Shown: positions 1 to 64,000 of the stretch, piece by piece
Layout: each line of letters starts with the position of its first letter
Numbering within the stretch: the stretch's first letter is position 1
NCBI RefSeq assembly: GCF_032884065.1
Contig: NC_088871.1
Coordinates: 13,355,394 to 13,419,393, forward strand
Reading direction: 5' to 3'
Source of the DNA: Artemia franciscana
Taxonomy: Eukaryota; Arthropoda; Branchiopoda; Anostraca; Artemiidae
DNA: 64,000 bases
Made by a program: the position numbers and the translations under genes
The notes under the pieces: model-generated
The model's input: the letters and a program-made list of their open reading frames with translations, nothing else
Database searches by the model: none
What the model was told of the DNA's origin: nothing

Positions 1-459
1 ATCTTTGGACGATGATTCATCCAGAAACATTTCGCATTTTTTTCTGGGTACTTTGCTAATCTTCAAAAGAGGTAGCACACCCTGCTTTCCAAGTCCAAAA
101 GCTCGTGAAGTCGTGTCCAAGACTTTAACATCCCAAGAGTGCGTGCCCTACCAGAACCAGCCTGGATACTTCTCCAATTTTTTTTCCACTTTGTTGAGGC
201 ACCAGAACCGTGTTATCTCTTCTTTTGCGTACTTTGACGATTCGAAGTAAAATGTTTTTGCATTAGGCGGGAGGTGATACAAGAGTAGAATCAAAAGGTC
301 AGTGTTGTTGCTAAGAACTATCGTTTCAAAGTTTTCTGCTTTCTTTACGGCATCGTCCTCCGCATGGACGACTTCAGATCCTTTGACTCTGGGGTTTTCC
401 CTGATGCTGCTTATAATTCGCTGTTTGTTCTGAAAGTTGCTCAAAAACTCTTTCTTGAC
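1..459 (-). pseudogene. PIN/FEN1-like ORF with DTTSR motif, 5' copy, cut by window edge
   Basis: Minus-strand reading from about 459 down to the window edge. The first part (444 to 148) has an acidic HAEDD stretch followed by a NTDLLILLLYH block. This resembles the acidic cores of a PIN/FEN1-like protein found in many copies in invertebrate genomes, where the usual form is HAxxDAD...DTDLLVLL. A TAG stop at 148-150 interrupts the frame, after which it continues in the same frame through DTTSRAFGLGKQG, the second conserved block of that family, where GCDTTSR is usual. No start is evident, because a stop lies just upstream of the KEFLSNFQNKQR stretch. The second copy at 24947-25875 has the same stop, so the lesion predates the segment duplication. 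The family assignment is from remembered motif pattern, not a search. It is probably a dead copy of a mobile-element-associated gene. Confidence 0.5.
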
Positions 460-644
460 AACCTTGCTAGTCTACCTTGCTTCTCTTACTGAATGTCAAA
501 TTAGAACAGGATTATGTTGACGAACCCACGCGCTTGTTGAAAACGGCGAGGAATACGGGATAATGTATTTTTTTTTGCCTTTTCCGAACCTATGGGGTAG
601 CCGAACCTCTAAAGATCTCCTGTATTTGTTATCAAACTTTGTTT

Positions 645-1090
645 TTAGATGTCAATTTTATAATCAGCAGATAGAAAAACCCCAGAAAACACATTCTCAC
701 ATGCTTTCTACTCCTACCCAACATTTTCCCTTTTTCCTTTTTCCCTCCCTCCCCCCATTTCCCCATTTTATGTTAATCGATTTTTTATGTCATTTTATTT
801 CTCAGTTTTGTAATCACCAAATAGGAATACCCCAGAATCTTTCAAACCGCTTTCCACCCCTAAGCTATATTCTTCTCTTTTCTCCCCTTTTTTCCCTGTT
901 CCCCTGTTTCCTGTAGTATCCCTTTTCTATACTGAATTTTAGATGTCAATTTCGTAATCAGCGTATGTGAAAACCCCAGAAAACTCACTTTAAACTATTT
1001 TCTGGCATGTTCAGCATTTTTTCCATTTTCCCCAGTACTCCCCCATTTTACCCTATATTTCGGGTACTCGCCACAGTCAGATTTATGGGG
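645..1090. repeat. Three-unit tandem repeat, about 147-bp period
   Basis: Three diverged units start near 647, 796 and 941. Each opens with a segment like GTCAATTTTATAATCAGC, followed by an A-rich CCCCAGAAAAC stretch and a C/T-rich tail. The anchor TAATCA recurs at 661, 811 and 955, giving spacings of 150 and 144 bp. ORFs here are low-complexity and not credible. The same array recurs at 26062-26505. Confidence 0.75.
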
Positions 1091-2260
1091 ACTTTTAGTA
1101 TTTTTTACTAAATCTCTTCTGATCGGTTTGGCACCATTTTCGTTTATATTGCAATTTTGTCCGGGTTCGACCCTTTTTTGAGTTAAAAGTCCTGGAGTAA
1201 CATGCAGATGCAAGTTCACTTTTGTTTTAAAACAAAAGCTGACAGTTGAGACAGTACAATTTTATATTTCTTTAATTGTATTTATTTTATTTATTTGACT
1301 TTATTATTTAATGATCAGTTGACACCCGTTTGGTTTTATCAAATTCTTGTTGCATAGCCAATTAGTTACTCCAATTTATAGTTTTATTTTCGAAATGTTT
1401 GAATTGAAAACCCAAGTGCATAAGCTTTAATTATTGTTGAATTGGTTCGCGAATCTAGTGTTTTGTTCCTTTCCAACTTAAATGCACAGAACCAGACATA
1501 ATTCTTATTTGAACACCTAACAGTTCAATAAACGAAATCACTCCCCTAATTACAGTTGAGTTGAGGGAAAAGGGTATAACTTCATGCCAAAAAAGGAAAA
1601 ACCTTACATTTTACAGTAGCCAAATCAGAGAAAAAAAACATTTTAAAACTACTGCCAGCCCATTCGCCAAAATTTTCTCTAGTCTTCCTCCCTCCCCCTT
1701 CCTCAAAAGGATTTTGAATTCTAAAGATGTTGAAAGGATAATGTCTGTCCTATCTTCAGAATCTATGGGAATGTGTGTTCAGTTGTTGTTTTTTTGTTAT
1801 TTTTAAAAACAACTGTTTGTTTAACTCTTACTTAATTTTTTTTTTTTAGCCTTTTTCCTCTTGAGAGAGGCACCCGGACTTGGGGCTGAAATATTTTGAA
1901 TTTTAGATTAAAATTTTGTTTTGTTTGTAATGTTTGGTCACTGCTTCGTTGAAATTAAAACTCGCTTTTCTCGCTTAATTTTTTCAAAGTGGACCGATTT
2001 GGCTCCGATCCATCCATTTGTATATTCTATTCTAAATGTGATACAGTGCACATGTATGTAAATATGGTGTAAATAGCAGGATTTGTCTGAAAATATTCTT
2101 TGAAAACTTAAACCTATGTGACTTTATTAAAGTCACCTAGGGATTGCCTGGTGAAAACAAGGATTTGTCGTCTATATCACTGCAAGTTAAATTTACATTT
2201 TAACTGCAAAGCTTCAACCTTATAGTACAATTGAATAAAAAAACGAACCAAGTTTTTTTC
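1091..2260. other. AT-rich non-coding stretch
   Basis: No credible gene. The stretch is shared, with scattered substitutions and small indels, with 26506-27665. It contains a perfect 19-nt palindrome, GTGACTTTATTAAAGTCAC, at 2118-2136. Confidence 0.6.
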
Positions 2261-2263
2261 CAC

Positions 2264-2430
2264 TGAAAGTAAGGTGCAGTATTATAACTTAAACGGACAG
2301 AAATTATTACGTATATGACGGCTGTTGTCCCCACCTCAATAACTTGCTCTTTACACTTAAATTAGACTTTTTGTTCCGATCATTTACGAACGAGTTCTGA
2401 ACACAAGGGGTATTTAATTAAAACACTTTT
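2264..2430 (+). repeat. Foldback-type repeat, left arm plus core
   Basis: One arm of the dispersed inverted-repeat family described in full at 40643-40925. It runs from AAAGTAAGG through GACAGAAATTATTACGTAT and CTCAATAACTTGCTCTTTAC to the core CTGAACACAAGGGG. The matching right arm is absent. Confidence 0.65.
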
Positions 2431-2558
2431 TTTTTCTTAGTTAACAAGTCGCACTAGTTTAAACGTTATTGAGGAATATTCTATAATTATTGTAAATAAT
2501 TGAAAATCTAAGCGTCTTATTACCAACCTATGAGCAATTAGTTGAAGAAGTATATATA

Positions 2559-2840
2559 GTGCGAGAATTTCTATCTAAATGGGTACAGGCAGCAGCTTTT
2601 CAGTTACTAAAGGGAGAATGTATAGATGGTATAGAAAAGGGATGTGGTATAATTTTAGTTTTGGGTCCAAGTAAAAGGAATTTGATTGAAGAGCTTTGCG
2701 TGTACTGCAACATGGACCCAAAGGTTTTCCTAAAAAAAATGTGCATTTGGCTAGGCGTAGGGACAACTAGAGCATCTGTTAACGCGAAGCAGGATCGTTG
2801 GATAAGGAATAACAAAGGAAGAAAGCAGAGATACAGCTAA
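2559..2840 (+). CDS. Unrecognised small ORF, 5' copy
   Basis: A 93-codon ORF (REFLSKWVQAAAFQLL...) with no family I recognise, no signal peptide and no membrane segment. The second copy (27908-28249) extends 20 codons further upstream to an ATG; here the equivalent codon is TTG. Over the shared part I see three differences between the copies (Asn/Ile, Phe/Leu, Ala/Thr). All three change the protein, so there is no sign of purifying selection. It may be an exon or a fossil fragment of an element carried in the duplicated segment. It lies upstream of the truncated 3' edge of the opposite-strand Helitron. Confidence 0.25.
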   Translation: MREFLSKWVQAAAFQLLKGECIDGIEKGCGIILVLGPSKRNLIEELCVYCNMDPKVFLKKMCIWLGVGTTRASVNAKQDRWIRNNKGRKQRYS

Positions 2841-3125
2841 CCAAAATTCAAAGTGTAACTGTTGTTGCAATTTTAGTATGATAGAAGGAAAAAGCACTAA
2901 AGTAGGTAACTTGAAATTAGATGGAATTGTCGACGAAATGGTTATGGAACAAGTAAGGAAAAGAACATTTGGAACAAGTAAGGAAAAGAAACTTGCGAAT
3001 ATACAACATTCTTGGCTTTCCCATTGTCTGTGCATATGCAAAGCCTTATGTACTTATAATGACGTTATATACAGACGCTCTTTTTACAAACAAACAAACA
3101 TGCATACACACAACTCGTTTTTATA

Positions 3126-3146
3126 TAGATAGATAGATAGATAGAT
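3126..3146. repeat. GATA/TATC microsatellite at Helitron 5' terminus
   Basis: Short run of TAGA units (TATC on the minus strand), immediately upstream of the TATATAAAAACGAG Helitron start. It occurs in the same place in the other copies (28540, 37515, 38550). Confidence 0.8.
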
Positions 3147-3156
3147 GCAATACAAA

Positions 3157-6100
3157 TTAACTGCGTAAAACTTGCGAATATACAACATTCTTCGCTGTCC
3201 AATTGTCGCTGCATATAAATAGATTGTCAGGTTTACCGACCCTCGAACATGCAACGTACAATTGTCCATGGGAAAAACAATCAGTATTAAGATCTATACC
3301 ACATTTTTCTAATGATTGACCTTGAGCTTTGTTGATGGTGATTGCAAATGCTAATCGAATTGGGAATTGCAATCTTTTAAATTGAAAAGGCAGATCCGTT
3401 GGAATCATGGGAATGCGAGGAATAAGAACAGCCTCACCCTCAAAAGGCCCTGTCAAGATGGTGGCCTCTATTACGTTTTCCATTGTTTTTTTACGGCAAG
3501 TCGCGTGCCATTGAAAATCTTTGGTGGGTTTATGTCACGTAACAATATTATTGGTACGCCTATTTTTAGTTGTAGCACGTGTGGTGGAAACCCTGATAGA
3601 TCCACAGAATTTAAAAATTCAGGTGGATAATTAACCGCCTCGTTTGGTTCCAAAACTGTGTCGACTGACTTGTAAAGGACTGCCTGGTCTCGAATCTTGG
3701 TCAAAACAATATTGTTGGTTTCGTGGACGTCTATATTTTTGGGTGCAAGAATCGCTCTTTCACTTAGCCATTTATTATTTTTATAATTGTTTAGAATATT
3801 CGAAAATACATTTTCAATCAATTCATTTTTGGACGTCACTAAATTACAGAATTCAGCAGGTAGTTGTATACGTCCTGAAATTAAGTCTACTGGGAGCTTT
3901 CTGTTTCCAATTGCCAGCAATTGATCTGAAAATGTTTGACCAGAGTCATCGTTTTGCAATCGGACACGCATATTTGTAGTTAATTTTAATGTCTTTACGT
4001 GTGTCCATAAATTAGAATTTTTCAGCCAAGCATTCATTTCGTCTGCAGGGGATGATCTAGGTATTATAGGTAATGTTTGCCTGAAATCTCCCGCAAGCAA
4101 TATTAATGTGCTGCCAAAGGGTTTCGAATTCCCTCTCAAATCTTTCAAACATTGATCCAGAGCCTCGAGCGATTTTTTTGTGCCATTGTGCACTCGTCCC
4201 AAATAATAAGTTTGCATTACTGCAATACTTTACCCATCCCAGATGATTTGGAAATATTGCACATGGGAGTTTCTGTAGAATGCAAATTCAGAGGCAATTC
4301 CAAAGCGGAATGAGCAGTTCTTCCACCAGGCAGCAACGTTGCGGCTATTCCGGATGACGTAATTGCCAACGCTATATCATTTTTTGATCCAATTGATGCC
4401 AGAATCAGTTTTATAACGAACGTTTTACCAGTACCTCCTGGCGCATCCAAAAAGAAAATTTCTCCAACATTGTTATCGACACAATGCATTATCGTATCAT
4501 AAATGTCTTTTTGTTCCTAAGTCAACTTGGAAATGTTATTTTGTACATACGACAATAGATCGATCGTACTGTAACTTTGTTCACGATCCAATTCTACACA
4601 TGTCATAACAGCAGCGGTACGATTAGGTGAAGGCATTCCCAAATCCTGAAGAGGTTTGTTTGCCATACATACGCACAAATCTTCTATAATAACTAAAGTG
4701 TAGTAATAAATTTCTGATGTAAAATCAAAAGTCATATCTGACGTTTCTAACCGTTTTCGATGAAGTATATCTTCGGACATTTTCGATTTATATTTTTCCC
4801 ATAACTCTATGGGAGCTGAAGGAGAGCAAGTTGTTAGTATGATTCCATGCAATGTACGAACTTGACTTGGAGTTGACGTTTTGCACGCGTCATTGATGCA
4901 GTTATCCCAGTGTTGGTCATTCTCCAATAAATTCAAACCTTGGCATGCACTACGGTAAGTGTCATGTATAGTACCGTTTACAGTTCTCAAATACTCAAAG
5001 AACGTCGGACCGGGGACATTCACCAAAAGCATGCGTAGAAAGAAGCATTCATGTTGATTAGGGTGAACGGTGTAGAGTCTTCCTATCGTGGTATCTTTGA
5101 AGATGGTAGGCTGGCCGTTGACTGACTTACCCGGTTTTCGATGTTCAAATACTTTATTTTTAGTATTCCACGTGTAATACGAAGGCACTTCAGTATACAG
5201 CAGTTTTATTTTGCAAAAGAATCATTTTTGCATAGCGAAAAGAAGCAGTTAACTTTGTATCCGGTGGATTCAGGGCTCTTTGTTGCACGTTGGATTCCGA
5301 GAAATAAACACGTTGACCATTCTGTAAATGTACCATTAAGTGAACAACAGCTGGACTACGTTCATGAATCGTAAATGAAAGAATTCGCCAAACAGCTTCA
5401 TTACTGCTTATGTATCTTCCAGCCTGATATTGTACGATTTCGTCGATATCTTTGATTTCGGACTGCAAGCCAAAAACTGCCATGTCACTGCCTTTGTTGA
5501 TGTATTTACATATGTATTTGATTGCCTTTACGGAGTTACAGTGTTCAACGTTTATATGTGCATTAAATGTTTTTGATAATAATGGGGAATATGGAACAAC
5601 CCACTGGTTATCAACTTCGATGGTGGTACCGTTACGCTTCTTTATTATTGCTGTTTTACCACCATCTTCAGTAGATCTTCTTCTATATTGTGGGTAACCA
5701 TCATTGCCAGTAATTGTTTTGGGTACTAAAAGTCGAGGATATTGCTTTGTGCGCCTTCCTTTCGCCATGCATGGTGAATTTTCGTTCAGTGCACCGCACG
5801 GTCCATGTATCATATTTTTTACAACAATATCGTATAACCCCTTATCGACATTTTCATCAGGTATTTCAGCGGAAATTACATCATCAATTTCATTAGAAGT
5901 AATTTTACAATGTAGCCAGATTAGTATATGTGCGTGTGACAATCCTCGTTTTTGCCATTCCGCTGAGTACGTCCAGCATCGCACTGACCCAAACACTTCA
6001 AGTTTTACTATGTAGTTTATCAGTGATTTCAACTTTTTCCGGAAGACACGGGCCGTAATGTCATGTCTATGAACCGCCAATTGTCCTTGAAGTAAAAGAT

Positions 6101-7743
6101 GCTGTATCCCGTTCCAAGATTGATTAAATGTAAATGTAATAAATAAATCTGGACGACCATAGAGACGAACATACGCAATAGCATCTTGAGCATATTCATG
6201 CATATGACGGCGACTGCCAGCATATGACGAAGGTAAAATCGTTAATCTTCCAACGTTTTTGGTATTACCGTCATTTACAACTGCATGTTGCAAATGAATG
6301 TATTGTTCAGAGCAGAGCTTGGTCTGATTCAGACGGATAAATAGCAAACGTTCTGATTCAATTTTTGCATACATATCAACGATGTATTGGTGAAACAATT
6401 GACGGCATTTTAAAATATAATTGTCTTCATCCTGCCGAATCATTAGTCTATAAGAATAATAATGCACATCACTGCATTTCTTATTCATTTCTTTGTTAGT
6501 GGCTGGATTTATCAATTTAAAATTAAAGTGATAGCCGTCGGCTCCATAACAAAAAATGATAGGATATTGTAGGGCATCGTCTGATCGATGAGTTTCAGCA
6601 ATTCTTACCAACTGAGCGTTTCGCGTATGAAGAATAATATCTCAAGATAAAAACTGATCACCGACCATAACGATTGCCACTTCGTCGATAGTTGGAGCAA
6701 TGTATCTACGCACATGTTGGCCAGGAGGCGTTTTGTCAGTGGAAATAACAATTTTATGCGTATCAGTAGGCATCAAATCGATGGCTGTTTTGAACAGAGG
6801 CACAAAATTATTATTTTTGTGGAAAAGATGTTGCAACTGGGAAATGATTGTCCTTTCAACGTCGGAAGAAATTTCGCAACGTGCATTCAATTCAGAATTT
6901 TTATCACTGATGAAGTACAATTGTAAAAATTTATGATTCTCGCCTGAGAATGGTAGAAGAGATCCTGCTCTATGATAAATTTGCCCTTTTAGTTTGAAAG
7001 TAGGCATAAATTGATCTGGATTTTCGATTTGGGCACCAAACGACGTCATTTGGAAACACGAGTTCTATTTTCTGATTTTTGATGAAAAAAAACAAAACAA
7101 TTAGATTCTGACGTAGTTCCAGTAAGCAAAGTCTTCAATGGCTCTGGGGGTGTAGCCAGCTGAGGAAGTTTAACTTTTCCTGAGGCGCAACACATTCCCA
7201 TTGTTTCAACATTAAATTTCAAGGCCTTGCAGTAGGGACAAATTTTAGACATAGTCCCGATTTAAACACATCTACTATAATCATCGACTGGGCTGTACCT
7301 GAATGCCATGCGATAATTTTCACTTTGCTCTTGTGATTCCTCGGCACACTTTCTTTTGGCATTATCTCTTGAAGCCACAAGCCTGTTTTCACGTTGCTCT
7401 TGTGATTCCTCGGCACGCCTTCTTTTTTCACTTTCTCTATTAGCAGCAAGTCTGGTTTCGCGTTGCTCTGGTAGTTCCTCGACACGCTTTTGTTGACGGA
7501 AATTGCACATTCCTAATCTGGCATTATCTCTTGAAGCCGCAAGCCTGTTTTCACGTTGCTCTTGTGATTCCTCGGCACACTTTCTGTTCTTACTTTCTCT
7601 ATCAGCCGCAAGCCTGTTTTCTTGCTGTTCTTGTGATTCCTTGGCACGCTTTGTTTTCTGACTTTCTCTATCAGCAGCAATTTTTTGGCATAGACTCTTT
7701 GAGCAGCTTCCTCGGCTGTTGCCATTGTAGGTTCTTCAGTCAT
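3157..7743 (-). pseudogene. Helitron Rep-helicase (RepHel), copy A
   Basis: It would encode the HUH endonuclease-helicase of a Helitron. Order on the minus strand: start MTEEPTMATAEEAAQ at 7743; charged repeats of the RAEESQEQRENRL type; a zinc finger CPYC...CCASGKVKLP (about 7250-7150); the Rep domain in 7049-5190; and a PIF1-type helicase. In the 6611-5190 frame, the HUH metal site is H226-A-H228 and the two catalytic Tyr are Y366 and Y370 in KYICKY. Helicase motifs are Walker A GGTGKT (about 4435), LLAGDFRQTLP (about 4090) and the last motifs TINKAQGQS and VACSRV (3340-3230). Breaks: frameshifts in the N-terminal repeats, a TGA at 6642, a frame change near 5190, a TAA after KVLQ at 4217, and one base lost next to the DE box near 4180. 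Both catalytic centres are recognisable, but the protein cannot be made intact. Confidence 0.88.
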
Positions 7744-7944
7744 TTTACAATTAAACATTTTTCCGTCCACGATCTTCTTACAATTGGAAATTTGTCTTTG
7801 AACGAATTTCTCAAATACCTTTAATGACGTCATCGTCATAACAAACATGACGACAACTAACTTCATGACGACATGACGACATGATGACATGACGTCAATC
7901 GACAGACATAACACACATACAACTTATTTTTATATATATATAGA

Positions 7945-8130
7945 TTATATTCGTTAGATTGCAGTAAAATAATTTCTGAAAGCTGTATGTATAAATTTTT
8001 TATAACCAATACAGTAGTATTTAATGTGTCAAATAACCTTTGTCTTATGGCTACCGCTTCATGATGTTTTGTATAATATTATGTGCATTAGATTGCGGTA
8101 TAATAATTTCTTAGTTATTTTTATCATATA
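7945..8130. repeat. AT-rich spacer with internal partial duplication
   Basis: The stretch between two minus-strand Helitrons contains a partial tandem copy: TTAGATTGCAGTAAAATAAT near 7954 recurs as TTAGATTGCGGTATAATAAT near 8090. The same spacer is found at 32970-33186. Confidence 0.6.
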
Positions 8131-8921
8131 CTAGCTGTTGGTGGGGCACTTAGATATATACATGTTTTTAACTAATTAAAACTTGCGAATGTACAATTTT
8201 CTTCGCTGTCCCATTGTCTGTGCATATAAATAGATTGTCAGGTTTACCGACTCTTGAACATGCAACATATAATTGTCCATGGGAAAACAATCCGTATTCA
8301 GATCTATACCGCATTTTTCTAATGATTGCCCTTGGGCTTTGTTGATGGTAATTGCTAATAGAATATTCCCTGTGTCCCTGTCGTCATTTATATACCCCCC
8401 ATGTACCCTTCCGGTGTCCCCGTTGTAGTTTTGTCCCTGTGTCCCGGTCGTCATTTATATTCCCTGTGTCCCGGTCGTCATTTGTGTCCCAGTGTCTCGG
8501 TCTGTAATTTCTCTTTGAGTGTCCCGGTCGTCATTTATATTCCTTGTGTCCCGCTTGTCATTTATGTCCCGGTCTGTAATTTCTCTTTGAGTGTCCCGGT
8601 CGTCATTTATATTCCTTGTGTACCGGTGTCCCGGTCTGTAATATACGACAATAGATCAATTGTGTTGTAACTTTGTTCACGATCCCATTCTACACATGTA
8701 GAAATAGAAGCAGCATGATTAGCTGAAGGCATTCCCAAATGCTTGAGAAGTTTATTTGCAATAGATAAGCACAAATCTTCAATCATAACTAAAGTGTAGT
8801 TATAAATTTATGTTGTAAAGTCAAAGGTAATATCTGACCTTTCTAGCCGTATTCGGTGGAGTATATTCTCGGCCACCAGGATGTAAAAGCTGTTGTATCT
8901 AATCCTAAGATGTATTATATA
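8131..8921 (-). mobile_element. Non-autonomous Helitron with minisatellite, copy A
   Basis: On the minus strand this ends in CACCAACAGCTAG at 8131, followed by TATATGATA; CTAG followed by T is the Helitron 3' rule. Inside are a piece of the helicase linker region (8860-8650), then a minisatellite (8365-8645), then the final helicase motifs (TINKAQGQS) in 8350-8176. The helicase core is missing and the minisatellite occupies the deletion site. The 5' end is lost in the assembly gap. Confidence 0.75.
8365..8645. repeat. Minisatellite inside Helitron
   Basis: Imperfect tandem units of the form TGTCCCGGTCGTCATTTATA with variants (TTCCCTG, TTCCTTG, TCTGTAATTTCTCTTTGAG between them). Translation as Val/Pro-rich peptide is an artefact of the repeat. 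The same array, sometimes in reverse complement, occurs at 33420-33700, 34955-35225 and 39026-39340. Confidence 0.85.
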
Positions 8922-8980
8922 NNNNNNNNNNNNNNNNNNNNNNNNNNNNNNNNNNNNNNNNNNNNNNNNNNNNNNNNNNN
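8922..8980. other. Assembly gap (59 N)
   Basis: A run of N directly after the end of the first copy of the duplicated segment. Sequence on the right side belongs to a different repeat, so the junction is unverified. Confidence 0.99.
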
Positions 8981-9140
8981 CACCCTTTCGTAAGTTACAA
9001 ATACCTCAATTTTCAAAATTACCCTTCCCCCCAATTCCACCAAAGAGAGCAGATCCGGTCCGGTTATGTCAGTCAAGTATCTTAGACAGGTTTCTATTCT
9101 TCCCATCCAGTTTCATCCAGATCTCACCAGAAGACAAATA
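8981..9140 (-). repeat. Fragment of hairpin-ended dispersed repeat (CACTTGG family)
   Basis: It carries the family's CACCCTTTCGTAAGTTACAA and GATCCGGTCCGGTTATGTCA segments and the TTTCATCCAGATCTCACCA segment. Longer copies lie at 9990-10300 and 50770-52075. Confidence 0.65.
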
Positions 9141-9985
9141 GGATAAAATCACAATTGTTATACTTTGATACAAAGAAAGGGATGAATGAGACTTATTCTT
9201 GATTTTACTGAGACCGATATTTCAAAGAACTAAGCACTAGCGAAAAACCAAAACCGATGATGCAGCACGGAAAGACTGTTTTATTTTGTGGCCTATAGTT
9301 CGAATTCTGTTCGAAACTAAAAATTAAAGGGTAACACTGCTTCAAATCAAGCACGATATTGAACCTTATTTAGAATAAGTACAATATTTTCGCTGAAATA
9401 CTACTGCACCTACTATATTAGGCAATTACTCCCTTCTTAAACGAGGAAACTTAAATTGAATGTGCAAATCAAGCTTGAAACCAACAAAAATCTCTACAAA
9501 TAAGGGCTTGGAGTTTCCCCTCCTTTTCTCATTGTAAAAGTCCAAAACCTTAAGGAGGATTTTGTTTTAGGCACTCAGAAAAGTGGTGTTGATTTAATAA
9601 TATAGTGGAAATATTTACTTGACCATGAATTAAGTTCTTTAGGCTATTTATTTTTAAATGATAAAAAATGTATTTTTTGGAATAGCATATTCTTCGATAA
9701 AGAAGCAGAAGTTTGAAGAAGCAGAAGGTGGACTTTGGGAATTATTTTTCTTTTTCTGCTAGAAATTTCAACAAAAATCAAACATCGATTTATTGGTGTA
9801 ATTAGTGATTTTCTTCAATAATCAGGTCATTTATGTTCTAATTTTGATTTTTTTTTTTTTTTGAGGCTATATAAAAAAAATCACTAGAAATAGTGATACA
9901 TCCCTAGGGATGGCAAACGTGCATACAGATCATATAAAGGTCAAAATAATACTTATCAGTTATATAATAAACACTCGGGAAGTGA
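9141..9985. other. AT-rich non-coding stretch
   Basis: No ORF, RNA gene or clear repeat seen. Confidence 0.5.
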
Positions 9986-9989
9986 AATT

Positions 9990-10300
9990 TGATTAATGTT
10001 AATGAAATAAAAATCAAAATCAATTTGATTCCAAACATCAAATTTCATTAAGATCCAATCACCCGCTCATAAGTTAAAAATACTTCATTTTTTCTATTTT
10101 TCCGAATTAACCGCCCCCCCCCCAGATTGTCAAATCGGGAAAACGACTATTTCTAATTTAATCTGGTCCGGTCCCTGATACGCTTGCCAAATTTCATCGT
10201 CCTAGCTTACCTGGAAGTGCCTAAAGTAGCAAAACCGAGAGACTGACAGAATTGGCGATTGCTATATGTCACTTGGTTAATACCAAGTGCCATAAAAACT
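9990..10300 (-). repeat. Hairpin-ended dispersed repeat (CACTTGG family)
   Basis: It shares an extended block with 51780-52075: AAATTTCATTAAGATC, the C-rich stretch, GTCCCTGATACGC and CATCGTCCTAGCTTACCTGG. It ends with a perfect 8-bp stem and 4-nt loop, CACTTGGTTAATACCAAGTG, followed by CCATAAAAAC. The boundary after CCATAAAAA is the same in the copies at 42755-42780 and 52065, which marks it as the element's end. Confidence 0.75.
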
Positions 10301-10666
10301 AGCCAAAGTATTACTACCTCTTAAAGCTACCTTTAAACCATTATTTTGTAAAATTCTTTTAAGTTTTTCACTCAAACCTGGAACATATGGTAGAGAACAA
10401 AAAATATCTTTCTTTTCTGTTGTTTCCAGAATATCGTCAGAACATTCTAGAAATTGTTTCCTTCTTTTCGAAAAAGTCTGGTCAATTAACCAACCCGGAT
10501 AATAGTTACTTATTAAAATCTCTTTTAACAACAATAATTCCTCCTCAATGAATTTTGGAGAACAAATTCTAAAAATGCGGTCAGTTAAAGATATGATTAA
10601 ACTGAGCCCATCTCTATTTTGTCCCCCACTCGCTGTGTTACAGATATGAAAAAACTTCAAAACCAA
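10277..10666 (-). pseudogene. Penelope-like element protein fragment
   Basis: 129-codon minus-strand ORF with the pattern ...RIFRICSPKF...EELLLLKEIL..NYYPGWLI...LPYVPGLSEKLKRIL..NGLKVA...SNTL. This resembles the region just C-terminal of the reverse transcriptase core in Penelope-like retroelements, before the GIY-YIG nuclease. RT motifs and nuclease are both absent. The last seven codons come from the hairpin-ended repeat that adjoins at about 10300, so the ORF is chimeric. The start methionine is probably fortuitous. The family call rests on motif pattern memory. Confidence 0.5.
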
Positions 10667-13015
10667 AGTATTCTTGAAAAACCAAAAAAAGAAAAAAAAA
10701 TGAAAGGGTAGCAGGATAGAAAAGAGTAACTAGAGTTATGGATGATAATCACCAAATTGCTACAAAATATTAGATTAGCTTGCTACTGTAGGCTGAAGAA
10801 CCATATTATTTAAATTATTTTAAAATGCCAGCAGTAATAGTGATTCACTTACTAATTGACATAAATTGTCTTTATTTGTATTTATTTATTGTATTTATGT
10901 TGTATTTATTTATCATGAGAGGCTCGATCTCTCATTCTTAACAAAGAGGAAAATAAACTCGGCCCTAGCTCTCAATGGATGACAATGTTGATTTTCAATT
11001 AAACATTTTATTCTATTCGCTAAACTCTAATATTTATTTTTTATTTGTCTATTTTTTATTATTTTTGAAATAATGTTTATTTTAATCTCAATATTCATTT
11101 TTCGTTTTAATTTTTCTCTAAATTTTTCTTCCAAAAATTCATACCGTACCTTATCATAACGTTACTGTCTAAGGACAATATTTTGTCAAAAGTTTTCAGT
11201 TATATATGTTTAGTTTAAAAGTTTAGAAAACAGAGGTTTAAGACACCTCTTAAGACAAAAACTTGTCAACTCGAAGAGATTAATCCGTTACAACGCCATA
11301 CTTTAAAATAAAGGATTTTAAAACAAAGCTTCTCATTCCAACTAAACGGACATTGTGTTTCAGGAATCTTTCTTAAAGAATTAGGACAAAAGTTCAAAAC
11401 TTATGCGTAAGGATTAAGGTTTTCTTAAAGGGACAACTCCTTTCATATTTTTAGTTTCTGTTCGTTTTAAGCTTTGATGCCGCTACTTTATTCAGTTGAA
11501 TTTTGTTTTTAGTTTAATTTCTGATTGTTTTTAAAAAATACCAGAAAATCTAGCTCTCTCTCCATACAAAATGCCAAAACTACGCCTCTCACCCAAGTTT
11601 ACGATGTATAAAACTCGAGAACAAACTAGTTTCTTCGTTGCTTTATAAACAAATTTCGGCTATTTATCTGCACGTTTGCGGGGGGGGGAGTATTGCGGGT
11701 CTCCATGCAAAATGTGTTCGGGACAACTATTCTGCATATTATGAAGTAAGAATTGTTTTCTGACTTAAAACTGTCTAAACGCTTTATCTCGCCCCTCCCT
11801 GATGTGCAAATATATTGGCCTCATTATATATGTCTTATCTATTCTGTCACTTGTTTTTGTCTTGTCTCACGCTAAGCTGAATGAAACTAACGAAGAAATT
11901 GGTTTTTTCTCGAGTTTTACACAGCGTAAAGTAGAGTTAGTGGCGTATATTGGCTTACAAAAGTACCAAAATTCCTTCCCCTACGGAAAAAATACTTAAA
12001 TACAATTCTTAAATTTGGACATCTCTATTTTCTGGGGGAACGGAATATTCTCTGCGGGGGGGATTTTTCCGGTGGAAATTTTCCTCGGGTGGTATTTTCC
12101 GCGGGGTAGGGTATTTTCTAAAGAAAACTCTGGGGGAATTTTTCAGGGGGTTGTAAGCCGATCAACAACTACAATATTGATTATATGTCTGTTTGAAAAT
12201 CTGTATGCATATAGTTTTTTTTGTCCCCAATTTGGGACAAATGCTATTTTCCCTATGCTAGAATATCGTTAATATCCGCTAAATTTAAGTTATTTTGAGC
12301 TGATTTTGAGCTGATTTTGTTTTTTCGATGATTCCCGAGCTGAAAAGGAAAAAAAAAATACTTGTTTCATTTTTTCATTATTTTGTAGAAAAAACTGAAT
12401 CGAGTTATTTTAGTTTGTTGAATAGAGACGGACTGAATGGAAAATAGAATAAGGTATATTTTTAAAGGGATTCTGCAAGTCTTAAAAAAAGACAAAAACA
12501 AATGATAGTTAAAACTTTTTTATATTTTGTTTTTAAAGATGTAAAAATCTGTTTGATTTTCAGCATTTTTCTTGTTATAAGGCGTGAAATCTCCTCCAAA
12601 GGCAAGAATTTTAGACAACGTGTAGATTTTATAATTCACAACCATAGGAATAAGCCTCAGATGTATATCACAAACTGTTAAAAAAAAATTCAAATTAAGA
12701 ATTCCTTCTTTTTTTTTCTCTTTTCCCACTGTATCCGGCCTGGTGGCGTTATTTCCTCTGCTAGTAGAAAGAAAACAATCGATTCTGATTGACTCTTTGC
12801 TCGACACTATGACTTTTTGGATCGATAAAAAAACAACCAGTTTTTCAAGAGCAGAAATAGCAATATTAGCTTAGGTTTAGTTCATAAGTTTATGAATCCA
12901 GATTCACAAACCAATAAATAAATTAAAGAACACTTTCGCACCGGAGAAAACCTGTGAGGATTTGCGGTCACGTAAAAGTCTTAACTATACATTTATATAC
13001 AATACATTAACTATA
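10667..13015. other. AT-rich non-coding stretch with a G-rich relic
   Basis: No credible gene. A foldback-family arm fragment lies at about 11430-11500 (TTTCTGTTCGTTTTAAGC). At 12030-12155 a G-rich run (GGGGGAATTTTTCAGGGGG type) resembles material at 40120-40570. ORFs at 11802, 12015 and 12520 lack any protein-like pattern. Confidence 0.5.
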
Positions 13016-13020
13016 CATTT

Positions 13021-13700
13021 AAAACAGTAAAAAACTTTAGCGTAAAGAGCGGGCGTTGAGAAGGAAAAGCCCCTTTCATATACGGAGTAATTTCTGTTCG
13101 TTTTAAGTTGTAATGTCGCTCCTTACTTTCATTTAAAAAACTTGCTTTTTTTATTTAATTTCTGATCGTTTTTGAATCAATGCATGTTTTGATTTTGGCT
13201 CTCCGCAGAGGAATAATTAAAACAAAATTTGTATATTTATTTTTTTGGCTAAATGGCTTTCTCATAATTTTGATCAAATGATTTTGAGAAAAAAAGAGCG
13301 GGGGAGGAAGCCTAGTTGCTCTCCGATTTTCGGTTAATTAAAAGGGCAACTAGAACTTTTAATTTTTTACGAACCTTTTTATAAGTAAAAGATATACGTA
13401 ACTTATAAATTAGCTTACGTAAAGAACTTTTGTATTCTCAAGTTTTTATTACATATATGAGGGGGTTCGCCCCCTCGTCAGTACCTCGCTCTTTACAGTA
13501 AAGCTTAAATTTTGTCCCAATTCATTAAGAATGACCCCTGAATCACAAAAGCCGCAGAATAAATAGTTGAAATTACTAAAAATACTTTAGCGTAAAGAGC
13601 GAGGTATTAGGAGGAGGTGAGCCCCTCATATAGGTAATAATTTCTGTTTGTTTTAAGTTTTAATGCTGCTGCTTACTTCCAGCTGAAAAAAACTTTTCAT
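13021..13700. repeat. Foldback repeat cluster, one unit with both arms
   Basis: 13021-13145 is a right arm (CGTAAAGAGCGGGCGTTGAG ... TTTCTGTTCGTTTTAAG). 13146-13430 is interior sequence (GGCTAAATGGCTTTCTCATA). 13440-13505 is a left arm (GGGGGTTCGCCCCCTC ... CCTCGCTCTTTAC) and 13583-13690 its inverted partner (CGTAAAGAGCGAGGTATTAG ... AGCCCCTCATAT). A core of about 75 bp with GACCCCTGAATCACAAAAG lies between them. The arms can fold on each other. Confidence 0.75.
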
Positions 13701-13887
13701 ATTTATTTTTCATTGTTTTTTTTTTAAAGTAATGCTAATAAATCCTGCGCTCCCTTCATGGAAATTTTCTTCCCCCATGACAAATTCCTCGATAGAAAGT
13801 TCCCCCAGCATATCCCCCTCTTCTCAACCCCTGCCTCCAACCAAAAAATCTTCCTGAAAACGCCTGTACACTTCCCAATAACCATTA

Positions 13888-14525
13888 CTATATGGAAGCA
13901 CTAGTCAAAGTTTGAACTTGTAACCCCTCCCACAGGGACTGTGGGGGAGTAATTCGTCCCCAAAGACAGTTATAAGGTTTTTCGACTACGTTGAATAAAA
14001 TGGCTATCTCAGAATTTTGATCCGTTGACTTTGGGAAAATAATTAGTGTGGGAGGGGGCCTAGGTACCCTCCAATTTTTTCGGTCACTTAAAAAGGGCAC
14101 TAGAACTTTTTATTTCCGTTAGAATGAGCCCTCTTGCAACAATCTAGGACAACTGGGTCAAACGATCACCCCTGGGGAGATCACCCCTGGCAAAAAATAT
14201 AAAATTCCACATTTTTGTAGATAAGAGCTTGAAACTTCTACAGTAGGGTTCTCTGATACACTGAATCTGATGGTGTGATTTTCGTTAAGATTTGATGTCT
14301 TTTAGGGGGTGTTTCCCCCTATTTTCTAAAATAACATAAATTTTCTCAGGCTCGTAACTTTTGATGGGTAAGACTAAACTTGATGAAACTTATATATTGA
14401 AAATCAGCATTAAAATGCAATTCTTTTGATGTAGCTATTGGTACCAAAATTCCATTTTTTAGAGTTTTGGTTACTATTGAGCCGGGTCGCTCCTTACTAC
14501 AGTTCGTTACCACGAACTGTTTTAT
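13888..14525 (-). repeat. Hairpin-ended dispersed repeat (CAGTTCG family)
   Basis: On the minus strand it begins with the perfect 8-bp stem, 4-nt loop hairpin CAGTTCGTGGTAACGAACTG (about 14500-14519), then GTAAGGAGCGACCCGGCTCA. Partial copies are at 52480-52720 (same strand as here) and at 62985-63090 (opposite orientation). The 70-codon ORF within it is not a gene. Confidence 0.75.
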
Positions 14526-14579
14526 GAGGCAAACACAGTTAAAATTGAATCATCTGGAAACGAAATAAGACATGATCTT

Positions 14580-14906
14580 TCAAAAAAGATGCATGAGATC
14601 AACATAGATAAGGTAAAGTTGTGTACCTACCACTGACCCTTGTGGTACTCCACACGTAAATGTAAAGACTGCCAAGCGCATATCATTAAACATTTTTTTG
14701 AGGGGGGATCTCCCTGTGAGATAAGTTTCAAACCACTTTAAGCACTTTCCGTGGACACCTAATGATTCCATACAACTTAGTATTCGAAAATCGACTGTAT
14801 CGAATGCTTTGCGAATATCTATGAATATAGGCAAAGGTATTTGATCAATGCCACTATTAATCGATTCCATAAGTTGCCACAAAGCATTCGTCGTCGAGAA
14901 AACCAT
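14580..14906 (-). pseudogene. Non-LTR retrotransposon reverse transcriptase fragment
   Basis: Minus-strand ORF with RT motifs in order: IFIDIRKAFDTVDF (the F-x-D-x-x-K-A-F-D motif A region), LGVHGKCLKWFETYLTGR, then GVPQGSVVGTQLYLIYVDL (motif B). This is the Jockey/CR1-like arrangement. Catalytic motif C (the x-x-D-D box), the endonuclease and ORF1 are not present. A truncated dead copy. Confidence 0.85.
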
Positions 14907-15109
14907 TAGCTTGTAGGAAACTATAAACAGATATATAGATAGATTTACTCACACGAAAGTCCAATTGGGCCATGGTGACATACACAAAACAAGCAAAAAA
15001 ATACAGCAACAAAACGTAGACTGAAAAGGCACTAAAATTAATTATTTAAGAAAATCAGCACGATACCTCATACCAACCCAGATGAACTTTCCAATATTAT
15101 TTATACATA

Positions 15110-16700
15110 AGTAACACCTAATTCTCAAAGTTTCCAAACTCGAATCTTCCCTCCCCCGACCTCCATACCAAATATATCCAAGCGCAATTCCCTCAACTCC
15201 CAACAATCCCCTAAAAAATGATATAAAGACTCATCCATCTCTCCACAGAGAGGGCAACTGACAGGACTATCCCTCAATCTATTTTTCCCTAAATATTTCC
15301 TTTGTTCTCAAAGAGGCATAAAAAATTCTCCTTACATACATTACACATTTCAAATCTTCTGGAAACAATCCCATTCTTAGGTAAATTTCTTCACCCCAGC
15401 TCTCCTTGACCTCTGCTCACCTCCAGCTCTCTATCCCAAGGGACTGCGAGGTGTCTTTTTCAGCTTGCTAAACCTGAACCTCCTGAGGTTCTAGCCTAGT
15501 AGAAACAAACCTAGATACAGTCCCTACCATCTCTCCTATCCCCTTTCCCTCATCCCACATTCCAGCAATTATCTAGCCCTGAACGGTCTAATATATTGTT
15601 CACCTGATTTGGCCACGAATCCTTCCTATTATCTTGAAGCATCATTAAAAATGCTTGTTTGACTAGCCTATTACCTTCTATTGATGACACCCTTTCCCAA
15701 TATTTAACCATACTAATTAATCTACTCTTTCTCATACACTTTATTCCTATATCCTCTTTCAGTACTAACCCATTAAACTTATTATCAAGACCTAACATAC
15801 GCTTTAAAAACATCAACTGTGTTCTTTCTAAATTTAACCCCTTATTATTCCCCCAAAAGCTCTGCCCCGTAAAGCAAAGCTGATCTAACCCTAGCATTAA
15901 AAACAGACAATCCTAGTATTCTATTTCCCTTACTTTCTACCATTTTGAGATGTTTCTTCCATTTCCCATCTGATAATAGCCTACAACCTAAGTACTGTGA
16001 AATTCACCTACTTGGTCTAGTGTCCTACCTTCATCAGTAAACTGACTCTGCGAATCTATCTCTTCTCCACTTTTCCTAAAAATCATAACCACCGACTTCT
16101 TTACATTTAATACTAGTGTCTTCTTCCTAAAATAAAAAGATACTACACCTAGCAGTTGTTTCAAATGTTCTTGACTTTCCACTACTAATGCTATGTCATC
16201 CGTAAAAAATAATGCCATAACGCTTGCACTTGAAAACTTAATTACTGGGGCGCCTCTGCCTATCAAATATTCTTCAAAATAATTAATATACAATGGAAAT
16301 AGCCGTCTGGAAATTATACATCCCTGCGTAACACCAAGTCTACCCCTAATAACCCTACATAAATCCTTGCCTACCCGTACTACAATCGTAACTACATTTT
16401 AAATAGATGCTATAATCTTAACAAATACGCTTGGTAGCCCTAGGTACAACAACTCTACCATTAAGTTTCTACCCACTCAATCAAACTACCCTTTTAAACC
16501 AAAAAATGCAACAAATATCCTGCTCTTTTTTCTTCTAGCCTGTTTCCTAATCATTCCTAATAAAACAAAAATCTGATATATTTGACTATATCTTTTTCTG
16601 AACCCTGCCTGCGAATTTGATAAAATTCTATTTTGGTCTTTTGGATTGCGCTGAGATGTCTTATTGGCAGCCAGCATACATACAGCACATTTTTTGTTTT
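15110..16700 (-). pseudogene. Non-LTR retrotransposon pol relic with C-terminal zinc finger
   Basis: Broken minus-strand reading. It includes NSQAGFRKRYSQIYQIFVL (RT motif, 16620-16540), ALFFTDDIALVVES (catalytic motif C in the form F-T-D-D, 16220-16180), LERTQLMFLKRMLGL (about 15800), and near 15260-15190 a CPLCGEMDESLYHFLGDC zinc finger, the CCHC motif that follows RT in many non-LTR elements. Frames shift several times. No 5' part or poly(A) end is clear. This is a separate element from 14580-14906. Confidence 0.8.
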
Positions 16701-16704
16701 AAGG

Positions 16705-17340
16705 CATAATTGGCACGTTGCATAACTATGGGGGAGTTGACATTCAAAAATATCCCTAGATAAGCAGCTTCTGGGCCACTCAACTATGTTGAAGAAAGTG
16801 GCTATCTAATATTTTTATCAGATGTGTTTTGAAAAATGTATGTGCTAGCGAGGAGGGTTGCTTTTTATTTTTTAATTCCTGAAACATTTTTGATTGGAAC
16901 ATATTTGAATAAGTTATATTTCATGTAGACTCATACAGACAGTTAATAAATAAGCGGTAGTAGAGACGATTAGAATATTTTTAGTTTTAAGACCTTTTTG
17001 ACAATGTAATCCTCCATAAGGATTATAATAGAAGAACAAAACTATAAGATAAATGATGTCAACCAATGCGAAATGCGCTAGCTTCACGAAAAATTCCCTG
17101 TTCTAGTATTTTCTGTATATTCTTACGTTGTGATACTTTATGTAACTGTGAAAATACTGTGGGCATAAACCCGTTAAATTAATCAATTTAATCCTACGTT
17201 TTGCTGAATTTTAGAAGAATTTTTCTAAGACAAAAAGCTTACAGATTACACACCTCCATTCTACTGAATTTCCATCAGAAAATAAGAAACCATCTACCGA
17301 TTTTTATAAAATAAATCAAAACCTTACTTAATCCTAATTA
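16705..17340. other. Non-coding stretch downstream of the Ski2 gene
   Basis: AT-rich. 16720-16870 has a weak likeness to the interior of the foldback/CAGTTCG repeats (ATGGGGGAGTTGAC, GTGGCTATCTAAT). No gene seen. Confidence 0.45.
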
Positions 17341-17368
17341 ATCTTTATAAAAGATAAGAAACATATGG

Positions 17369-17374
17369 TTTATT
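17369..17374 (-). terminator. Polyadenylation signal of the Ski2 gene
   Basis: AATAAA on the minus strand, 139 bp after the stop codon. No genomic poly(A) run follows, so there is no direct sign that this is a retrocopy. Confidence 0.6.
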
Positions 17375-17512
17375 TTACATGGTACAAAACTGGAGACATA
17401 CAAATTCAAGACTAACTGTAAGAGGAAGTCCAGGCTCACTATAGTCACCTTTTTCAAGCCACAAAACAAATATTAAAATACATACTGGTCTAGTCAGGTA
17501 CTTATACGAAGT

Positions 17513-20500
17513 TCACTCTAAATATAGACTGCCTTGGAAAACAATATCACGCTTTATTTTTGTTGAAGCAGCCTCCATCTTACTTTCGAGTGTTGGATTA
17601 CCAAGTATTTGAGCGGCTTTACGAATATCCTCTAAAGTCTCTACAAGTTGCTGTATCACTCTTACTATCGAGCCTTCCTTTTCATTAGTCAGTTTCATAA
17701 TTTCTATAAATGACTCACCCATCGCCCATCTATAAACCACCTCAACTAGGCCAAATTGAAACTGATCAACATAGTCATTAACTTTTTCTAGTAAACCGAA
17801 GTCTTTTTGAGTTTCACCAATTTCCTTTGCTAACTTTTGAATGCGCTCTACAATTTCCTTTTGAGAAGGAGTAAGGTTTGGCTCCATCTTAGGAGCCATT
17901 TGAGAAGAAGTAAGGTTTGGCTCAATCTTAGGCTTTTGATTGAAAACTAAACATGATAGTAATGCTGCAATATCTTCTTCTGGTAAATCGGTGAAAATAT
18001 TGTGGAATAATAACTCGGTCAGCATTAATTCTTGTTTTCCAATGCTACACGCTACCTGTCCCTTCAGTTGAACTACGTTATCCGAATTAACATACTCGAA
18101 AGATTTCAAAACATTCAATTTTGCAGCATATTCTGCTGAATTACCAAGACGCTCGTCCGAAGTGAGGTAAGCTAACCGTTTGTATTCTTCTCGCTCTTGT
18201 ACAGTGAAATTCCAATGGTCATAAAAAGATGAGCACAAGTAACAATTGAAATCCTCATACTTTGGTTTGATTTTTTGCAAGTCCTGCAATTTCAAAACCA
18301 TGTCGTAATTTTTCTGTTTTAAATGTTCTTCCAAATTAAGAGAACTGAAGTTGGGATCTTTTGACATACTCAATAAGGCATCAATTGCTTTCACAAATTC
18401 AGAACATGGAGAATCTTCCTTCGGTTTTGCGTTCCAGTCATTTAATATGGCCTTGCAATTTACTTTTAGGGTGAAATTGGTAACATCTGCAATGTCTTCT
18501 ACCTTCAAAGATAAAACGTCACCGTCCCGACCATGTGGAACAAAATATGTATGTTTTACAAGGGCTACCATTTTTGGTGTTAGGGCAGATTTCGGTCTGG
18601 TTTTATCTGTTTTTTTCATTGAGTTTTCTCTCTTTGTTTCTCTGCTCCCACGGAGGACTAAAGTCTTAAAAATGGGCTCTTTAGAAAGGTTATTGACATC
18701 TAGAAGAAGACCAACTTTTAAAACACATTCATCGTCGACGACTGTTAAAAAGCGTCCAGGTTTCAATGCCTTAATTACTTGGGGGTGTAAAACAAGCTTA
18801 TACGCTTCAGCTTTTTTTTCTAGATACTTTCTAGCAGCTTCATATAAGCTTTCAACATCTGAGCACATGTTACAGTCAAGTTTTGGGCGGATCTCTAATT
18901 GCTTCATTTCCTTTTCAAATTGTTCGATTTTTGAGCGAAAATGAACCTCACTAAAGCTTAGTTTCATCATGTCTTGAACTTTTAATTGTTTTCCTCTCAG
19001 TAAATTCAATATCATCGAATAAGTCACACGAAACTGCGATTCTAATTTTTGAGGTTTTCCGAGCATCATTTTATGAAGGCTTTCCAATTCCGGCACATTA
19101 TCTTTGCATAATATTAGAACAGTGCCAGTAGAGTCTAAACCTCGTCTTCCAGCACGTCCAGCCATCTGTATATATTCTGAAGGCAGCAATTGTCTTCGAC
19201 CATTGTCGTCGTTTTTCATCATATCGTCAAAAACTACTGAGCGAGCAGGCATATTTACTCCCATTGCGAAAGTCTCAGTTGCAAATAGCAGCTTAACCTT
19301 CCCAGCTTGGAACAGCATTTCAACAATTTCTTTTAAAATTGGCAATTTTCCACTGTGATGGACACCTATTCCTCGGTTCAGCAGACTTGACATTTCAGTA
19401 ACTTGTGGAAGCTTTTTGTCTGAGCCTTTGAGTTTTTTCAGGCATTTTTGCCAGAATCGAGAAATTTCTTCTTTTTCGTCTGCTGTTGTCAAGTCAACAG
19501 AAGCCAATAAGTCTGCATTTTCATCGCATTCATCTCTTGACAAAGTGAAACAAATAACAGGGAGCTTATCTTCGGAACGAAGATGATCGATTACTCGAAT
19601 CCAAAGCTGCTTTCGGCGCTGTGGGCCCCATTTTGGAGTAGGAGTAGTAATAGCTGTGACGTTTTTAACCTTATTGCCTTCTTTTTTATTGCATCTATGA
19701 TCATAATTTCGTCTACCCCCTCCAAGAGCCCCTTTTCCAGTGTCTTTCTGTTGACTATGGAATTTCTCTTTTGGTTTCTTTGCCTCTACAGCATCTAAAT
19801 AGCCTTTACGCAGTAGAGTTCCCTCAGCTCCTAAAATAAGAAATTTGTGCTCCTGTGATTTTCTAGATTGTCCTGTATATAAATAATGCTCCAAAGGTAC
19901 AGGCCTCTTCGGTGTGCTTATAACATAAATCTTTCTTTTCTTCGTCATGCCAACCCATGACGCAAATTCCAAGGTGTTGGGAACAGTGGCACTCAACATG
20001 ATGATTCCCACGTGTTCTGGTAAAAGAATTAAGACTTCTTCGTATACGACACCTCGTTCAGAATCGTTCATGTAATGAACTTCATCAAATATGACCCATT
20101 CTAGGTCTTGAACTGAACTTTGCCCATTATACAGCATGGATCTTAAAATCTCGGTCGTCATTATAACACAACTCGCATTTGGATTGATCTGGACATCTCC
20201 TGTTATAATCCCGACGTCTTCACTAGTACTTCTAAACTCTCTAAATTTCTGGTTGGACAAGGCTTTGATAGGTGAAGTGTAAAATGTCTTCATCTTATGC
20301 TTCCGAGATAAAGCAATAGCATACTCAGCAACTACTGTTTTCCCTGCAGATGTATGTGCAGCGATAAGAACACTTTCACCTTTCTCCAATTTAAGAATAG
20401 CATGTTTCTGAAAGCTGTCAAGCTCAAACTTCCATTTGAATGCAGGGTTTGGAACCATAGTGTCAAAATCAACAGCTTCACTGACATTAACGGTTTCAGC

Positions 20501-20602
20501 CCATAATGTTGGGTTTCGCTTACCTTCAGTCGTTGTCTCCTCGTGTCTTTGCCACTGGTTGCTGAATCTAAGACTGTCAAAAAAAGTGGACTGCATATTC
20601 AT
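17513..20602 (-). CDS. SKIV2L: Ski2-type DExH RNA helicase (SKIV2L/twister homologue), N-terminally short
   Basis: 1029 codons without an intron. It is the helicase of the Ski complex, which feeds RNA to the cytoplasmic exosome. Motifs: Q-like FQKHAI 64-69, Walker A AAHTSAGKT 81-89, DEVH 173-176, SAT 204-206, GVHHSG about 412-417, QMAGRAGRRG 479-488. The C-terminal half holds the arch insertion and a DSHCT domain ending in KRDIVFQGSLYLE. The animal family is about 1200-1250 residues, and here some 200 N-terminal residues (the Ski3/Ski8-binding part) are absent. The reading frame is open for 16 codons above the chosen ATG to a TAA, so translation might instead begin in an unseen upstream exon. 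The ORF contains GAAGGTAAGC near 20522, a donor-like sequence that is read through. A short internal repeat (EPNLTxSQ twice) lies in the C-terminal part. The sequence is otherwise intact, and conserved catalytic residues suggest function or recent origin. Confidence 0.93.
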   Translation of the reverse strand: MNMQSTFFDSLRFSNQWQRHEETTTEGKRNPTLWAETVNVSEAVDFDTMVPNPAFKWKFELDSFQKHAILKLEKGESVLIAAHTSAGKTVVAEYAIALSRKHKMKTFYTSPIKALSNQKFREFRSTSEDVGIITGDVQINPNASCVIMTTEILRSMLYNGQSSVQDLEWVIFDEVHYMNDSERGVVYEEVLILLPEHVGIIMLSATVPNTLEFASWVGMTKKRKIYVISTPKRPVPLEHYLYTGQSRKSQEHKFLILGAEGTLLRKGYLDAVEAKKPKEKFHSQQKDTGKGALGGGRRNYDHRCNKKEGNKVKNVTAITTPTPKWGPQRRKQLWIRVIDHLRSEDKLPVICFTLSRDECDENADLLASVDLTTADEKEEISRFWQKCLKKLKGSDKKLPQVTEMSSLLNRGIGVHHSGKLPILKEIVEMLFQAGKVKLLFATETFAMGVNMPARSVVFDDMMKNDDNGRRQLLPSEYIQMAGRAGRRGLDSTGTVLILCKDNVPELESLHKMMLGKPQKLESQFRVTYSMILNLLRGKQLKVQDMMKLSFSEVHFRSKIEQFEKEMKQLEIRPKLDCNMCSDVESLYEAARKYLEKKAEAYKLVLHPQVIKALKPGRFLTVVDDECVLKVGLLLDVNNLSKEPIFKTLVLRGSRETKRENSMKKTDKTRPKSALTPKMVALVKHTYFVPHGRDGDVLSLKVEDIADVTNFTLKVNCKAILNDWNAKPKEDSPCSEFVKAIDALLSMSKDPNFSSLNLEEHLKQKNYDMVLKLQDLQKIKPKYEDFNCYLCSSFYDHWNFTVQEREEYKRLAYLTSDERLGNSAEYAAKLNVLKSFEYVNSDNVVQLKGQVACSIGKQELMLTELLFHNIFTDLPEEDIAALLSCLVFNQKPKIEPNLTSSQMAPKMEPNLTPSQKEIVERIQKLAKEIGETQKDFGLLEKVNDYVDQFQFGLVEVVYRWAMGESFIEIMKLTNEKEGSIVRVIQQLVETLEDIRKAAQILGNPTLESKMEAASTKIKRDIVFQGSLYLE

Positions 20603-20947
20603 CTTTAAAATTCTATAATCTACTGAGGTGAATTCGCTGTATGCATCCTTTTATATGATACAAATGATGTCATTAGAAACGACATCATTCGTTTTCATAT
20701 TTGATTTTAAGTTTTGACGTGACGTCATTTATTGCAGGGCATCTATCATACACGGTGTCATTAAAAAGTATAACTGACGTCATTTTGGAAATTAGTTAAA
20801 AAATCAATCAATCATTATATCAAATCCCCTGTCAAAAGATGTGTGTAATGTGAAGAATACTTTTCAAAAAGTATTTGTCATGTGTAGAGGTTGGGCCTCT
20901 ACGTATGACTCACTCCTGCCTCTAAATGAAACGTTGACGTAGTTGCA

Positions 20948-21213
20948 TTGATGGCTGTTTTCTCCAAGTATATAAATTTGTGTCCCTCAGAAAATTTCTC
21001 TCCCATTGCTCCTTCCTTTGACCCACCGACAAGGCAGACGCGAAAGCACACAGCTCGTTCCAATTATCTAAAGGAGGACACGATAAGAACCAAGAACTTA
21101 GGAACAACGTCATCCGGGGTTGCGCTACTATCTTGAACGATCTTCCTCGAAAAGAAGGAACGAATAGAAGGTTCAAGAGACATTTAAAACACCGGGGTGT
21201 AAGTACGAGGTAA
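20948..21213 (+). pseudogene. C-terminal tail of a non-LTR retrotransposon protein
   Basis: The plus-strand reading ends in a stretch with ILNDLP, then RRFKRHLKHRG and a TAA at about 21211. This follows the usual end pattern of non-LTR ORF2 proteins (basic stretch, RV..WN.LP, then F+..L). One frame change occurs near 21105. It lies directly upstream of the Ski2 ORF on the opposite strand. Confidence 0.4.
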
Positions 21214-21900
21214 AAGAATAGCGGCATATTATACCTTTTATATCTGACACTGAGAATATGGGAATAAAAAAATAAGGCATCTATTAATAGGTTAACATGT
21301 ATTGTATATGTACACTTAAAGTTGTTTTTACTCATTTTTTGTCTTGGTTTCGCTAGCTAATTGGTCCAAAAAACAATTTTGAAGTTTCAGAGATAGCCAG
21401 CGTTTCAGTAATGCATCGAACCAGTATACAAGCTAGCTGGCCATCCTAAGGTCAGGTATGTGAATAGCGTTTGGCACGAAGTGGAATCTCTTTTGCAGTT
21501 GCTTTGTTTACATGTTCTTTAGATTTGCTCTGCTTTACCGAAAACACAAAAGCCAAAAAACCAGAATATTGACTTAGGAAGCAAAAATGAGTATGGAGCC
21601 TGACAACAACAGCCTAATCTAGAACGATTTCCCTAGTTTTACACCAGGTGTGATATCAATAACTTTTGGTATAGAATTTAAATTAGCTTAAAAACTTAAG
21701 CCACAAATAAGTATTATTATAGGTATCATATTTTAGTTATTGAACAACATACATAAATATTGAATTGATTTATCAGGTAGCATCTTGGTCTCACCAACTA
21801 TAATACCAACATTGAGTGATGCATAATTTAAAATTGTAAGAAACTTGCATTAGCATTCGTGGAAATGAAGAACAAACATGAACAACATGAAATCCAGAAA
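21214..21900. other. AT-rich non-coding stretch
   Basis: No gene or clear repeat seen. Confidence 0.45.
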
Positions 21901-21904
21901 CCCG

Positions 21905-22215
21905 GTAATTTCTCACATCTGATACCATTTCTCTACCGCAATCCCAAGTGTAAGAAACTGAATGATAAACTCAGCTGAAATCGCGAACAGAAATGAGTAG
22001 AAACAACAGATTCTTGGCCCAAGGCAAGAGTTCTACAAAGCTTTCTAAAATACAAAGTCTTATTCATCAATCCGGCCTAAGGTCCACACTTCCAGTAGGA
22101 ACCGCAGAAGTTAAACCCTTGCCACTTTCTAGGAATAAGCTGAAATCGGGATGCTAGAAAAAAAAAACCATGACAAAACCAAAGTATAGCTCTCAAAACT
22201 CCATGAATCTCATAC
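21905..22215 (+). repeat. Dispersed repeat shared with 57070-57365
   Basis: Both copies run from CATCTGATACCAT through TCTACCGCAATCCCAAGTGT, GGCCCAAGGCAA, TTCATCAATCCGGCC and AAGCTGAAATCGG to GTGCTAGAAAAAAA or GATGCTAGAAAAAAA, in the same orientation, with many substitutions. No ORF, so probably a relic of a mobile element. Confidence 0.75.
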
Positions 22216-22755
22216 ATGGTCGGAAAAAACCAGTTCTATATAGACGATGAATTTGAGGTCGGCGTTATCACAGATATGTGCCACAAAAGGCACTATATAT
22301 GGGCATTTCCTTTAAAATGAACTATTAAACAGCTCTATGATGTTCCTGTGTCTCGCTGGCTGCGGAGAAGGAAGAAAGATGCTTCCCATACAAAAAAGTG
22401 ATTTTCCTTGTTGCAGTTTTCTGTCTAGTGTTTTCAGATAAGCCAATTTCAATGGTGTACTTTTTGTTTCAGTCTGACGCCTGTTTTGGGGAGTTTCAGG
22501 CTGTATTTTGTCTGTTATTATGGGCCGTAATAGTTCTTTACTAGGCTGCTGCTACCGCTGTAAACACTGTTGTAAAGTCTTTTCTTAGTGTATTACTCGC
22601 CCATATGAAATTTTGCTTGATCTATTTGTTCATTATTAATAGTGTTTCCTCAACTCTATTTTCTGCTTCACGTTTTCTCTCCATCCTTAAGGATCGTAGG
22701 CCCCCGAACGATAGAATTTAAATGAAAACACACAGATATTTTTTCTTTAAAGTTA
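22216..22755. other. Non-coding stretch
   Basis: No gene or repeat recognised before the microsatellite. Confidence 0.4.
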
Positions 22756-22756
22756 G

Positions 22757-23250
<494 letters not shown>

Positions 23251-23689
23251 AGTATTAGTAGGAGTAATACTATGTTTAGAATTAGCAGTAGCAGCAGGCA
23301 GCAAGTTCATTAGTGAAGGTACTGTGATCAGCAGAACAACAGAATAATGGAAATATAGGGGAGGGAGAAATTTGGCCAGACATTAGGACAATTTTTATTA
23401 AATTAACGTAACAAGGATATGTGCCCTGACACATATAGGAAAGTTTGGCAAATCTCATGAGTTCAGGATACCCATTCCTAGACCTTCCCACTTTCTTGTG
23501 TAACCTCATTTTGTATTAACACTTACCTTTGACGATTTGGGAATTTTTGTTTTTACCTAGTGATTTCTCTGATCCCATCAAAGGCATCCAACTTGGGAAT
23601 CAGCACTGCATTCCCACTCTCTATACGAAAATACTATACAATTCTAAAAAAAATTACAATATTTTAAGATGCCTAATATGCCTAAATAA

Positions 23690-24435
23690 ACGGATAAGAC
23701 CCCATCCGTTCTGGTCTTAGGCAAGGAGGAGTCTTATCCCCTTATCTTTTTAATGCTTGTCTTTATTCTGTTTTGCCACGCAAAAATCCATCATGTTTTT
23801 TAGGCCTAACTAATCTTTCGTATATTGCATATGCAGATGATTTACTTTTGATCAGCCGCACTAAATCTAGCCTAATTAAGTCGACACAGCTTGTATCTAA
23901 GTCTTTTGAGGAAATCGGCCTCAAACTTAATGCTGAAAAATGTAAATATTTAGTTTTTAATGCAAAGCATCAAATTAGTGATCTTAGTTGTGGTTATTTT
24001 TCAGTTAAGCTCGTTTCTTCGATTCGGTGGCTTGGTATTAGTATTTGTTCATCTTTATCGGCTTTTCAATCTTGTGGGCTCAATGATATTAAAAGTAAAC
24101 TTAAAAAATGGTACGCGAAGATTGTCCTGAACCGAGGCAGATTTTCACGAAAGGCTTTATCCAGACTTTATTCTACATATTGCGATCATTCTATATTGTT
24201 TCTTTCCGGTTTGCGCCCGTTGTTTAATAATCAAGATTTGCAGGGTATAAGAGTTCTGTATTTTCGTTATTGTAAATATTTATTGTATCTGCCGCGTTCT
24301 TATAGAAATCAGAAGATTATCAGAAAGTTCTGTGCCACTGATATTATTTTTGTTTATAAAAAACTCTATGCTAGATTAGGTGCTGAGGCCTGTCAACGCT
24401 TGGGCCCTTACCACCCTTTGATTAGACTGTATTAA
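23690..24435 (+). pseudogene. CR1/Jockey-like reverse transcriptase, 3' half
   Basis: Plus-strand reading from GLRQGGVLSPYLFN (RT motif B, about 23713) through YIAYADDLLLISRT (catalytic Y-A-D-D box, about 23825), LKLNAEKCKYLVF and SIRWLGI (motif E region) to a stop at 24433-24435. The frame is open from 23698 but is blocked by a TAA just upstream, so motif A and the N-terminal domains are lost. The C-terminal thumb and the basic tail LYARLGAEACQRLGP are intact. The segment from 23773 is the longest open piece. Confidence 0.88.
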
Positions 24436-24535
24436 TTGTATTGTTTGTGTTATTTTGTTTTTCTTTCCTTAATGTTTTTACTCCGCTTAATTTGTCAAAA
24501 CAAGCGGGTATCAAATAAATTATTATTATTAAACC
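24436..24535 (+). repeat. 3' UTR and ATT-repeat tail of the retrotransposon
   Basis: About 100 bp after the RT stop, the sequence ends in AAATAAATTATTATTATT followed by unrelated sequence. A short microsatellite 3' tail in place of poly(A) is usual for CR1-type elements and marks the original 3' terminus. Confidence 0.7.
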
Positions 24536-24946
24536 TCAAATATATATCCCAAATTGGTAAATAAACAGGTAAATCTAAGTACGTAGAATATGCTTTGGTA
24601 TTCCTTATTTGGAAAAAACTGGAGGAAATAACGAAAAAACGAAGGGAGGTCTGACTCCTGAGCCAGCTGCTAATGGATAATAAGTAGGCCTATGGACAAA
24701 ATAACTCGGTTAAGTATCAAAATTTTACTTTCTTGAATTACAGACATTCCTTACAACCTTTTGAATTACCGAACATAAAAAACCACTTGGCAGTGGCTAC
24801 AGTATAAAACTTCAGCTATTATAGGTTAAATTAGCACTTTTGAAGGCCATATCGTTGACTAAAAAAAAAGAACTTCAGTAGCTAAAGGTAAAACCTGCAC
24901 ATTTGAAGGTAGTATAGTTGACTTGAAAAACACAGCATTGATATCA
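24536..24946. other. Non-coding stretch
   Basis: AT-rich. A short block with CTTCAGCTA/CTTCAGTAGCTA and TTGAAGG occurs twice (about 24820 and 24880). No gene seen. Confidence 0.4.
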
Positions 24947-25875
24947 CTAGTCGAGCTCCTCGTCTCCAACAATTTTGTTGTCCCTGTTCAAACAATTGAT
25001 ACTCTGACATTCTTCACACGCGAACGTACACGCTAATCCATTTTCCTTGCAGCTGCATTGCGAATTCTCGCAGTCTATCTTATAGTTGCAATCACGACAC
25101 TCAAAAGAGTCTGAGGTGCGAGCAACAAATCGGTCATCACAGGTGAGTATTTATGGTCTCTGAGGACCCAACTCCAGTTAGCCGGGTCAAGTTCAACTGG
25201 TTCCTCTTTCCAACGGGGTACCTGGAGGTGCACTCGCTGGGATTAGAATGAAGCTGCAGCTTCAGTTGGTGGAAGCCTTTCAGGCTTAACAAGTGCCGTA
25301 GTATTAGACGAAAAAACCTTTTCCAAGAAAATTCGATGTCGCGGCTTAGTGAGATCTTCGTTTGGTCGTATTTTATACAAGCTGAGGAGAGGATATTCAC
25401 CCGCTTTCCCAATTTTATCTTTGGACGATGATTCATCCAGAAACATTTCGCATTTTTTTCTGGGTACTTTGCTCATCTTCAAAAGAGGTAGCACACCCTG
25501 CTTTCCAAGTCCAAAAGCTCGTGAAGTCGTGTCCAAGACTTTAACATCCCAAGAGTGCGTGCCCTACCAGAACCAGCCTGGATACTTCTCCAATTTTTTT
25601 TCCACTTTGTTGAGGCACCAGAACCGTGTTATCTCTTCTTTTGCGTACTTTGACGATTCGAAGTAAAATGTTTTTGCATTAGGCGGGAGGTGATACAAGA
25701 GTAGAATCAAAAGGTCAGTGTTGTTGCTAAGAACTATCGTTTCAAAGTTTTCTGCTTTCTTTACGGCATCGTCCTCCGCATGGACGACTTCAGATCCTTT
25801 GACTCTGGGGTTTTCCCTGATGCTGCTTATAATTCGCTGTTTGTTCTGAAAGTTGCTCAAAAACTCTTTCTTGAC
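24947..25875 (-). pseudogene. PIN/FEN1-like ORF with DTTSR block and Cys-rich tail, 3' copy
   Basis: Minus strand, in order: FLSNFQNKQR, HAEDD and NTDLLILLLYH (25860-25564); TAG at 25564; DTTSRAFGLGKQG and ERLPPTEAAASF (to 25246); TAA at 25243; then in the same frame SQRVHLQVPRWKEEP and NWSWVLRDHKYSPVMTD (to about 25140). After a one-base frame change near 25100 comes a cysteine tail, CNYKIDCENSQCSCKENG and CEECQSINC, ending at TAG 24947-24949. The layout (acidic PIN-like core, DTTSR, LPPT.AA, W-x-W, Cys tail) matches a family I know from invertebrate genomes without a settled function. Two in-frame stops and one frameshift make this a pseudogene. It shows the part missing from the copy at 1-459. 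Confidence 0.6.
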
Positions 25876-26061
25876 AACCTTGCTAGTCTACCTTGCTTCT
25901 CTTACTGAATGTCAAATTAGAACAGGATTATATTGACGAACCCACGCGCTTGTTGAAAACGGCGAGGAATACGGGATAATGTATTTTTTTTTTGGCTTTT
26001 TCGAACCTATGGGGTAGCCGAACCTCTATAGATCTCCTGTATTTGTTATCAAACTTTGTTT

Positions 26062-26505
26062 TTAGATGTCAATTTTATAATCAGCAGATAGAAAAACCCC
26101 AGAAAACACATTCTCACATGCTTTCTACTCCTACCCTATATATTTCTCTTTTTCCCTCCCTCCCCTCATTTCCCCATTTTATGTTAATCGATTTTTTATG
26201 TCATTTTATTTCTCAGTTTCGTAATCACCAAATAGGAATACCCCAGAATCTTCCAAACCGCTTTCCACCCCTACGCTGTATTCTTCTCTTTTCTCCCCTT
26301 TTTTCCCTGTTCCCCTGTCTCCCGTAGTATCCCTTTTCTATACTAAATTTTAGATGTCAATTTCGTAATCAGCGTATGTGATAACCCCAGAAAACTCACT
26401 TTAAACTATTTTCTGGCATGTTCACCATTTTTCCCATTTTCCCCAGTACTCCCCCCTTTTCCCCTATTTTTCGAGTATTCGCCACAGTCAGATTTATGGG
26501 GATTT
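26062..26505. repeat. Three-unit tandem repeat, second copy
   Basis: Counterpart of 645-1090, with TAATCA anchors at 26078, 26222 and 26366, spacing 144 bp. The first unit is 6 bp shorter than in the other copy. Confidence 0.75.
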
Positions 26506-27665
26506 TTAGTATTTTTTAATAAATCTCTTCTGATCGGTTTGGCACCATTTTCGTTTATATTGCAATTTTGTCCGGGTTCGACCCTTTTTTGAGTTAAAAG
26601 TCCTGGAGTAACATGCAGATGCAAGTTCACTTTTGTTTTAAAACAAAAGCTGACAGCTGAGACAGTACAATTGTATATTTCTTTAATTGTATTTATTTTA
26701 TTTATTTGACTTTATTATTTAATGATCAGTTGACATCCGTTTGGTTTTATCAAATTCTTGTTGCATAGCCAATTAGTTACTGCAATTTATAGTTTTATTT
26801 TCGAAATGTTTGAATTGAAAACCCAAGTGCATAAGCTTTAATTATTGTTGAATTGGTTCACGAATCTAGTGTTTTGTTCCTTTCCAACTTAAATGCACAA
26901 AACCAGACATAATTTTTATTTGAACACCTAACAGGTCAATTAACGAAATCACTCCCCGAATTACAGTTGAGGGAAAAGGGTATAACTTCATGCCGAAAAA
27001 AGGAAAAACCTGACATTTTACAGTAGCCAAATCAGAGAAATTTTTTTTTTTTAAACTACTGCCTGCCCATTCGCCAAAATTTTCTCTAATCTTCCTCCTC
27101 CCGCCTTCCTCAAAATGATTTTGAATTCTAAAGATGTCGAAAGGACAATGTCTGTCCTTTCTTCAGAATTTATGGGAATGTGTGTTCAGTTGTTGTTTTT
27201 TTGTTATTTTTTAAAAACAACTGTTTGTTTAACTCTTACTTAATTTTTTTTTTAGCCTTTTTCCTCTTGAGAGAGGCACCCGGACTTGGGGCTGAAATAT
27301 TTTGAATTTTAGATTAAAATTTTGTTTTGTTTGTAATGTTTGGTCACTGCTTCGTTGAAATTAAAACTCGCTTTTCTCGCTTAATTTTTTCAAAGTGGAC
27401 CGATTTGGCTCCGATCCATCCATTTGTATATTCTATTCTAAATGTGATACAGTGCACATGTATGTAAATATGGTGTAAATAGCAGGATTTGTCTGAAAAT
27501 ATTCTTTGAAAACTTAAACCTATGTGACTTTATTAAAGTCACCTAGGGATTGCCTGGTGAAAACAAGGATTTGTCGTCTATACCACTGCAAGTTAAATTT
27601 ACATTTTAACTGAAAAGCTTCAACCTTATAGTACAATTGAATAAAAAAACGAACCAAGTTTTTTT
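26506..27665. other. AT-rich non-coding stretch, second copy
   Basis: Counterpart of 1091-2260. No credible gene; the 73-codon minus ORF at 27520 is a chance reading. Confidence 0.55.
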
Positions 27666-27667
27666 TC

Positions 27668-27835
27668 CACTGAAAGTAAGGTGCAGTATTATAACTTAAA
27701 CGGACAGAAATTATTACGTATATGAGGGCTGTTGTCCCCACCTTAATAACTTGCTCTTTACGCTTAAATTGGACTTTTTGTTCCGATGATTTACGAATGA
27801 GTCCTGAAACACAAGGTGTATTTAATTAAAACACA
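27668..27835 (+). repeat. Foldback-type repeat, left arm plus core, second copy
   Basis: Counterpart of 2264-2430, with AAAGTAAGG ... GACAGAAATTATTACGTATA ... TTGCTCTTTACGC ... CCTGAAACACAAGG. Confidence 0.65.
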
Positions 27836-27907
27836 TTTTTTTTTCTTAGTTAACCAGTCGCACTAGTTTAAAAGTTATTGAGGAAAATTCTTTAATTATT
27901 GTAAATA

Positions 27908-28249
27908 ATGGAAAATCTAAGCGTCTTATTACCAACCTATGAGCAATTAGTTGAAGAAGTATATATAGTGCGAGAATTTCTATCTAAATGGGTACAGGCA
28001 GCAGCTTTTCAGTTACTAAAGGGAGAATGTATAGATGGTATAGAAAAGGGATGTGGTATAATTTTAGTTTTGGGTCCAAGTAAAAGGATTTTGATTGAAG
28101 AGCTTTGCGTGTACTGCAACATGGACCCAAAGGTTCTCCTAAAAAAAATGTGCATTTGGCTAGGCGTAGGGACAACTAGAACATCTGTTAACGCGAAGCA
28201 GGATCGTTGGATAAGGAATAACAAAGGAAGAAAGCAGAGATACAGCTAA
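27908..28249 (+). CDS. Unrecognised small ORF, 3' copy
   Basis: 113 codons from ATG (MENLSVLLPTYEQLVEEVYI...). The C-terminal 93 codons match 2559-2840 apart from three amino-acid changes. No motif recognised; it is moderately charged and ends in a basic KGRKQRYS. A possible exon or domestic fragment inside the duplicated segment. Lack of synonymous differences argues against constraint. Confidence 0.25.
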   Translation: MENLSVLLPTYEQLVEEVYIVREFLSKWVQAAAFQLLKGECIDGIEKGCGIILVLGPSKRILIEELCVYCNMDPKVLLKKMCIWLGVGTTRTSVNAKQDRWIRNNKGRKQRYS

Positions 28250-28398
28250 CCAAAATTCAAAGTGTAACTGTTGTTGCAATTTTAGTATGATAGAAGGAAA
28301 AAGCACTAAAGTAGGTAACTTGAAATTAGATGGAATTGTCGACGAAATGGTTATGGAACAAGTAAGGAAAAGAACATTTGGAACAAGTAAGGAAAAGA

Positions 28399-31300
28399 AA
28401 CTTGCGAATATACAACATTCTTGGCTTTCCCATTGTCTGTGCATATACAAAGCCTTATGTACTTATAAAGACGTCATATGCAAACGCTCTTTTTACAAAC
28501 AAACAAACATGCATACACACAACTCGTTTTTATATAGATAGATAGATAGATAGATACAATACAAATTAATTGCGTAAAACTTGCGAATATACAACATTCT
28601 TCGCTGTCCAATTGTCGCTGCATATAAATAGATTGTCAGGTTTACCGACCCTCGAACATGCAACGTACAATTGTCCATGGGAAAAACAATCAGTATTAAG
28701 ATCTATACCACATTTTTCTAATGATTGACCTTGAGCTTTGTTGATGGTGATTGCAAATGCTAATTGAATTGGGAATTGCAATCTTTTAAATTGAAAAGGC
28801 AGATCCGTTGGAATCATGGGAATGCGAGGAATAAGAACAGCCTCACCCTCAAAAGGCCCTGTCAAGATTGTGGCCTCTATTACGTTTGCCATTGTTTTTT
28901 TTTACGGCAAGTCGCGTGCCATTGCAAAGCTTTGGTGGGTTTATGTTACGTAACAATATTATTGGTACGCCTATTTTTAGTTGTAGCACGTGTGGTGGAA
29001 ACCCTGAAAGATCCACGGAATTTAAAAATTCAGTTGGATAATTAACCGCCTCATTTGGTTCCAAAACTGTGTCGACTGACTTGTAAAGGATTGCCTGGTC
29101 TCGAATCTTGGTCAAAACAATATAGTTGATTTCGTGGAAGTCTATATTTTTTGTGCAAGAATCGCTCCTTCACTTAGCTATTTATTATTTTTATAATTGT
29201 TTAGAATATTCGGAAATACTTTTTCAATCAATTCATTTTTGGACGTCACTAAATTACAGAATTCAGCAGATAGTTGTATACGTCCTGAAATTGAGTCTAC
29301 TGGGAGCTTTCCGTTTCCAATTGCCAGCAATTGATCTGAAAAAGTTTGACCAGAGTCATCGTTTTGCAATCGGACACGCATATTTGTAGTTAATTTTAAT
29401 GTCTTTACGTGTGCCCATAAATTAGAATTTTTCAGGCAAGCATTCATTTCGTCTGCAGGGGTTTATCTAGGTATTATAGGTAATGTTTGCCTGAAATCTC
29501 CCGCAAGCAATATTAATGTGCTGCCAAAGGGTATCGAATTCCCTCACAAATCTTTCAAACATTGGTCCAGAGCCTCGAGCGATTTTTTGTGTGCCATTGT
29601 GCACTCGTCCCAAATAATAAGTTTGCATTGCTGCAATACTTTACCCATCCCAGATTATTTGGAAATATTGCACATTGGAGTTTCTGTAGAATGCAAATTC
29701 AGAGGCGATTCCAAAGCGGAATGAGCAGTCCTTCCACCAGGAAGAAACGTTGCGGCTATTCCGGACGACGCAATTGCCAACGCTATATCATTTTTTGATC
29801 GAATTGATGCCAGTATCAGTTTTATCACAAACGTTTTACCAGTACCTCCTGGCACATCCAAAAAGAAAATTTCTCCAACTTTGTTATCGACACAATGCAT
29901 TATCGTATCATAAATGTCTTTTTCTTCCGACGTTAACTTGGAAATGTTATTTTGTACATACGACAATAGATCACTCGTACTGTAACTTTGTTCACGATCC
30001 AATTCTACACATGTCGAAACAGCAGCAGTACGATTAGGTAAAGGCATTCCCAAATCCTGAAGAGGTTTGTTTGCCATACATACGCACAAATCTTCTATAA
30101 TAACTAAAGTGTAGTTGTAAATTTCTGATGTAAAATCAAAAGTCATATCTGACGTCTCTAACCGTTTTCGATGGAGTATATCTTCGGACATTTTCGATTT
30201 ATATTTTTCCCATAACTCTGTAGGAGCTGAAGGAGAGCAAGTTGTTAGTATGATTCCAAACAATGCACGAATTTGACTTGGAGTTGACGTTTCGCACGCG
30301 TCATTGATGCAGTTATCCCCGTGTTGGTCATTCTCCAATAAATTCAGAGCTTGGCATGCACTACGGTAAGTGTCATGTATAGTACCGTTTACAGTTCTCA
30401 AATACTCAAAGGACGTCGGACCGAGTACATTCACCAAAAGCAGGCGTAGAAAGAAGCATTCATGTTGATTGGGGTGAACGGTGTAGAGTCTTCCTATCGT
30501 GGTTATTTGAAGATGGTTGGTTGGTCGTCGACTGACTTACCCTGTTTTTGACGTTCAAATACTTTATTTTTAGTATTCCACATGTAATACGAAGGCACTT
30601 CAGCATACAGCAGTTTTTTTTGCAAAAGAATCATTTTTACATAGCGAAAAGAAAGCAGTTAACTTTGTATCCGGTGGATTCAGGGCTCTTTGTTGCACGT
30701 CATATTCCGAAAAATAAACATGTTGACCATTCTGTAAATGTACTGATAAGTGAACAACAGCTGGACTACGTTCATGTATCGGAAATGAAAGAATTCACCA
30801 AACAGCTTCATTACTGCTTATGTATCTTCCAGCCTGATATTGTACGATTTTGTCGATATCTTTGATTTCGGACTGCAAGCCAAAAACTGCCATGTCACTG
30901 CCTTTGTTGACGTATTTACATATGTATTTGATTGCCTTTACGGAGTTACAGTATTCAACGTTTATGTGTGCATTAAATGTTTTTGATAATAATGGGGAAT
31001 ATGGAACAACCCACTGGTTATCTACTTCGATGGTGGTACCGTTACGCTTCTTTATTATTGCTGTTTTACCGCCATCTTCAGTAGATCTTCTTCTATATTG
31101 TGGGTAACCATCATTGCCAGTAATTGTGTTGGGTACTAAAAGTCGAGGATATTGCTTTGTGCACCTTCCTTTGGCCATGCATGGTGAATTTTCGTTCAGT
31201 GCACCGCAAGGTCTATGTATCATATTTTTTACAACAATATCATATAACACCTTATCGACATTTTCATCAGGTATTTCAGCGGAAATCAAATCATCAATTT

Positions 31301-32969
31301 CATTCGAAGTAATTTTATAATGTAGCCAGATTAGTATATGTGCGTGTGGCAATCCTCGTTTTTGCCATTCCACTGAGCAAATCCAGCATCGCACTGACCC
31401 AAACACTTCAAGTTTTACTATGTAGTTTATCAGTGATTTCAACTTTTGCTGGAAGACACGGGCCGTAATGTCATGTCTATGAACCGCCGATTGTCCTTGA
31501 AGTAAAAGCTGCTGTATCTCGTCCCAAGATTGATTACATGTAAATGTAATAAATAAATCTGGACGACCATAGAGACGAACATACGCAATAGCATCTTGAG
31601 CATATTCATGCATATGACGGGGACTGCCAGCATATGACGAAGGTAAAATCGTTAATCTTCCAACGTTTGTGGTATTACCGTCATTTACAACTGCATCTCG
31701 CAAATGAATGTATTGTTCAGAGCAGAACTTGGTCTGATTCAGACAGATAAATAGCAAACGTTTTTATTCAATTTTTGCATACATATCAACCATGTATTGG
31801 TGAAACAATTGACGGCATTTTAAAATATAATTGTCTTCATCCTGCCGAATCATTAGTCTATAGGAATAATAATGCATTGCACTGCATTTCTTATTCATTT
31901 CTTTGTTAGTGACTGGATTTATCAATTTAATATTGAAGTGATAGCCGTCGGTTCCATAACAAAATGTTCTCGCCTGAGAATGGTAGAAGGGACCCTGCTC
32001 TATGATAAATTTGCGCTTTTACTTTGAAAGTAGGCATAAATTGATCTGGATTTTCGATTTGGGCACCAAACGACGTCATTTGGAAACATGAGTTATATTT
32101 TCTGATTTTTGATAAAAAGCGCTTAGATTCTGACGTAGTTCCAGTAAGCAAAGTCTTCAATGGCTCTGGGGATGCAGCCAGTTGAGGAAGTTTAACTTTT
32201 CCTGAGGCGCAACATATTCCCATTGTTTCACCATTAAATTTCAAGGCCTTGCAGTAGGGACACATTTTAGACATAGTCCTAGTCCTAATTTGAACACATC
32301 TACTATAATCATCGACTGGGTTGTACCTGAATACCATGCAATAATTTTCACGTTGCTCTTGTGATTCCTCGGCACGCTTTCTTTTGGCATTATCTCTTGA
32401 AGCCGCAAGCCTGTTTTCACGTTGCTCTTGTGATTCCTCGGCACGCCTTCTTTTTTCACTTTTTCTTTTAGCAGCAAGTCTGGTTTTGCGATGCTCTGGT
32501 AGTTCCTCGGCACGCCTTCGTTGACGGAAATTGCACATTCCTAAGCTGGCATTATCTCTTGAAGCCGCAAGCCTGTTTTTATGTTGCTCTTGTGATTCCT
32601 CGGCACGCTTTCTGTTCTTACTTTCTCTATCAGCCGCAAGCCTGTTTTCTTGCTGTTCTTGTGATTCCTCGGCACGCTTTCTTTTCTTACTTTCTCTATC
32701 GGCAGCAAGTTTTTTGGCATAGACTCTTTGAGCAGCTTCCTCGGCTGTTGCCATTGTAGGTTCTTCGGTCATTTTACAATTAAATATTTTTCCGTCCACG
32801 ATCTTCTTACAATTAAAAATTTGTCTTTGAACGAATTTCTTAAATACTTTTAATGACGTCATCGTCATAACAAACATGACGACAACGAACTTCATGACGA
32901 CATGAGGAAATGACGTCACTCGACAGACATAACACACATACAACTTATTTATATATATATATATATAGA
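28399..32969 (-). mobile_element. Helitron copy B, autonomous type, decayed
   Basis: Minus-strand element with 5' end TCTATATATATATATAAATA at 32969, preceded by A. It has the same make-up as copy A: the Rep-helicase gene followed, without hairpin or CTAG, by a second Helitron 5' terminus (about 28555) that breaks off near 28399 at the GGAACAAGTAAGGAAAAG sequence. Shared ends with copy A show that the structure existed before the duplication. Confidence 0.85.
28566..32772 (-). pseudogene. Helitron Rep-helicase, copy B
   Basis: Start MTEEPTMATAEEAAQ at 32772. The N-terminal charged repeats and zinc finger CPYC...CCASGKVKLP are in one open frame to 31927. Relative to copy A about 390 bp are deleted after LLPFSGEN (joint near 31970). 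The Rep domain follows in 31757-30795 with ITFTCNQSWDEI, the HUH site GLPHAHILIW and the Tyr pair KYICKY, and is stopped by TGA where copy A has CGA (NEAVW then Arg). The helicase is in pieces: 30437-29655 with PGGTGKTF, a TAA after CNISK, the region of the IIWDE box (intact here, about 29615), and 28892-28566 with TINKAQGQS. The lesions differ from those in copy A, so the two have decayed separately. Confidence 0.87.
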
Positions 32970-33186
32970 TTATATGTGTTAGATTGCAGTATAATAATTT
33001 CTGAAAGCTGTATGTATAAATTTTTTATAACCAATACAGTAGTATTTAATGTATCAAATAACCTTTATCTTATGGCTACCGCTTCATATGATGTCTTGTA
33101 TAATATTATATGCATTAGATTGCGGTATAATAATTTCTGAAGCTGTATGTATAAGCCTATTAATTTTTAGTTATTTTTATCATATA

Positions 33187-33960
33187 CTAGCTGTTGGTGT
33201 GGCGCTTAGATATATATATGTTTTTAACTACGTAAAACTTGCGAATGTACAATTTTCTTTTCTGTCCCATTGTCTGTGCATATAAATAGATTGTCAGGTT
33301 TACCGACTCTTGAACATGCAACATATAATTGTCCATGGGAAAACAATCCGTATTCAGATCTATACCGCATTTTTCTAATGATTGCCCTTGGGCTTTGTTG
33401 ATGGTAATTGCTAATCGAATATTCTCTGTGTCCCCGTTGTCATTTATATACCCCCAATGTACTCTTCCGGTGTCCCCGTTGTAGTTGTGTCCCTGTGTCC
33501 CGGTCGTCATTTATATTCCCTGTGTCCCGGTCGTCATTTGTGTCCCAGTGTCTCGGTCTGTAATTTCTCTTTGATTGTCCCGGTCGTCATTTATATTCCT
33601 TGTGTCCCGCTTGTCATTTGTGTCCCGGTCTGTAATTTCTCTTTGAGTGTCCCGGTCGTCATTTATATTCCTTGTGTTCCGGTGTCCCGGTCTGTAATAT
33701 ACGACAATAGATCAATTGTGTTGTAACTTTGTTCACGATCCCATTCTACACATGTAGAAATAGAAGCAGTATGATTAGGTGAAGGCATTCTCAAATGCTT
33801 GAGAAGTTTGTTTGCAATAGATAAGCACAAATCTTCAATCATAACTAAAGTGTAGTTATAAATTTCTGTTGTAAAGTCCAAGGTCATATCTGACCTTTCT
33901 AGCCGTATTCGGTGGAGTATATTCTCGGCCACCAGGATGTAAAAGCTGTTGTATCTAATC
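33187..33960 (-). mobile_element. Non-autonomous Helitron with minisatellite, copy B
   Basis: Counterpart of 8131-8921. The minus-strand 3' end CACCAACAGCTAG is at 33187, then TATATGATA. Helicase linker residues (ILHRIRLERSDMTLDF, STCVEWDREQSYNTIDLLSY) lie in 33932-33700. The minisatellite lies in 33700-33420, then TINKAQGQS and the end of the helicase. The 5' end probably lies in the TATC/TA repeat at 33970-34010, where it meets the oppositely oriented element at 34012. Confidence 0.75.
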
Positions 33961-34079
33961 CTAAGATGTATCTATCTATATATATATATATTTATATATA
34001 TATATCTTCGATCTATATAAAAATAAGTTGTCTGTGGATCTGTGGATCTGTGGAGTATAAATGACGACACAGGGAGTAT

Positions 34080-34920
34080 AAATGACGACCAGGACATAAG
34101 TAAAAAAAAGCTAAAAAAACTAAAAAAAGGTAAAAACTACAAAAAAACTAAAAAGAAAAAAAAAAATAAAAACTAATAAAAAAAATTAAAAAAACTAAAA
34201 AAGAAAAAAAATAAAAAAGGGAAAAAAATGAAAAATAAAGGAGAAAAACAAAACTAAAAAAAATAAAAAGAAAAAAAAATAAAAAGAAAAAAGAAAAAAA
34301 ACTAAAAAAACTAAAAAAAAGTAAAAACCAAAAAAAAAATAAAAAGAATAAAAGGGGAAAAATACAAAAATTTAATAAAAAAGCCGAAAAACTAAAAAAA
34401 CTAAAGAAACTAAAAAAAAGGAAAAAAACTTAAAAAACTAAAAACTAAAAAAAAAGAAAAAAAAGGAAAAAACTGAAAAATAGAAGAGAAAAAGAAAACT
34501 AATAAAATTAAGAATAAAAATAAAAAAAAATAAAAAAGATAAAAACTAAAAAAAAAGTAAAAAGAAAAAAACGAAAAAAAACTAAAAAAGCTAAAAAAAA
34601 GAGGTAAAAACCAATAAAAAACTAAAAAGAAAAAAAGGTAAAAAACTAAAAAAAATTTTCATCTAAAAAACTAAAAAAAACTAAAAAAGGTAAAAACTAA
34701 AAGAACTAAAAAAGAAAAAAAACTAAAAAAAGGAAAATAACTGAAAAATAAAGGAGAAAAAGAAAACTAAAAAATATAAATAAAAATAAAAAAACTAAAA
34801 AGATAAAAACTTCAAAAAAAAACTAAAAAGAAAAAAGAAAAAAACTAAAAAACCTAAAAAAAGGTCAAAACCAATAAAAAAAAACTAAAAGGAAAAAAAG
34901 GGAAAAAATTAAAAATTTAT
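34080..34920 (+). repeat. A-rich low-complexity block
   Basis: About 840 bp, nearly all A on the plus strand, punctuated by CT, GG and G in recurring patterns such as CTAAAAAAACTAAAAAAGGT. It probably grew by slippage and duplication inside the Helitron. No coding potential. Confidence 0.9.
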
Positions 34921-34954
34921 TTCATCATATACCAATTCAAAAACGAATGTATAC

Positions 34955-35225
34955 CGGGATGACGACCGGGACACAGGGAATATAAATGACACAACTACAA
35001 CGGGGACGCCGGGGGCACAGGGGGATATAAATGACGACCGGGACACCGGGACACAAGGAATATAAATGACGCCCGGGACGCTCAAAGAGAAATCACAGAC
35101 TGGGACACCGGGACACAAATGACGACCGGGACACAGGGAATATAAATGACGACCGGGACACAGGGACATAAATACAAAGGGGACGCCGGAGTGCACAGGG
35201 GGATATATAAATGACGATGGCGACT
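34955..35225. repeat. GACCGGGACACAGG minisatellite
   Basis: Units of the form GACGACCGGGACACAGGGAA followed by TATAAAT, with variants. Reverse complement of the arrays at 8365-8645 and 33420-33700, as expected from the opposite orientation of this Helitron. Confidence 0.85.
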
Positions 35226-35430
35226 CAGGGAATGGTCGATTAGCAATCACCATCAACAAAGCTCAAGGGCAATCATTAGAATCATGAGGTATAGATCTGA
35301 ATACGGATTGTTTTCCCATGGACCATTATATGTTGCATGTTCAAGAGTCGGTAAACCTGACAATCTATTTATATGCACAGACAATGGGACAGCAAAGAAT
35401 GTTGTATATTCGCAAGTTTTACGTAGTTAA

Positions 35431-35431
35431 A

Positions 35432-35495
<64 letters not shown>
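35431..35495. repeat. TA microsatellite
   Basis: About 60 bp of (TA)n inside the Helitron, ending in TCTATCTATATTCACAGG. The Tyr/Ile-repeat ORFs reported here are readings of this repeat. Confidence 0.95.
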
Positions 35496-35496
<1 letters not shown>

Positions 35497-35617
35497 ATCT
35501 ATATTCACAGGTGGGACATAGGGACACAACTACAATGGCGCTTAACTAATATGGCGCGTAACGACTTACGCGCGCGGGGGGGCTTGAGGGGGGCGGGAAG
35601 CGCCACCCCAACAGCTA

Positions 35618-35618
<1 letters not shown>

Positions 35619-35700
<82 letters not shown>
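35619..35700. repeat. TA microsatellite between two Helitrons
   Basis: About 80 bp of (TA)n fills the space from the CTAG end of one element to the TCTATC start of the next, consistent with insertion into TA-rich target DNA and later expansion. Confidence 0.95.
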
Positions 35701-35703
<3 letters not shown>

Positions 35704-35890
35704 ATCTATATCTATATATATATAAATAAGTTGTCTGTCCGTGTGTCTGTCTGTGGATCAGGTGACGTCATGTTTCTGTGTTGACTGACGTCATGAAATT
35801 AGTTGTCGTCATTTTTGCTTTGACGGTGACGTCATTCAAGATATTTAAGACATATGTTCACGTAGAAATCTATTAATGTTTAAGTTTACA

Positions 35891-36649
35891 ATGACTGATG
35901 AACTTACCATGGCAAAAGCCGATGAAGATGCTCAAAGAGTCTATGCCAAAAAACTTGCTGCTGATAGAGAAAGTCAGAAAAGAAAGCGTGCCGAGGAATC
36001 AAAAGAACAGCAAGGAAACAGGCTTGAGGCTGATAGAGAAAGAAAGAACAGAAAGCGTGCCGAGGAATCAAAAGAACAGCAAGGAAACAGGCTTGAGGCT
36101 GATAGAGAAAGAAAGAACAGAAAGCGTGCCGAGGAATCAAAAGAACAGCAAGGAAACAGGCTTGAGGCTGATAGAGAAAAAAAGAACAGAAAGCGTGCCG
36201 AGGAACTACCAGAGCAACGCGGAAGCAGACTTGCTGCTAAAAGAGAAAGTGAAAAAAGAAGGCGTGCCGAGGAATTACAAGAACAGCAAGAAATCAGGCT
36301 TGCTGCTGATAGAGAAAGTAAGAAAAGAAAGCGTGCCGAGGAATCACAAGTACAGCAAGAAATCAGGCTTGCTGCTGATAGAGAAAGTAAGAAAAGAAAG
36401 CGTGCCGAGGAATCAGAGCAACCTGAAAGTTATCGCCTGGCATTCAGGTACAACCCAGTCGATGATTATAGTTTGAGTAGATGTGTTCAAATCGGGACAA
36501 TGTCTAAAATTTGTCCCTATTGCAAGGCCTTGAAATTCAATGGTGAAACAATGGGAATGTGTTGCGCCTCAGGAAAAGTTAAACTTCCTCTATTGGCTGC
36601 ACCACCAGAGCCATTGAAGACGAATGAATGCTTGCCTGAAAAATTCTAA
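35891..36649 (+). pseudogene. Helitron N-terminal coiled/zinc-finger protein, truncated
   Basis: Open reading from MTDELTMAKADEDAQ. It contains seven or so repeats of about 23-24 residues of the type RESKKRKRAEESQEQQxxRL (highly charged, helix/coiled-coil prone), three of them almost identical (35990-36170). The zinc finger ICPYCKAL...GMCCASGKVKLP (36510-36590) follows. It ends after PPEPLKT by running into the helicase part in another frame (NECLPEKF, stop). The repeat number is larger than in copies A and B. With no Rep domain this cannot act as an endonuclease; a DNA-binding peptide is possible. Confidence 0.7.
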
Positions 36650-37505
36650 TTTATGGGCACACGTAAAAATATTAAAATTAACTACAAATATACGTGTCCG
36701 ATTGCAAAACGATGACTCTGGTCAAACATTTTCAGATCAATTGCTGACAATTGGAAACGGAAAGCTCCCAGTAGACTCAATTTCAGGACGTATACAACTA
36801 CCTGCTGATTTCTGTAATTTAGTGACGTCCAAAAATGAATTGATTGAAAAAGTATTTCCGAATATTCTAAAAAATTATAAAAATAATAAATGGCTAAGTG
36901 AAAGAGCGATTCTCGCACCCAAAAATATAGACGTCCACGAAATCAACAATATTGTTTTCACCAAGATTCGAGACCAGGCAGTCCTTTACAAGTCAGTCGA
37001 CACAGTTTTGGAACCAAATGAAGCGGTTAATTATCCATCTGAATTTTTAAATTCCATAGATCTTTCAGGGTTTCCACCACACGTGCTACAACTAAAAATA
37101 GGCGTACCAATAATACTTTTAAGAAATATAAACCCACCAAAGCTTTGCAATGGCACTCGACTTGCCGTAAAAAAAACAATGGAAAACCTAATAGAGGCCA
37201 CAATCTTGACAGGGCCTTGTGAGGGTGAAGCTGTTCTTATTCCTCGCATTCCCATGATTCCAACGGATCTGCCTTTTCAATTTGAAAGATTGCAATTCCC
37301 AATTCGATTAGCATTTGCAATCACCATTAACAAAGCTCAAGGTCAATCATTAGAAAAATGTGGTATAGATCTTAATACTGATTGTTTTTCCCATGGACAA
37401 TTGTACGTTGCATGTTCGAGGGTCGGTAAACCTGACAATCTATTTATATGCAGCGACAATTGGACAGCGAAGAATGTTGTATATTCGCAAGTTTTACAAA
37501 GTTAA
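36624..37505 (+). pseudogene. Helitron helicase C-terminal half (293 codons)
   Basis: Open from MNACLKNSN. It carries the segments after motif III of the PIF1-like helicase, including TTNIRVRLQND, LTKIRDQAVLY-like sequence, PPHVLQLKIGVPIILLRN, TINKAQGQSLEKCGID and the last motif YVACSRVG, ending VVYSQVLQS. It has no frameshift over nearly 300 codons, unlike copies A and B, so it is a younger or better preserved copy. The ATP-binding motif is absent, so no activity is expected. Confidence 0.85.
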
Positions 37506-37514
37506 TTTGTATTG

Positions 37515-38548
37515 TATCTATCTATCTATCTATCTATATAAAAACGAGTTGTGTGTATGCATGTTTGTTTGTTTGTAAAAAGAGCGTTTGCATATGATGT
37601 CATTATTAGTACATACGGCTTTGTATATGCAGAGACAATGGGAAAGCCAATAATGTTGTATATTCGCAATTTTTACGTAGTTTAACTCCTGCAGACGAAA
37701 TGAATGCTTGCCTAAAAAATTCTAATAGATGGGCACACGTAAAAATATTAAAATTAACTACAAATATGCGTGTCCGATTGCAAAACGATGACTCTGGTCA
37801 AACGGTAGACTCAATTTCAGGACGTATACAACTACCTGCTGATTTCTGTAATTTAGTGACGTCCAAAAATGAATTGATTGAAAAAGTATTTCCGAATATT
37901 CTAAAAAATTATAAAAATAATAAATGGCTAAGTGAAAGAACGATTCTCGCACCCAAAAATATAGACTTCCACGAAATCAACAATATTGTTTTGACCAAGA
38001 TTCGAGACCAGGCAGTCCTTTACAAGTCAGTCGACACAGTTTTGGAACCAAATGAAGCGGTTAATTATCCATCTGAATTTTTAAATTCCATAGATCCTTC
38101 AGGATTTCCACCACACGTGCTACAACTAAAAATAGGCGTACCAATAATACTTTTAAGAAATATCAACCCACCAAAGCTTTGCAATGGCACGCGACTTGCC
38201 GTAAAAAAAACAATGGAAAACCTAATAGAGGCCACAATCTTGACAGGGCCTTATGAGGGTGAGGCTGTTCTTATTCCTCGCATTCCCATGATTCCAACGG
38301 ATCTGCTTTTTCAATTTAAAAGATTGCAATTCCCAATTCGATTAGTATTTGCAATCACCATTAACAAAGCTCAAGGTCAATCATTAGAAAAATGTGGTAT
38401 AGATCTTAATACTGATTGTTTTTCCCATGGACAATTGTACGTTGCATGTTCGAGGGTCGGTAAACCTGACAATGTATTTATATGCAGCGACAATTGGACA
38501 GCGAAGAATGTTGTATATTCGCAAGTTTTACGCAGTTAATTTGTATTG
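37515..38548 (+). mobile_element. Helitron unit: 5' terminus fused to helicase 3' part
   Basis: It begins with TATC repeats and TATATAAAAACGAGTTG (TC at about 37533). It continues for about 150 bp of 5' region (ATGCATGTTTGTTTGTTTG, TTGTATATTCGCAATTTTTA) and then joins at about 37685 to helicase sequence starting AACTCCTGCAGACGAAATG. It ends, like the preceding unit, with the helicase stop and the next TATC/5' terminus (about 38549). The same short 5' piece is attached behind copies A and B. Confidence 0.8.
37700..38539 (+). pseudogene. Helitron helicase C-terminal half (279 codons)
   Basis: Near-duplicate of 36624-37505 with an in-frame loss of about 14 codons after NDDSGQT and scattered substitutions (for example SFHEINN for DVHEINN, PYEGEAV for PCEGEAV). 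It keeps TINKAQGQS and YVACSRVG. Open throughout, but lacks motifs I-III. Confidence 0.85.
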
Positions 38549-38891
38549 TATCTATCTATCTATCTATCTATATAAAAACGAGTTGTGTGGATGCATGTTT
38601 GTTTGTTTGTAAAAAGAGCGTTTGCATATGACGTCATTATTAGTACATACGGCTTTGTATATGCACAGACAATGGGAAAGCCAAGAATGTTGTTTATTCG
38701 CAATTTTTACGTAGTTTGAAACACATATATAAATCTATCTATATTCACAGGTGGGACACAGGGACACAACTACAATGGCGCATAACTAATATGGCGCGTA
38801 ACGACTTACGCGCGCGGGGGGGCTTGGGGGGGCGCGAAGCGCCCCACCAACTAGGTGTTGGGGTGGCGCGAAGTGCCACCCCAACAGCTAG
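38549..38891 (+). mobile_element. Short non-autonomous Helitron
   Basis: From the TATC/TATATAAAAACGAG terminus (TC at about 38567) to ...CCACCCCAACAGCTAG at 38891. It holds the 5' region, a piece ending GTTTATTCGCAATTTTTACG, and the 3' part with the ACGACTTACGCGCG hairpin and a doubled GC-rich block (GGCGCGAAGCGCC and GGCGCGAAGTGCC). No coding sequence. This looks like the minimal end-to-end derivative of the family. Confidence 0.8.
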
Positions 38892-39539
38892 TATATATAT
38901 ATAAATAAGCTTTCTGTGTGTGTGTCGAGTGACGTCATGTTTGTCGACTGACGTCATTATAAGGATTGAGCTGTATGCGTCATGAAGTTGTTTGTCGACT
39001 GACGTCATGTTTGTCAACTGATGAAATTACATACTGGGACACCGGGACACAAATGACGACCGGGACACAGGGAATATAAATGGCGACCGGGAACATCAAA
39101 GAGAAATTACAGACTTGGACACCCGAACACAAATCACGACCGGGACACAGGGAATATAAATGACGACCGGGACCGGGACACAGGGATTGTTCGAATAGAA
39201 ATTACAGACCGGGACACCGGGACACAAATGACGACCGGGACACAGGGAATATAAATGACGACCGGAACACTCAAAGAGAAATTACAAACTGGGACACCAG
39301 GACACAAATGACGACCGGGACACAGGGAATATAAATGCTATTTATATGCACAGACAATGGGACAGCGAAGAATGTTGTATATTCGCATGTTTTGCGTGGT
39401 TAAAAACATGTATATATCTATCTCTATTCACAGGTGGGACACAGGGACACAACTACAATGGCGCGTAACTAATATGGCGCGTAACGACTTACGCGCGCGG
39501 GGGGGCTTGGGGGGCGCAAAGCGCCACCCCAACAGCTAG
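38892..39539 (+). mobile_element. Non-autonomous Helitron with minisatellite
   Basis: It starts in TA repeats followed by AAATAAGCTTTCTGTGTGTG and GTGACGTCATG. It contains the GACCGGGACACAGG minisatellite (39026-39340), a short relic of the helicase end (TTTATATGCACAGACAATGG), and the 3' hairpin and GC-rich end, finishing AACAGCTAG at 39539, followed by TATATGATAG. The same TATATGATA flank follows the 3' ends at 8131 and 33187 (on the minus strand). Confidence 0.8.
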
Positions 39540-40640
39540 TATATGATAGAATTAACTTTCAGCTTGTGTTCAAAATAGTCATGAAATTTCCCTAAAATGC
39601 TTTATTTTTATGCTGTAACCTTTTTGTTGTTTTGTGTTTTCAGTAAAGCGCAAGTTTTCTATATCCTTCAAACATAGTGAAGTATTATCGGTTGGTTTAT
39701 TTTTACTAGTTTTTGAACTTATAGATTTAGGTAATGAGGAGGGGTCAACCCCTCTTATTTATTTACATACTAATTTATATTTCTATTGAGTTTATTGAAA
39801 AACATGGAAAATTAGTTTGTTTTTCCCCCTTAAATATTTTTCTTTTATATTCAGCATCAACATGCGATGTTCGTCGCAGAGTACAACACGAAAATTGCAG
39901 CAGCAAATGCAATGGAGATACTGCATGGTCTGAAAACAAAACTATTTGACTGCCCTGGTCAATTCTTTGTCAAATTCTATTAGGAAAATTTTGAGATAGT
40001 ACTATACCTTTAGATTTAACATGACCCACCAGAGTCCCTGGGGATCGGTTTTTAAGTTATGAATTTGTGCATTATTCACGTAGAATATTTGCTATTGTTA
40101 AGTAAACAGACATTATTTTTGGAGAGAGCGGGATTTTTCCCTTGGGCTTAAATTCAATGGGGATAATTTTAAGGGTAAGAAAAGCTTACATGGAGTAAAT
40201 TTCTACAGAAAATCTTGCACTGGGGGATTTCTACGGGATTTTTTAATTTGTCTTGCGTTACTTTCTCTTTGCCAGATCAATTTTGTATGCGAAGAGTGTC
40301 CGGAGGAAAATTTTAGCTTGTTTTGATTTCCGGGAAAAATTTTCTATGGAAAGTAATCAGATTTCCATTTTCACATTTCCAAAGTGATCAGAAAAACGAT
40401 TAGAGCTTGAAGTCTTTTTTTCAAATGAAAGTATACTAAATCGTCTGCAAGAAATTTTACGAAGAATTGAGGAGATTTTTAACAAGGATGGAATGGTCCG
40501 GAAGAATTTTAAGAGGGGTGTATTTTCGTGTGGGGGGGGGCTTTCAACGGAAGAGTTTCCCCTGAGGGAAGGGTATTGTTTGTACAGGATGAGATAGATT
40601 TACTGGTATTATTCGAAGAATGATTAGAAATTAAATAATT
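39540..40640. other. AT-rich stretch with G-rich relics
   Basis: A short foldback-like piece (GGAGGGGTCAACCCCTCTT) lies at 39739-39757. G-rich runs at 40120-40570 resemble 12030-12155. No gene recognised. Confidence 0.45.
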
Positions 40641-40642
40641 TC

Positions 40643-40925
40643 TACAACTGAAAAGTAAGGATCAACACTAAAACTCGAATGAGCAAAAATTATTCCGTAT
40701 ATGAAGAGTTTTTCCCCTCCTCAATAAATTACTCTTTACTCTGAAGTTTGACAATTTGACTCAATTTCTTTAGAACAACTCCTGAAACAAAGGAGCCACT
40801 CCTGAAAATTTAGATTGACGAGCAAGATATTGAGGAAGGGGGCAACCCCTTCATATATGGAATAATTTTCGTTCGCTTTGAATTTAGTGTTGTTCCTTAC
40901 TTTCGGTTGAATAAACTTGTTTTAC
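40643..40925. repeat. Foldback repeat, complete copy
   Basis: Best example of this family. The left arm (about 40649-40740) runs AAAGTAAGGATCAACACTAA, CGAATGAGCAAAAATTATTC, CGTATATGAAGAG, CCCTCCTCAATAAATTACTC. The right arm (about 40826-40920) runs ATTGAGGAAGGGGG, CCCCTTCATATATGGAATAA, TTTTCGTTCG, TTGTTCCTTACTTTCGGTTG and is the inverted partner. The core of about 80 bp carries CAACTCCTGAAACAAAGG. No transposase ORF, so it is a non-autonomous inverted-repeat element. Confidence 0.8.
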
Positions 40926-42750
40926 TTATTTAGTAAATGTAGTTCAGAAATAACACTCTGTGTTTTTAAGCTTTTTTAATAATAATTTTTATTGTAATGT
41001 TTTTAAAAGTAATGTCTTTTAAGTAATCTTTGTTACCTCCTGAATTTTGACCAATAAATGACCATTCAGTGAAAATATGTCTTTACTAAGGTTTCCAACA
41101 GCTCGGATAATTTTCCGAATCTCCATTTGAAGCTTGAGTGAAGTTCAATTTTACTGTCTTTGATTGGAAGTACAATGTCTGGTTGGGTCCAAATCATCCA
41201 ACGTCCCGGTGGAGTTCTTCTCAAGGTTTCTTTAGGCAACTATTGAAAGCTGGGTCTACTTTGGCGAATCTTACAGTGACATCATTGACCCCTGTCTTAG
41301 CCCAAATAACAGCCACAAATAGATTGTTACTCCTACAGACCAGGATGCAACAATTCGGCATTTACTCAGAAAAAGTTCCAACTCACATGAAGAGGGGGAT
41401 GGGATTTACTTTTGTTAGAGAACTATCTAGGGGAGCTTTCTTATAGTGTTTTTTCTGATAAAAAATACAAAAAAATAATTTCAGCAGTATTTTTCAAGAT
41501 GAGGGGAGAGGGTAAGTCTTTAAAATGATTTTCTATGAAAAATACTAGAGCAAATATTTTAATAATTTCGTGGCGATGCAACAGTGGAATTCCTATTTTT
41601 TGTTGTCATTGGCAATATTTCAAAAGCTTAACCAGAAAGGATATAAATTGGAAAGGATAAATAAAAAGAGTAATAAAACTACGAATAATGTTAGAACTTT
41701 GCTATAAGTTTGCCAATCCTTTCAAATTTACGTTAATTTTTCATTCAAATAGAACTTGAGTTTAAAGTTTATTTTTAGATTCTGGCTCAACTCTCAATGT
41801 GAAATAGCACTCCCGACAACCAGATTGTTTCTTATATTTTTGTCTCGATCTAAAATTTCCACGTGAGAACAATGTTCTCTAATATTAGTCAAAATAGGTG
41901 AGAATATATGAGATTCTTCTTCATTGGTTTTAGTAGTGTTAATGGCCATGGATTTTCTTTTTCTCACTGTTTCTGGAGTTCTGCTAACTAAATAACCATT
42001 AACATTCTAGAAGCTCGTGATTGGTCATTGGTTACACGAAAAATCAATTACAGGGCCTGTAGGACTGGGAGACTGAGTCTTGTCGATACATAAATTTTAT
42101 TCTGAAGTGTCTGCATTCCAATATGCTTGAAAAAACTGTCCTTTCTCGGGATTCTTGAAAGATTCCCGACCATCATGAATCCAAAGTGTCATTGTAGCTT
42201 CATTGTTAGCTTTTCATTTTCAATCGGTAAGACTTGAAACACGGAGATCTGTTTTGGTCCGACCTTTGGAAGCCAGAAGTTTCTGTTTGCAAACAAAGGA
42301 AAATAGGTGACTGGTGACTGCTTTGTCTGTCTCTTATCTGACTATGGCGAAAAAGATCAGGGTGAAATAAAATTATATATAGATGGAAGAATACAAACAT
42401 TAGTACAAAAATCCTGAATTTTACCACAATTTTGAAAAATGTACAATATTTTGTGGGATTGTATTAAATTGTACCAGTAGAGGTGAAATGTGCAAAAATT
42501 TTATAGTTGTACCATGTTTGGTATCATTGCACTAAATGTTTAGGAGATTTTTATTTAAATGAATGAATCTTATAAACGTAAATAGAGACGAACATTATCC
42601 ATAATTTATGGTCATAAAGGGACATTTTGTTATTAAGCAAGGAGATAAAATTCAGTGACCAAAGAAACCAATTACCAATTCTATTAAACAAACAATTAAC
42701 GTCGTACCTACAGCTTTAAAGCCAAATCATTTTAAATTTGTCTGTTGAGG
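40926..42750. other. Non-coding stretch
   Basis: AT-rich. The 102-codon ORF at 41138 has no recognisable pattern. No exon with convincing splice sites was found. Confidence 0.4.
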
Positions 42751-42751
42751 C

Positions 42752-42782
42752 AGCACTTTAATACCAAGTGCCATAAAAACCG
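42752..42782 (-). repeat. End fragment of CACTTGG-family repeat
   Basis: Only the outermost ATACCAAGTGCCATAAAAAC is left, with the same outer boundary as the copies at 10300 and 52075. Confidence 0.6.
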
Positions 42783-44060
42783 CCGGTTCAATTCGATAAC
42801 CATGGGTGGAAAAAAAAGCGACACATCAATGCTATCCAAACGAAAATCTTATACTTCCTTTTATTCCAGTCACGGAATTATGAACCTTGGTTTTTGGCTT
42901 TTTAACAAAAAGAATTCGATAATTCACTTTTTACATAGATTTGATTTAATTTTTGAGGGGTTTTTCATTTAGAATCATTTTTCATGATTCTAAATGATTT
43001 CATTATTTCATTTAGAAGTTCCCAAAACATTATAAATTACTGTTCAGTTGAAACTGAATACAAATTGTAGCTTAGAACAGTACGCTATTGTAAAATTTTT
43101 TGGCACATGACGTTCTCTTGAAAACCCAAATCAAAAATTCCTGCTACTATGGGCCATGGTTTGCACTTTATTAGGCTGCAGTTGCCTATTCGACAAATAG
43201 TAACTGCTGATAACATTAATTACGCATATGCTCAGTTCTGACAAATTTTACGCCAATTTTTGTCAAAAATATTTCATAGGAAAATGCTCATTTGAGTTTT
43301 TTTTTCATACGTAGCTATTGAAATTTTTTAAGCTTCACTAAATAACAATTGAATATTTTTAATGCTGGGCTTGTGGAAAATTCTAAATATAAAGATTTAA
43401 CATAATTCAATCTCGCTTTATACCTAATGGCTTGACCAAGTGAATAATTTTCTTTAAGCATTCGTGTTCTGCAACTTAAGGATCCTTACGAAGAAAACAT
43501 AATCTTTTCTGCGAAGAAGCTAACTTACCAGATATTTATTCATTCTCAAAACTCCATCTGTTTTTTATGCGTTTCTCAAAGTTTTTCACTTTTTTTCTTC
43601 ATACTAACCTTCGTCTTAAACTCAAATAGTTGAAAATAAAGATATATATGCTTTTCAGAAACATTTTTCCCTTTTTTTTATTATTTGCAACCACTGTAGC
43701 CCCTGATCTGATTTACGAAATTAAAAAGAGACAGTTCTACTTCCATGGGCTTGTCTAAAACGAGGAGCTGCATCCTCATCTTTGTAAGCTCAATCTCTAC
43801 CTGGAAAAACCACAAAAGTAAATGCAAGACTAAATTCTGACAGAAGAGGGTGACCACCCCCCCCCCCTCCTAAGCTGACCAGCTGCAGCCATACAGAACA
43901 ATACGTTGTTGCGCACATATCTACTTGTTGGTCAATACATTCGTTAAAATTTCCCTGCGAAAAAAAAAATAATGTTTGGATCAAAGTATATTCGAATGAA
44001 GTAACAAAAATAGAGACAAAGACCATACTCGCTTTAGATATCAAGCAAAACAACTTAGAA
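42783..44060. other. Non-coding stretch with one weak exon candidate
   Basis: On the minus strand a good acceptor (long T run, CGCAG) near 43960 is followed by an open stretch GNFNECIDQQVDMCATTYC. This could be an alternative last exon of the gene ending at 44799, but no support beyond the acceptor is visible. Confidence 0.25.
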
Positions 44061-44069
44061 ACATTAGGA

Positions 44070-44180
44070 AATTTTTTTCCAAGACAGTGAACATTAGGGA
44101 ATTTTTTTCCAAGGCATGGGAATTCAATTCAGTGGATATTTCGGCCCTATGTCCAAGGACCATCTTTAGCACAATACCAG
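44070..44180. repeat. Dispersed repeat fragment (ATTTCGGCCCTA)
   Basis: Contains a local duplication of GAACATTAGG(A)AATTTTTTTCCAAG, then GATATTTCGGCCCTATGTCC. A related copy lies at 63520-63610. Confidence 0.55.
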
Positions 44181-44194
44181 AAAAAAAAATTATA

Positions 44195-44313
44195 TATATA
44201 TAAATACGAACTTATATCAAAATATGAAAATTAAAACTAAAAATGTTTTAAAAACTTTTTCAAAACATTTTTAGTTTTAATTTTCACATTTTGATGTAAG
44301 TTCTTATATATAA
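44195..44313. repeat. Long inverted repeat (hairpin)
   Basis: Arms of about 50 nt: TACGAACTTATATCAAAATA and GAAAATTAAAACTAAAAATG on the left, and CATTTTTAGTTTTAATTTTC and ACATTTTGATGTAAGTTCTT on the right, with a 12-14 nt loop. Few mismatches. It lies downstream of the 3' end of the minus-strand gene. Confidence 0.85.
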
Positions 44314-44464
44314 TTTAAAATTTTCACACAAGTTTCCTTTATATTCTTCTAAAAACTTATTTCGTTCAAGCATCAAAATGTATATTTCTGTTCATATAGA
44401 GAAAGTAAAATCATTCCCAAAAATTCTTTCGCTTTCTGCGAAACTGTAGCGAAAAAAAAACCCA

Positions 44465-44470
44465 TTTATT
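44465..44470 (-). terminator. Candidate polyadenylation signal of the coiled-coil gene
   Basis: AATAAA on the minus strand, about 330 bp after the stop codon at 44799. Confidence 0.4.
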
Positions 44471-44798
44471 GTTCTTAAAGAATAAACATGTCCTGATATC
44501 CTCCACCTATCTCTCTTTTTTTTAGACTTTAACCTCGCAAAGCCTACTCAAGAAGATCAGAAACATAATACACAAAAAAATGAACTGAACGCATTACCGA
44601 AAAAGACAATCAAAAGAATAATAAAAATGCTTGTGACTAGAAATTATAAAGACGAACAAGAATCAAAACACGGCTAAAATTTTCTATAACGTTAACACAC
44701 TTTTTGTATTATTTGCACTTTCATTAAAGCTGTCGTTGCACATCTTGATTACATCCTATACTATCACTCTCTCTCAAACGGAATTTTCTGCAGTACGT

Positions 44799-45037
44799 TC
44801 ATTGTCGTTCATACTCTGTCAAAGGAACCTGGTTTTCTTTTTCAGAAGGACGTACTGCTTCTGGACTAGGTGGACGTCTATGAGTTGCCTTCTGAACCGA
44901 GACTCCTGGGGACTGGGCTTTAGGAGATTGCTGACGATTTACTTCTGATCCTGATTTCTTCTGACCCTGCTTCTCCTTCATCTGACCACCCAATTCGTAA
45001 ATATCAGGAACTGGGATTCCATGATTAAGCGAGGAGC
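44799..45037 (-). CDS. Last exon of an unnamed coiled-coil protein
   Basis: Minus strand. The acceptor is a pyrimidine-rich TTGTCTTTTTGGTTTAG just before 45037. The first two bases complete a Ser codon begun by the single leftover base of exon 50273-50390. The 78 encoded residues are polar: LNHGIPVPDIYELGGQMKEK, then a Ser-Pro rich stretch (QQSPKAQSPG, RRPPSPEAVRPSEKENQ), ending LTEYERQ and TGA. It looks like a disordered tail with possible proline-directed phosphorylation sites. The ORF reading upstream of 45037 (MLCFISRTV...) is intron. I do not recognise the family. Confidence 0.65.
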
Positions 45038-45169
45038 CTAAACCAAAAAGACAATACAATAAATTTGGCATATAAGTTGATTTTTTTATTCTCAAACATA
45101 TGAAATTACAAATGTACGAAAGTATACAGTCTTTTTTCATGTGACTCAACACAATATAACAAGAAAAGC

Positions 45170-45475
45170 TTTCTAGGGTATAACGAGAGAAAGGTCCAGA
45201 TAAGGTGGGCACGGTTCTGGAGATGAAGCATAGCAAATTGTCAAAGATTGTCCTTGTCGGTTAACCCTCTAGGTATAAACGAAAAGCAGGTCATACACGG
45301 TTGGGATGGGAGGATGCTGTAAAGAAAGATTTAAGGGAAATGGGAACTTCCTAAGAGGGTGTAAAGAGAGAGTCTTTGAATAGAGGAGGAGCGTGCGCAG
45401 TATTCTTAGTAAAAACATGCCATGAAGAAGCTAAAAGTAGTTATAGCCAAGACTCAAGACTAAAAAAATTGGAAG
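45170..45475 (+). pseudogene. Non-LTR retrotransposon C-terminal relic, copy 1
   Basis: Frame-broken plus-strand remnant with VLEMKHSKLSKIVLVG and GWEDAVKKDLREMGTS, the pattern at the C-terminal end of an RTE/L1-like RT protein (GHVLRM..+LPKIVL...W.D..KKDL..MG). Same family as the next entry. Confidence 0.6.
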
Positions 45476-45479
45476 AATA

Positions 45480-45985
45480 GGAAGATAAGTCTGCGAACGA
45501 AGATTAGAATATTGGAATCAAAAGTGATGACAGTGACCAAAACTGGTTCTGAAGCATGGGTGATCCAAAATACGGAAGAAAATTTGCTAGATGTTTTCCA
45601 GAGATATTGTCAACAGACTAATTTAGGTACCCAACTGACTGACCGTATTTCAAATAGTGGGATATAAGAAAAGGTAGGTTCAATCCCATTTTCTAGGACT
45701 ATAATGAAAGAAAGGTTGAAAGGGTAGGGTGAGGTTCTGCGAATGAAGCATGACAAATTTCCTAAGATTGTCCTTTTCCGCAAACCGTCTTGAAAAAAAA
45801 ACAGGTCGTACGCGGTTAAAAGTGTGAGGATGCCGTAAAGAAAGATTCAAGTAAAATGGGAACTCTCTGGGAGGGTGTAAAGAGGGAGGTTCTGACTAGA
45901 TTGGGATGGACGATGAGCAAGCATATCTGTGTTGGTCCCAGGCGGCTTGGTGTTGCAGTGATTTGTTAGCAGTCGTGGCAGTAGT
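45480..45985 (+). pseudogene. Non-LTR retrotransposon C-terminal relic, copy 2
   Basis: Plus-strand relic with KIRILESKVMTVTKTGSEAW, NTEENLLDVFQRYC and LGTQLTDRISNSGI (the connection region after RT), then the MGTLWEGVKRE-like end and RLGWTM..., finishing in CVGPRRLGVAV near 45955. Several frame changes. It is one step more complete at the 5' side than copy 1 and adjoins it head to tail. Confidence 0.65.
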
Positions 45986-45989
45986 TACC

Positions 45990-46835
45990 AAGTTAAACTA
46001 ATTAGTTAGATTTGACAACCTGTTTCGTCCGTAAAAGTTCAAAAACTAACAACCTCTTGATTCCCTAAGACAACTTCACCTTAAGATGAGATATAAAATT
46101 TCTTAAGATGTTTGGTGCCATAAGTTTTTAGTTTACTTTGTTCTGATTTCTCATCCAGTTTCTTGTTTTTGCACCCGGTTGTACTGTATAACTGCATATA
46201 AAGGTCTTTATCGTTAAAAGTCCCAATTTTTTCTATTTTTCACAATATATATGGTTGTGTGATTTTCCACTTAAATCATCCAAACAATCAGATTTAATTT
46301 CAACTACCCTTGGTACCTCCAATTTATAAAGAATGGATGTTCAGAAAAGAAAATTTAACAACTTTTAAGTTAAAGCGTTCCCAAGGAAAATGAATGAGCT
46401 TTTTACTCTGCAAAAACCATTTACACCGATTTACCCTAAACAGTTTAGGCCCTAAACTGGTAAAACCAAAAACAGTTCATGTGAGGCCAGAAAACAGCAA
46501 TGCTGATTGGATTGGGGCTTAAATCGTAGAGTTTATGAGAGAAGTTTTTGATTCTTCAAATGCGGTTGCAAGTTTATTATTTTTCAAGTAAACTTTAGCT
46601 TAAACTTTTTCTCATAATGGCTGGCGTAGCGCAGGCCCAGATCTTCCGATTTCCTGCATTCGGTCAGAAGTACTAATTCGACACTTGTCGCGTTTTTCTC
46701 CCAAATGTCTCCAGGTACCCATTTAGAGCTGGGAAAACTTTGTTCGATTTTACAAAGTTACACCACTGACCCCTGTTCCAATAGCGGTTTTAGACATCAT
46801 ATTCTGTTGGGGGGAGGGGAGCAAGGTATACTATA
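45990..46835. other. Intron-like non-coding stretch
   Basis: No gene seen. It lies within the intron between exons 50273-50390 and 44799-45037. Confidence 0.4.
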
Positions 46836-46839
46836 AGGG

Positions 46840-47545
46840 TGTAAAAATATAAAATCTATGGAATTTAATGTCAGATATCAGAATAACTGAGGGGAGGGCA
46901 GCTACCCCTTCCATCCCAGGCCTAGAATCACCAACACCCCGTTCCAAACTAAATAATTAGCGACTCTACGACTCGAACCCCTGCCCTTACGGACACAGGA
47001 TTTTCAAGTCTAGCTTGCCAAACAGTCGGCAGTATTCTTCAAGAACGTATATGAACACAGAATGCTGAATGCAGTTACATGTTTATAAAGCGAAAATTAG
47101 GGTTTTAAGGACGCTACGGAATGTTGCATAAACGTTGACTGTAGAGTGGTATAGATGGTGAACCCAGATACATTGTGATAAAATAGATATAATGGCAGTT
47201 AATAATGACAGATACTAAAAATATAAAATCAAAGGAAGTTAAAGTCCAATGTCAGAAAAGAGGGGGGGTAGCTACCCCCTTCCCAGACCTAGAACCACCA
47301 ATGGCCCGTCCCAAACTAAATATTCGGAAGCTCAAACGTCAACCCTTACGGACAAAGGTTTTCAAGTGTAGCGTACCAACCAGTCGGCAGTATTCTTCAA
47401 GAGCGTATATCAAAATAGGGTGCTAAATATAGCTACATGTTAACAAAATGAAAATGTAGGCTAGAGAATATCGCATAAAAGTTTAACGTAAGCTGGTATA
47501 GATGGTTAATCCAGTTGAACATTTATAAAACAGAAATAATGGCAG
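46840..47545. repeat. Tandem duplication, about 372-bp period
   Basis: Two diverged units (46840-47205 and 47212-47545) share AATATAAAATC, GGCAGCTACCCCTT/GGTAGCTACCCCCTT, CCTAGAA(T/C)CACCAA, CAGTCGGCAGTATTCTTCAA and GTATAGATGGT. The 73-codon ORF inside is not supported. Confidence 0.75.
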
Positions 47546-48950
47546 TTAAAAAGTTACAAAACTAAGGTCATAAAGTTTGTATAGAGGGAAGAAGAGTCAA
47601 ATTACTCGGTTTTAATTTTTCAAATAATGGCTCCTATAAAAACACTCTTTAGCTACACCTGCAAAGGGTAGCCCGGCCATGATTGCAGATTAAAGACGAC
47701 AAAAGTCTCAAGATGTAATCAAAAGTCTCAAATGCAGGTCTCGAGCAGAGATACTGGGAGTGGACCTAGCTAGGCAAATCAATTTACCTCCTTATGCCCA
47801 TCTACAATTTTAGTTACAATTGTGAATAAACTACCAGCGTCGATTACAAATCCCATTCCCAGTTTGATATGGAAAACAGTCTTCACCGATCATTTTATGA
47901 CTGACCAATCAGTGTTAAAATTTAAAACATATTTGTTCTGAAACTAGAATAGATGGAAGTTTGGAACAGAAGTATCAATAAAACGAAACTAAAAGAAAAA
48001 CCCATATGCTTCATGAATCTTAGATTTGTATGAACAGATACGATTAGACTTACATTCGGAAATAGATCAAAGTAAATAATCCTATCTACCTAATTTTGGC
48101 TATAATCAGGGCTATATCCAGGATTTTTGTTTAAGGGGGAGGAGGTTACAAAAAAAACGTTAGAACCCCATCAAAAGTGTATTTTTATCCATTTTTATTA
48201 CGTGTTTACAAGTCGGACATCAATTTCAAAGGGGAAGGGGGGGGGGCTTCCGACTCCCAAGCCCCTCCCTTGAATACGGTCATGGTTAAACAAACTAGCA
48301 TCTTCTTCCTGTTTGGATTAATACAAAGATACTTTTGCATAATCGGGATCAAGCTGCGAGCCCAACGGCGTGCTGCTACAGCTGAGTTCAAACCCTGGGG
48401 CCCGTATAACCAAGATGAGACCAAATTCATTTTATTACTATAGGACATAACTAAGTCACTATATACTACAATCTATATAACTAAACATATAACACCATAT
48501 AGGACTACAGGAGAGCGGTTCTTGAGGAGCAAAAACAGAAATGAAAATTATTACTAATAGACTCCCCTTTGATCCCCATTCAATGCTGTTCAAATATAGC
48601 ATTCGCTGCTCTGACCATACATTCCTCTTTTTTTTAGATGTTTTCAATGAAATACTAGACAGCCAATCTTTAATAAAGAAATCCAAAAAAAAAAATGTTT
48701 TCTTCAGAATCTAGGGGGGACAGAGGGTCATACTCACCTGCTCCTCAAATTAAAATTGTTTAAAAGTTCCTAGTTAGGTTCAGAACTGAGCCTCTATGTA
48801 GTTTTTAGGGGGTTGGAAGTGATTCTTCATTTAAGATAAATAAAATAAATAAATAATCTTATTACTCACGCCTCTCAATACAAAATTTCTACACAACTGA
48901 CACCTTTTTAAAAGAAAAATGTTATGGCAGGGCGAAGAGCGGATCGACTG
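47546..48950. other. Intron-like non-coding stretch
   Basis: No gene recognised. ORFs at 48177 and 48206 overlap on opposite strands in a G/C-run region and look fortuitous. Confidence 0.4.
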
Positions 48951-48965
48951 CGGCACGATTGCCAT

Positions 48966-49215
48966 TTAAAGTCGTCCTACGTTGAAAGTCTCGAGATGTG
49001 GTATGTTTATGTTTAGGCTATTGGAGAAGGCTTCCAGTGATTTCATCTTTTCGACTGGGAATGGCAGTTTGTTCCAGATCCTGATGACCCGGGGTATGAA
49101 CGAATGATGGTAAGAATTATATCTTGCAATCTTCATCTTCATAGGCTCCAATTGCAGACTGTGCGATCTTGTGTTCCTTTGGGGAGTTATTTGAACAAGC
49201 TTGTCTTTTATGTTC
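48966..49215 (-). pseudogene. Non-LTR retrotransposon C-terminal fragment
   Basis: Minus strand. RSHSLQLEPMKMKIARYNSY then HHSFIPRVIRIWNKLPFPVE and MKSLEAFSNSL to a stop. This is the typical last segment of Jockey/CR1-type ORF2 proteins (SF.PR.I..WN.LP...SL..F...L). It extends upstream to about 49215 with LVQITPQRNT in the same frame. Everything upstream is lost. Confidence 0.75.
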
Positions 49216-50270
49216 CCAAAATTCTCATGATGTAATAATGGAATAAATTTGTATATTTAAACGGTAATCCAGTTATTAAATGCAGTGTGATTTTATGGTA
49301 AATATGGAGCAGTTTATATAATTGACCTATGAATTAAATTAACACAACACTTGATGCCATTTCTTATGCTCTTTCTGAATATAATGATCGCTTTTCTCAC
49401 GAACTCGATTCTAAGCCTTTTTTGGACCTTTGAAAATGATAATTTCTTTCTACGGTTTTTGGCATAAATAATTCAAATAAATTTCTCCATTTTCCATCCC
49501 CCATGTTTATTCTGTCAGCTTTGATATTTCTCAACATATAGGTAAAACGCAGCTTTTAAGCGGCCTAACAGAATAAGAAGAAAACATTGAGGAATTATTT
49601 TGAATTTTTTTAATGCAACTTCATCTTGCCAAATCATTGTTGTGAATTATTAACTTTTAAAAAATGGATTTATGATGAAACAGTAAGTTTGAAACAAATA
49701 TTTTTAACCTATTTTTATATAAAAAAATATATAGAAAAATTAGTATCTTCAAGGGTCCTAAAAGGGCCTAAAATTAATTTTGCGAAAAAAGCGATTATTA
49801 TATTCAGAAAGAGAATAAGAATGTCATCGAGTAGTATGTTCTCTTTATTTGTAGGTCAATTACTTGAAATGCTCCATATTTACCGATTTAATAACGAAGA
49901 CACTTAAATCGACCTCTTTACATATAATGTAGCAATAGGCAATTTTGTTCCAAAATGTACTGAAGGGAGGTGACCTAAGGAGGGATAAAATTATATCACT
50001 GAACAAACGAAGTAATATCTCTCTGAATAAAGAACTAATCTGAATGAATAAATGAACAAAAGATTGATTAAATCTTCAATATATGTCAATGAATGCAAAA
50101 TCTTAGAAAGGGAGGTAATCCAAATCAAGCGGTATGGGCAAGGGACCCTGGTAGCTGCCTCTATTTTTAGACAGATTGTTGAATGGGCAGCTATACAGCA
50201 AAATATAATTCTTTGGTTATTACAGTAAGTGTTTAAACAGGGTTTAGTACTCTTACTAAGCTCACTACTC
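49216..50270. other. Intron-like non-coding stretch
   Basis: AT-rich with no credible coding segment. The 93-codon plus ORF at 49626 lacks a recognisable pattern. Confidence 0.4.
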
Positions 50271-50272
50271 AC

Positions 50273-50390
50273 TAGTACTGGCAGTGCTAACATCATTCAC
50301 TCCTTGCTCTTCTTCGGTAGTATTAATTATGGCTGAGGGTTGGGGAACTTGATTTAAGCGCTGACGGATTTCGACTCGTATGCGAGACCC
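50273..50390 (-). CDS. Internal exon of the coiled-coil protein gene
   Basis: Minus strand, 118 bp. The acceptor is TTTTCTTTTCTTCACTTAG before 50390 and the donor is GTGAGT after 50273. Only one frame is open: GSRIRVEIRQRLNQVPQPSA then IINTTEEEQGVNDVSTAST plus one base. That frame starts in phase 0, matching the phase-0 end of exon 59674-59831, and leaves one base, matching the two-base start of 44799-45037. It links a basic helical start to an acidic, Ser/Thr-rich part. If the donor is not used, a stop (TAG) follows two codons later, which would give a shorter isoform. Confidence 0.65.
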
Positions 50391-50765
50391 CTAAGTGAAG
50401 AAAAGAAAATATTAAGAATTAAAATTATATTAACAAAACACTAGGCTCGAAAAACATAAAATGTTATCTTTAATTGTAGTCAAGCATAGATAGAGCATAA
50501 TTACCCACCTGACAGAATTCCATTTCCATGCAAGAATCCCAAGTGGACAAAAGAAAAATATTAGCAGTCAACAGTCAGACAATAATTTTTCGGCCGTTCG
50601 ATAAACTTCTGAATATAGTGAGAAAAATTCTGATGAAAACGCTATAAAATAGACTCGATTGTCAGTGGATACCGAATTTATTTCATCAAAAGAGCCTATC
50701 AGAGGAGAAGACCATAAGCTTGGATGCAAAAAGTAATAAAGAAGAAAATATAAAACAAGAGTGCT
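50391..50765. other. Intron-like non-coding stretch
   Basis: Nothing recognised. Confidence 0.4.
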
Positions 50766-50769
50766 AGAG

Positions 50770-52075
50770 TTATCGATTTAATCGTCCTAGCACGTCAAGA
50801 AGCACCGAACTCGCCAAAGCACAAGAAATCCCTCTCATTCCCCCAAAGAGATCGGATCCACTCCGGTTACGACAATCACGTATCTATAATTTGTACATAT
50901 TCTCGAACTCGCCAAAGTACTAGAAATCCCCTTAAGTCCTCCAAAGAGAGTGAATCCGGTCCGGTTATGTCAATCACGTATGAAAGACTAGTGCTTATTC
51001 TTCCAATCAAGTTTCACCCCGATCTCTCCACTCTAAGAGTTTTCCAAAATGTTCGATTTTCAAGATTTCCGTTTTCCCCCTCAACCCTCCATGCCCCGAA
51101 TTGAAAATGGAGCATCTGAGACATGAGATCTTTCTATATATCAAGTTTAATTAAGATCCGATCACCCATTCGTAAGATAAACATACCTCCATTTTTATGA
51201 TTTCCCCCCCTCCAGTTCCCCCAATAGGTAAATCGGAGAAACGACTGTTATAAAGTCAAATTGTGCAGGTACTTGACACTCCTACCAATTTTCATCGTCC
51301 TAGTACGTCCAGAAGCACTGAACTCGCCAAGGCACTGAAAGTCTCCCCCCCCCACACACACACAAACACACTCCCCCAAAGAAACCAGATCTGGTCCGGT
51401 TATGTCTATTACGTATCTAGGACTTGTGCTTACTCTTTCATCCAAGTTTCATCCCGATGTTTACACTCTAGATTACATTCAACACAGAACACTCCAGATT
51501 AGAGGGGGACTAGGTTTCCCCCTCTAACTCCCCCCAATGTCACCGAATCCGGTCGGGATATAAAATAAGAGCTCTGAACTCCCCCTGTGAGAGAGGATCC
51601 GGTCCGTTTATGTCAATCACGTATCTAGGAATTGTGCTTATTTTTCCCAACAAGTTTCATCCCGATCTCACCATTCTAAGCTTTTTCCTAGATATCAGGT
51701 TTCCCATCCAACTCCCCCCAATAAGACTGGATCCGGTCGGGATTTAAAATAAGAGCCCTGACGCACGATATCCTTCTAAATATCAAATTTCATTAAGATC
51801 GATCACCCATACGTAAGTTAAAAATACCTCTTTTTTCTAATTTTTCCAAATTAACCGCCATCTAACTCCCCCCCCCCCTAGATGGTCGAATCAGTGAAAA
51901 GACTATTTCTAATTTAGTTTGGTCTGGTCCCTGATACGCCCACCAAATTTCTTCGTCCTAGCTTATCTGGAAGTGCCCAAATTAGCAAAACCAGGATCGA
52001 CAGACAGACAGACCGACAGAAATTGCGATCACTATGTCACTTGGTAAATACCAAGTGCCATAAAAATGTAATAGA
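50770..52075 (-). repeat. Long hairpin-ended dispersed repeat (CACTTGG family) with internal tandem units
   Basis: The longest copy in the window. The segment CGTCCTAG.ACGTC.AGAAGCAC, GATC(C/T)GGTCCGGTTATGTCA, CACGTATCTAGGA, GTGCTTATT and TTTCATCCCGATCTC recurs four or five times (about 50785, 50935, 51290, 51590), forming irregular units of 150-300 bp. It ends at 52075 with the hairpin CACTTGGTAAATACCAAGTG and CCATAAAAA. C-runs and a CACACA stretch (51350) interrupt it. No ORF of substance, so a non-autonomous element or a decayed internal part. Confidence 0.75.
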
Positions 52076-52354
52076 TGGCAATCGCGAAATCTACGACACG
52101 TGGTCCGATTTTAAGTTTGTTGGAGGCACAGAAAATATATCATATGATAAAGGTGAAGATTAGGGATCCCTGATAAAAATAACTTATTTCTTATTCTGTA
52201 TTATTCGTTTAATTGCACTTGTAAAGCTGCAGCGATACTGGAAAAATTTTTGACTAAGTTAGAAATACAAATTCAATAATAAAACACTTTTCAACTACCA
52301 GTACTTACAACTCAGTTTGCAGTGCTTTTTTGAAATATTAAATAATTTTTTTTT

Positions 52355-53170
52355 TTTTTTAACTGCAAGTAAGGAGCGATATTAAAACTTGAAACGAATA
52401 GAAATTACTCCGTATATGAAACGGGTTGTCCCTCCGCAAGGCCTCGCTCTTTAAGCTAAAGTTTGACTCTATCACAACTGCAATTTTTATACGCTGAATC
52501 TCATGGTGTGATTTTCATTAAGATTCTAAGACTTTTAAGGGGTGTTTCCCCTTACTGACTTTTAAGGGGTATTTTCTAAAATAAGACAAATATTTTCAGG
52601 CTCATAACTTTTGATGGCTAGAACTAAACTTGATGAAACCTATATATTTAAAATCAGCATTAAAATGCGATTCTTTTGATGTAACTATTCGTACCAAAGT
52701 TCTGTTTTTTAATGGTAAGTAGTTCTGTTTTCTTAACGGTACCAGATATAGGCCTAAACTATATACAAAACTCTGCTGATTTTGTTTGTTTCCATTATTT
52801 TTTATGCTTATATATGAACCACAGTTTGGCATTAACACATGTTAATGCCAAATCAAATGAAAAAAAAAATTTCATCTGAAAGTAGAGAGTAACATTAAAA
52901 CTGAAAACGAACAGAGAATATTCCGTATACAACGGGGCCTACGTCCTCCTCAGCTTTCCACTCTTTACATTAACCTTTTTCTGTCAAAAAACTCTTGTCT
53001 CGAATTTTTGTCAAAATTCTTTAAGAACAAGCGCTGAAACACAAGGGTCATTGGAACAAAAATCGCTGAAACACAAGGGCCATTGAATTGGAACAAATTT
53101 TTTTTTTTAAACACTAGAATACTTTGGCGTAACGAGCGAGCAGTTGAGGAGGGAAAGCCAAAAACAAAAC
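52355..53170. repeat. Cluster of foldback and CAGTTCG-family repeats
   Basis: 52362-52470 is a foldback left arm (AAGTAAGGAGCGATATTAAA, TTACTCCGTATATGAAACGG). 52480-52720 is the CAGTTCG family interior (GGTGTGATTTTCATTAAGAT, CTCATAACTTTTGATGGCTA), with a small internal duplication of CTTTTAAGGGGT. 52862-53165 is a second foldback unit with left arm, core (GCTGAAACACAAGGGTCATT, partly doubled) and right arm (GGCGTAACGAGCGAGCAGTT). Confidence 0.7.
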
Positions 53171-53342
53171 ACCGCCTCCTACCCATCCAAAAATAGTATT
53201 TTCACCTATACATGGCTTTAGGTAATACTGCAAAATATCTGAAGAGTTCCTCTTTTTCCCCAGGTAGCTGATCTTCAAACGCCATTTCTGACAGGTCATC
53301 TCAGAATCAGAAACAGATTAATCATCATTGAAGCTGTGGGAT

Positions 53343-54945
53343 GGTGCCGTTTTTGTTGAAATAACCAAAAGACTTATGTTCGCTGTTTCATGCTAGATCC
53401 TATCTTAACGATGGGCTTCCACTGACCTGTCCTCTGAGCAGCCTTCTGCACAAAGCTGTAGCAAATCAATTTTCAAGGTCGCCAACTACCCTAAACCCAG
53501 CCCGACCATGAGATACCTGCCCAATAGTTCTTACAATGTTGCAGTAAAATGGTCGCATAAATGTGCGATTCTAGAGTTAAAATGGCAGAGTTCCGTCTTA
53601 AGGTCACTGGCAAACTTCTATTCCACAATATATATTAAAATGTTTTTGCAAAGATTTTAATCCACAATATAAAATTAAAATCTTTTCAGAAAGATACGAT
53701 ACTAATGACCTGGATGAGGTGATCCACAAACTGTCTCCAACTTTTAGGGCTCTTGTGGATCTTTCATTTCTTTATTCTTAAGACAGACAGCAAAGGTAAA
53801 GTTGGTGGAAAAACTCATTATAACATGTTGAAATGCAGGATGACACAGGAAACACGAGCATTGTCTCCTTAAGCATAAATAGTAGAAAAATAAAGAAAAA
53901 CATTTATTTTATAAAGAAATAGAGAAAAAATTTTAGACAGTTAGTTGGTTCAGTTTCGTGTTATCAAATAATGCTTTTCTGATGTCTCGCATAGTATCAA
54001 TTATGTCACACAGCAATATCCTGTCAATTGACAATAATCCTAGGGATTTTCAAAATTAATTCGTCAAGCTCACAGATACGTTACTGTGACATGGTGAAAC
54101 TTGGGATTTGATTGGAACATTAGAGCCCAGAGATTGGATCAAATCGCAAACAAAACTTAGCTTAATTGGGATTTTTTATATCTCTTATTTTGTTTTATAT
54201 ATGCCCTGAGTAAAGCTTGATATAAAATTTTGAGCCGTTGAGAGTTTTGAGAGTTGAGGGGGCGGGAGCCCCTCACATAGAATACTTTCAGTTTATTTTA
54301 AGTTTCAACATTGTTATTTGCTTTCATTTGAAACAATATTTTTTTCTGTATAAGCATGCTTAGAACGAGCATAAATTACTTTCAATTAATGACCAAAAGA
54401 ACCCTAAAATGAAGAAAAATCCAAAAAACAATGAATTCAAATTTAGAACTAGATCTACGTTGCATGGACAACGTGAGCTGTTACGGCAACCTTTGTTCGG
54501 CTTCGCCGAGTAAGTGCTGCGAGAGCAACACTTTGATTTTATTTCCTCACTTCGATTAAATGCTGAAATTGTTAATCTGTAGGGATCTTAAAATAAATAC
54601 TAGGTACACCAACTCCCAAAAGTTGCAAACCCCTCATTGCAACTAGAAAAAGTTGCAAACCCCTCATCGCTGAAGGGGATTGTAGCCTAACAGCCGATTA
54701 TTACTTACAAGTCCCCTACATGTCTTACCTCTGGAACTAAATTGGTCATACCATCAAATACACCGGAAACAAATAATAGGTACACCAACTAGCAAAAGTT
54801 ACGAGCCCCTCATTGCCAAAGATGATTATGAACTAACAGCCGACTGTTGCTTAAAACTCTCCTATATGTGTCACAATTGGTATCGGCCTATTTTTGGTTT
54901 CAGTGTGTACCTTACTACTGAAGTTGTCAACCCCTTTAAACTTAT
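53343..54945 (+). repeat. 1.6-kb tandem duplication, unit 1
   Basis: It starts GGTGCCGTTTTTGTTGA and ends GTCAACCCCTTTAAACTT. Unit 2 follows without spacer. No ORF of note. Inside are a foldback right arm (54243-54340) and short internal repeats of GTACACCAACT...AAAAGTTGCAAACCCCTCAT (54605-54670, 54780-54815). Confidence 0.9.
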
Positions 54946-56540
54946 GGTGCCGTTTTTGTTGAGAAATTACCAAAAGACTTATGTTCGCTGTTTCATGCTA
55001 GATCCGATCTTAACGATGGGCTTCCACTGACCTGTCCTCTGAGCAGTCTTCTGCACAAAGCTGTAGCAAATCAATTTTCAAGATCGCCAACTACCCTAAA
55101 CCCAGCCCGACCATGAGATACCTGCCCAATAGTTCTTACAATGTTGCAGTAAAATGGTCGCATAAATGTGCGATTCTAGAGTTAAAATGGCAGAGTTCCG
55201 TCTTAAGGTCACTGGCAAACTTCTATTCCACAATATATATTAAAATGTTTTTGCAAAGATTTTAATCCACAATATAAAATTAAAATCTTTTCAGAAAGAT
55301 ACGATACTAATGACCTGGATGAGGTGATCCACAAACTGTCTCCAACTTTTAGGGCTCTTGTGGATCTTTCATTTCTTTATTCTTAAGACAGACAGCAAAG
55401 GTAAAGTTGGTGGAAAAACTCATTATAACATGTTGAAATGCAGGATGACACAGGAAACACGAGCATTGTCTCCTTAAGCATAAATAGTAGAAAAATAAAG
55501 AAAAACATTTATTTTATAAAGAAATAAAGAAAAAATTTTAGACAGTTAGTTGGTTCAGTTTCGTGTTATTAAATAATGCTTTTCTGATGTCTCGCATAGT
55601 ATCAATTATGTCACACAGCAATATCCTGTCAATTGACAATAATCCTAGGGATTTTCAAAATTAATTCGTCAAGCTCACAGATACGTTACTGTGACATGGT
55701 GAAACTTGGGATTTGATTGGAACATTAGAGCCCAGAGATTGGATCAAATCGCAAACAAAACTTAGCTTAATTGGGATTTTTTATATCTCTTATTTTGTTT
55801 TATATATGCCCTGAGTAAAGCTTGATATAAAATTTTGAGCCGTTGAGAGTTGAGGGGGCGGGAGCCCCTCACATAGAATACTTTCAGTTTATTTTAAGTT
55901 TCAACATTGTTATTTGCTTTCATTTGAAACAATATTTTTTTTCTGTATAAGCATGCTTAGAACGAGCATAAATTACTTTCAATTAATGACCAAAAGAACC
56001 CTAAAATGAAGAAAAATCCAAAAAACAATGAATTCAAATTTAGAACTAGATCTACGTTGCATGGACAACGTGAGCTGTTACGGCAACCTTTGTTCGGCTT
56101 CGCCGAGTAAGTGCTGCGAGAGCAACGCTTTGATTTTATTTCCTCACTTCGATTAAATGCTGAAATTATTAATCTGTAGGGATCTTAAAATAAATACTAG
56201 GTACACCAACTCGCAAAAGTTGCAAACCCCTCATTGCAACTAGAAAAAGTTGCAAAGCCCTCATCGCTTAAGGGGATTGTAGCCTAACAGCCGATTATTA
56301 CTTACAAGTCCCCTACATGTCTTACCTCTGGAACTAAATTGGTCATACCATCAAATACACCGGAAACAAATAATAGGTACACCAACTAGCAAAAGTTACG
56401 AGCCCCTCATTGCCAAAGATGATTATGAAGTAACAGCCGACTGTTGCTTAAAACTCTCCTATATGTGTCACAATTGGTATCGGCCTATTTTTGGTTTCAG
56501 TGTGTACCTTACTACTGAAGTTGTCAACCCCTTTAAACTT
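54946..56540 (+). repeat. 1.6-kb tandem duplication, unit 2
   Basis: Near-identical to unit 1, with only scattered single-base changes and small indels (for example ATCCTATC/ATCCGATC, an 8-bp GAGAGTTT loss near 55845). Much less diverged than the other repeats in the window, so a recent event or an assembly artefact. Confidence 0.9.
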
Positions 56541-57075
56541 TCAAACAGGTATATCTGATGAAGTAATTTTTCTACCAAAAAATGGATGACATATACTTTG
56601 ATCAACTCATCAAGAGCTATCAATTACCGTTGAAAAAAAGGAGAAAAATCTATCTGTCTTAGTTCAAAAGTTGACTTTTTCTAACTTCATCATTTAGAAA
56701 GGTGCAAAGGATAAACTCTAATTTCTTTAACAATAAGAGAAGTTTTAAAGTTTAAGAGGCACATCAGCTACCATTTCTGTATTGGCCTATGTTTGGTTTC
56801 GGTGTGTACCTTACTACTGTAGTTGTCAACCCCTTTAAACTTTCAAACTAGCATATCTCATGAAGGAATTTTTCTACCAAAAATGGATGACATACACTCA
56901 GATCAGCTCATCAAGAACAATCGACTGCCGTCGAAAAAAAAATCTATCTGTCTAAGTTCAGAAGTTAACCTTTTTGCCCTAGGCCAAGTTTCTAACGTCA
57001 TTACTTAGAAAGGTGCAAAGAATAAACTCTAATTTCTTTAGTGATGGGAGAACTTTTAAAGTTTAAGAGGCACAT
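56480..57075 (+). repeat. 290-bp tandem pair
   Basis: 56480-56770 and 56780-57075 share TTGGTTTC.GTGTGTACCTTA, GTTGTCAACCCCTTTAAACT, TTTTTCTACCAAAAA, ATGGATGACATA and AAAGGTGCAAAG, with moderate divergence. The first 65 bp are also the end of each 1.6-kb unit, so this repeat probably set the breakpoint of the larger duplication. Confidence 0.8.
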
Positions 57076-57365
57076 CTGATACCATTTTCTCTACCGCAAT
57101 CCCAAGTGTAAAAGACTTAATGATAATCTCAGCTGAAATCACGAACAGAAATGGGTAGAAACACAAGCAAAACGTCCTTTTTGGCCCAAGGCAAAAGTTC
57201 TACGAAGCTTTCCAAAAAGCAAAGTCCATATTCATCAATCCGGCCAAAGGTTCACACTTTCTGTAAAAACCGCAGAGGTTAGACTCTTACCGCTTTCTAG
57301 GATCAAGCTGAAATCGGAGTGCTAGAAAAAAAACACGACAAAGCCATAGTGTTGCTCTCACAACA
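57070..57365 (+). repeat. Dispersed repeat shared with 21905-22215
   Basis: Second copy, same orientation, starting GGCACATCTGATACCATTTT and ending at the GTGCTAGAAAAAAAACACG stretch. Confidence 0.75.
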
Positions 57366-58485
57366 CAAATAATAAGAAGGACCACAAAAAAGCGGATATA
57401 CCCGCCTCCTCCTCCTCCTCATATTTGAGCTTCATAGCCACTTTGCTGATAATAAAATATTTTTTACTGTCTCATCTAACACCCAGCAACGTATGTCTCA
57501 TAATAGTATTAGTGACTTCAAAAACCCCTCAAGAATTAGCTTTGGGGAATATCAAGAACCTTATGTGAAATGTTGACATCAGTTGCGTATTAGGTAAAAA
57601 AGAATAGGAAAGTGGAATGGAAGAATTGGAGATGAATTAATGATGTTGTGAATAGTCGTGCTTACACAAGGATCTCGTAGAAAAGAGAAGGGGGGGGCTA
57701 ATATGCTTCATAAATGGTAGATATGACAAATCTGGTTGAAATCAGACCCGTGCAAAGATTTTTGATTTTTTGGCTCGGTAGGCCGTAAGTTTGGTCCTTG
57801 GGCCCGTTTTTACTCTAACACTCCACTTCCCACCCTTCACATACATTTCCCACATCGCAAATTCACTTTCCGCTTTACACATACTGACGTGTTTAGCCTC
57901 TTTTAATGCAATGATAAAATGTTGATTTATTTTCATACTCTTTAGCTTGGTTTTGTTTTCAAGCAACCGAATTTACAATAAAGATAAATATACAATAAAT
58001 TGAGTTATACGCATAACTTAATGGCTTGTCACTATGGCCTATGATTATTAGCCTTTTCTATTTAAGTTATGTTTTAAACTGACGGTTAATAAATATCGCA
58101 GAAATGCTGTAATGTACTTTAGATAGACTTCATTCGATTCAAATGGACTATATAACTGTGAGTCTGATTACTTTAATTTCGAATTTGCATAATGTTGCCC
58201 AGTGTCATAGTTACAACATCAAAATTTGTCAGTTTAGACACTCACTTAAACAAGAAAACGCAGTGGGCATTCAGTATTTGGCTTCCTTTGTTTAAGGGAT
58301 ATATTATCAGAGTAAACGCAGCCCAAGAGTACACGTGAAGTTAAAAATAGTATAATACTAGTAATACTATTCGTTCTTGTAATTAGTAGATTGCAATATT
58401 TTACTAGAAGTTTAATTTCTGTTTGTTGTTAATAAGACATTAAATATTCATAGTTAACTGAGGCGAAAGCTCGATTCATTCTCCT
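57366..58485. other. Intron-like non-coding stretch
   Basis: Short CCTCCTCCT run at 57405. No gene recognised. Confidence 0.4.
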
Positions 58486-58489
58486 TTAG

Positions 58490-58576
58490 ATCCCCATCTC
58501 TGATGTCCAAGGTCTGCCAGCCGGTCAAGGACAAGGACAAACACTTCAGGCAGCAACCCAGGTCTCAGCACAGAAT
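58490..58576 (+). CDS. Candidate Gln-rich internal exon, plus strand
   Basis: 87 bp between an acceptor (CATTCTCCTTTAG) and a donor (GTATGT). The phase-0 frame is open for exactly 29 codons: IPISDVQGLPAGQGQGQTLQ followed by AATQVSAQN. The composition (Gln, Ala, Gly, Thr, Val) is that of transcription-factor activation segments, but I do not recognise the protein. The flanks are AT-rich and the exon is markedly GC-richer. It lies inside an intron of the minus-strand gene. A second possible exon ends at a strong donor, CACCG|GTAAGTG, at 58680, but its acceptor is poor and the phase of its best frame does not match. Confidence 0.45.
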
Positions 58577-58689
58577 GTATGTACATTTTGTCAGTTGGGA
58601 TAGAATGTAGTTCGAGAGTAAGTAGCTGCCGGACCTCAACCTAACCATGCTGGTACAAGTGGGGTTCGTAGGCCACCGGTAAGTGTTTT

Positions 58690-59185
58690 AGCAATTCATT
58701 TTTGTCGTTTCGGACAGGCTTCTTATGTTTTCATTTTCTTCTGGGGAAGTGCTTTTACAAAAAAAATACGGAGAGGAAAAAAGTAAAAACTAAATAAATC
58801 TACATGTTCAGATGATATGTGGGCTTTTACGTGCTTTGTTGCAAAAGAAAAACTTTGGGTCACAGAATTCAGTTTCCAGCAATGGTAAGTTGAACTTCCT
58901 GATAGCTTATTAAAGGTCTAATTATGAGGTAGTATTGTTACCCCTTTTAATGTTTATTAATAGTCAGTGCCCTTAGGAGGAAAAAGTATGAGTAACATAC
59001 TTCAAAACATGAGCAGAGCTGACAATCCCCATGGCTTCTCAAGACTAGAACACAATTTGCACTTTACAAAAAAACAAAAAATACATTTTAAACGTTTTAA
59101 CTTTTTTAACTTTAGTAAATCGGAAATTATTGAAAATTTAAAGAATAAATATTAGCAAATGTATCTTTTTTGTATTTTATCAGAA
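58690..59185. other. Non-coding stretch
   Basis: Nothing recognised. The 62-codon plus ORF at 58967 has no support. Confidence 0.4.
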
Positions 59186-59715
59186 TATATATCCAATTAA
59201 TCGATTGTATCCATGAATAGAAGCATCCACTTGACTTTTAGCTCGACTTGAGTTTGACCTTTTAAAAGAACTAGTTTGTGATCGCTTTAGGTTTACTTTA
59301 TTTTTCATAGAATAACGTAAAAACATGCAGGTTACCTATAGAAAAGCTTGTACAATTAATTGCAATAAAAATAAGATAAAACATAACTGAATGATATTCA
59401 AACGGAAAACCGACCTGCAATTCTCTATTTTTCTCTTTCATTTCTGCTGTGTGTCTTGCCAACGCCTATACACTTTATTTTTATATAATATCCAGTTAAT
59501 TGATTGTATCACCTTCTGCTCAATTTGAGTTTTACTTTTTACAGGAAATAGTTTGTCCTCGTTTTAGATTTATTTTAATTTTCATGGAATAACATAAAAC
59601 CATGAAGGTTATCCAGAGACAATCTTGGACAATAAACTGCAATGGATTGAAGATATACAACTGGAAAACAAACCTGCAATTTTCTATTCATCTCTTTCAG
59701 CTCAGCTATTTCCCT
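59186..59715. repeat. 300-bp tandem duplication that includes an exon end
   Basis: Two diverged units (59186-59480 and 59484-59715) share TATCCA(A/G)TTAAT.GATTGTATC, TTGAGTTT, TTTCAT.GAATAAC.TAAAA.CATG and the exon end. On the minus strand unit 1 still reads AEMKEKNRELQ before GTCGGT, parallel to AELKEMNRKLQ before GTTTGT in the real exon. Unit 1 lacks the rest of the exon and an acceptor. Confidence 0.75.
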
Positions 59716-59831
59716 TGTCAATTTAATAACTTTCTCATGGAGTTCTGAATGTTCTAAGACATTTTCTAAACATATCTCTTTAAGACATTTGATACGCTTT
59801 TTTAACCATTCGGGACAATCATCTGACGAAG
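59674..59831 (-). CDS. Coiled-coil exon of the unnamed protein gene
   Basis: Minus strand, 158 bp. The acceptor is TTTTTTTCTGTTCCAG and the donor GTTTGT. After two bases completing a codon, 52 codons are open: SSDDCPEWLKKRIKCLKEIC, LENVLEHSELHEKVIKLTRE, IAELKEMNRKLQ. Leu/Ile/Val at heptad-like spacing indicates a helical coiled coil. It joins in phase to the 29-bp exon upstream and to 50273-50390 downstream. Too short to show among ordinary ORFs. The gene is spread over at least 18 kb with large repeat-filled introns. Confidence 0.7.
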
Positions 59832-59849
59832 CTGGAACAGAAAAAAAAA

Positions 59850-62640
59850 TGAAAAGAGAAAAAAATAAGGGTCGGGGTTAAGGAGATCCCACTTAGTGCT
59901 GTTTCGTAAAGAGGAGGGAGTTTAAAGTGGACATAAATAAGTGGAAGTTAAACAAAGGGAGAAACACACATTCAATTTTCAAAATGGACTAAGCCTTAAA
60001 CTTTTTCTTACTGGAGAATCAAAACTCTTATAGGTGAATATACCCTTCTTTCCACCGGTCGTTACTAACGACCCTGTACTCTGAGTGGGGCATGGTAGGG
60101 TCAATACTATTTCTCTCACCCCCCCCCCCTCCGAAGAATTGCCGGAAATAACACATTGAAAATTTATACTTAAACGGTGAAATTAACCGTATTCTTCATC
60201 AGATTGTTCATTTAAACAAATATAATTTTGAAAACAATTCACACAAAATCATTAAGCTAATGAAAGTTGTTTCTTAGCCAAATTTTAATGATATAAATGG
60301 AATATTCCAGATGGCGTTAATGTTTGTATTATTGTTTTATTATTGAGTGGGGTTAAAGGCATGTTTTAATTTATTACGAAAATTACATTGCACTAAAGAA
60401 ACATGTTTTTTTTCAGCTGAAATAGAACACTTCGGTCTTTTAAATTATTATTTGTAAGACCATTATATGCAGGGCTAACAATTAAAATTTGATTATAACC
60501 CAAGACTCATTTACAAAAAATACCAAGATATTAGACAATAATCATTTATCGACTAAATACTATTCGAAGATAATTTTCGAAATACATACTCTTCCAATAA
60601 TCCAGGGGGGGGGGGGCACCATAAAAAGAACACACCAGGGCCCGTAGTATTTCTCTCGCTTTTTTGCTCCTCCTCCCAAGAGTTGCCAGAAATAACCACT
60701 ACAAATAAAAAAATCTGGTAAAAAATGCAACAAGTTTTGTATTTAGCCTTTGATTTAGCCGTCGCTGGGTTCTCTAGCACTTGGTAAACTGCAAAAAAAA
60801 AGAAATAAAAAAAGAAACAAAACATAAAAAAACAGATCAAAAAGAATAATTGGTCCTACAAAATCAGAAGACCTATGTATATTTTAGGGTCAACTTTAAC
60901 TTTTTCTTTATTCAGCTTAAAAAATACAAAAACAATATTTTTCGGTTTCTTTTCTTTCTTTTTTTTTACAGAACTGGTTAGACAAAAATAGAAAGACAAA
61001 AACAAATAGGTCCTACAAAAACGGACGACCAGCTCCTGTTTTTGAATAAATTTTTTACAACAGAAACAGGCTAGAAAAACAAAACAAAACAGAAAACAGA
61101 AACCGGAAACAATGCCGATGCTTAGTGAAAAAAAAGAAGCAGATTTTGGAAAAGATATTCAAGGATCCTTATTTTGATAGATTTTTCCAGGAAGCATTAA
61201 GGGTGTTATTAGCGGGCATTCGTACCTCGATGACAAGCAGCTGTGCAGTTTTTGATAGGATTCAACGAAGAACTGCCAACAAACAGATACTGCATCTCAA
61301 AACATTTATAAATTTTGAAACAACCTGGCTTGTTTTATTCTTAATCTCTTTTTTTGGATATACCCGGATTTTATTCTTTCATTGCTATCACTATATTTTA
61401 TTAATAGTACCAAATTACGTTAGAAGAATTTGTTCTTACTTACGTTCCAACTTAGCATTAAGACAAAATTAAGGATGAAGTCTTAGGAATAATTTAGTCC
61501 ACGAGATGTAAGAGATCTCGGCTTTAGGTTGTTCATAATTCGGCAGCATTTTTCCCGTACTTTCACAATGGAGGAGGTGGGGCATGCCTCTGTAAATGGT
61601 CAACAATTCATTCAACCCATATGAAATAGCTAATAGCCGTGATTCATATAGCCTTCTAAGTTAATTCAGGAAGGTTGGACTGAAATTCAAATTAAAAAGA
61701 AAAAAATAAAGAATTCTCATAAGCTTTGCGTTTTCCTTAATATCTTTTACGGGTAAAAAAAAAATCGTAATACTTTATGAATTTACTGAAACTAAAGATA
61801 CATTTGGAAATCCCGATCCAAAGCCTTATATAAAACTTTAGAATTACCAATGACTTCCATCAAATTCCAGATCGTTAATATGGGACGAAAAAAATGTTGA
61901 TTTTGGGAGAAAAAAAAAAGCAAGAGTAAGAACAAAAAGTTAAAAACCAAAGCAACCATTGAATAAATAACCAACTTTTTTGAACAACAATTTAAACAAT
62001 TAAATGTCCAAGATAAAGCAGAAAAAAGTTCTTAAATAGGGAAAACTGTAACAAAAACAACTAAAATAGAAGAGTATTATTTTAATGAAAAAAAAATTTA
62101 TTTTGTATTGGCAGCTTTGTAAACAGAGGTATAGCTTCTGAGTAACAAACTAAATGTTAGTCAAGATGAAGATTTAGCATTTTGCCTCCAATTTGGGAAG
62201 ATTTACCAAATGAGTTAAAATCATGCAATATTTTGTAAGAATTCTGAAAATTGCTGAAGTGTCATTGTTTTAAAGGTCATGAATTTGAGACGCTGTTTCC
62301 AAACGTCTATTTTTTTTTTGGAAAGACCGACACTGAGATGTTTTCCTGGAGGCTGGTGATCTAAGGCCAAATGAGTCAAGCTTCTATCTTTATTTCCCAT
62401 TCCTTGCTTATTTTACTGGATTTTTCTCCTTCCTCTCTCTTTATTTTACTTGAATTGCTTTTCTGATTTACTCCCGTCCAAGCCTCGGGGTAATGATGTG
62501 GTATTTTTTTCTTTTAATGCATTAAAAAAAAGTATAATTAAGAAAAAAGTACAGGCTAAAACACTACCGAATGAAGATACCAGCTAAACAATCAAGCATT
62601 ACCATTCCAAAATACAGATAACCAATGCATAAGAAAAAGT
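59850..62640. other. Intron-like non-coding stretch
   Basis: AT-rich. TTGGTCCTACAAAATCAGA near 60850 and TAGGTCCTACAAAAACGGA near 61008 form a weak local repeat. On the minus strand a T-run and GCAG precede VYQVLENPATAKSKA near 60795, but no matching donor is seen. The ORFs at 60553, 61125 and 61792 look fortuitous. Confidence 0.4.
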
Positions 62641-62643
62641 TAC

Positions 62644-62672
62644 CTCTCAATTCCCATCCGATTTTTTTACCT
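62644..62672 (-). CDS. Candidate 29-bp micro-exon of the coiled-coil gene
   Basis: Minus strand, T-run plus GCAG acceptor and GTAACT donor. Of the three frames only one is open (GKKIGWELR plus one base), and that leftover base, G, joins the CT at the start of exon 59674-59831 to give Ala. It begins with one base that would complete a codon from a further upstream exon, which I did not find. Small size makes chance agreement possible. Confidence 0.4.
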
Positions 62673-62984
62673 CTGCAAAAAAAAATGGTGTTAGTTTAAA
62701 CTAGTTTAATGTATATTATACTTTTTAATGTAAAAAGGAATAACCTATATAGTCTTTAATTACCATACTTATACTTTGAATACTGTATGTTCTATTTTTT
62801 GCTACCAGTTAGCAGCTCAATACTTTGTCGAATTTTAATTTTTTTTTAAATCATACCGCTTATAATCACCCTAATGGTTCCTGCTTATTCTATTGGAAAT
62901 TCCCGCTCCTAGTAAAGATAGTTTAGAAGTTTTTTGTCACTAGCAAAGATATAAAACTTGCAATTCAAACCTAGATCAAACAGC

Positions 62985-63090
62985 TCGTAAGTAAGGAGTG
63001 ACGCGGCTCAACAGTAACCTAAACTCTAAAAAACAAATTTTGCTATCAATAGATATGTTAAAAGAATTGGCTTAATATATTCCAAATATA
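62985..63090 (+). repeat. CAGTTCG-family repeat, 5' fragment
   Basis: GTAAGTAAGGAGTGACGCGG, CTCAACAGTAACCTAAACTC, then AAAAGAATTGGCTTAATATA. Opposite orientation to 13888-14525; the terminal hairpin is degraded. Confidence 0.6.
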
Positions 63091-63149
63091 TAATATTCAT
63101 TTAAGCTTAGTGTTGCCAATCAAAGGCTATGATTTACGATTTACAATTT

Positions 63150-63365
63150 TAGGCCAAAGTTGGACAATTTGTCCCAATTTCTTAAAAACGACTCCCGAAA
63201 CACAAGGGTCGCTTAATTAAAATAGTAAGGTTTTTTAAAAGTACTAAAAACTTGAGCGTCAAGAGCAAGTAATGAGGAGGGGGAACCCCATCATATATGG
63301 AAAAATTTCTGTTCGTTTTAAGTTTTAATGTTGCTCCTTACTTTCGTTTAAAAAAAACTTGTTTT
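63150..63365 (+). repeat. Foldback repeat, core plus right arm
   Basis: Core TCCCGAAACACAAGGGTCGC, then right arm GAGCGTCAAGAGCAAGTAAT, GAGGAGGGGGAACCCCATCA, TTTCTGTTCGTTTTAAG and TTGCTCCTTACTTTCG. Left arm missing. Confidence 0.7.
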
Positions 63366-64000
63366 TTTATTTAATCTTAAGCCAGAGCCATTAAACACCT
63401 TGCACATTCTGTTCTACTCTGTACAATGCTTTAAAGAAAAACGTTAGATATATGGGCACAAGAAACATGAATGAGACATTAAAATTGTAAAGAAATGAAT
63501 GCAGAAGAGAGAATAATGAGGACTTTTTTCCCAAGACAGTTAACAAACAAAACCTATTTGAATATTTCGGCCCTACAACTAAGGGTCGATAGCTATAACT
63601 AATACAATAAAAGTTCTCGGTTAAAAATCGATTTTTTAAAATAGCCTAGGCATTATTACTTCTTAACGAAAAGTTCAGCCAAAACTGTGTGATAAAAGTA
63701 TAAAAGCTAACATTTTACAAGCTAAAAGGTTCATTCATTTCACTTACTGTATTTATTAAAAATTGAAATAATTTCTTATTGCGATGTTTGCCTTCTCTGC
63801 ATCTAATCTTGTAGTTCTTTTGGGATTGGGCTCGTTTTTATTGGTTCCTATTTTTGTTTTATTTTGAATTAGATTATTTTCTATAATTAATTTTGTGTAC
63901 ATAGGGTTGAGTGTGTATTCACCCAAGTCTCTATTTAGGGATGTATTATTATTTAAGTTTTGTTTGATCGATTGCCTCGCGGACAGTTTGTTTGATTCCT
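63366..64000. other. Non-coding stretch to window end
   Basis: Contains at 63520-63610 a relative of the repeat at 44070-44180 (TTTCCCAAGACAGT, ATATTTCGGCCCTA). No exon recognised. Confidence 0.4.

Follow-up and report, generated by a model that had tools for sequence, protein, structure and literature searches.

Background

Among the described systems closest to the elements analysed here is Helraiser/Helibat1 of Myotis (PMC4778049; PDB 7lcc), for which the published description places a hairpin 11 nt before the 3' end and names residues H593 and H595. Tandem Helitron arrays have been described in bats and in Bombyx, where they are thought to be due to terminator bypass (PMC4067079), and deletion-derived or gene-less families of Helitrons and Helentrons are described from mites, mosquitoes, Drosophila, bats and rice (PMC4067079, PMC4778049, PMC4683698).

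In this article, we analyse a window of 64,000 nt from Artemia franciscana (NC_088871.1), the term referring to the whole stretch of DNA examined, in which a cluster of Helitrons resembles a local family tree; genome-wide junction counts refer to the 1.27-Gb genome. We conclude that the cluster is a pile-up of members from several genome-wide families, and that its gene-less copy descends from full-length elements elsewhere and not from its damaged neighbours.

Results

Layout of the locus

The features referred to below are the following.

1..8918, strand not given: block copy 1 (self-BLAST), with A and E2A, plus non-Helitron flank of at least 2.9 kb
2989..7944, minus: copy A, Rep-helicase Helitron, 5' TC end near 7944, gene in several frames
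8131-8918: E2A, the E2 counterpart in block copy 1
25417..33975, strand not given: block copy 2 (match to block copy 1), with B and E2B
28398..32969, minus: copy B, same insertion as A, gene broken
33187..33975, minus: E2B, truncated at its 5' end, from a different Helitron family that is dispersed and multiply deleted
34012..35618, plus: F, non-autonomous Helitron with TCTATATAAAAATAAG 5' end, A-rich tract, 27-bp minisatellite and CTAG
35711..38891, plus: D, a copy from a dispersed family of non-autonomous Helitrons, with TC end, an N-terminal piece of the gene, the 3082-bp deletion, helicase-tail units 1 and 2, and a double hairpin with CTAG
36608..36626, plus: deletion junction of D, with AGAC microhomology at 36618-36621
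36622..37683, plus: helicase-tail unit 1, with an internal TCTATATAAAAACGAG stretch
37684..38717, plus: helicase-tail unit 2, with a 43-bp gap relative to unit 1; tandem junction at 37677-37689
38824..38891, plus: 3' terminus of D, with CTAG after the first hairpin (38851-38854) and after the second (38888-38891), folding z -6.9
38892..39539, plus: G, gene-less, with minisatellite, 70-bp helicase-tail remnant, hairpin and CTAG

The first-pass annotation had read these units as a deletion series kept at one locus, with common termini and the same 3' hairpin throughout. The ends of the units speak against such uniformity. There are three 3' ends with CTAG beside a hairpin in the window (35618, 38891 and 39539). 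The hairpin of D pairs within 38856-38886, 5 nt before the 3' end; those of G (z -3.5; no 5' TC seen) and F (z -2.0, with 8 of 200 shuffles as good) are weaker. The E2 ends at 8131 and 33187 carry CTAG, and E2B, the sole E2 copy folded, has no hairpin there (z 0.02). No hairpin-CTAG end of the CAGCTAG type was found for A or B, whose homology to D stops at 2989 and 28398, respectively. At the 5' side, when the stretch is aligned in full, F and G, like the terminus-like sequence inside the tail unit, are no more than 51-62% identical to A, B or D, and the common part is about the first 20 bases.

The interiors are similarly heterogeneous. A tree of 52 helicase-tail rows does not group together the seven that come from the window (5 label changes against a shuffled mean of 6.2, with 87 of 500 shuffles as low), and E2 and F, whose 192-bp helicase tail belongs to the E2 clade, are split from A, B and D by a branch with 100/100 support, which is the sole starred one. 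The first-pass annotation had named unrelated families for ends and interiors as the outcome that would refute it; this outcome is seen between units (E2 and F as opposed to A, B and D), but not within D.

Element D and its dispersed copies

An element lacking about 3 kb of its gene was correctly recognised in the first pass: D derives from a Rep-helicase Helitron by internal deletion and has kept both ends. The deletion series, on the other hand, is not kept by the locus, as the 27-base deletion junction of D has 424 exact copies genome-wide (reversed control 0). All 40 scored sites (the window included; 680 first-look candidates) are about 100% identical over 201 bp. The longest N match to D at each of twenty fetched loci, a non-random set of top-ranked matches with some close pairs, is 97.1-99.6% identical. 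Inspected by eye, 16 of these twenty have the TCTATAT 5' end and 17 the CAACAGCTAG 3' end, the remainder being truncated or running into (TA)n. D, AU1 and AU2 (two full-gene copies described below) all begin with TCTATAT and end with CAACAGCTAG, i.e., they have the 5' TC and 3' CTRR ends of Helitrons.

The sequences that adjoin these copies bear on how the physical array was assembled, for which repeated insertion into AT-rich Helitron ends is the simplest account. Alternatively, the plus-strand elements D and G, perhaps with F, could have arrived as one multi-element product of rolling-circle read-through in which the 3' terminator was bypassed, as proposed for the arrays of bats and Bombyx (PMC4067079). 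G-like 5' sequence indeed follows directly after the CTAG of D at three of the 20 loci (L042, L054 and, for its first 41 bp, L049), and direct CTAG|TC joints occur at L043 and L053. However, (TA)n separates F from D in the window, no Helitron-like start follows the CTAG of D at L047, L055, L057 or L058, and D and G would also come to adjoin each other if D had inserted into the AT-rich 5' end of a G already present; we therefore consider read-through unlikely. With regard to insertion between A and T without target-site duplication, as expected of a canonical Helitron, L055 and L057 have A ahead of TC and T following CTAG, and G precedes TC at the two CTAG|TC joints.

Helicase-tail units

The helicase-tail units had been annotated as elements in their own right. 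Two are present, 1034 bp apart and 97.5% identical, but they lie inside D: in the dispersed copies the element spans from TC to the CTAG equivalent to that at 38891, with the tail units within. The separate small element suggested by the TCTATATAAAAACGAG start (38571-38891) is likewise a part of D in these copies.

The two units are a 1034-bp tandem duplication, whose 28-base junction has 2341 exact copies in the genome (reversed control 0) and is found also in L062, a full-gene copy that still has the region lost by D; the duplication consequently preceded the 3082-bp deletion at the microhomology. The opposite order is contradicted by the 2341 tandem junctions, by L062 and by the start of unit 2 of D, which is an AU-type sequence that unit 1 has lost. 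It is very improbable that the 3-kb deletion and the tail duplication arose in one step, from a replication fork that switched template twice. The left breakpoints of the two rearrangements are only about 16 bp apart, as that account would have it, but the tandem junction occurs without the deletion (2341 against 424 exact copies), and the full-gene copy L062 carries both units; this largely refutes a one-step origin unless L062 regained its gene by recombination.

Dispersed copies have one, two or three tail units. L042 and the middle of the three units of L057 are mosaics of both unit types in opposite order, a clear sign of exchange between units. Six of seven single-unit copies differ from unit 2 at one marker alone, the 43-bp gap, and may be either exchange products or a tail lineage predating that gap. 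The shortened second unit of AU has unit-2 states at five markers and A/B-like states at the last six. In L062, unit 1 is of type 1 at all 11 readable markers and unit 2 is of type 2 at 7/7, including the 43-bp gap, its last five markers being unreadable because they lie beyond the end of homology.

Full-gene relatives and the source of D

Three full-gene copies besides A and B were compared (L062, AU1 and AU2), each on a chromosome other than that of the window. L062 is the closest to D among them, with 96.4% identity in the 5' non-coding part. Over a 193-base N-terminal stretch the identity to D is 99.5% for AU1 and AU2, 99.0% for L062, 93.0% for A and 92.0% for B; over the helicase tail it is 97.3% for AU1, 97.2% for AU2, 98.0% for L062, 95.6% for A and 95.8% for B. 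Because the L062 gene is frameshifted and no 3' terminus is reached before homology with D ceases, L062 documents the structure before the deletion and is not a working parent.

AU1 and AU2 have a 1548-aa frame. Residues 76-1528 of AU1 align with 13-1464 of Helraiser (E 2.5e-263), with HAHIL opposite the HAHIL of Helraiser, and the protein carries PF14214, PF05970 and Pif1_2B, i.e., a Rep (HUH) domain fused to a PIF1-like helicase. The 5' non-coding part of D is only 75.0% identical to that of AU1 and 73.7% to that of AU2 in global alignment (88% over 143 bp by BLAST), and that of the D copy L057 is 68.6 and 67.4% identical to the two AU copies as compared with 67.9 and 66.9% for A and B, which makes AU1 and AU2 partners or cousins of D rather than its parents. 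A search of viral contigs for relatives of the Rep protein gave five pattern matches and no relatives.

The possibility that D is a mosaic with a foreign 5' end was suggested by its identity to A and B, which is 95-96% in the tail but 80% at the 5' end, and by dS values of 0.06-0.08 in the tail versus 0.167, from six changes, in the N-terminal part. The data do not require a mosaic, since L062 matches D at the 5' end and A differs from AU1 in the same manner, with 93.6% identity across the gene as opposed to 77.5% at the 5' end, indicating faster 5' divergence.

A and B are indeed Rep-helicase copies, with PF14214 and PIF1 in pieces of each and a Rep piece of A that matches Helraiser 7lcc (E 2e-100). 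In each the gene is broken into several frames and is not open, and neither qualifies as a complete two-ended Helitron with an intact gene. The two blocks match at 96.2% and 93.3% identity (self-BLAST), and about 380 bp of A (6555-6932) is missing from B. Since the match takes in about 2.9 kb of non-Helitron flank, A and B represent one insertion and not two, a single older, broken insertion copied together with its flanks. An assembly gap (N run 8922-8980) adjoins the right end of the block of A, so the blocks are possibly a false duplication of two haplotypes.

Nor are A and B the likely source, as had been proposed, because D is closer to the three full-gene copies on other chromosomes. Descent of D, the tail units, F and G from A and B by successive deletion at the locus is scarcely credible: a Rep-helicase ancestry is common to them and the tail of D lies on the same side of the 100/100 branch as A and B, but the D junction occurs 424 times in the genome, D has closer relatives elsewhere, E2 and F fall across that branch, and the 3' end was not found in A or B.

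Discussion

The locus is very probably a pile-up of canonical Helraiser-type Helitrons of several subfamilies that landed beside one another or in each other's AT-rich ends, in which A and B are one old insertion and D belongs to a family that arose elsewhere by duplication, deletion, spread and unit exchange. The proposed history of D has four steps: 1) the last 1034 bp, comprising the helicase tail and a short internal terminus-like stretch, were tandemly duplicated in a full-gene ancestor, as the undeleted L062 shows; 2) a 3082-bp deletion, presumably mediated by the AGAC microhomology seen at the junction, took out the Rep domain and most of the helicase; 3) the product, with its TC 5' end and hairpin-CTAG 3' end, multiplied to 424 copies or more, its transposition presumably driven in trans by elements with an intact Rep-helicase, AU1 and AU2 being examples; and 4) out-of-register exchange between tail units, by crossing-over or template switching, would have yielded the one- and three-unit copies, as the mosaic units of L042 and L057 suggest. 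A more speculative and rather improbable variant is that the tail module is itself active, its internal terminus-like stretch offering extra replication or termination options in rolling-circle transposition, such that the one-, two- and three-unit forms arise during transposition by strand or template switching. If true, the D family would be a natural recorder of slippage in a Helitron transposition intermediate.

The path from autonomous to non-autonomous Helitron proposed for this locus is therefore real, but it is genome-wide rather than local, and of a kind already known. Nearness of full-size and gene-less Helitrons is not evidence of descent, which corrects a tempting reading of the cluster. 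The genome-wide copies, one of which still shows the earlier stage undeleted, order the path as tail duplication, gene deletion, amplification and unit exchange, so that the origin of a non-autonomous Helitron family becomes datable. As such families have already been described in several groups, the interest of the case is moderate.

Compared with known systems, the elements most resemble Helraiser/Helibat1 as described in PMC4778049, to which the Rep-helicase aligns over nearly its full length and with which they share the TC and CTAG ends, the 3' hairpin and the existence of high-copy non-autonomous relatives (HelibatN1-N3). Unlike Helraiser as described there, D has two successive hairpin-CTAG motifs at its 3' end and a gene remnant with a tandem helicase tail. 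HINE/DINE-1 elements, which are Helentron derivatives, are likewise high-copy, gene-less, simple deletion derivatives of a dispersed autonomous partner, and some copies hold tandem repeats (PMC4067079). Helentrons are described in the same source as having a fused endonuclease, whereas the 1548-aa frame of AU1 has none in a Pfam scan at E <= 0.001 and the ends here are those of canonical Helitrons. The Cg_HINE elements of oyster are another group of non-autonomous rolling-circle elements, with tandem repeats that they carry along and propagate, but as reported in PMC7492417 they are Helentrons with satellite-like central repeats, in contrast to the gene-derived units of the canonical Helitrons here. 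With respect to DHH_Mothra of rice, as presented in PMC4683698, the present case differs in that the repeat unit is a 1-kb piece of the helicase end of the gene and exchange between units is traced by markers.

Results

The first-pass annotation had read this locus as a local series of deletion derivatives lying beside their likely source, the Rep-helicase copies A and B. There is a real path from autonomous to non-autonomous Helitron, documented by copies dispersed in the genome rather than by this locus. The units compared are:

33187-33975, minus strand: E2B, of another Helitron family; CTAG end, no hairpin (z 0.02)
34012-35618, plus strand: F, non-autonomous Helitron; CTAG 3' end, hairpin z -2.0
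35711-38891, plus strand: D, non-autonomous Helitron with an N-terminal gene fragment and two helicase-tail units; CTAG 3' end, strong hairpin (z -6.9)
38892-39539, plus strand: G, gene-less unit; CTAG 3' end, hairpin z -3.5

The 3' ends of F, D and G are 93-95% alike, with hairpin strength in the order D > G > F. The claim that all units have the same termini and 3' hairpin is not confirmed: a search for a hairpin-side CTAG end found none in A or B, E2B has no hairpin, and the 5' similarity of F and G to A, B and D is limited to roughly the first 20 bases. The 3' end at 38824-38891 has two hairpins in succession, both with a CTAG after them, and so do L043, L044, L053-L055, L057, AU1 and AU2 (loci elsewhere in the genome). 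In F, G and L051 the 3' end is shortened to one hairpin, a form that resembles the outcome of a collapse between the two hairpins. F contains an A-rich, loosely periodic, TAAAAAAAA-like tract of ~815 bp (34101-34915). E2-type elements are also dispersed: L005, L006 and L008 each show six separate gene pieces with the intervening stretches missing, and L003, L004 and L007 show fewer than six Rep-helicase gene pieces within the fetched stretch.

Self-comparison of the window shows that 1-8918 and 25417-33975 are one block present twice (96.2% and 93.3% identity over two long matches; 92-99.8% by 500-base chunk). Because this ~8.9-kb block takes in ~2.9 kb of flank outside the Helitron, A and B represent one insertion. 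The block of A terminates at an assembly gap (N run 8922-8980), so the repeat may be either a genuine duplication or the product of two haplotypes assembled next to each other. The Rep pieces of both copies hit Pfam Helitron_like_N, and that of A hits the bat Helitron Helraiser (E 2e-100); neither copy has an open gene. Their helicase tails differ with dN 0.029 close to dS 0.026, as would be expected in sequence without selection. Homology with D halts at 2989 in A and 28398 in B. The window also contains a 1.6-kb direct tandem duplication outside the Helitrons (53341-56540, 98.5% identical), a reverse-transcriptase fragment (RVT_1, 23773-24435), and an unbroken frame of 1029 aa (17513-20602) whose domains are DEAD, Helicase_C and DSHCT and which we take to be an MTR4/SKI2-like RNA helicase.

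In the 1.27-Gb genome (6468 contigs, the window being on contig C9), the 201 bases spanning the deletion in D match at ~100% at 40 of 40 scored sites, window included (680 first-look candidates), and the exact 27-base deletion junction has 424 copies, compared with 0 for the reversed control. Across the 20 loci that were fetched, identity to D over the longest N match is 97.1-99.6%; as judged by eye, 16 of these have the TCTATAT 5' end and 17 the CAACAGCTAG 3' end. At L055 and L057 an A precedes the 5' end and a T succeeds the 3' end. The flanks of seven loci are mutually unrelated, save for 113 bp that L039 and L057 have in common on their left side.

The Rep protein search yielded 88 scored matches (14160 first-look candidates), of which one is A and the other 87 have 87-91% identity to it. 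Of all 88, six fall within frames of 1443-1663 aa, and two of these were read: AU1 (L059 with L060) and AU2 (L061). Their TC-to-CTAG lengths are 5727 and 5746 bp, and both have a frame of 1548 aa. The Helraiser alignment covers residues 76-1528 of the AU1 protein.

Identity to D (%) of full-gene copies and of A and B
Region: AU1; AU2; A; B
5' non-coding: 75.0; 73.7; 67.7; 67.8
N-terminal stretch: 99.5; 99.5; 93.0; 92.0
Helicase tail: 97.3; 97.2; 95.6; 95.8
3' end: 98.8; 98.8; no 3' end; no 3' end

Judged by the 5' non-coding region of L057, another D copy, AU1 and AU2 (68.6 and 67.4%) are no nearer than A and B (67.9 and 66.9%). A third full-gene copy, L062, is closer to D than AU1 and AU2 in this region (96.4%; N-terminal stretch 99.0%, tail 98.0%). 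In a helicase-tail tree of 52 rows the sole starred branch (100/100) splits E2/F from A/B/D, 28 of 35 inner branches are open, and the rows from the window do not cluster.

The parental sequence reads GAAGAC|TTT at the left break and GCAGACGAAATG at the right, and D reads GAAGACGAATG, so AGAC is common to both breaks; measured on AU1, the deletion is 3082 bp. The second tail unit of D starts AACTCCTGCAGACGAAATG, an exact match to AU that includes bases missing from unit 1, so the deleted unit 1 was not its source. The tandem junction has 2341 genomic copies, 5.5 times the deletion-junction count. Twelve markers distinguish 17 first units (type 1) from 12 second units (type 2). Contig C1 holds four Rep matches, two with the tandem junction ~2.1-2.2 kb downstream and two with none listed there; one of the former pair, L062, was read. 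Its gene is undeleted but frameshifted (913-aa and 515-aa frames), and it has the exact tandem junction. Unit 1 of L062 is type 1 at 11/11 readable markers; unit 2 is type 2 at 7/7, the 43-bp gap among them, and is 98.9% identical to that of D until homology stops. The shortened second unit of AU1 and AU2 has unit-2 states at the five markers spanning 427-640 and is A/B-like at the last six.

Unit number was counted at 30 loci (L009-L038, the window's own site counted in, some being close pairs): 21 have at least two tail units, some cut, seven have a single unit followed by the 3' end, L014 has a single cut unit and L035 is rearranged. A larger fetch of one site (L057) contains three. Among the seven single units, that of L042 is a clear mosaic of five type-1 markers followed mostly by type 2. 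The other six differ from unit 2 at the 43-bp gap alone (L046 having one unreadable marker), with no additional informative site before the next marker; they could have arisen by exchange or represent an older lineage of tails. The middle unit of L057 passes from type 2 to type 1, reciprocally to L042. Both patterns fit what out-of-register exchange predicts, and either crossing-over or template switching may have produced them.

Discussion

Several copies sit in (TA)n or right beside the CTAG of another Helitron. Sequence like that of G comes immediately after D at L042 and L054 and, over its first 41 bp, at L049; at L041 it is found ~114 bp from D. We prefer serial insertion as the explanation for units sitting together, the main rival being read-through from one unit into the next. 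PMC4067079 describes Helitron clusters, adjoining distant Helitrons and tandem arrays formed by terminator bypass. Deletion derivatives with a dispersed partner are likewise already known from that source, as is repeat-number change in a non-autonomous Helitron from PMC4683698.
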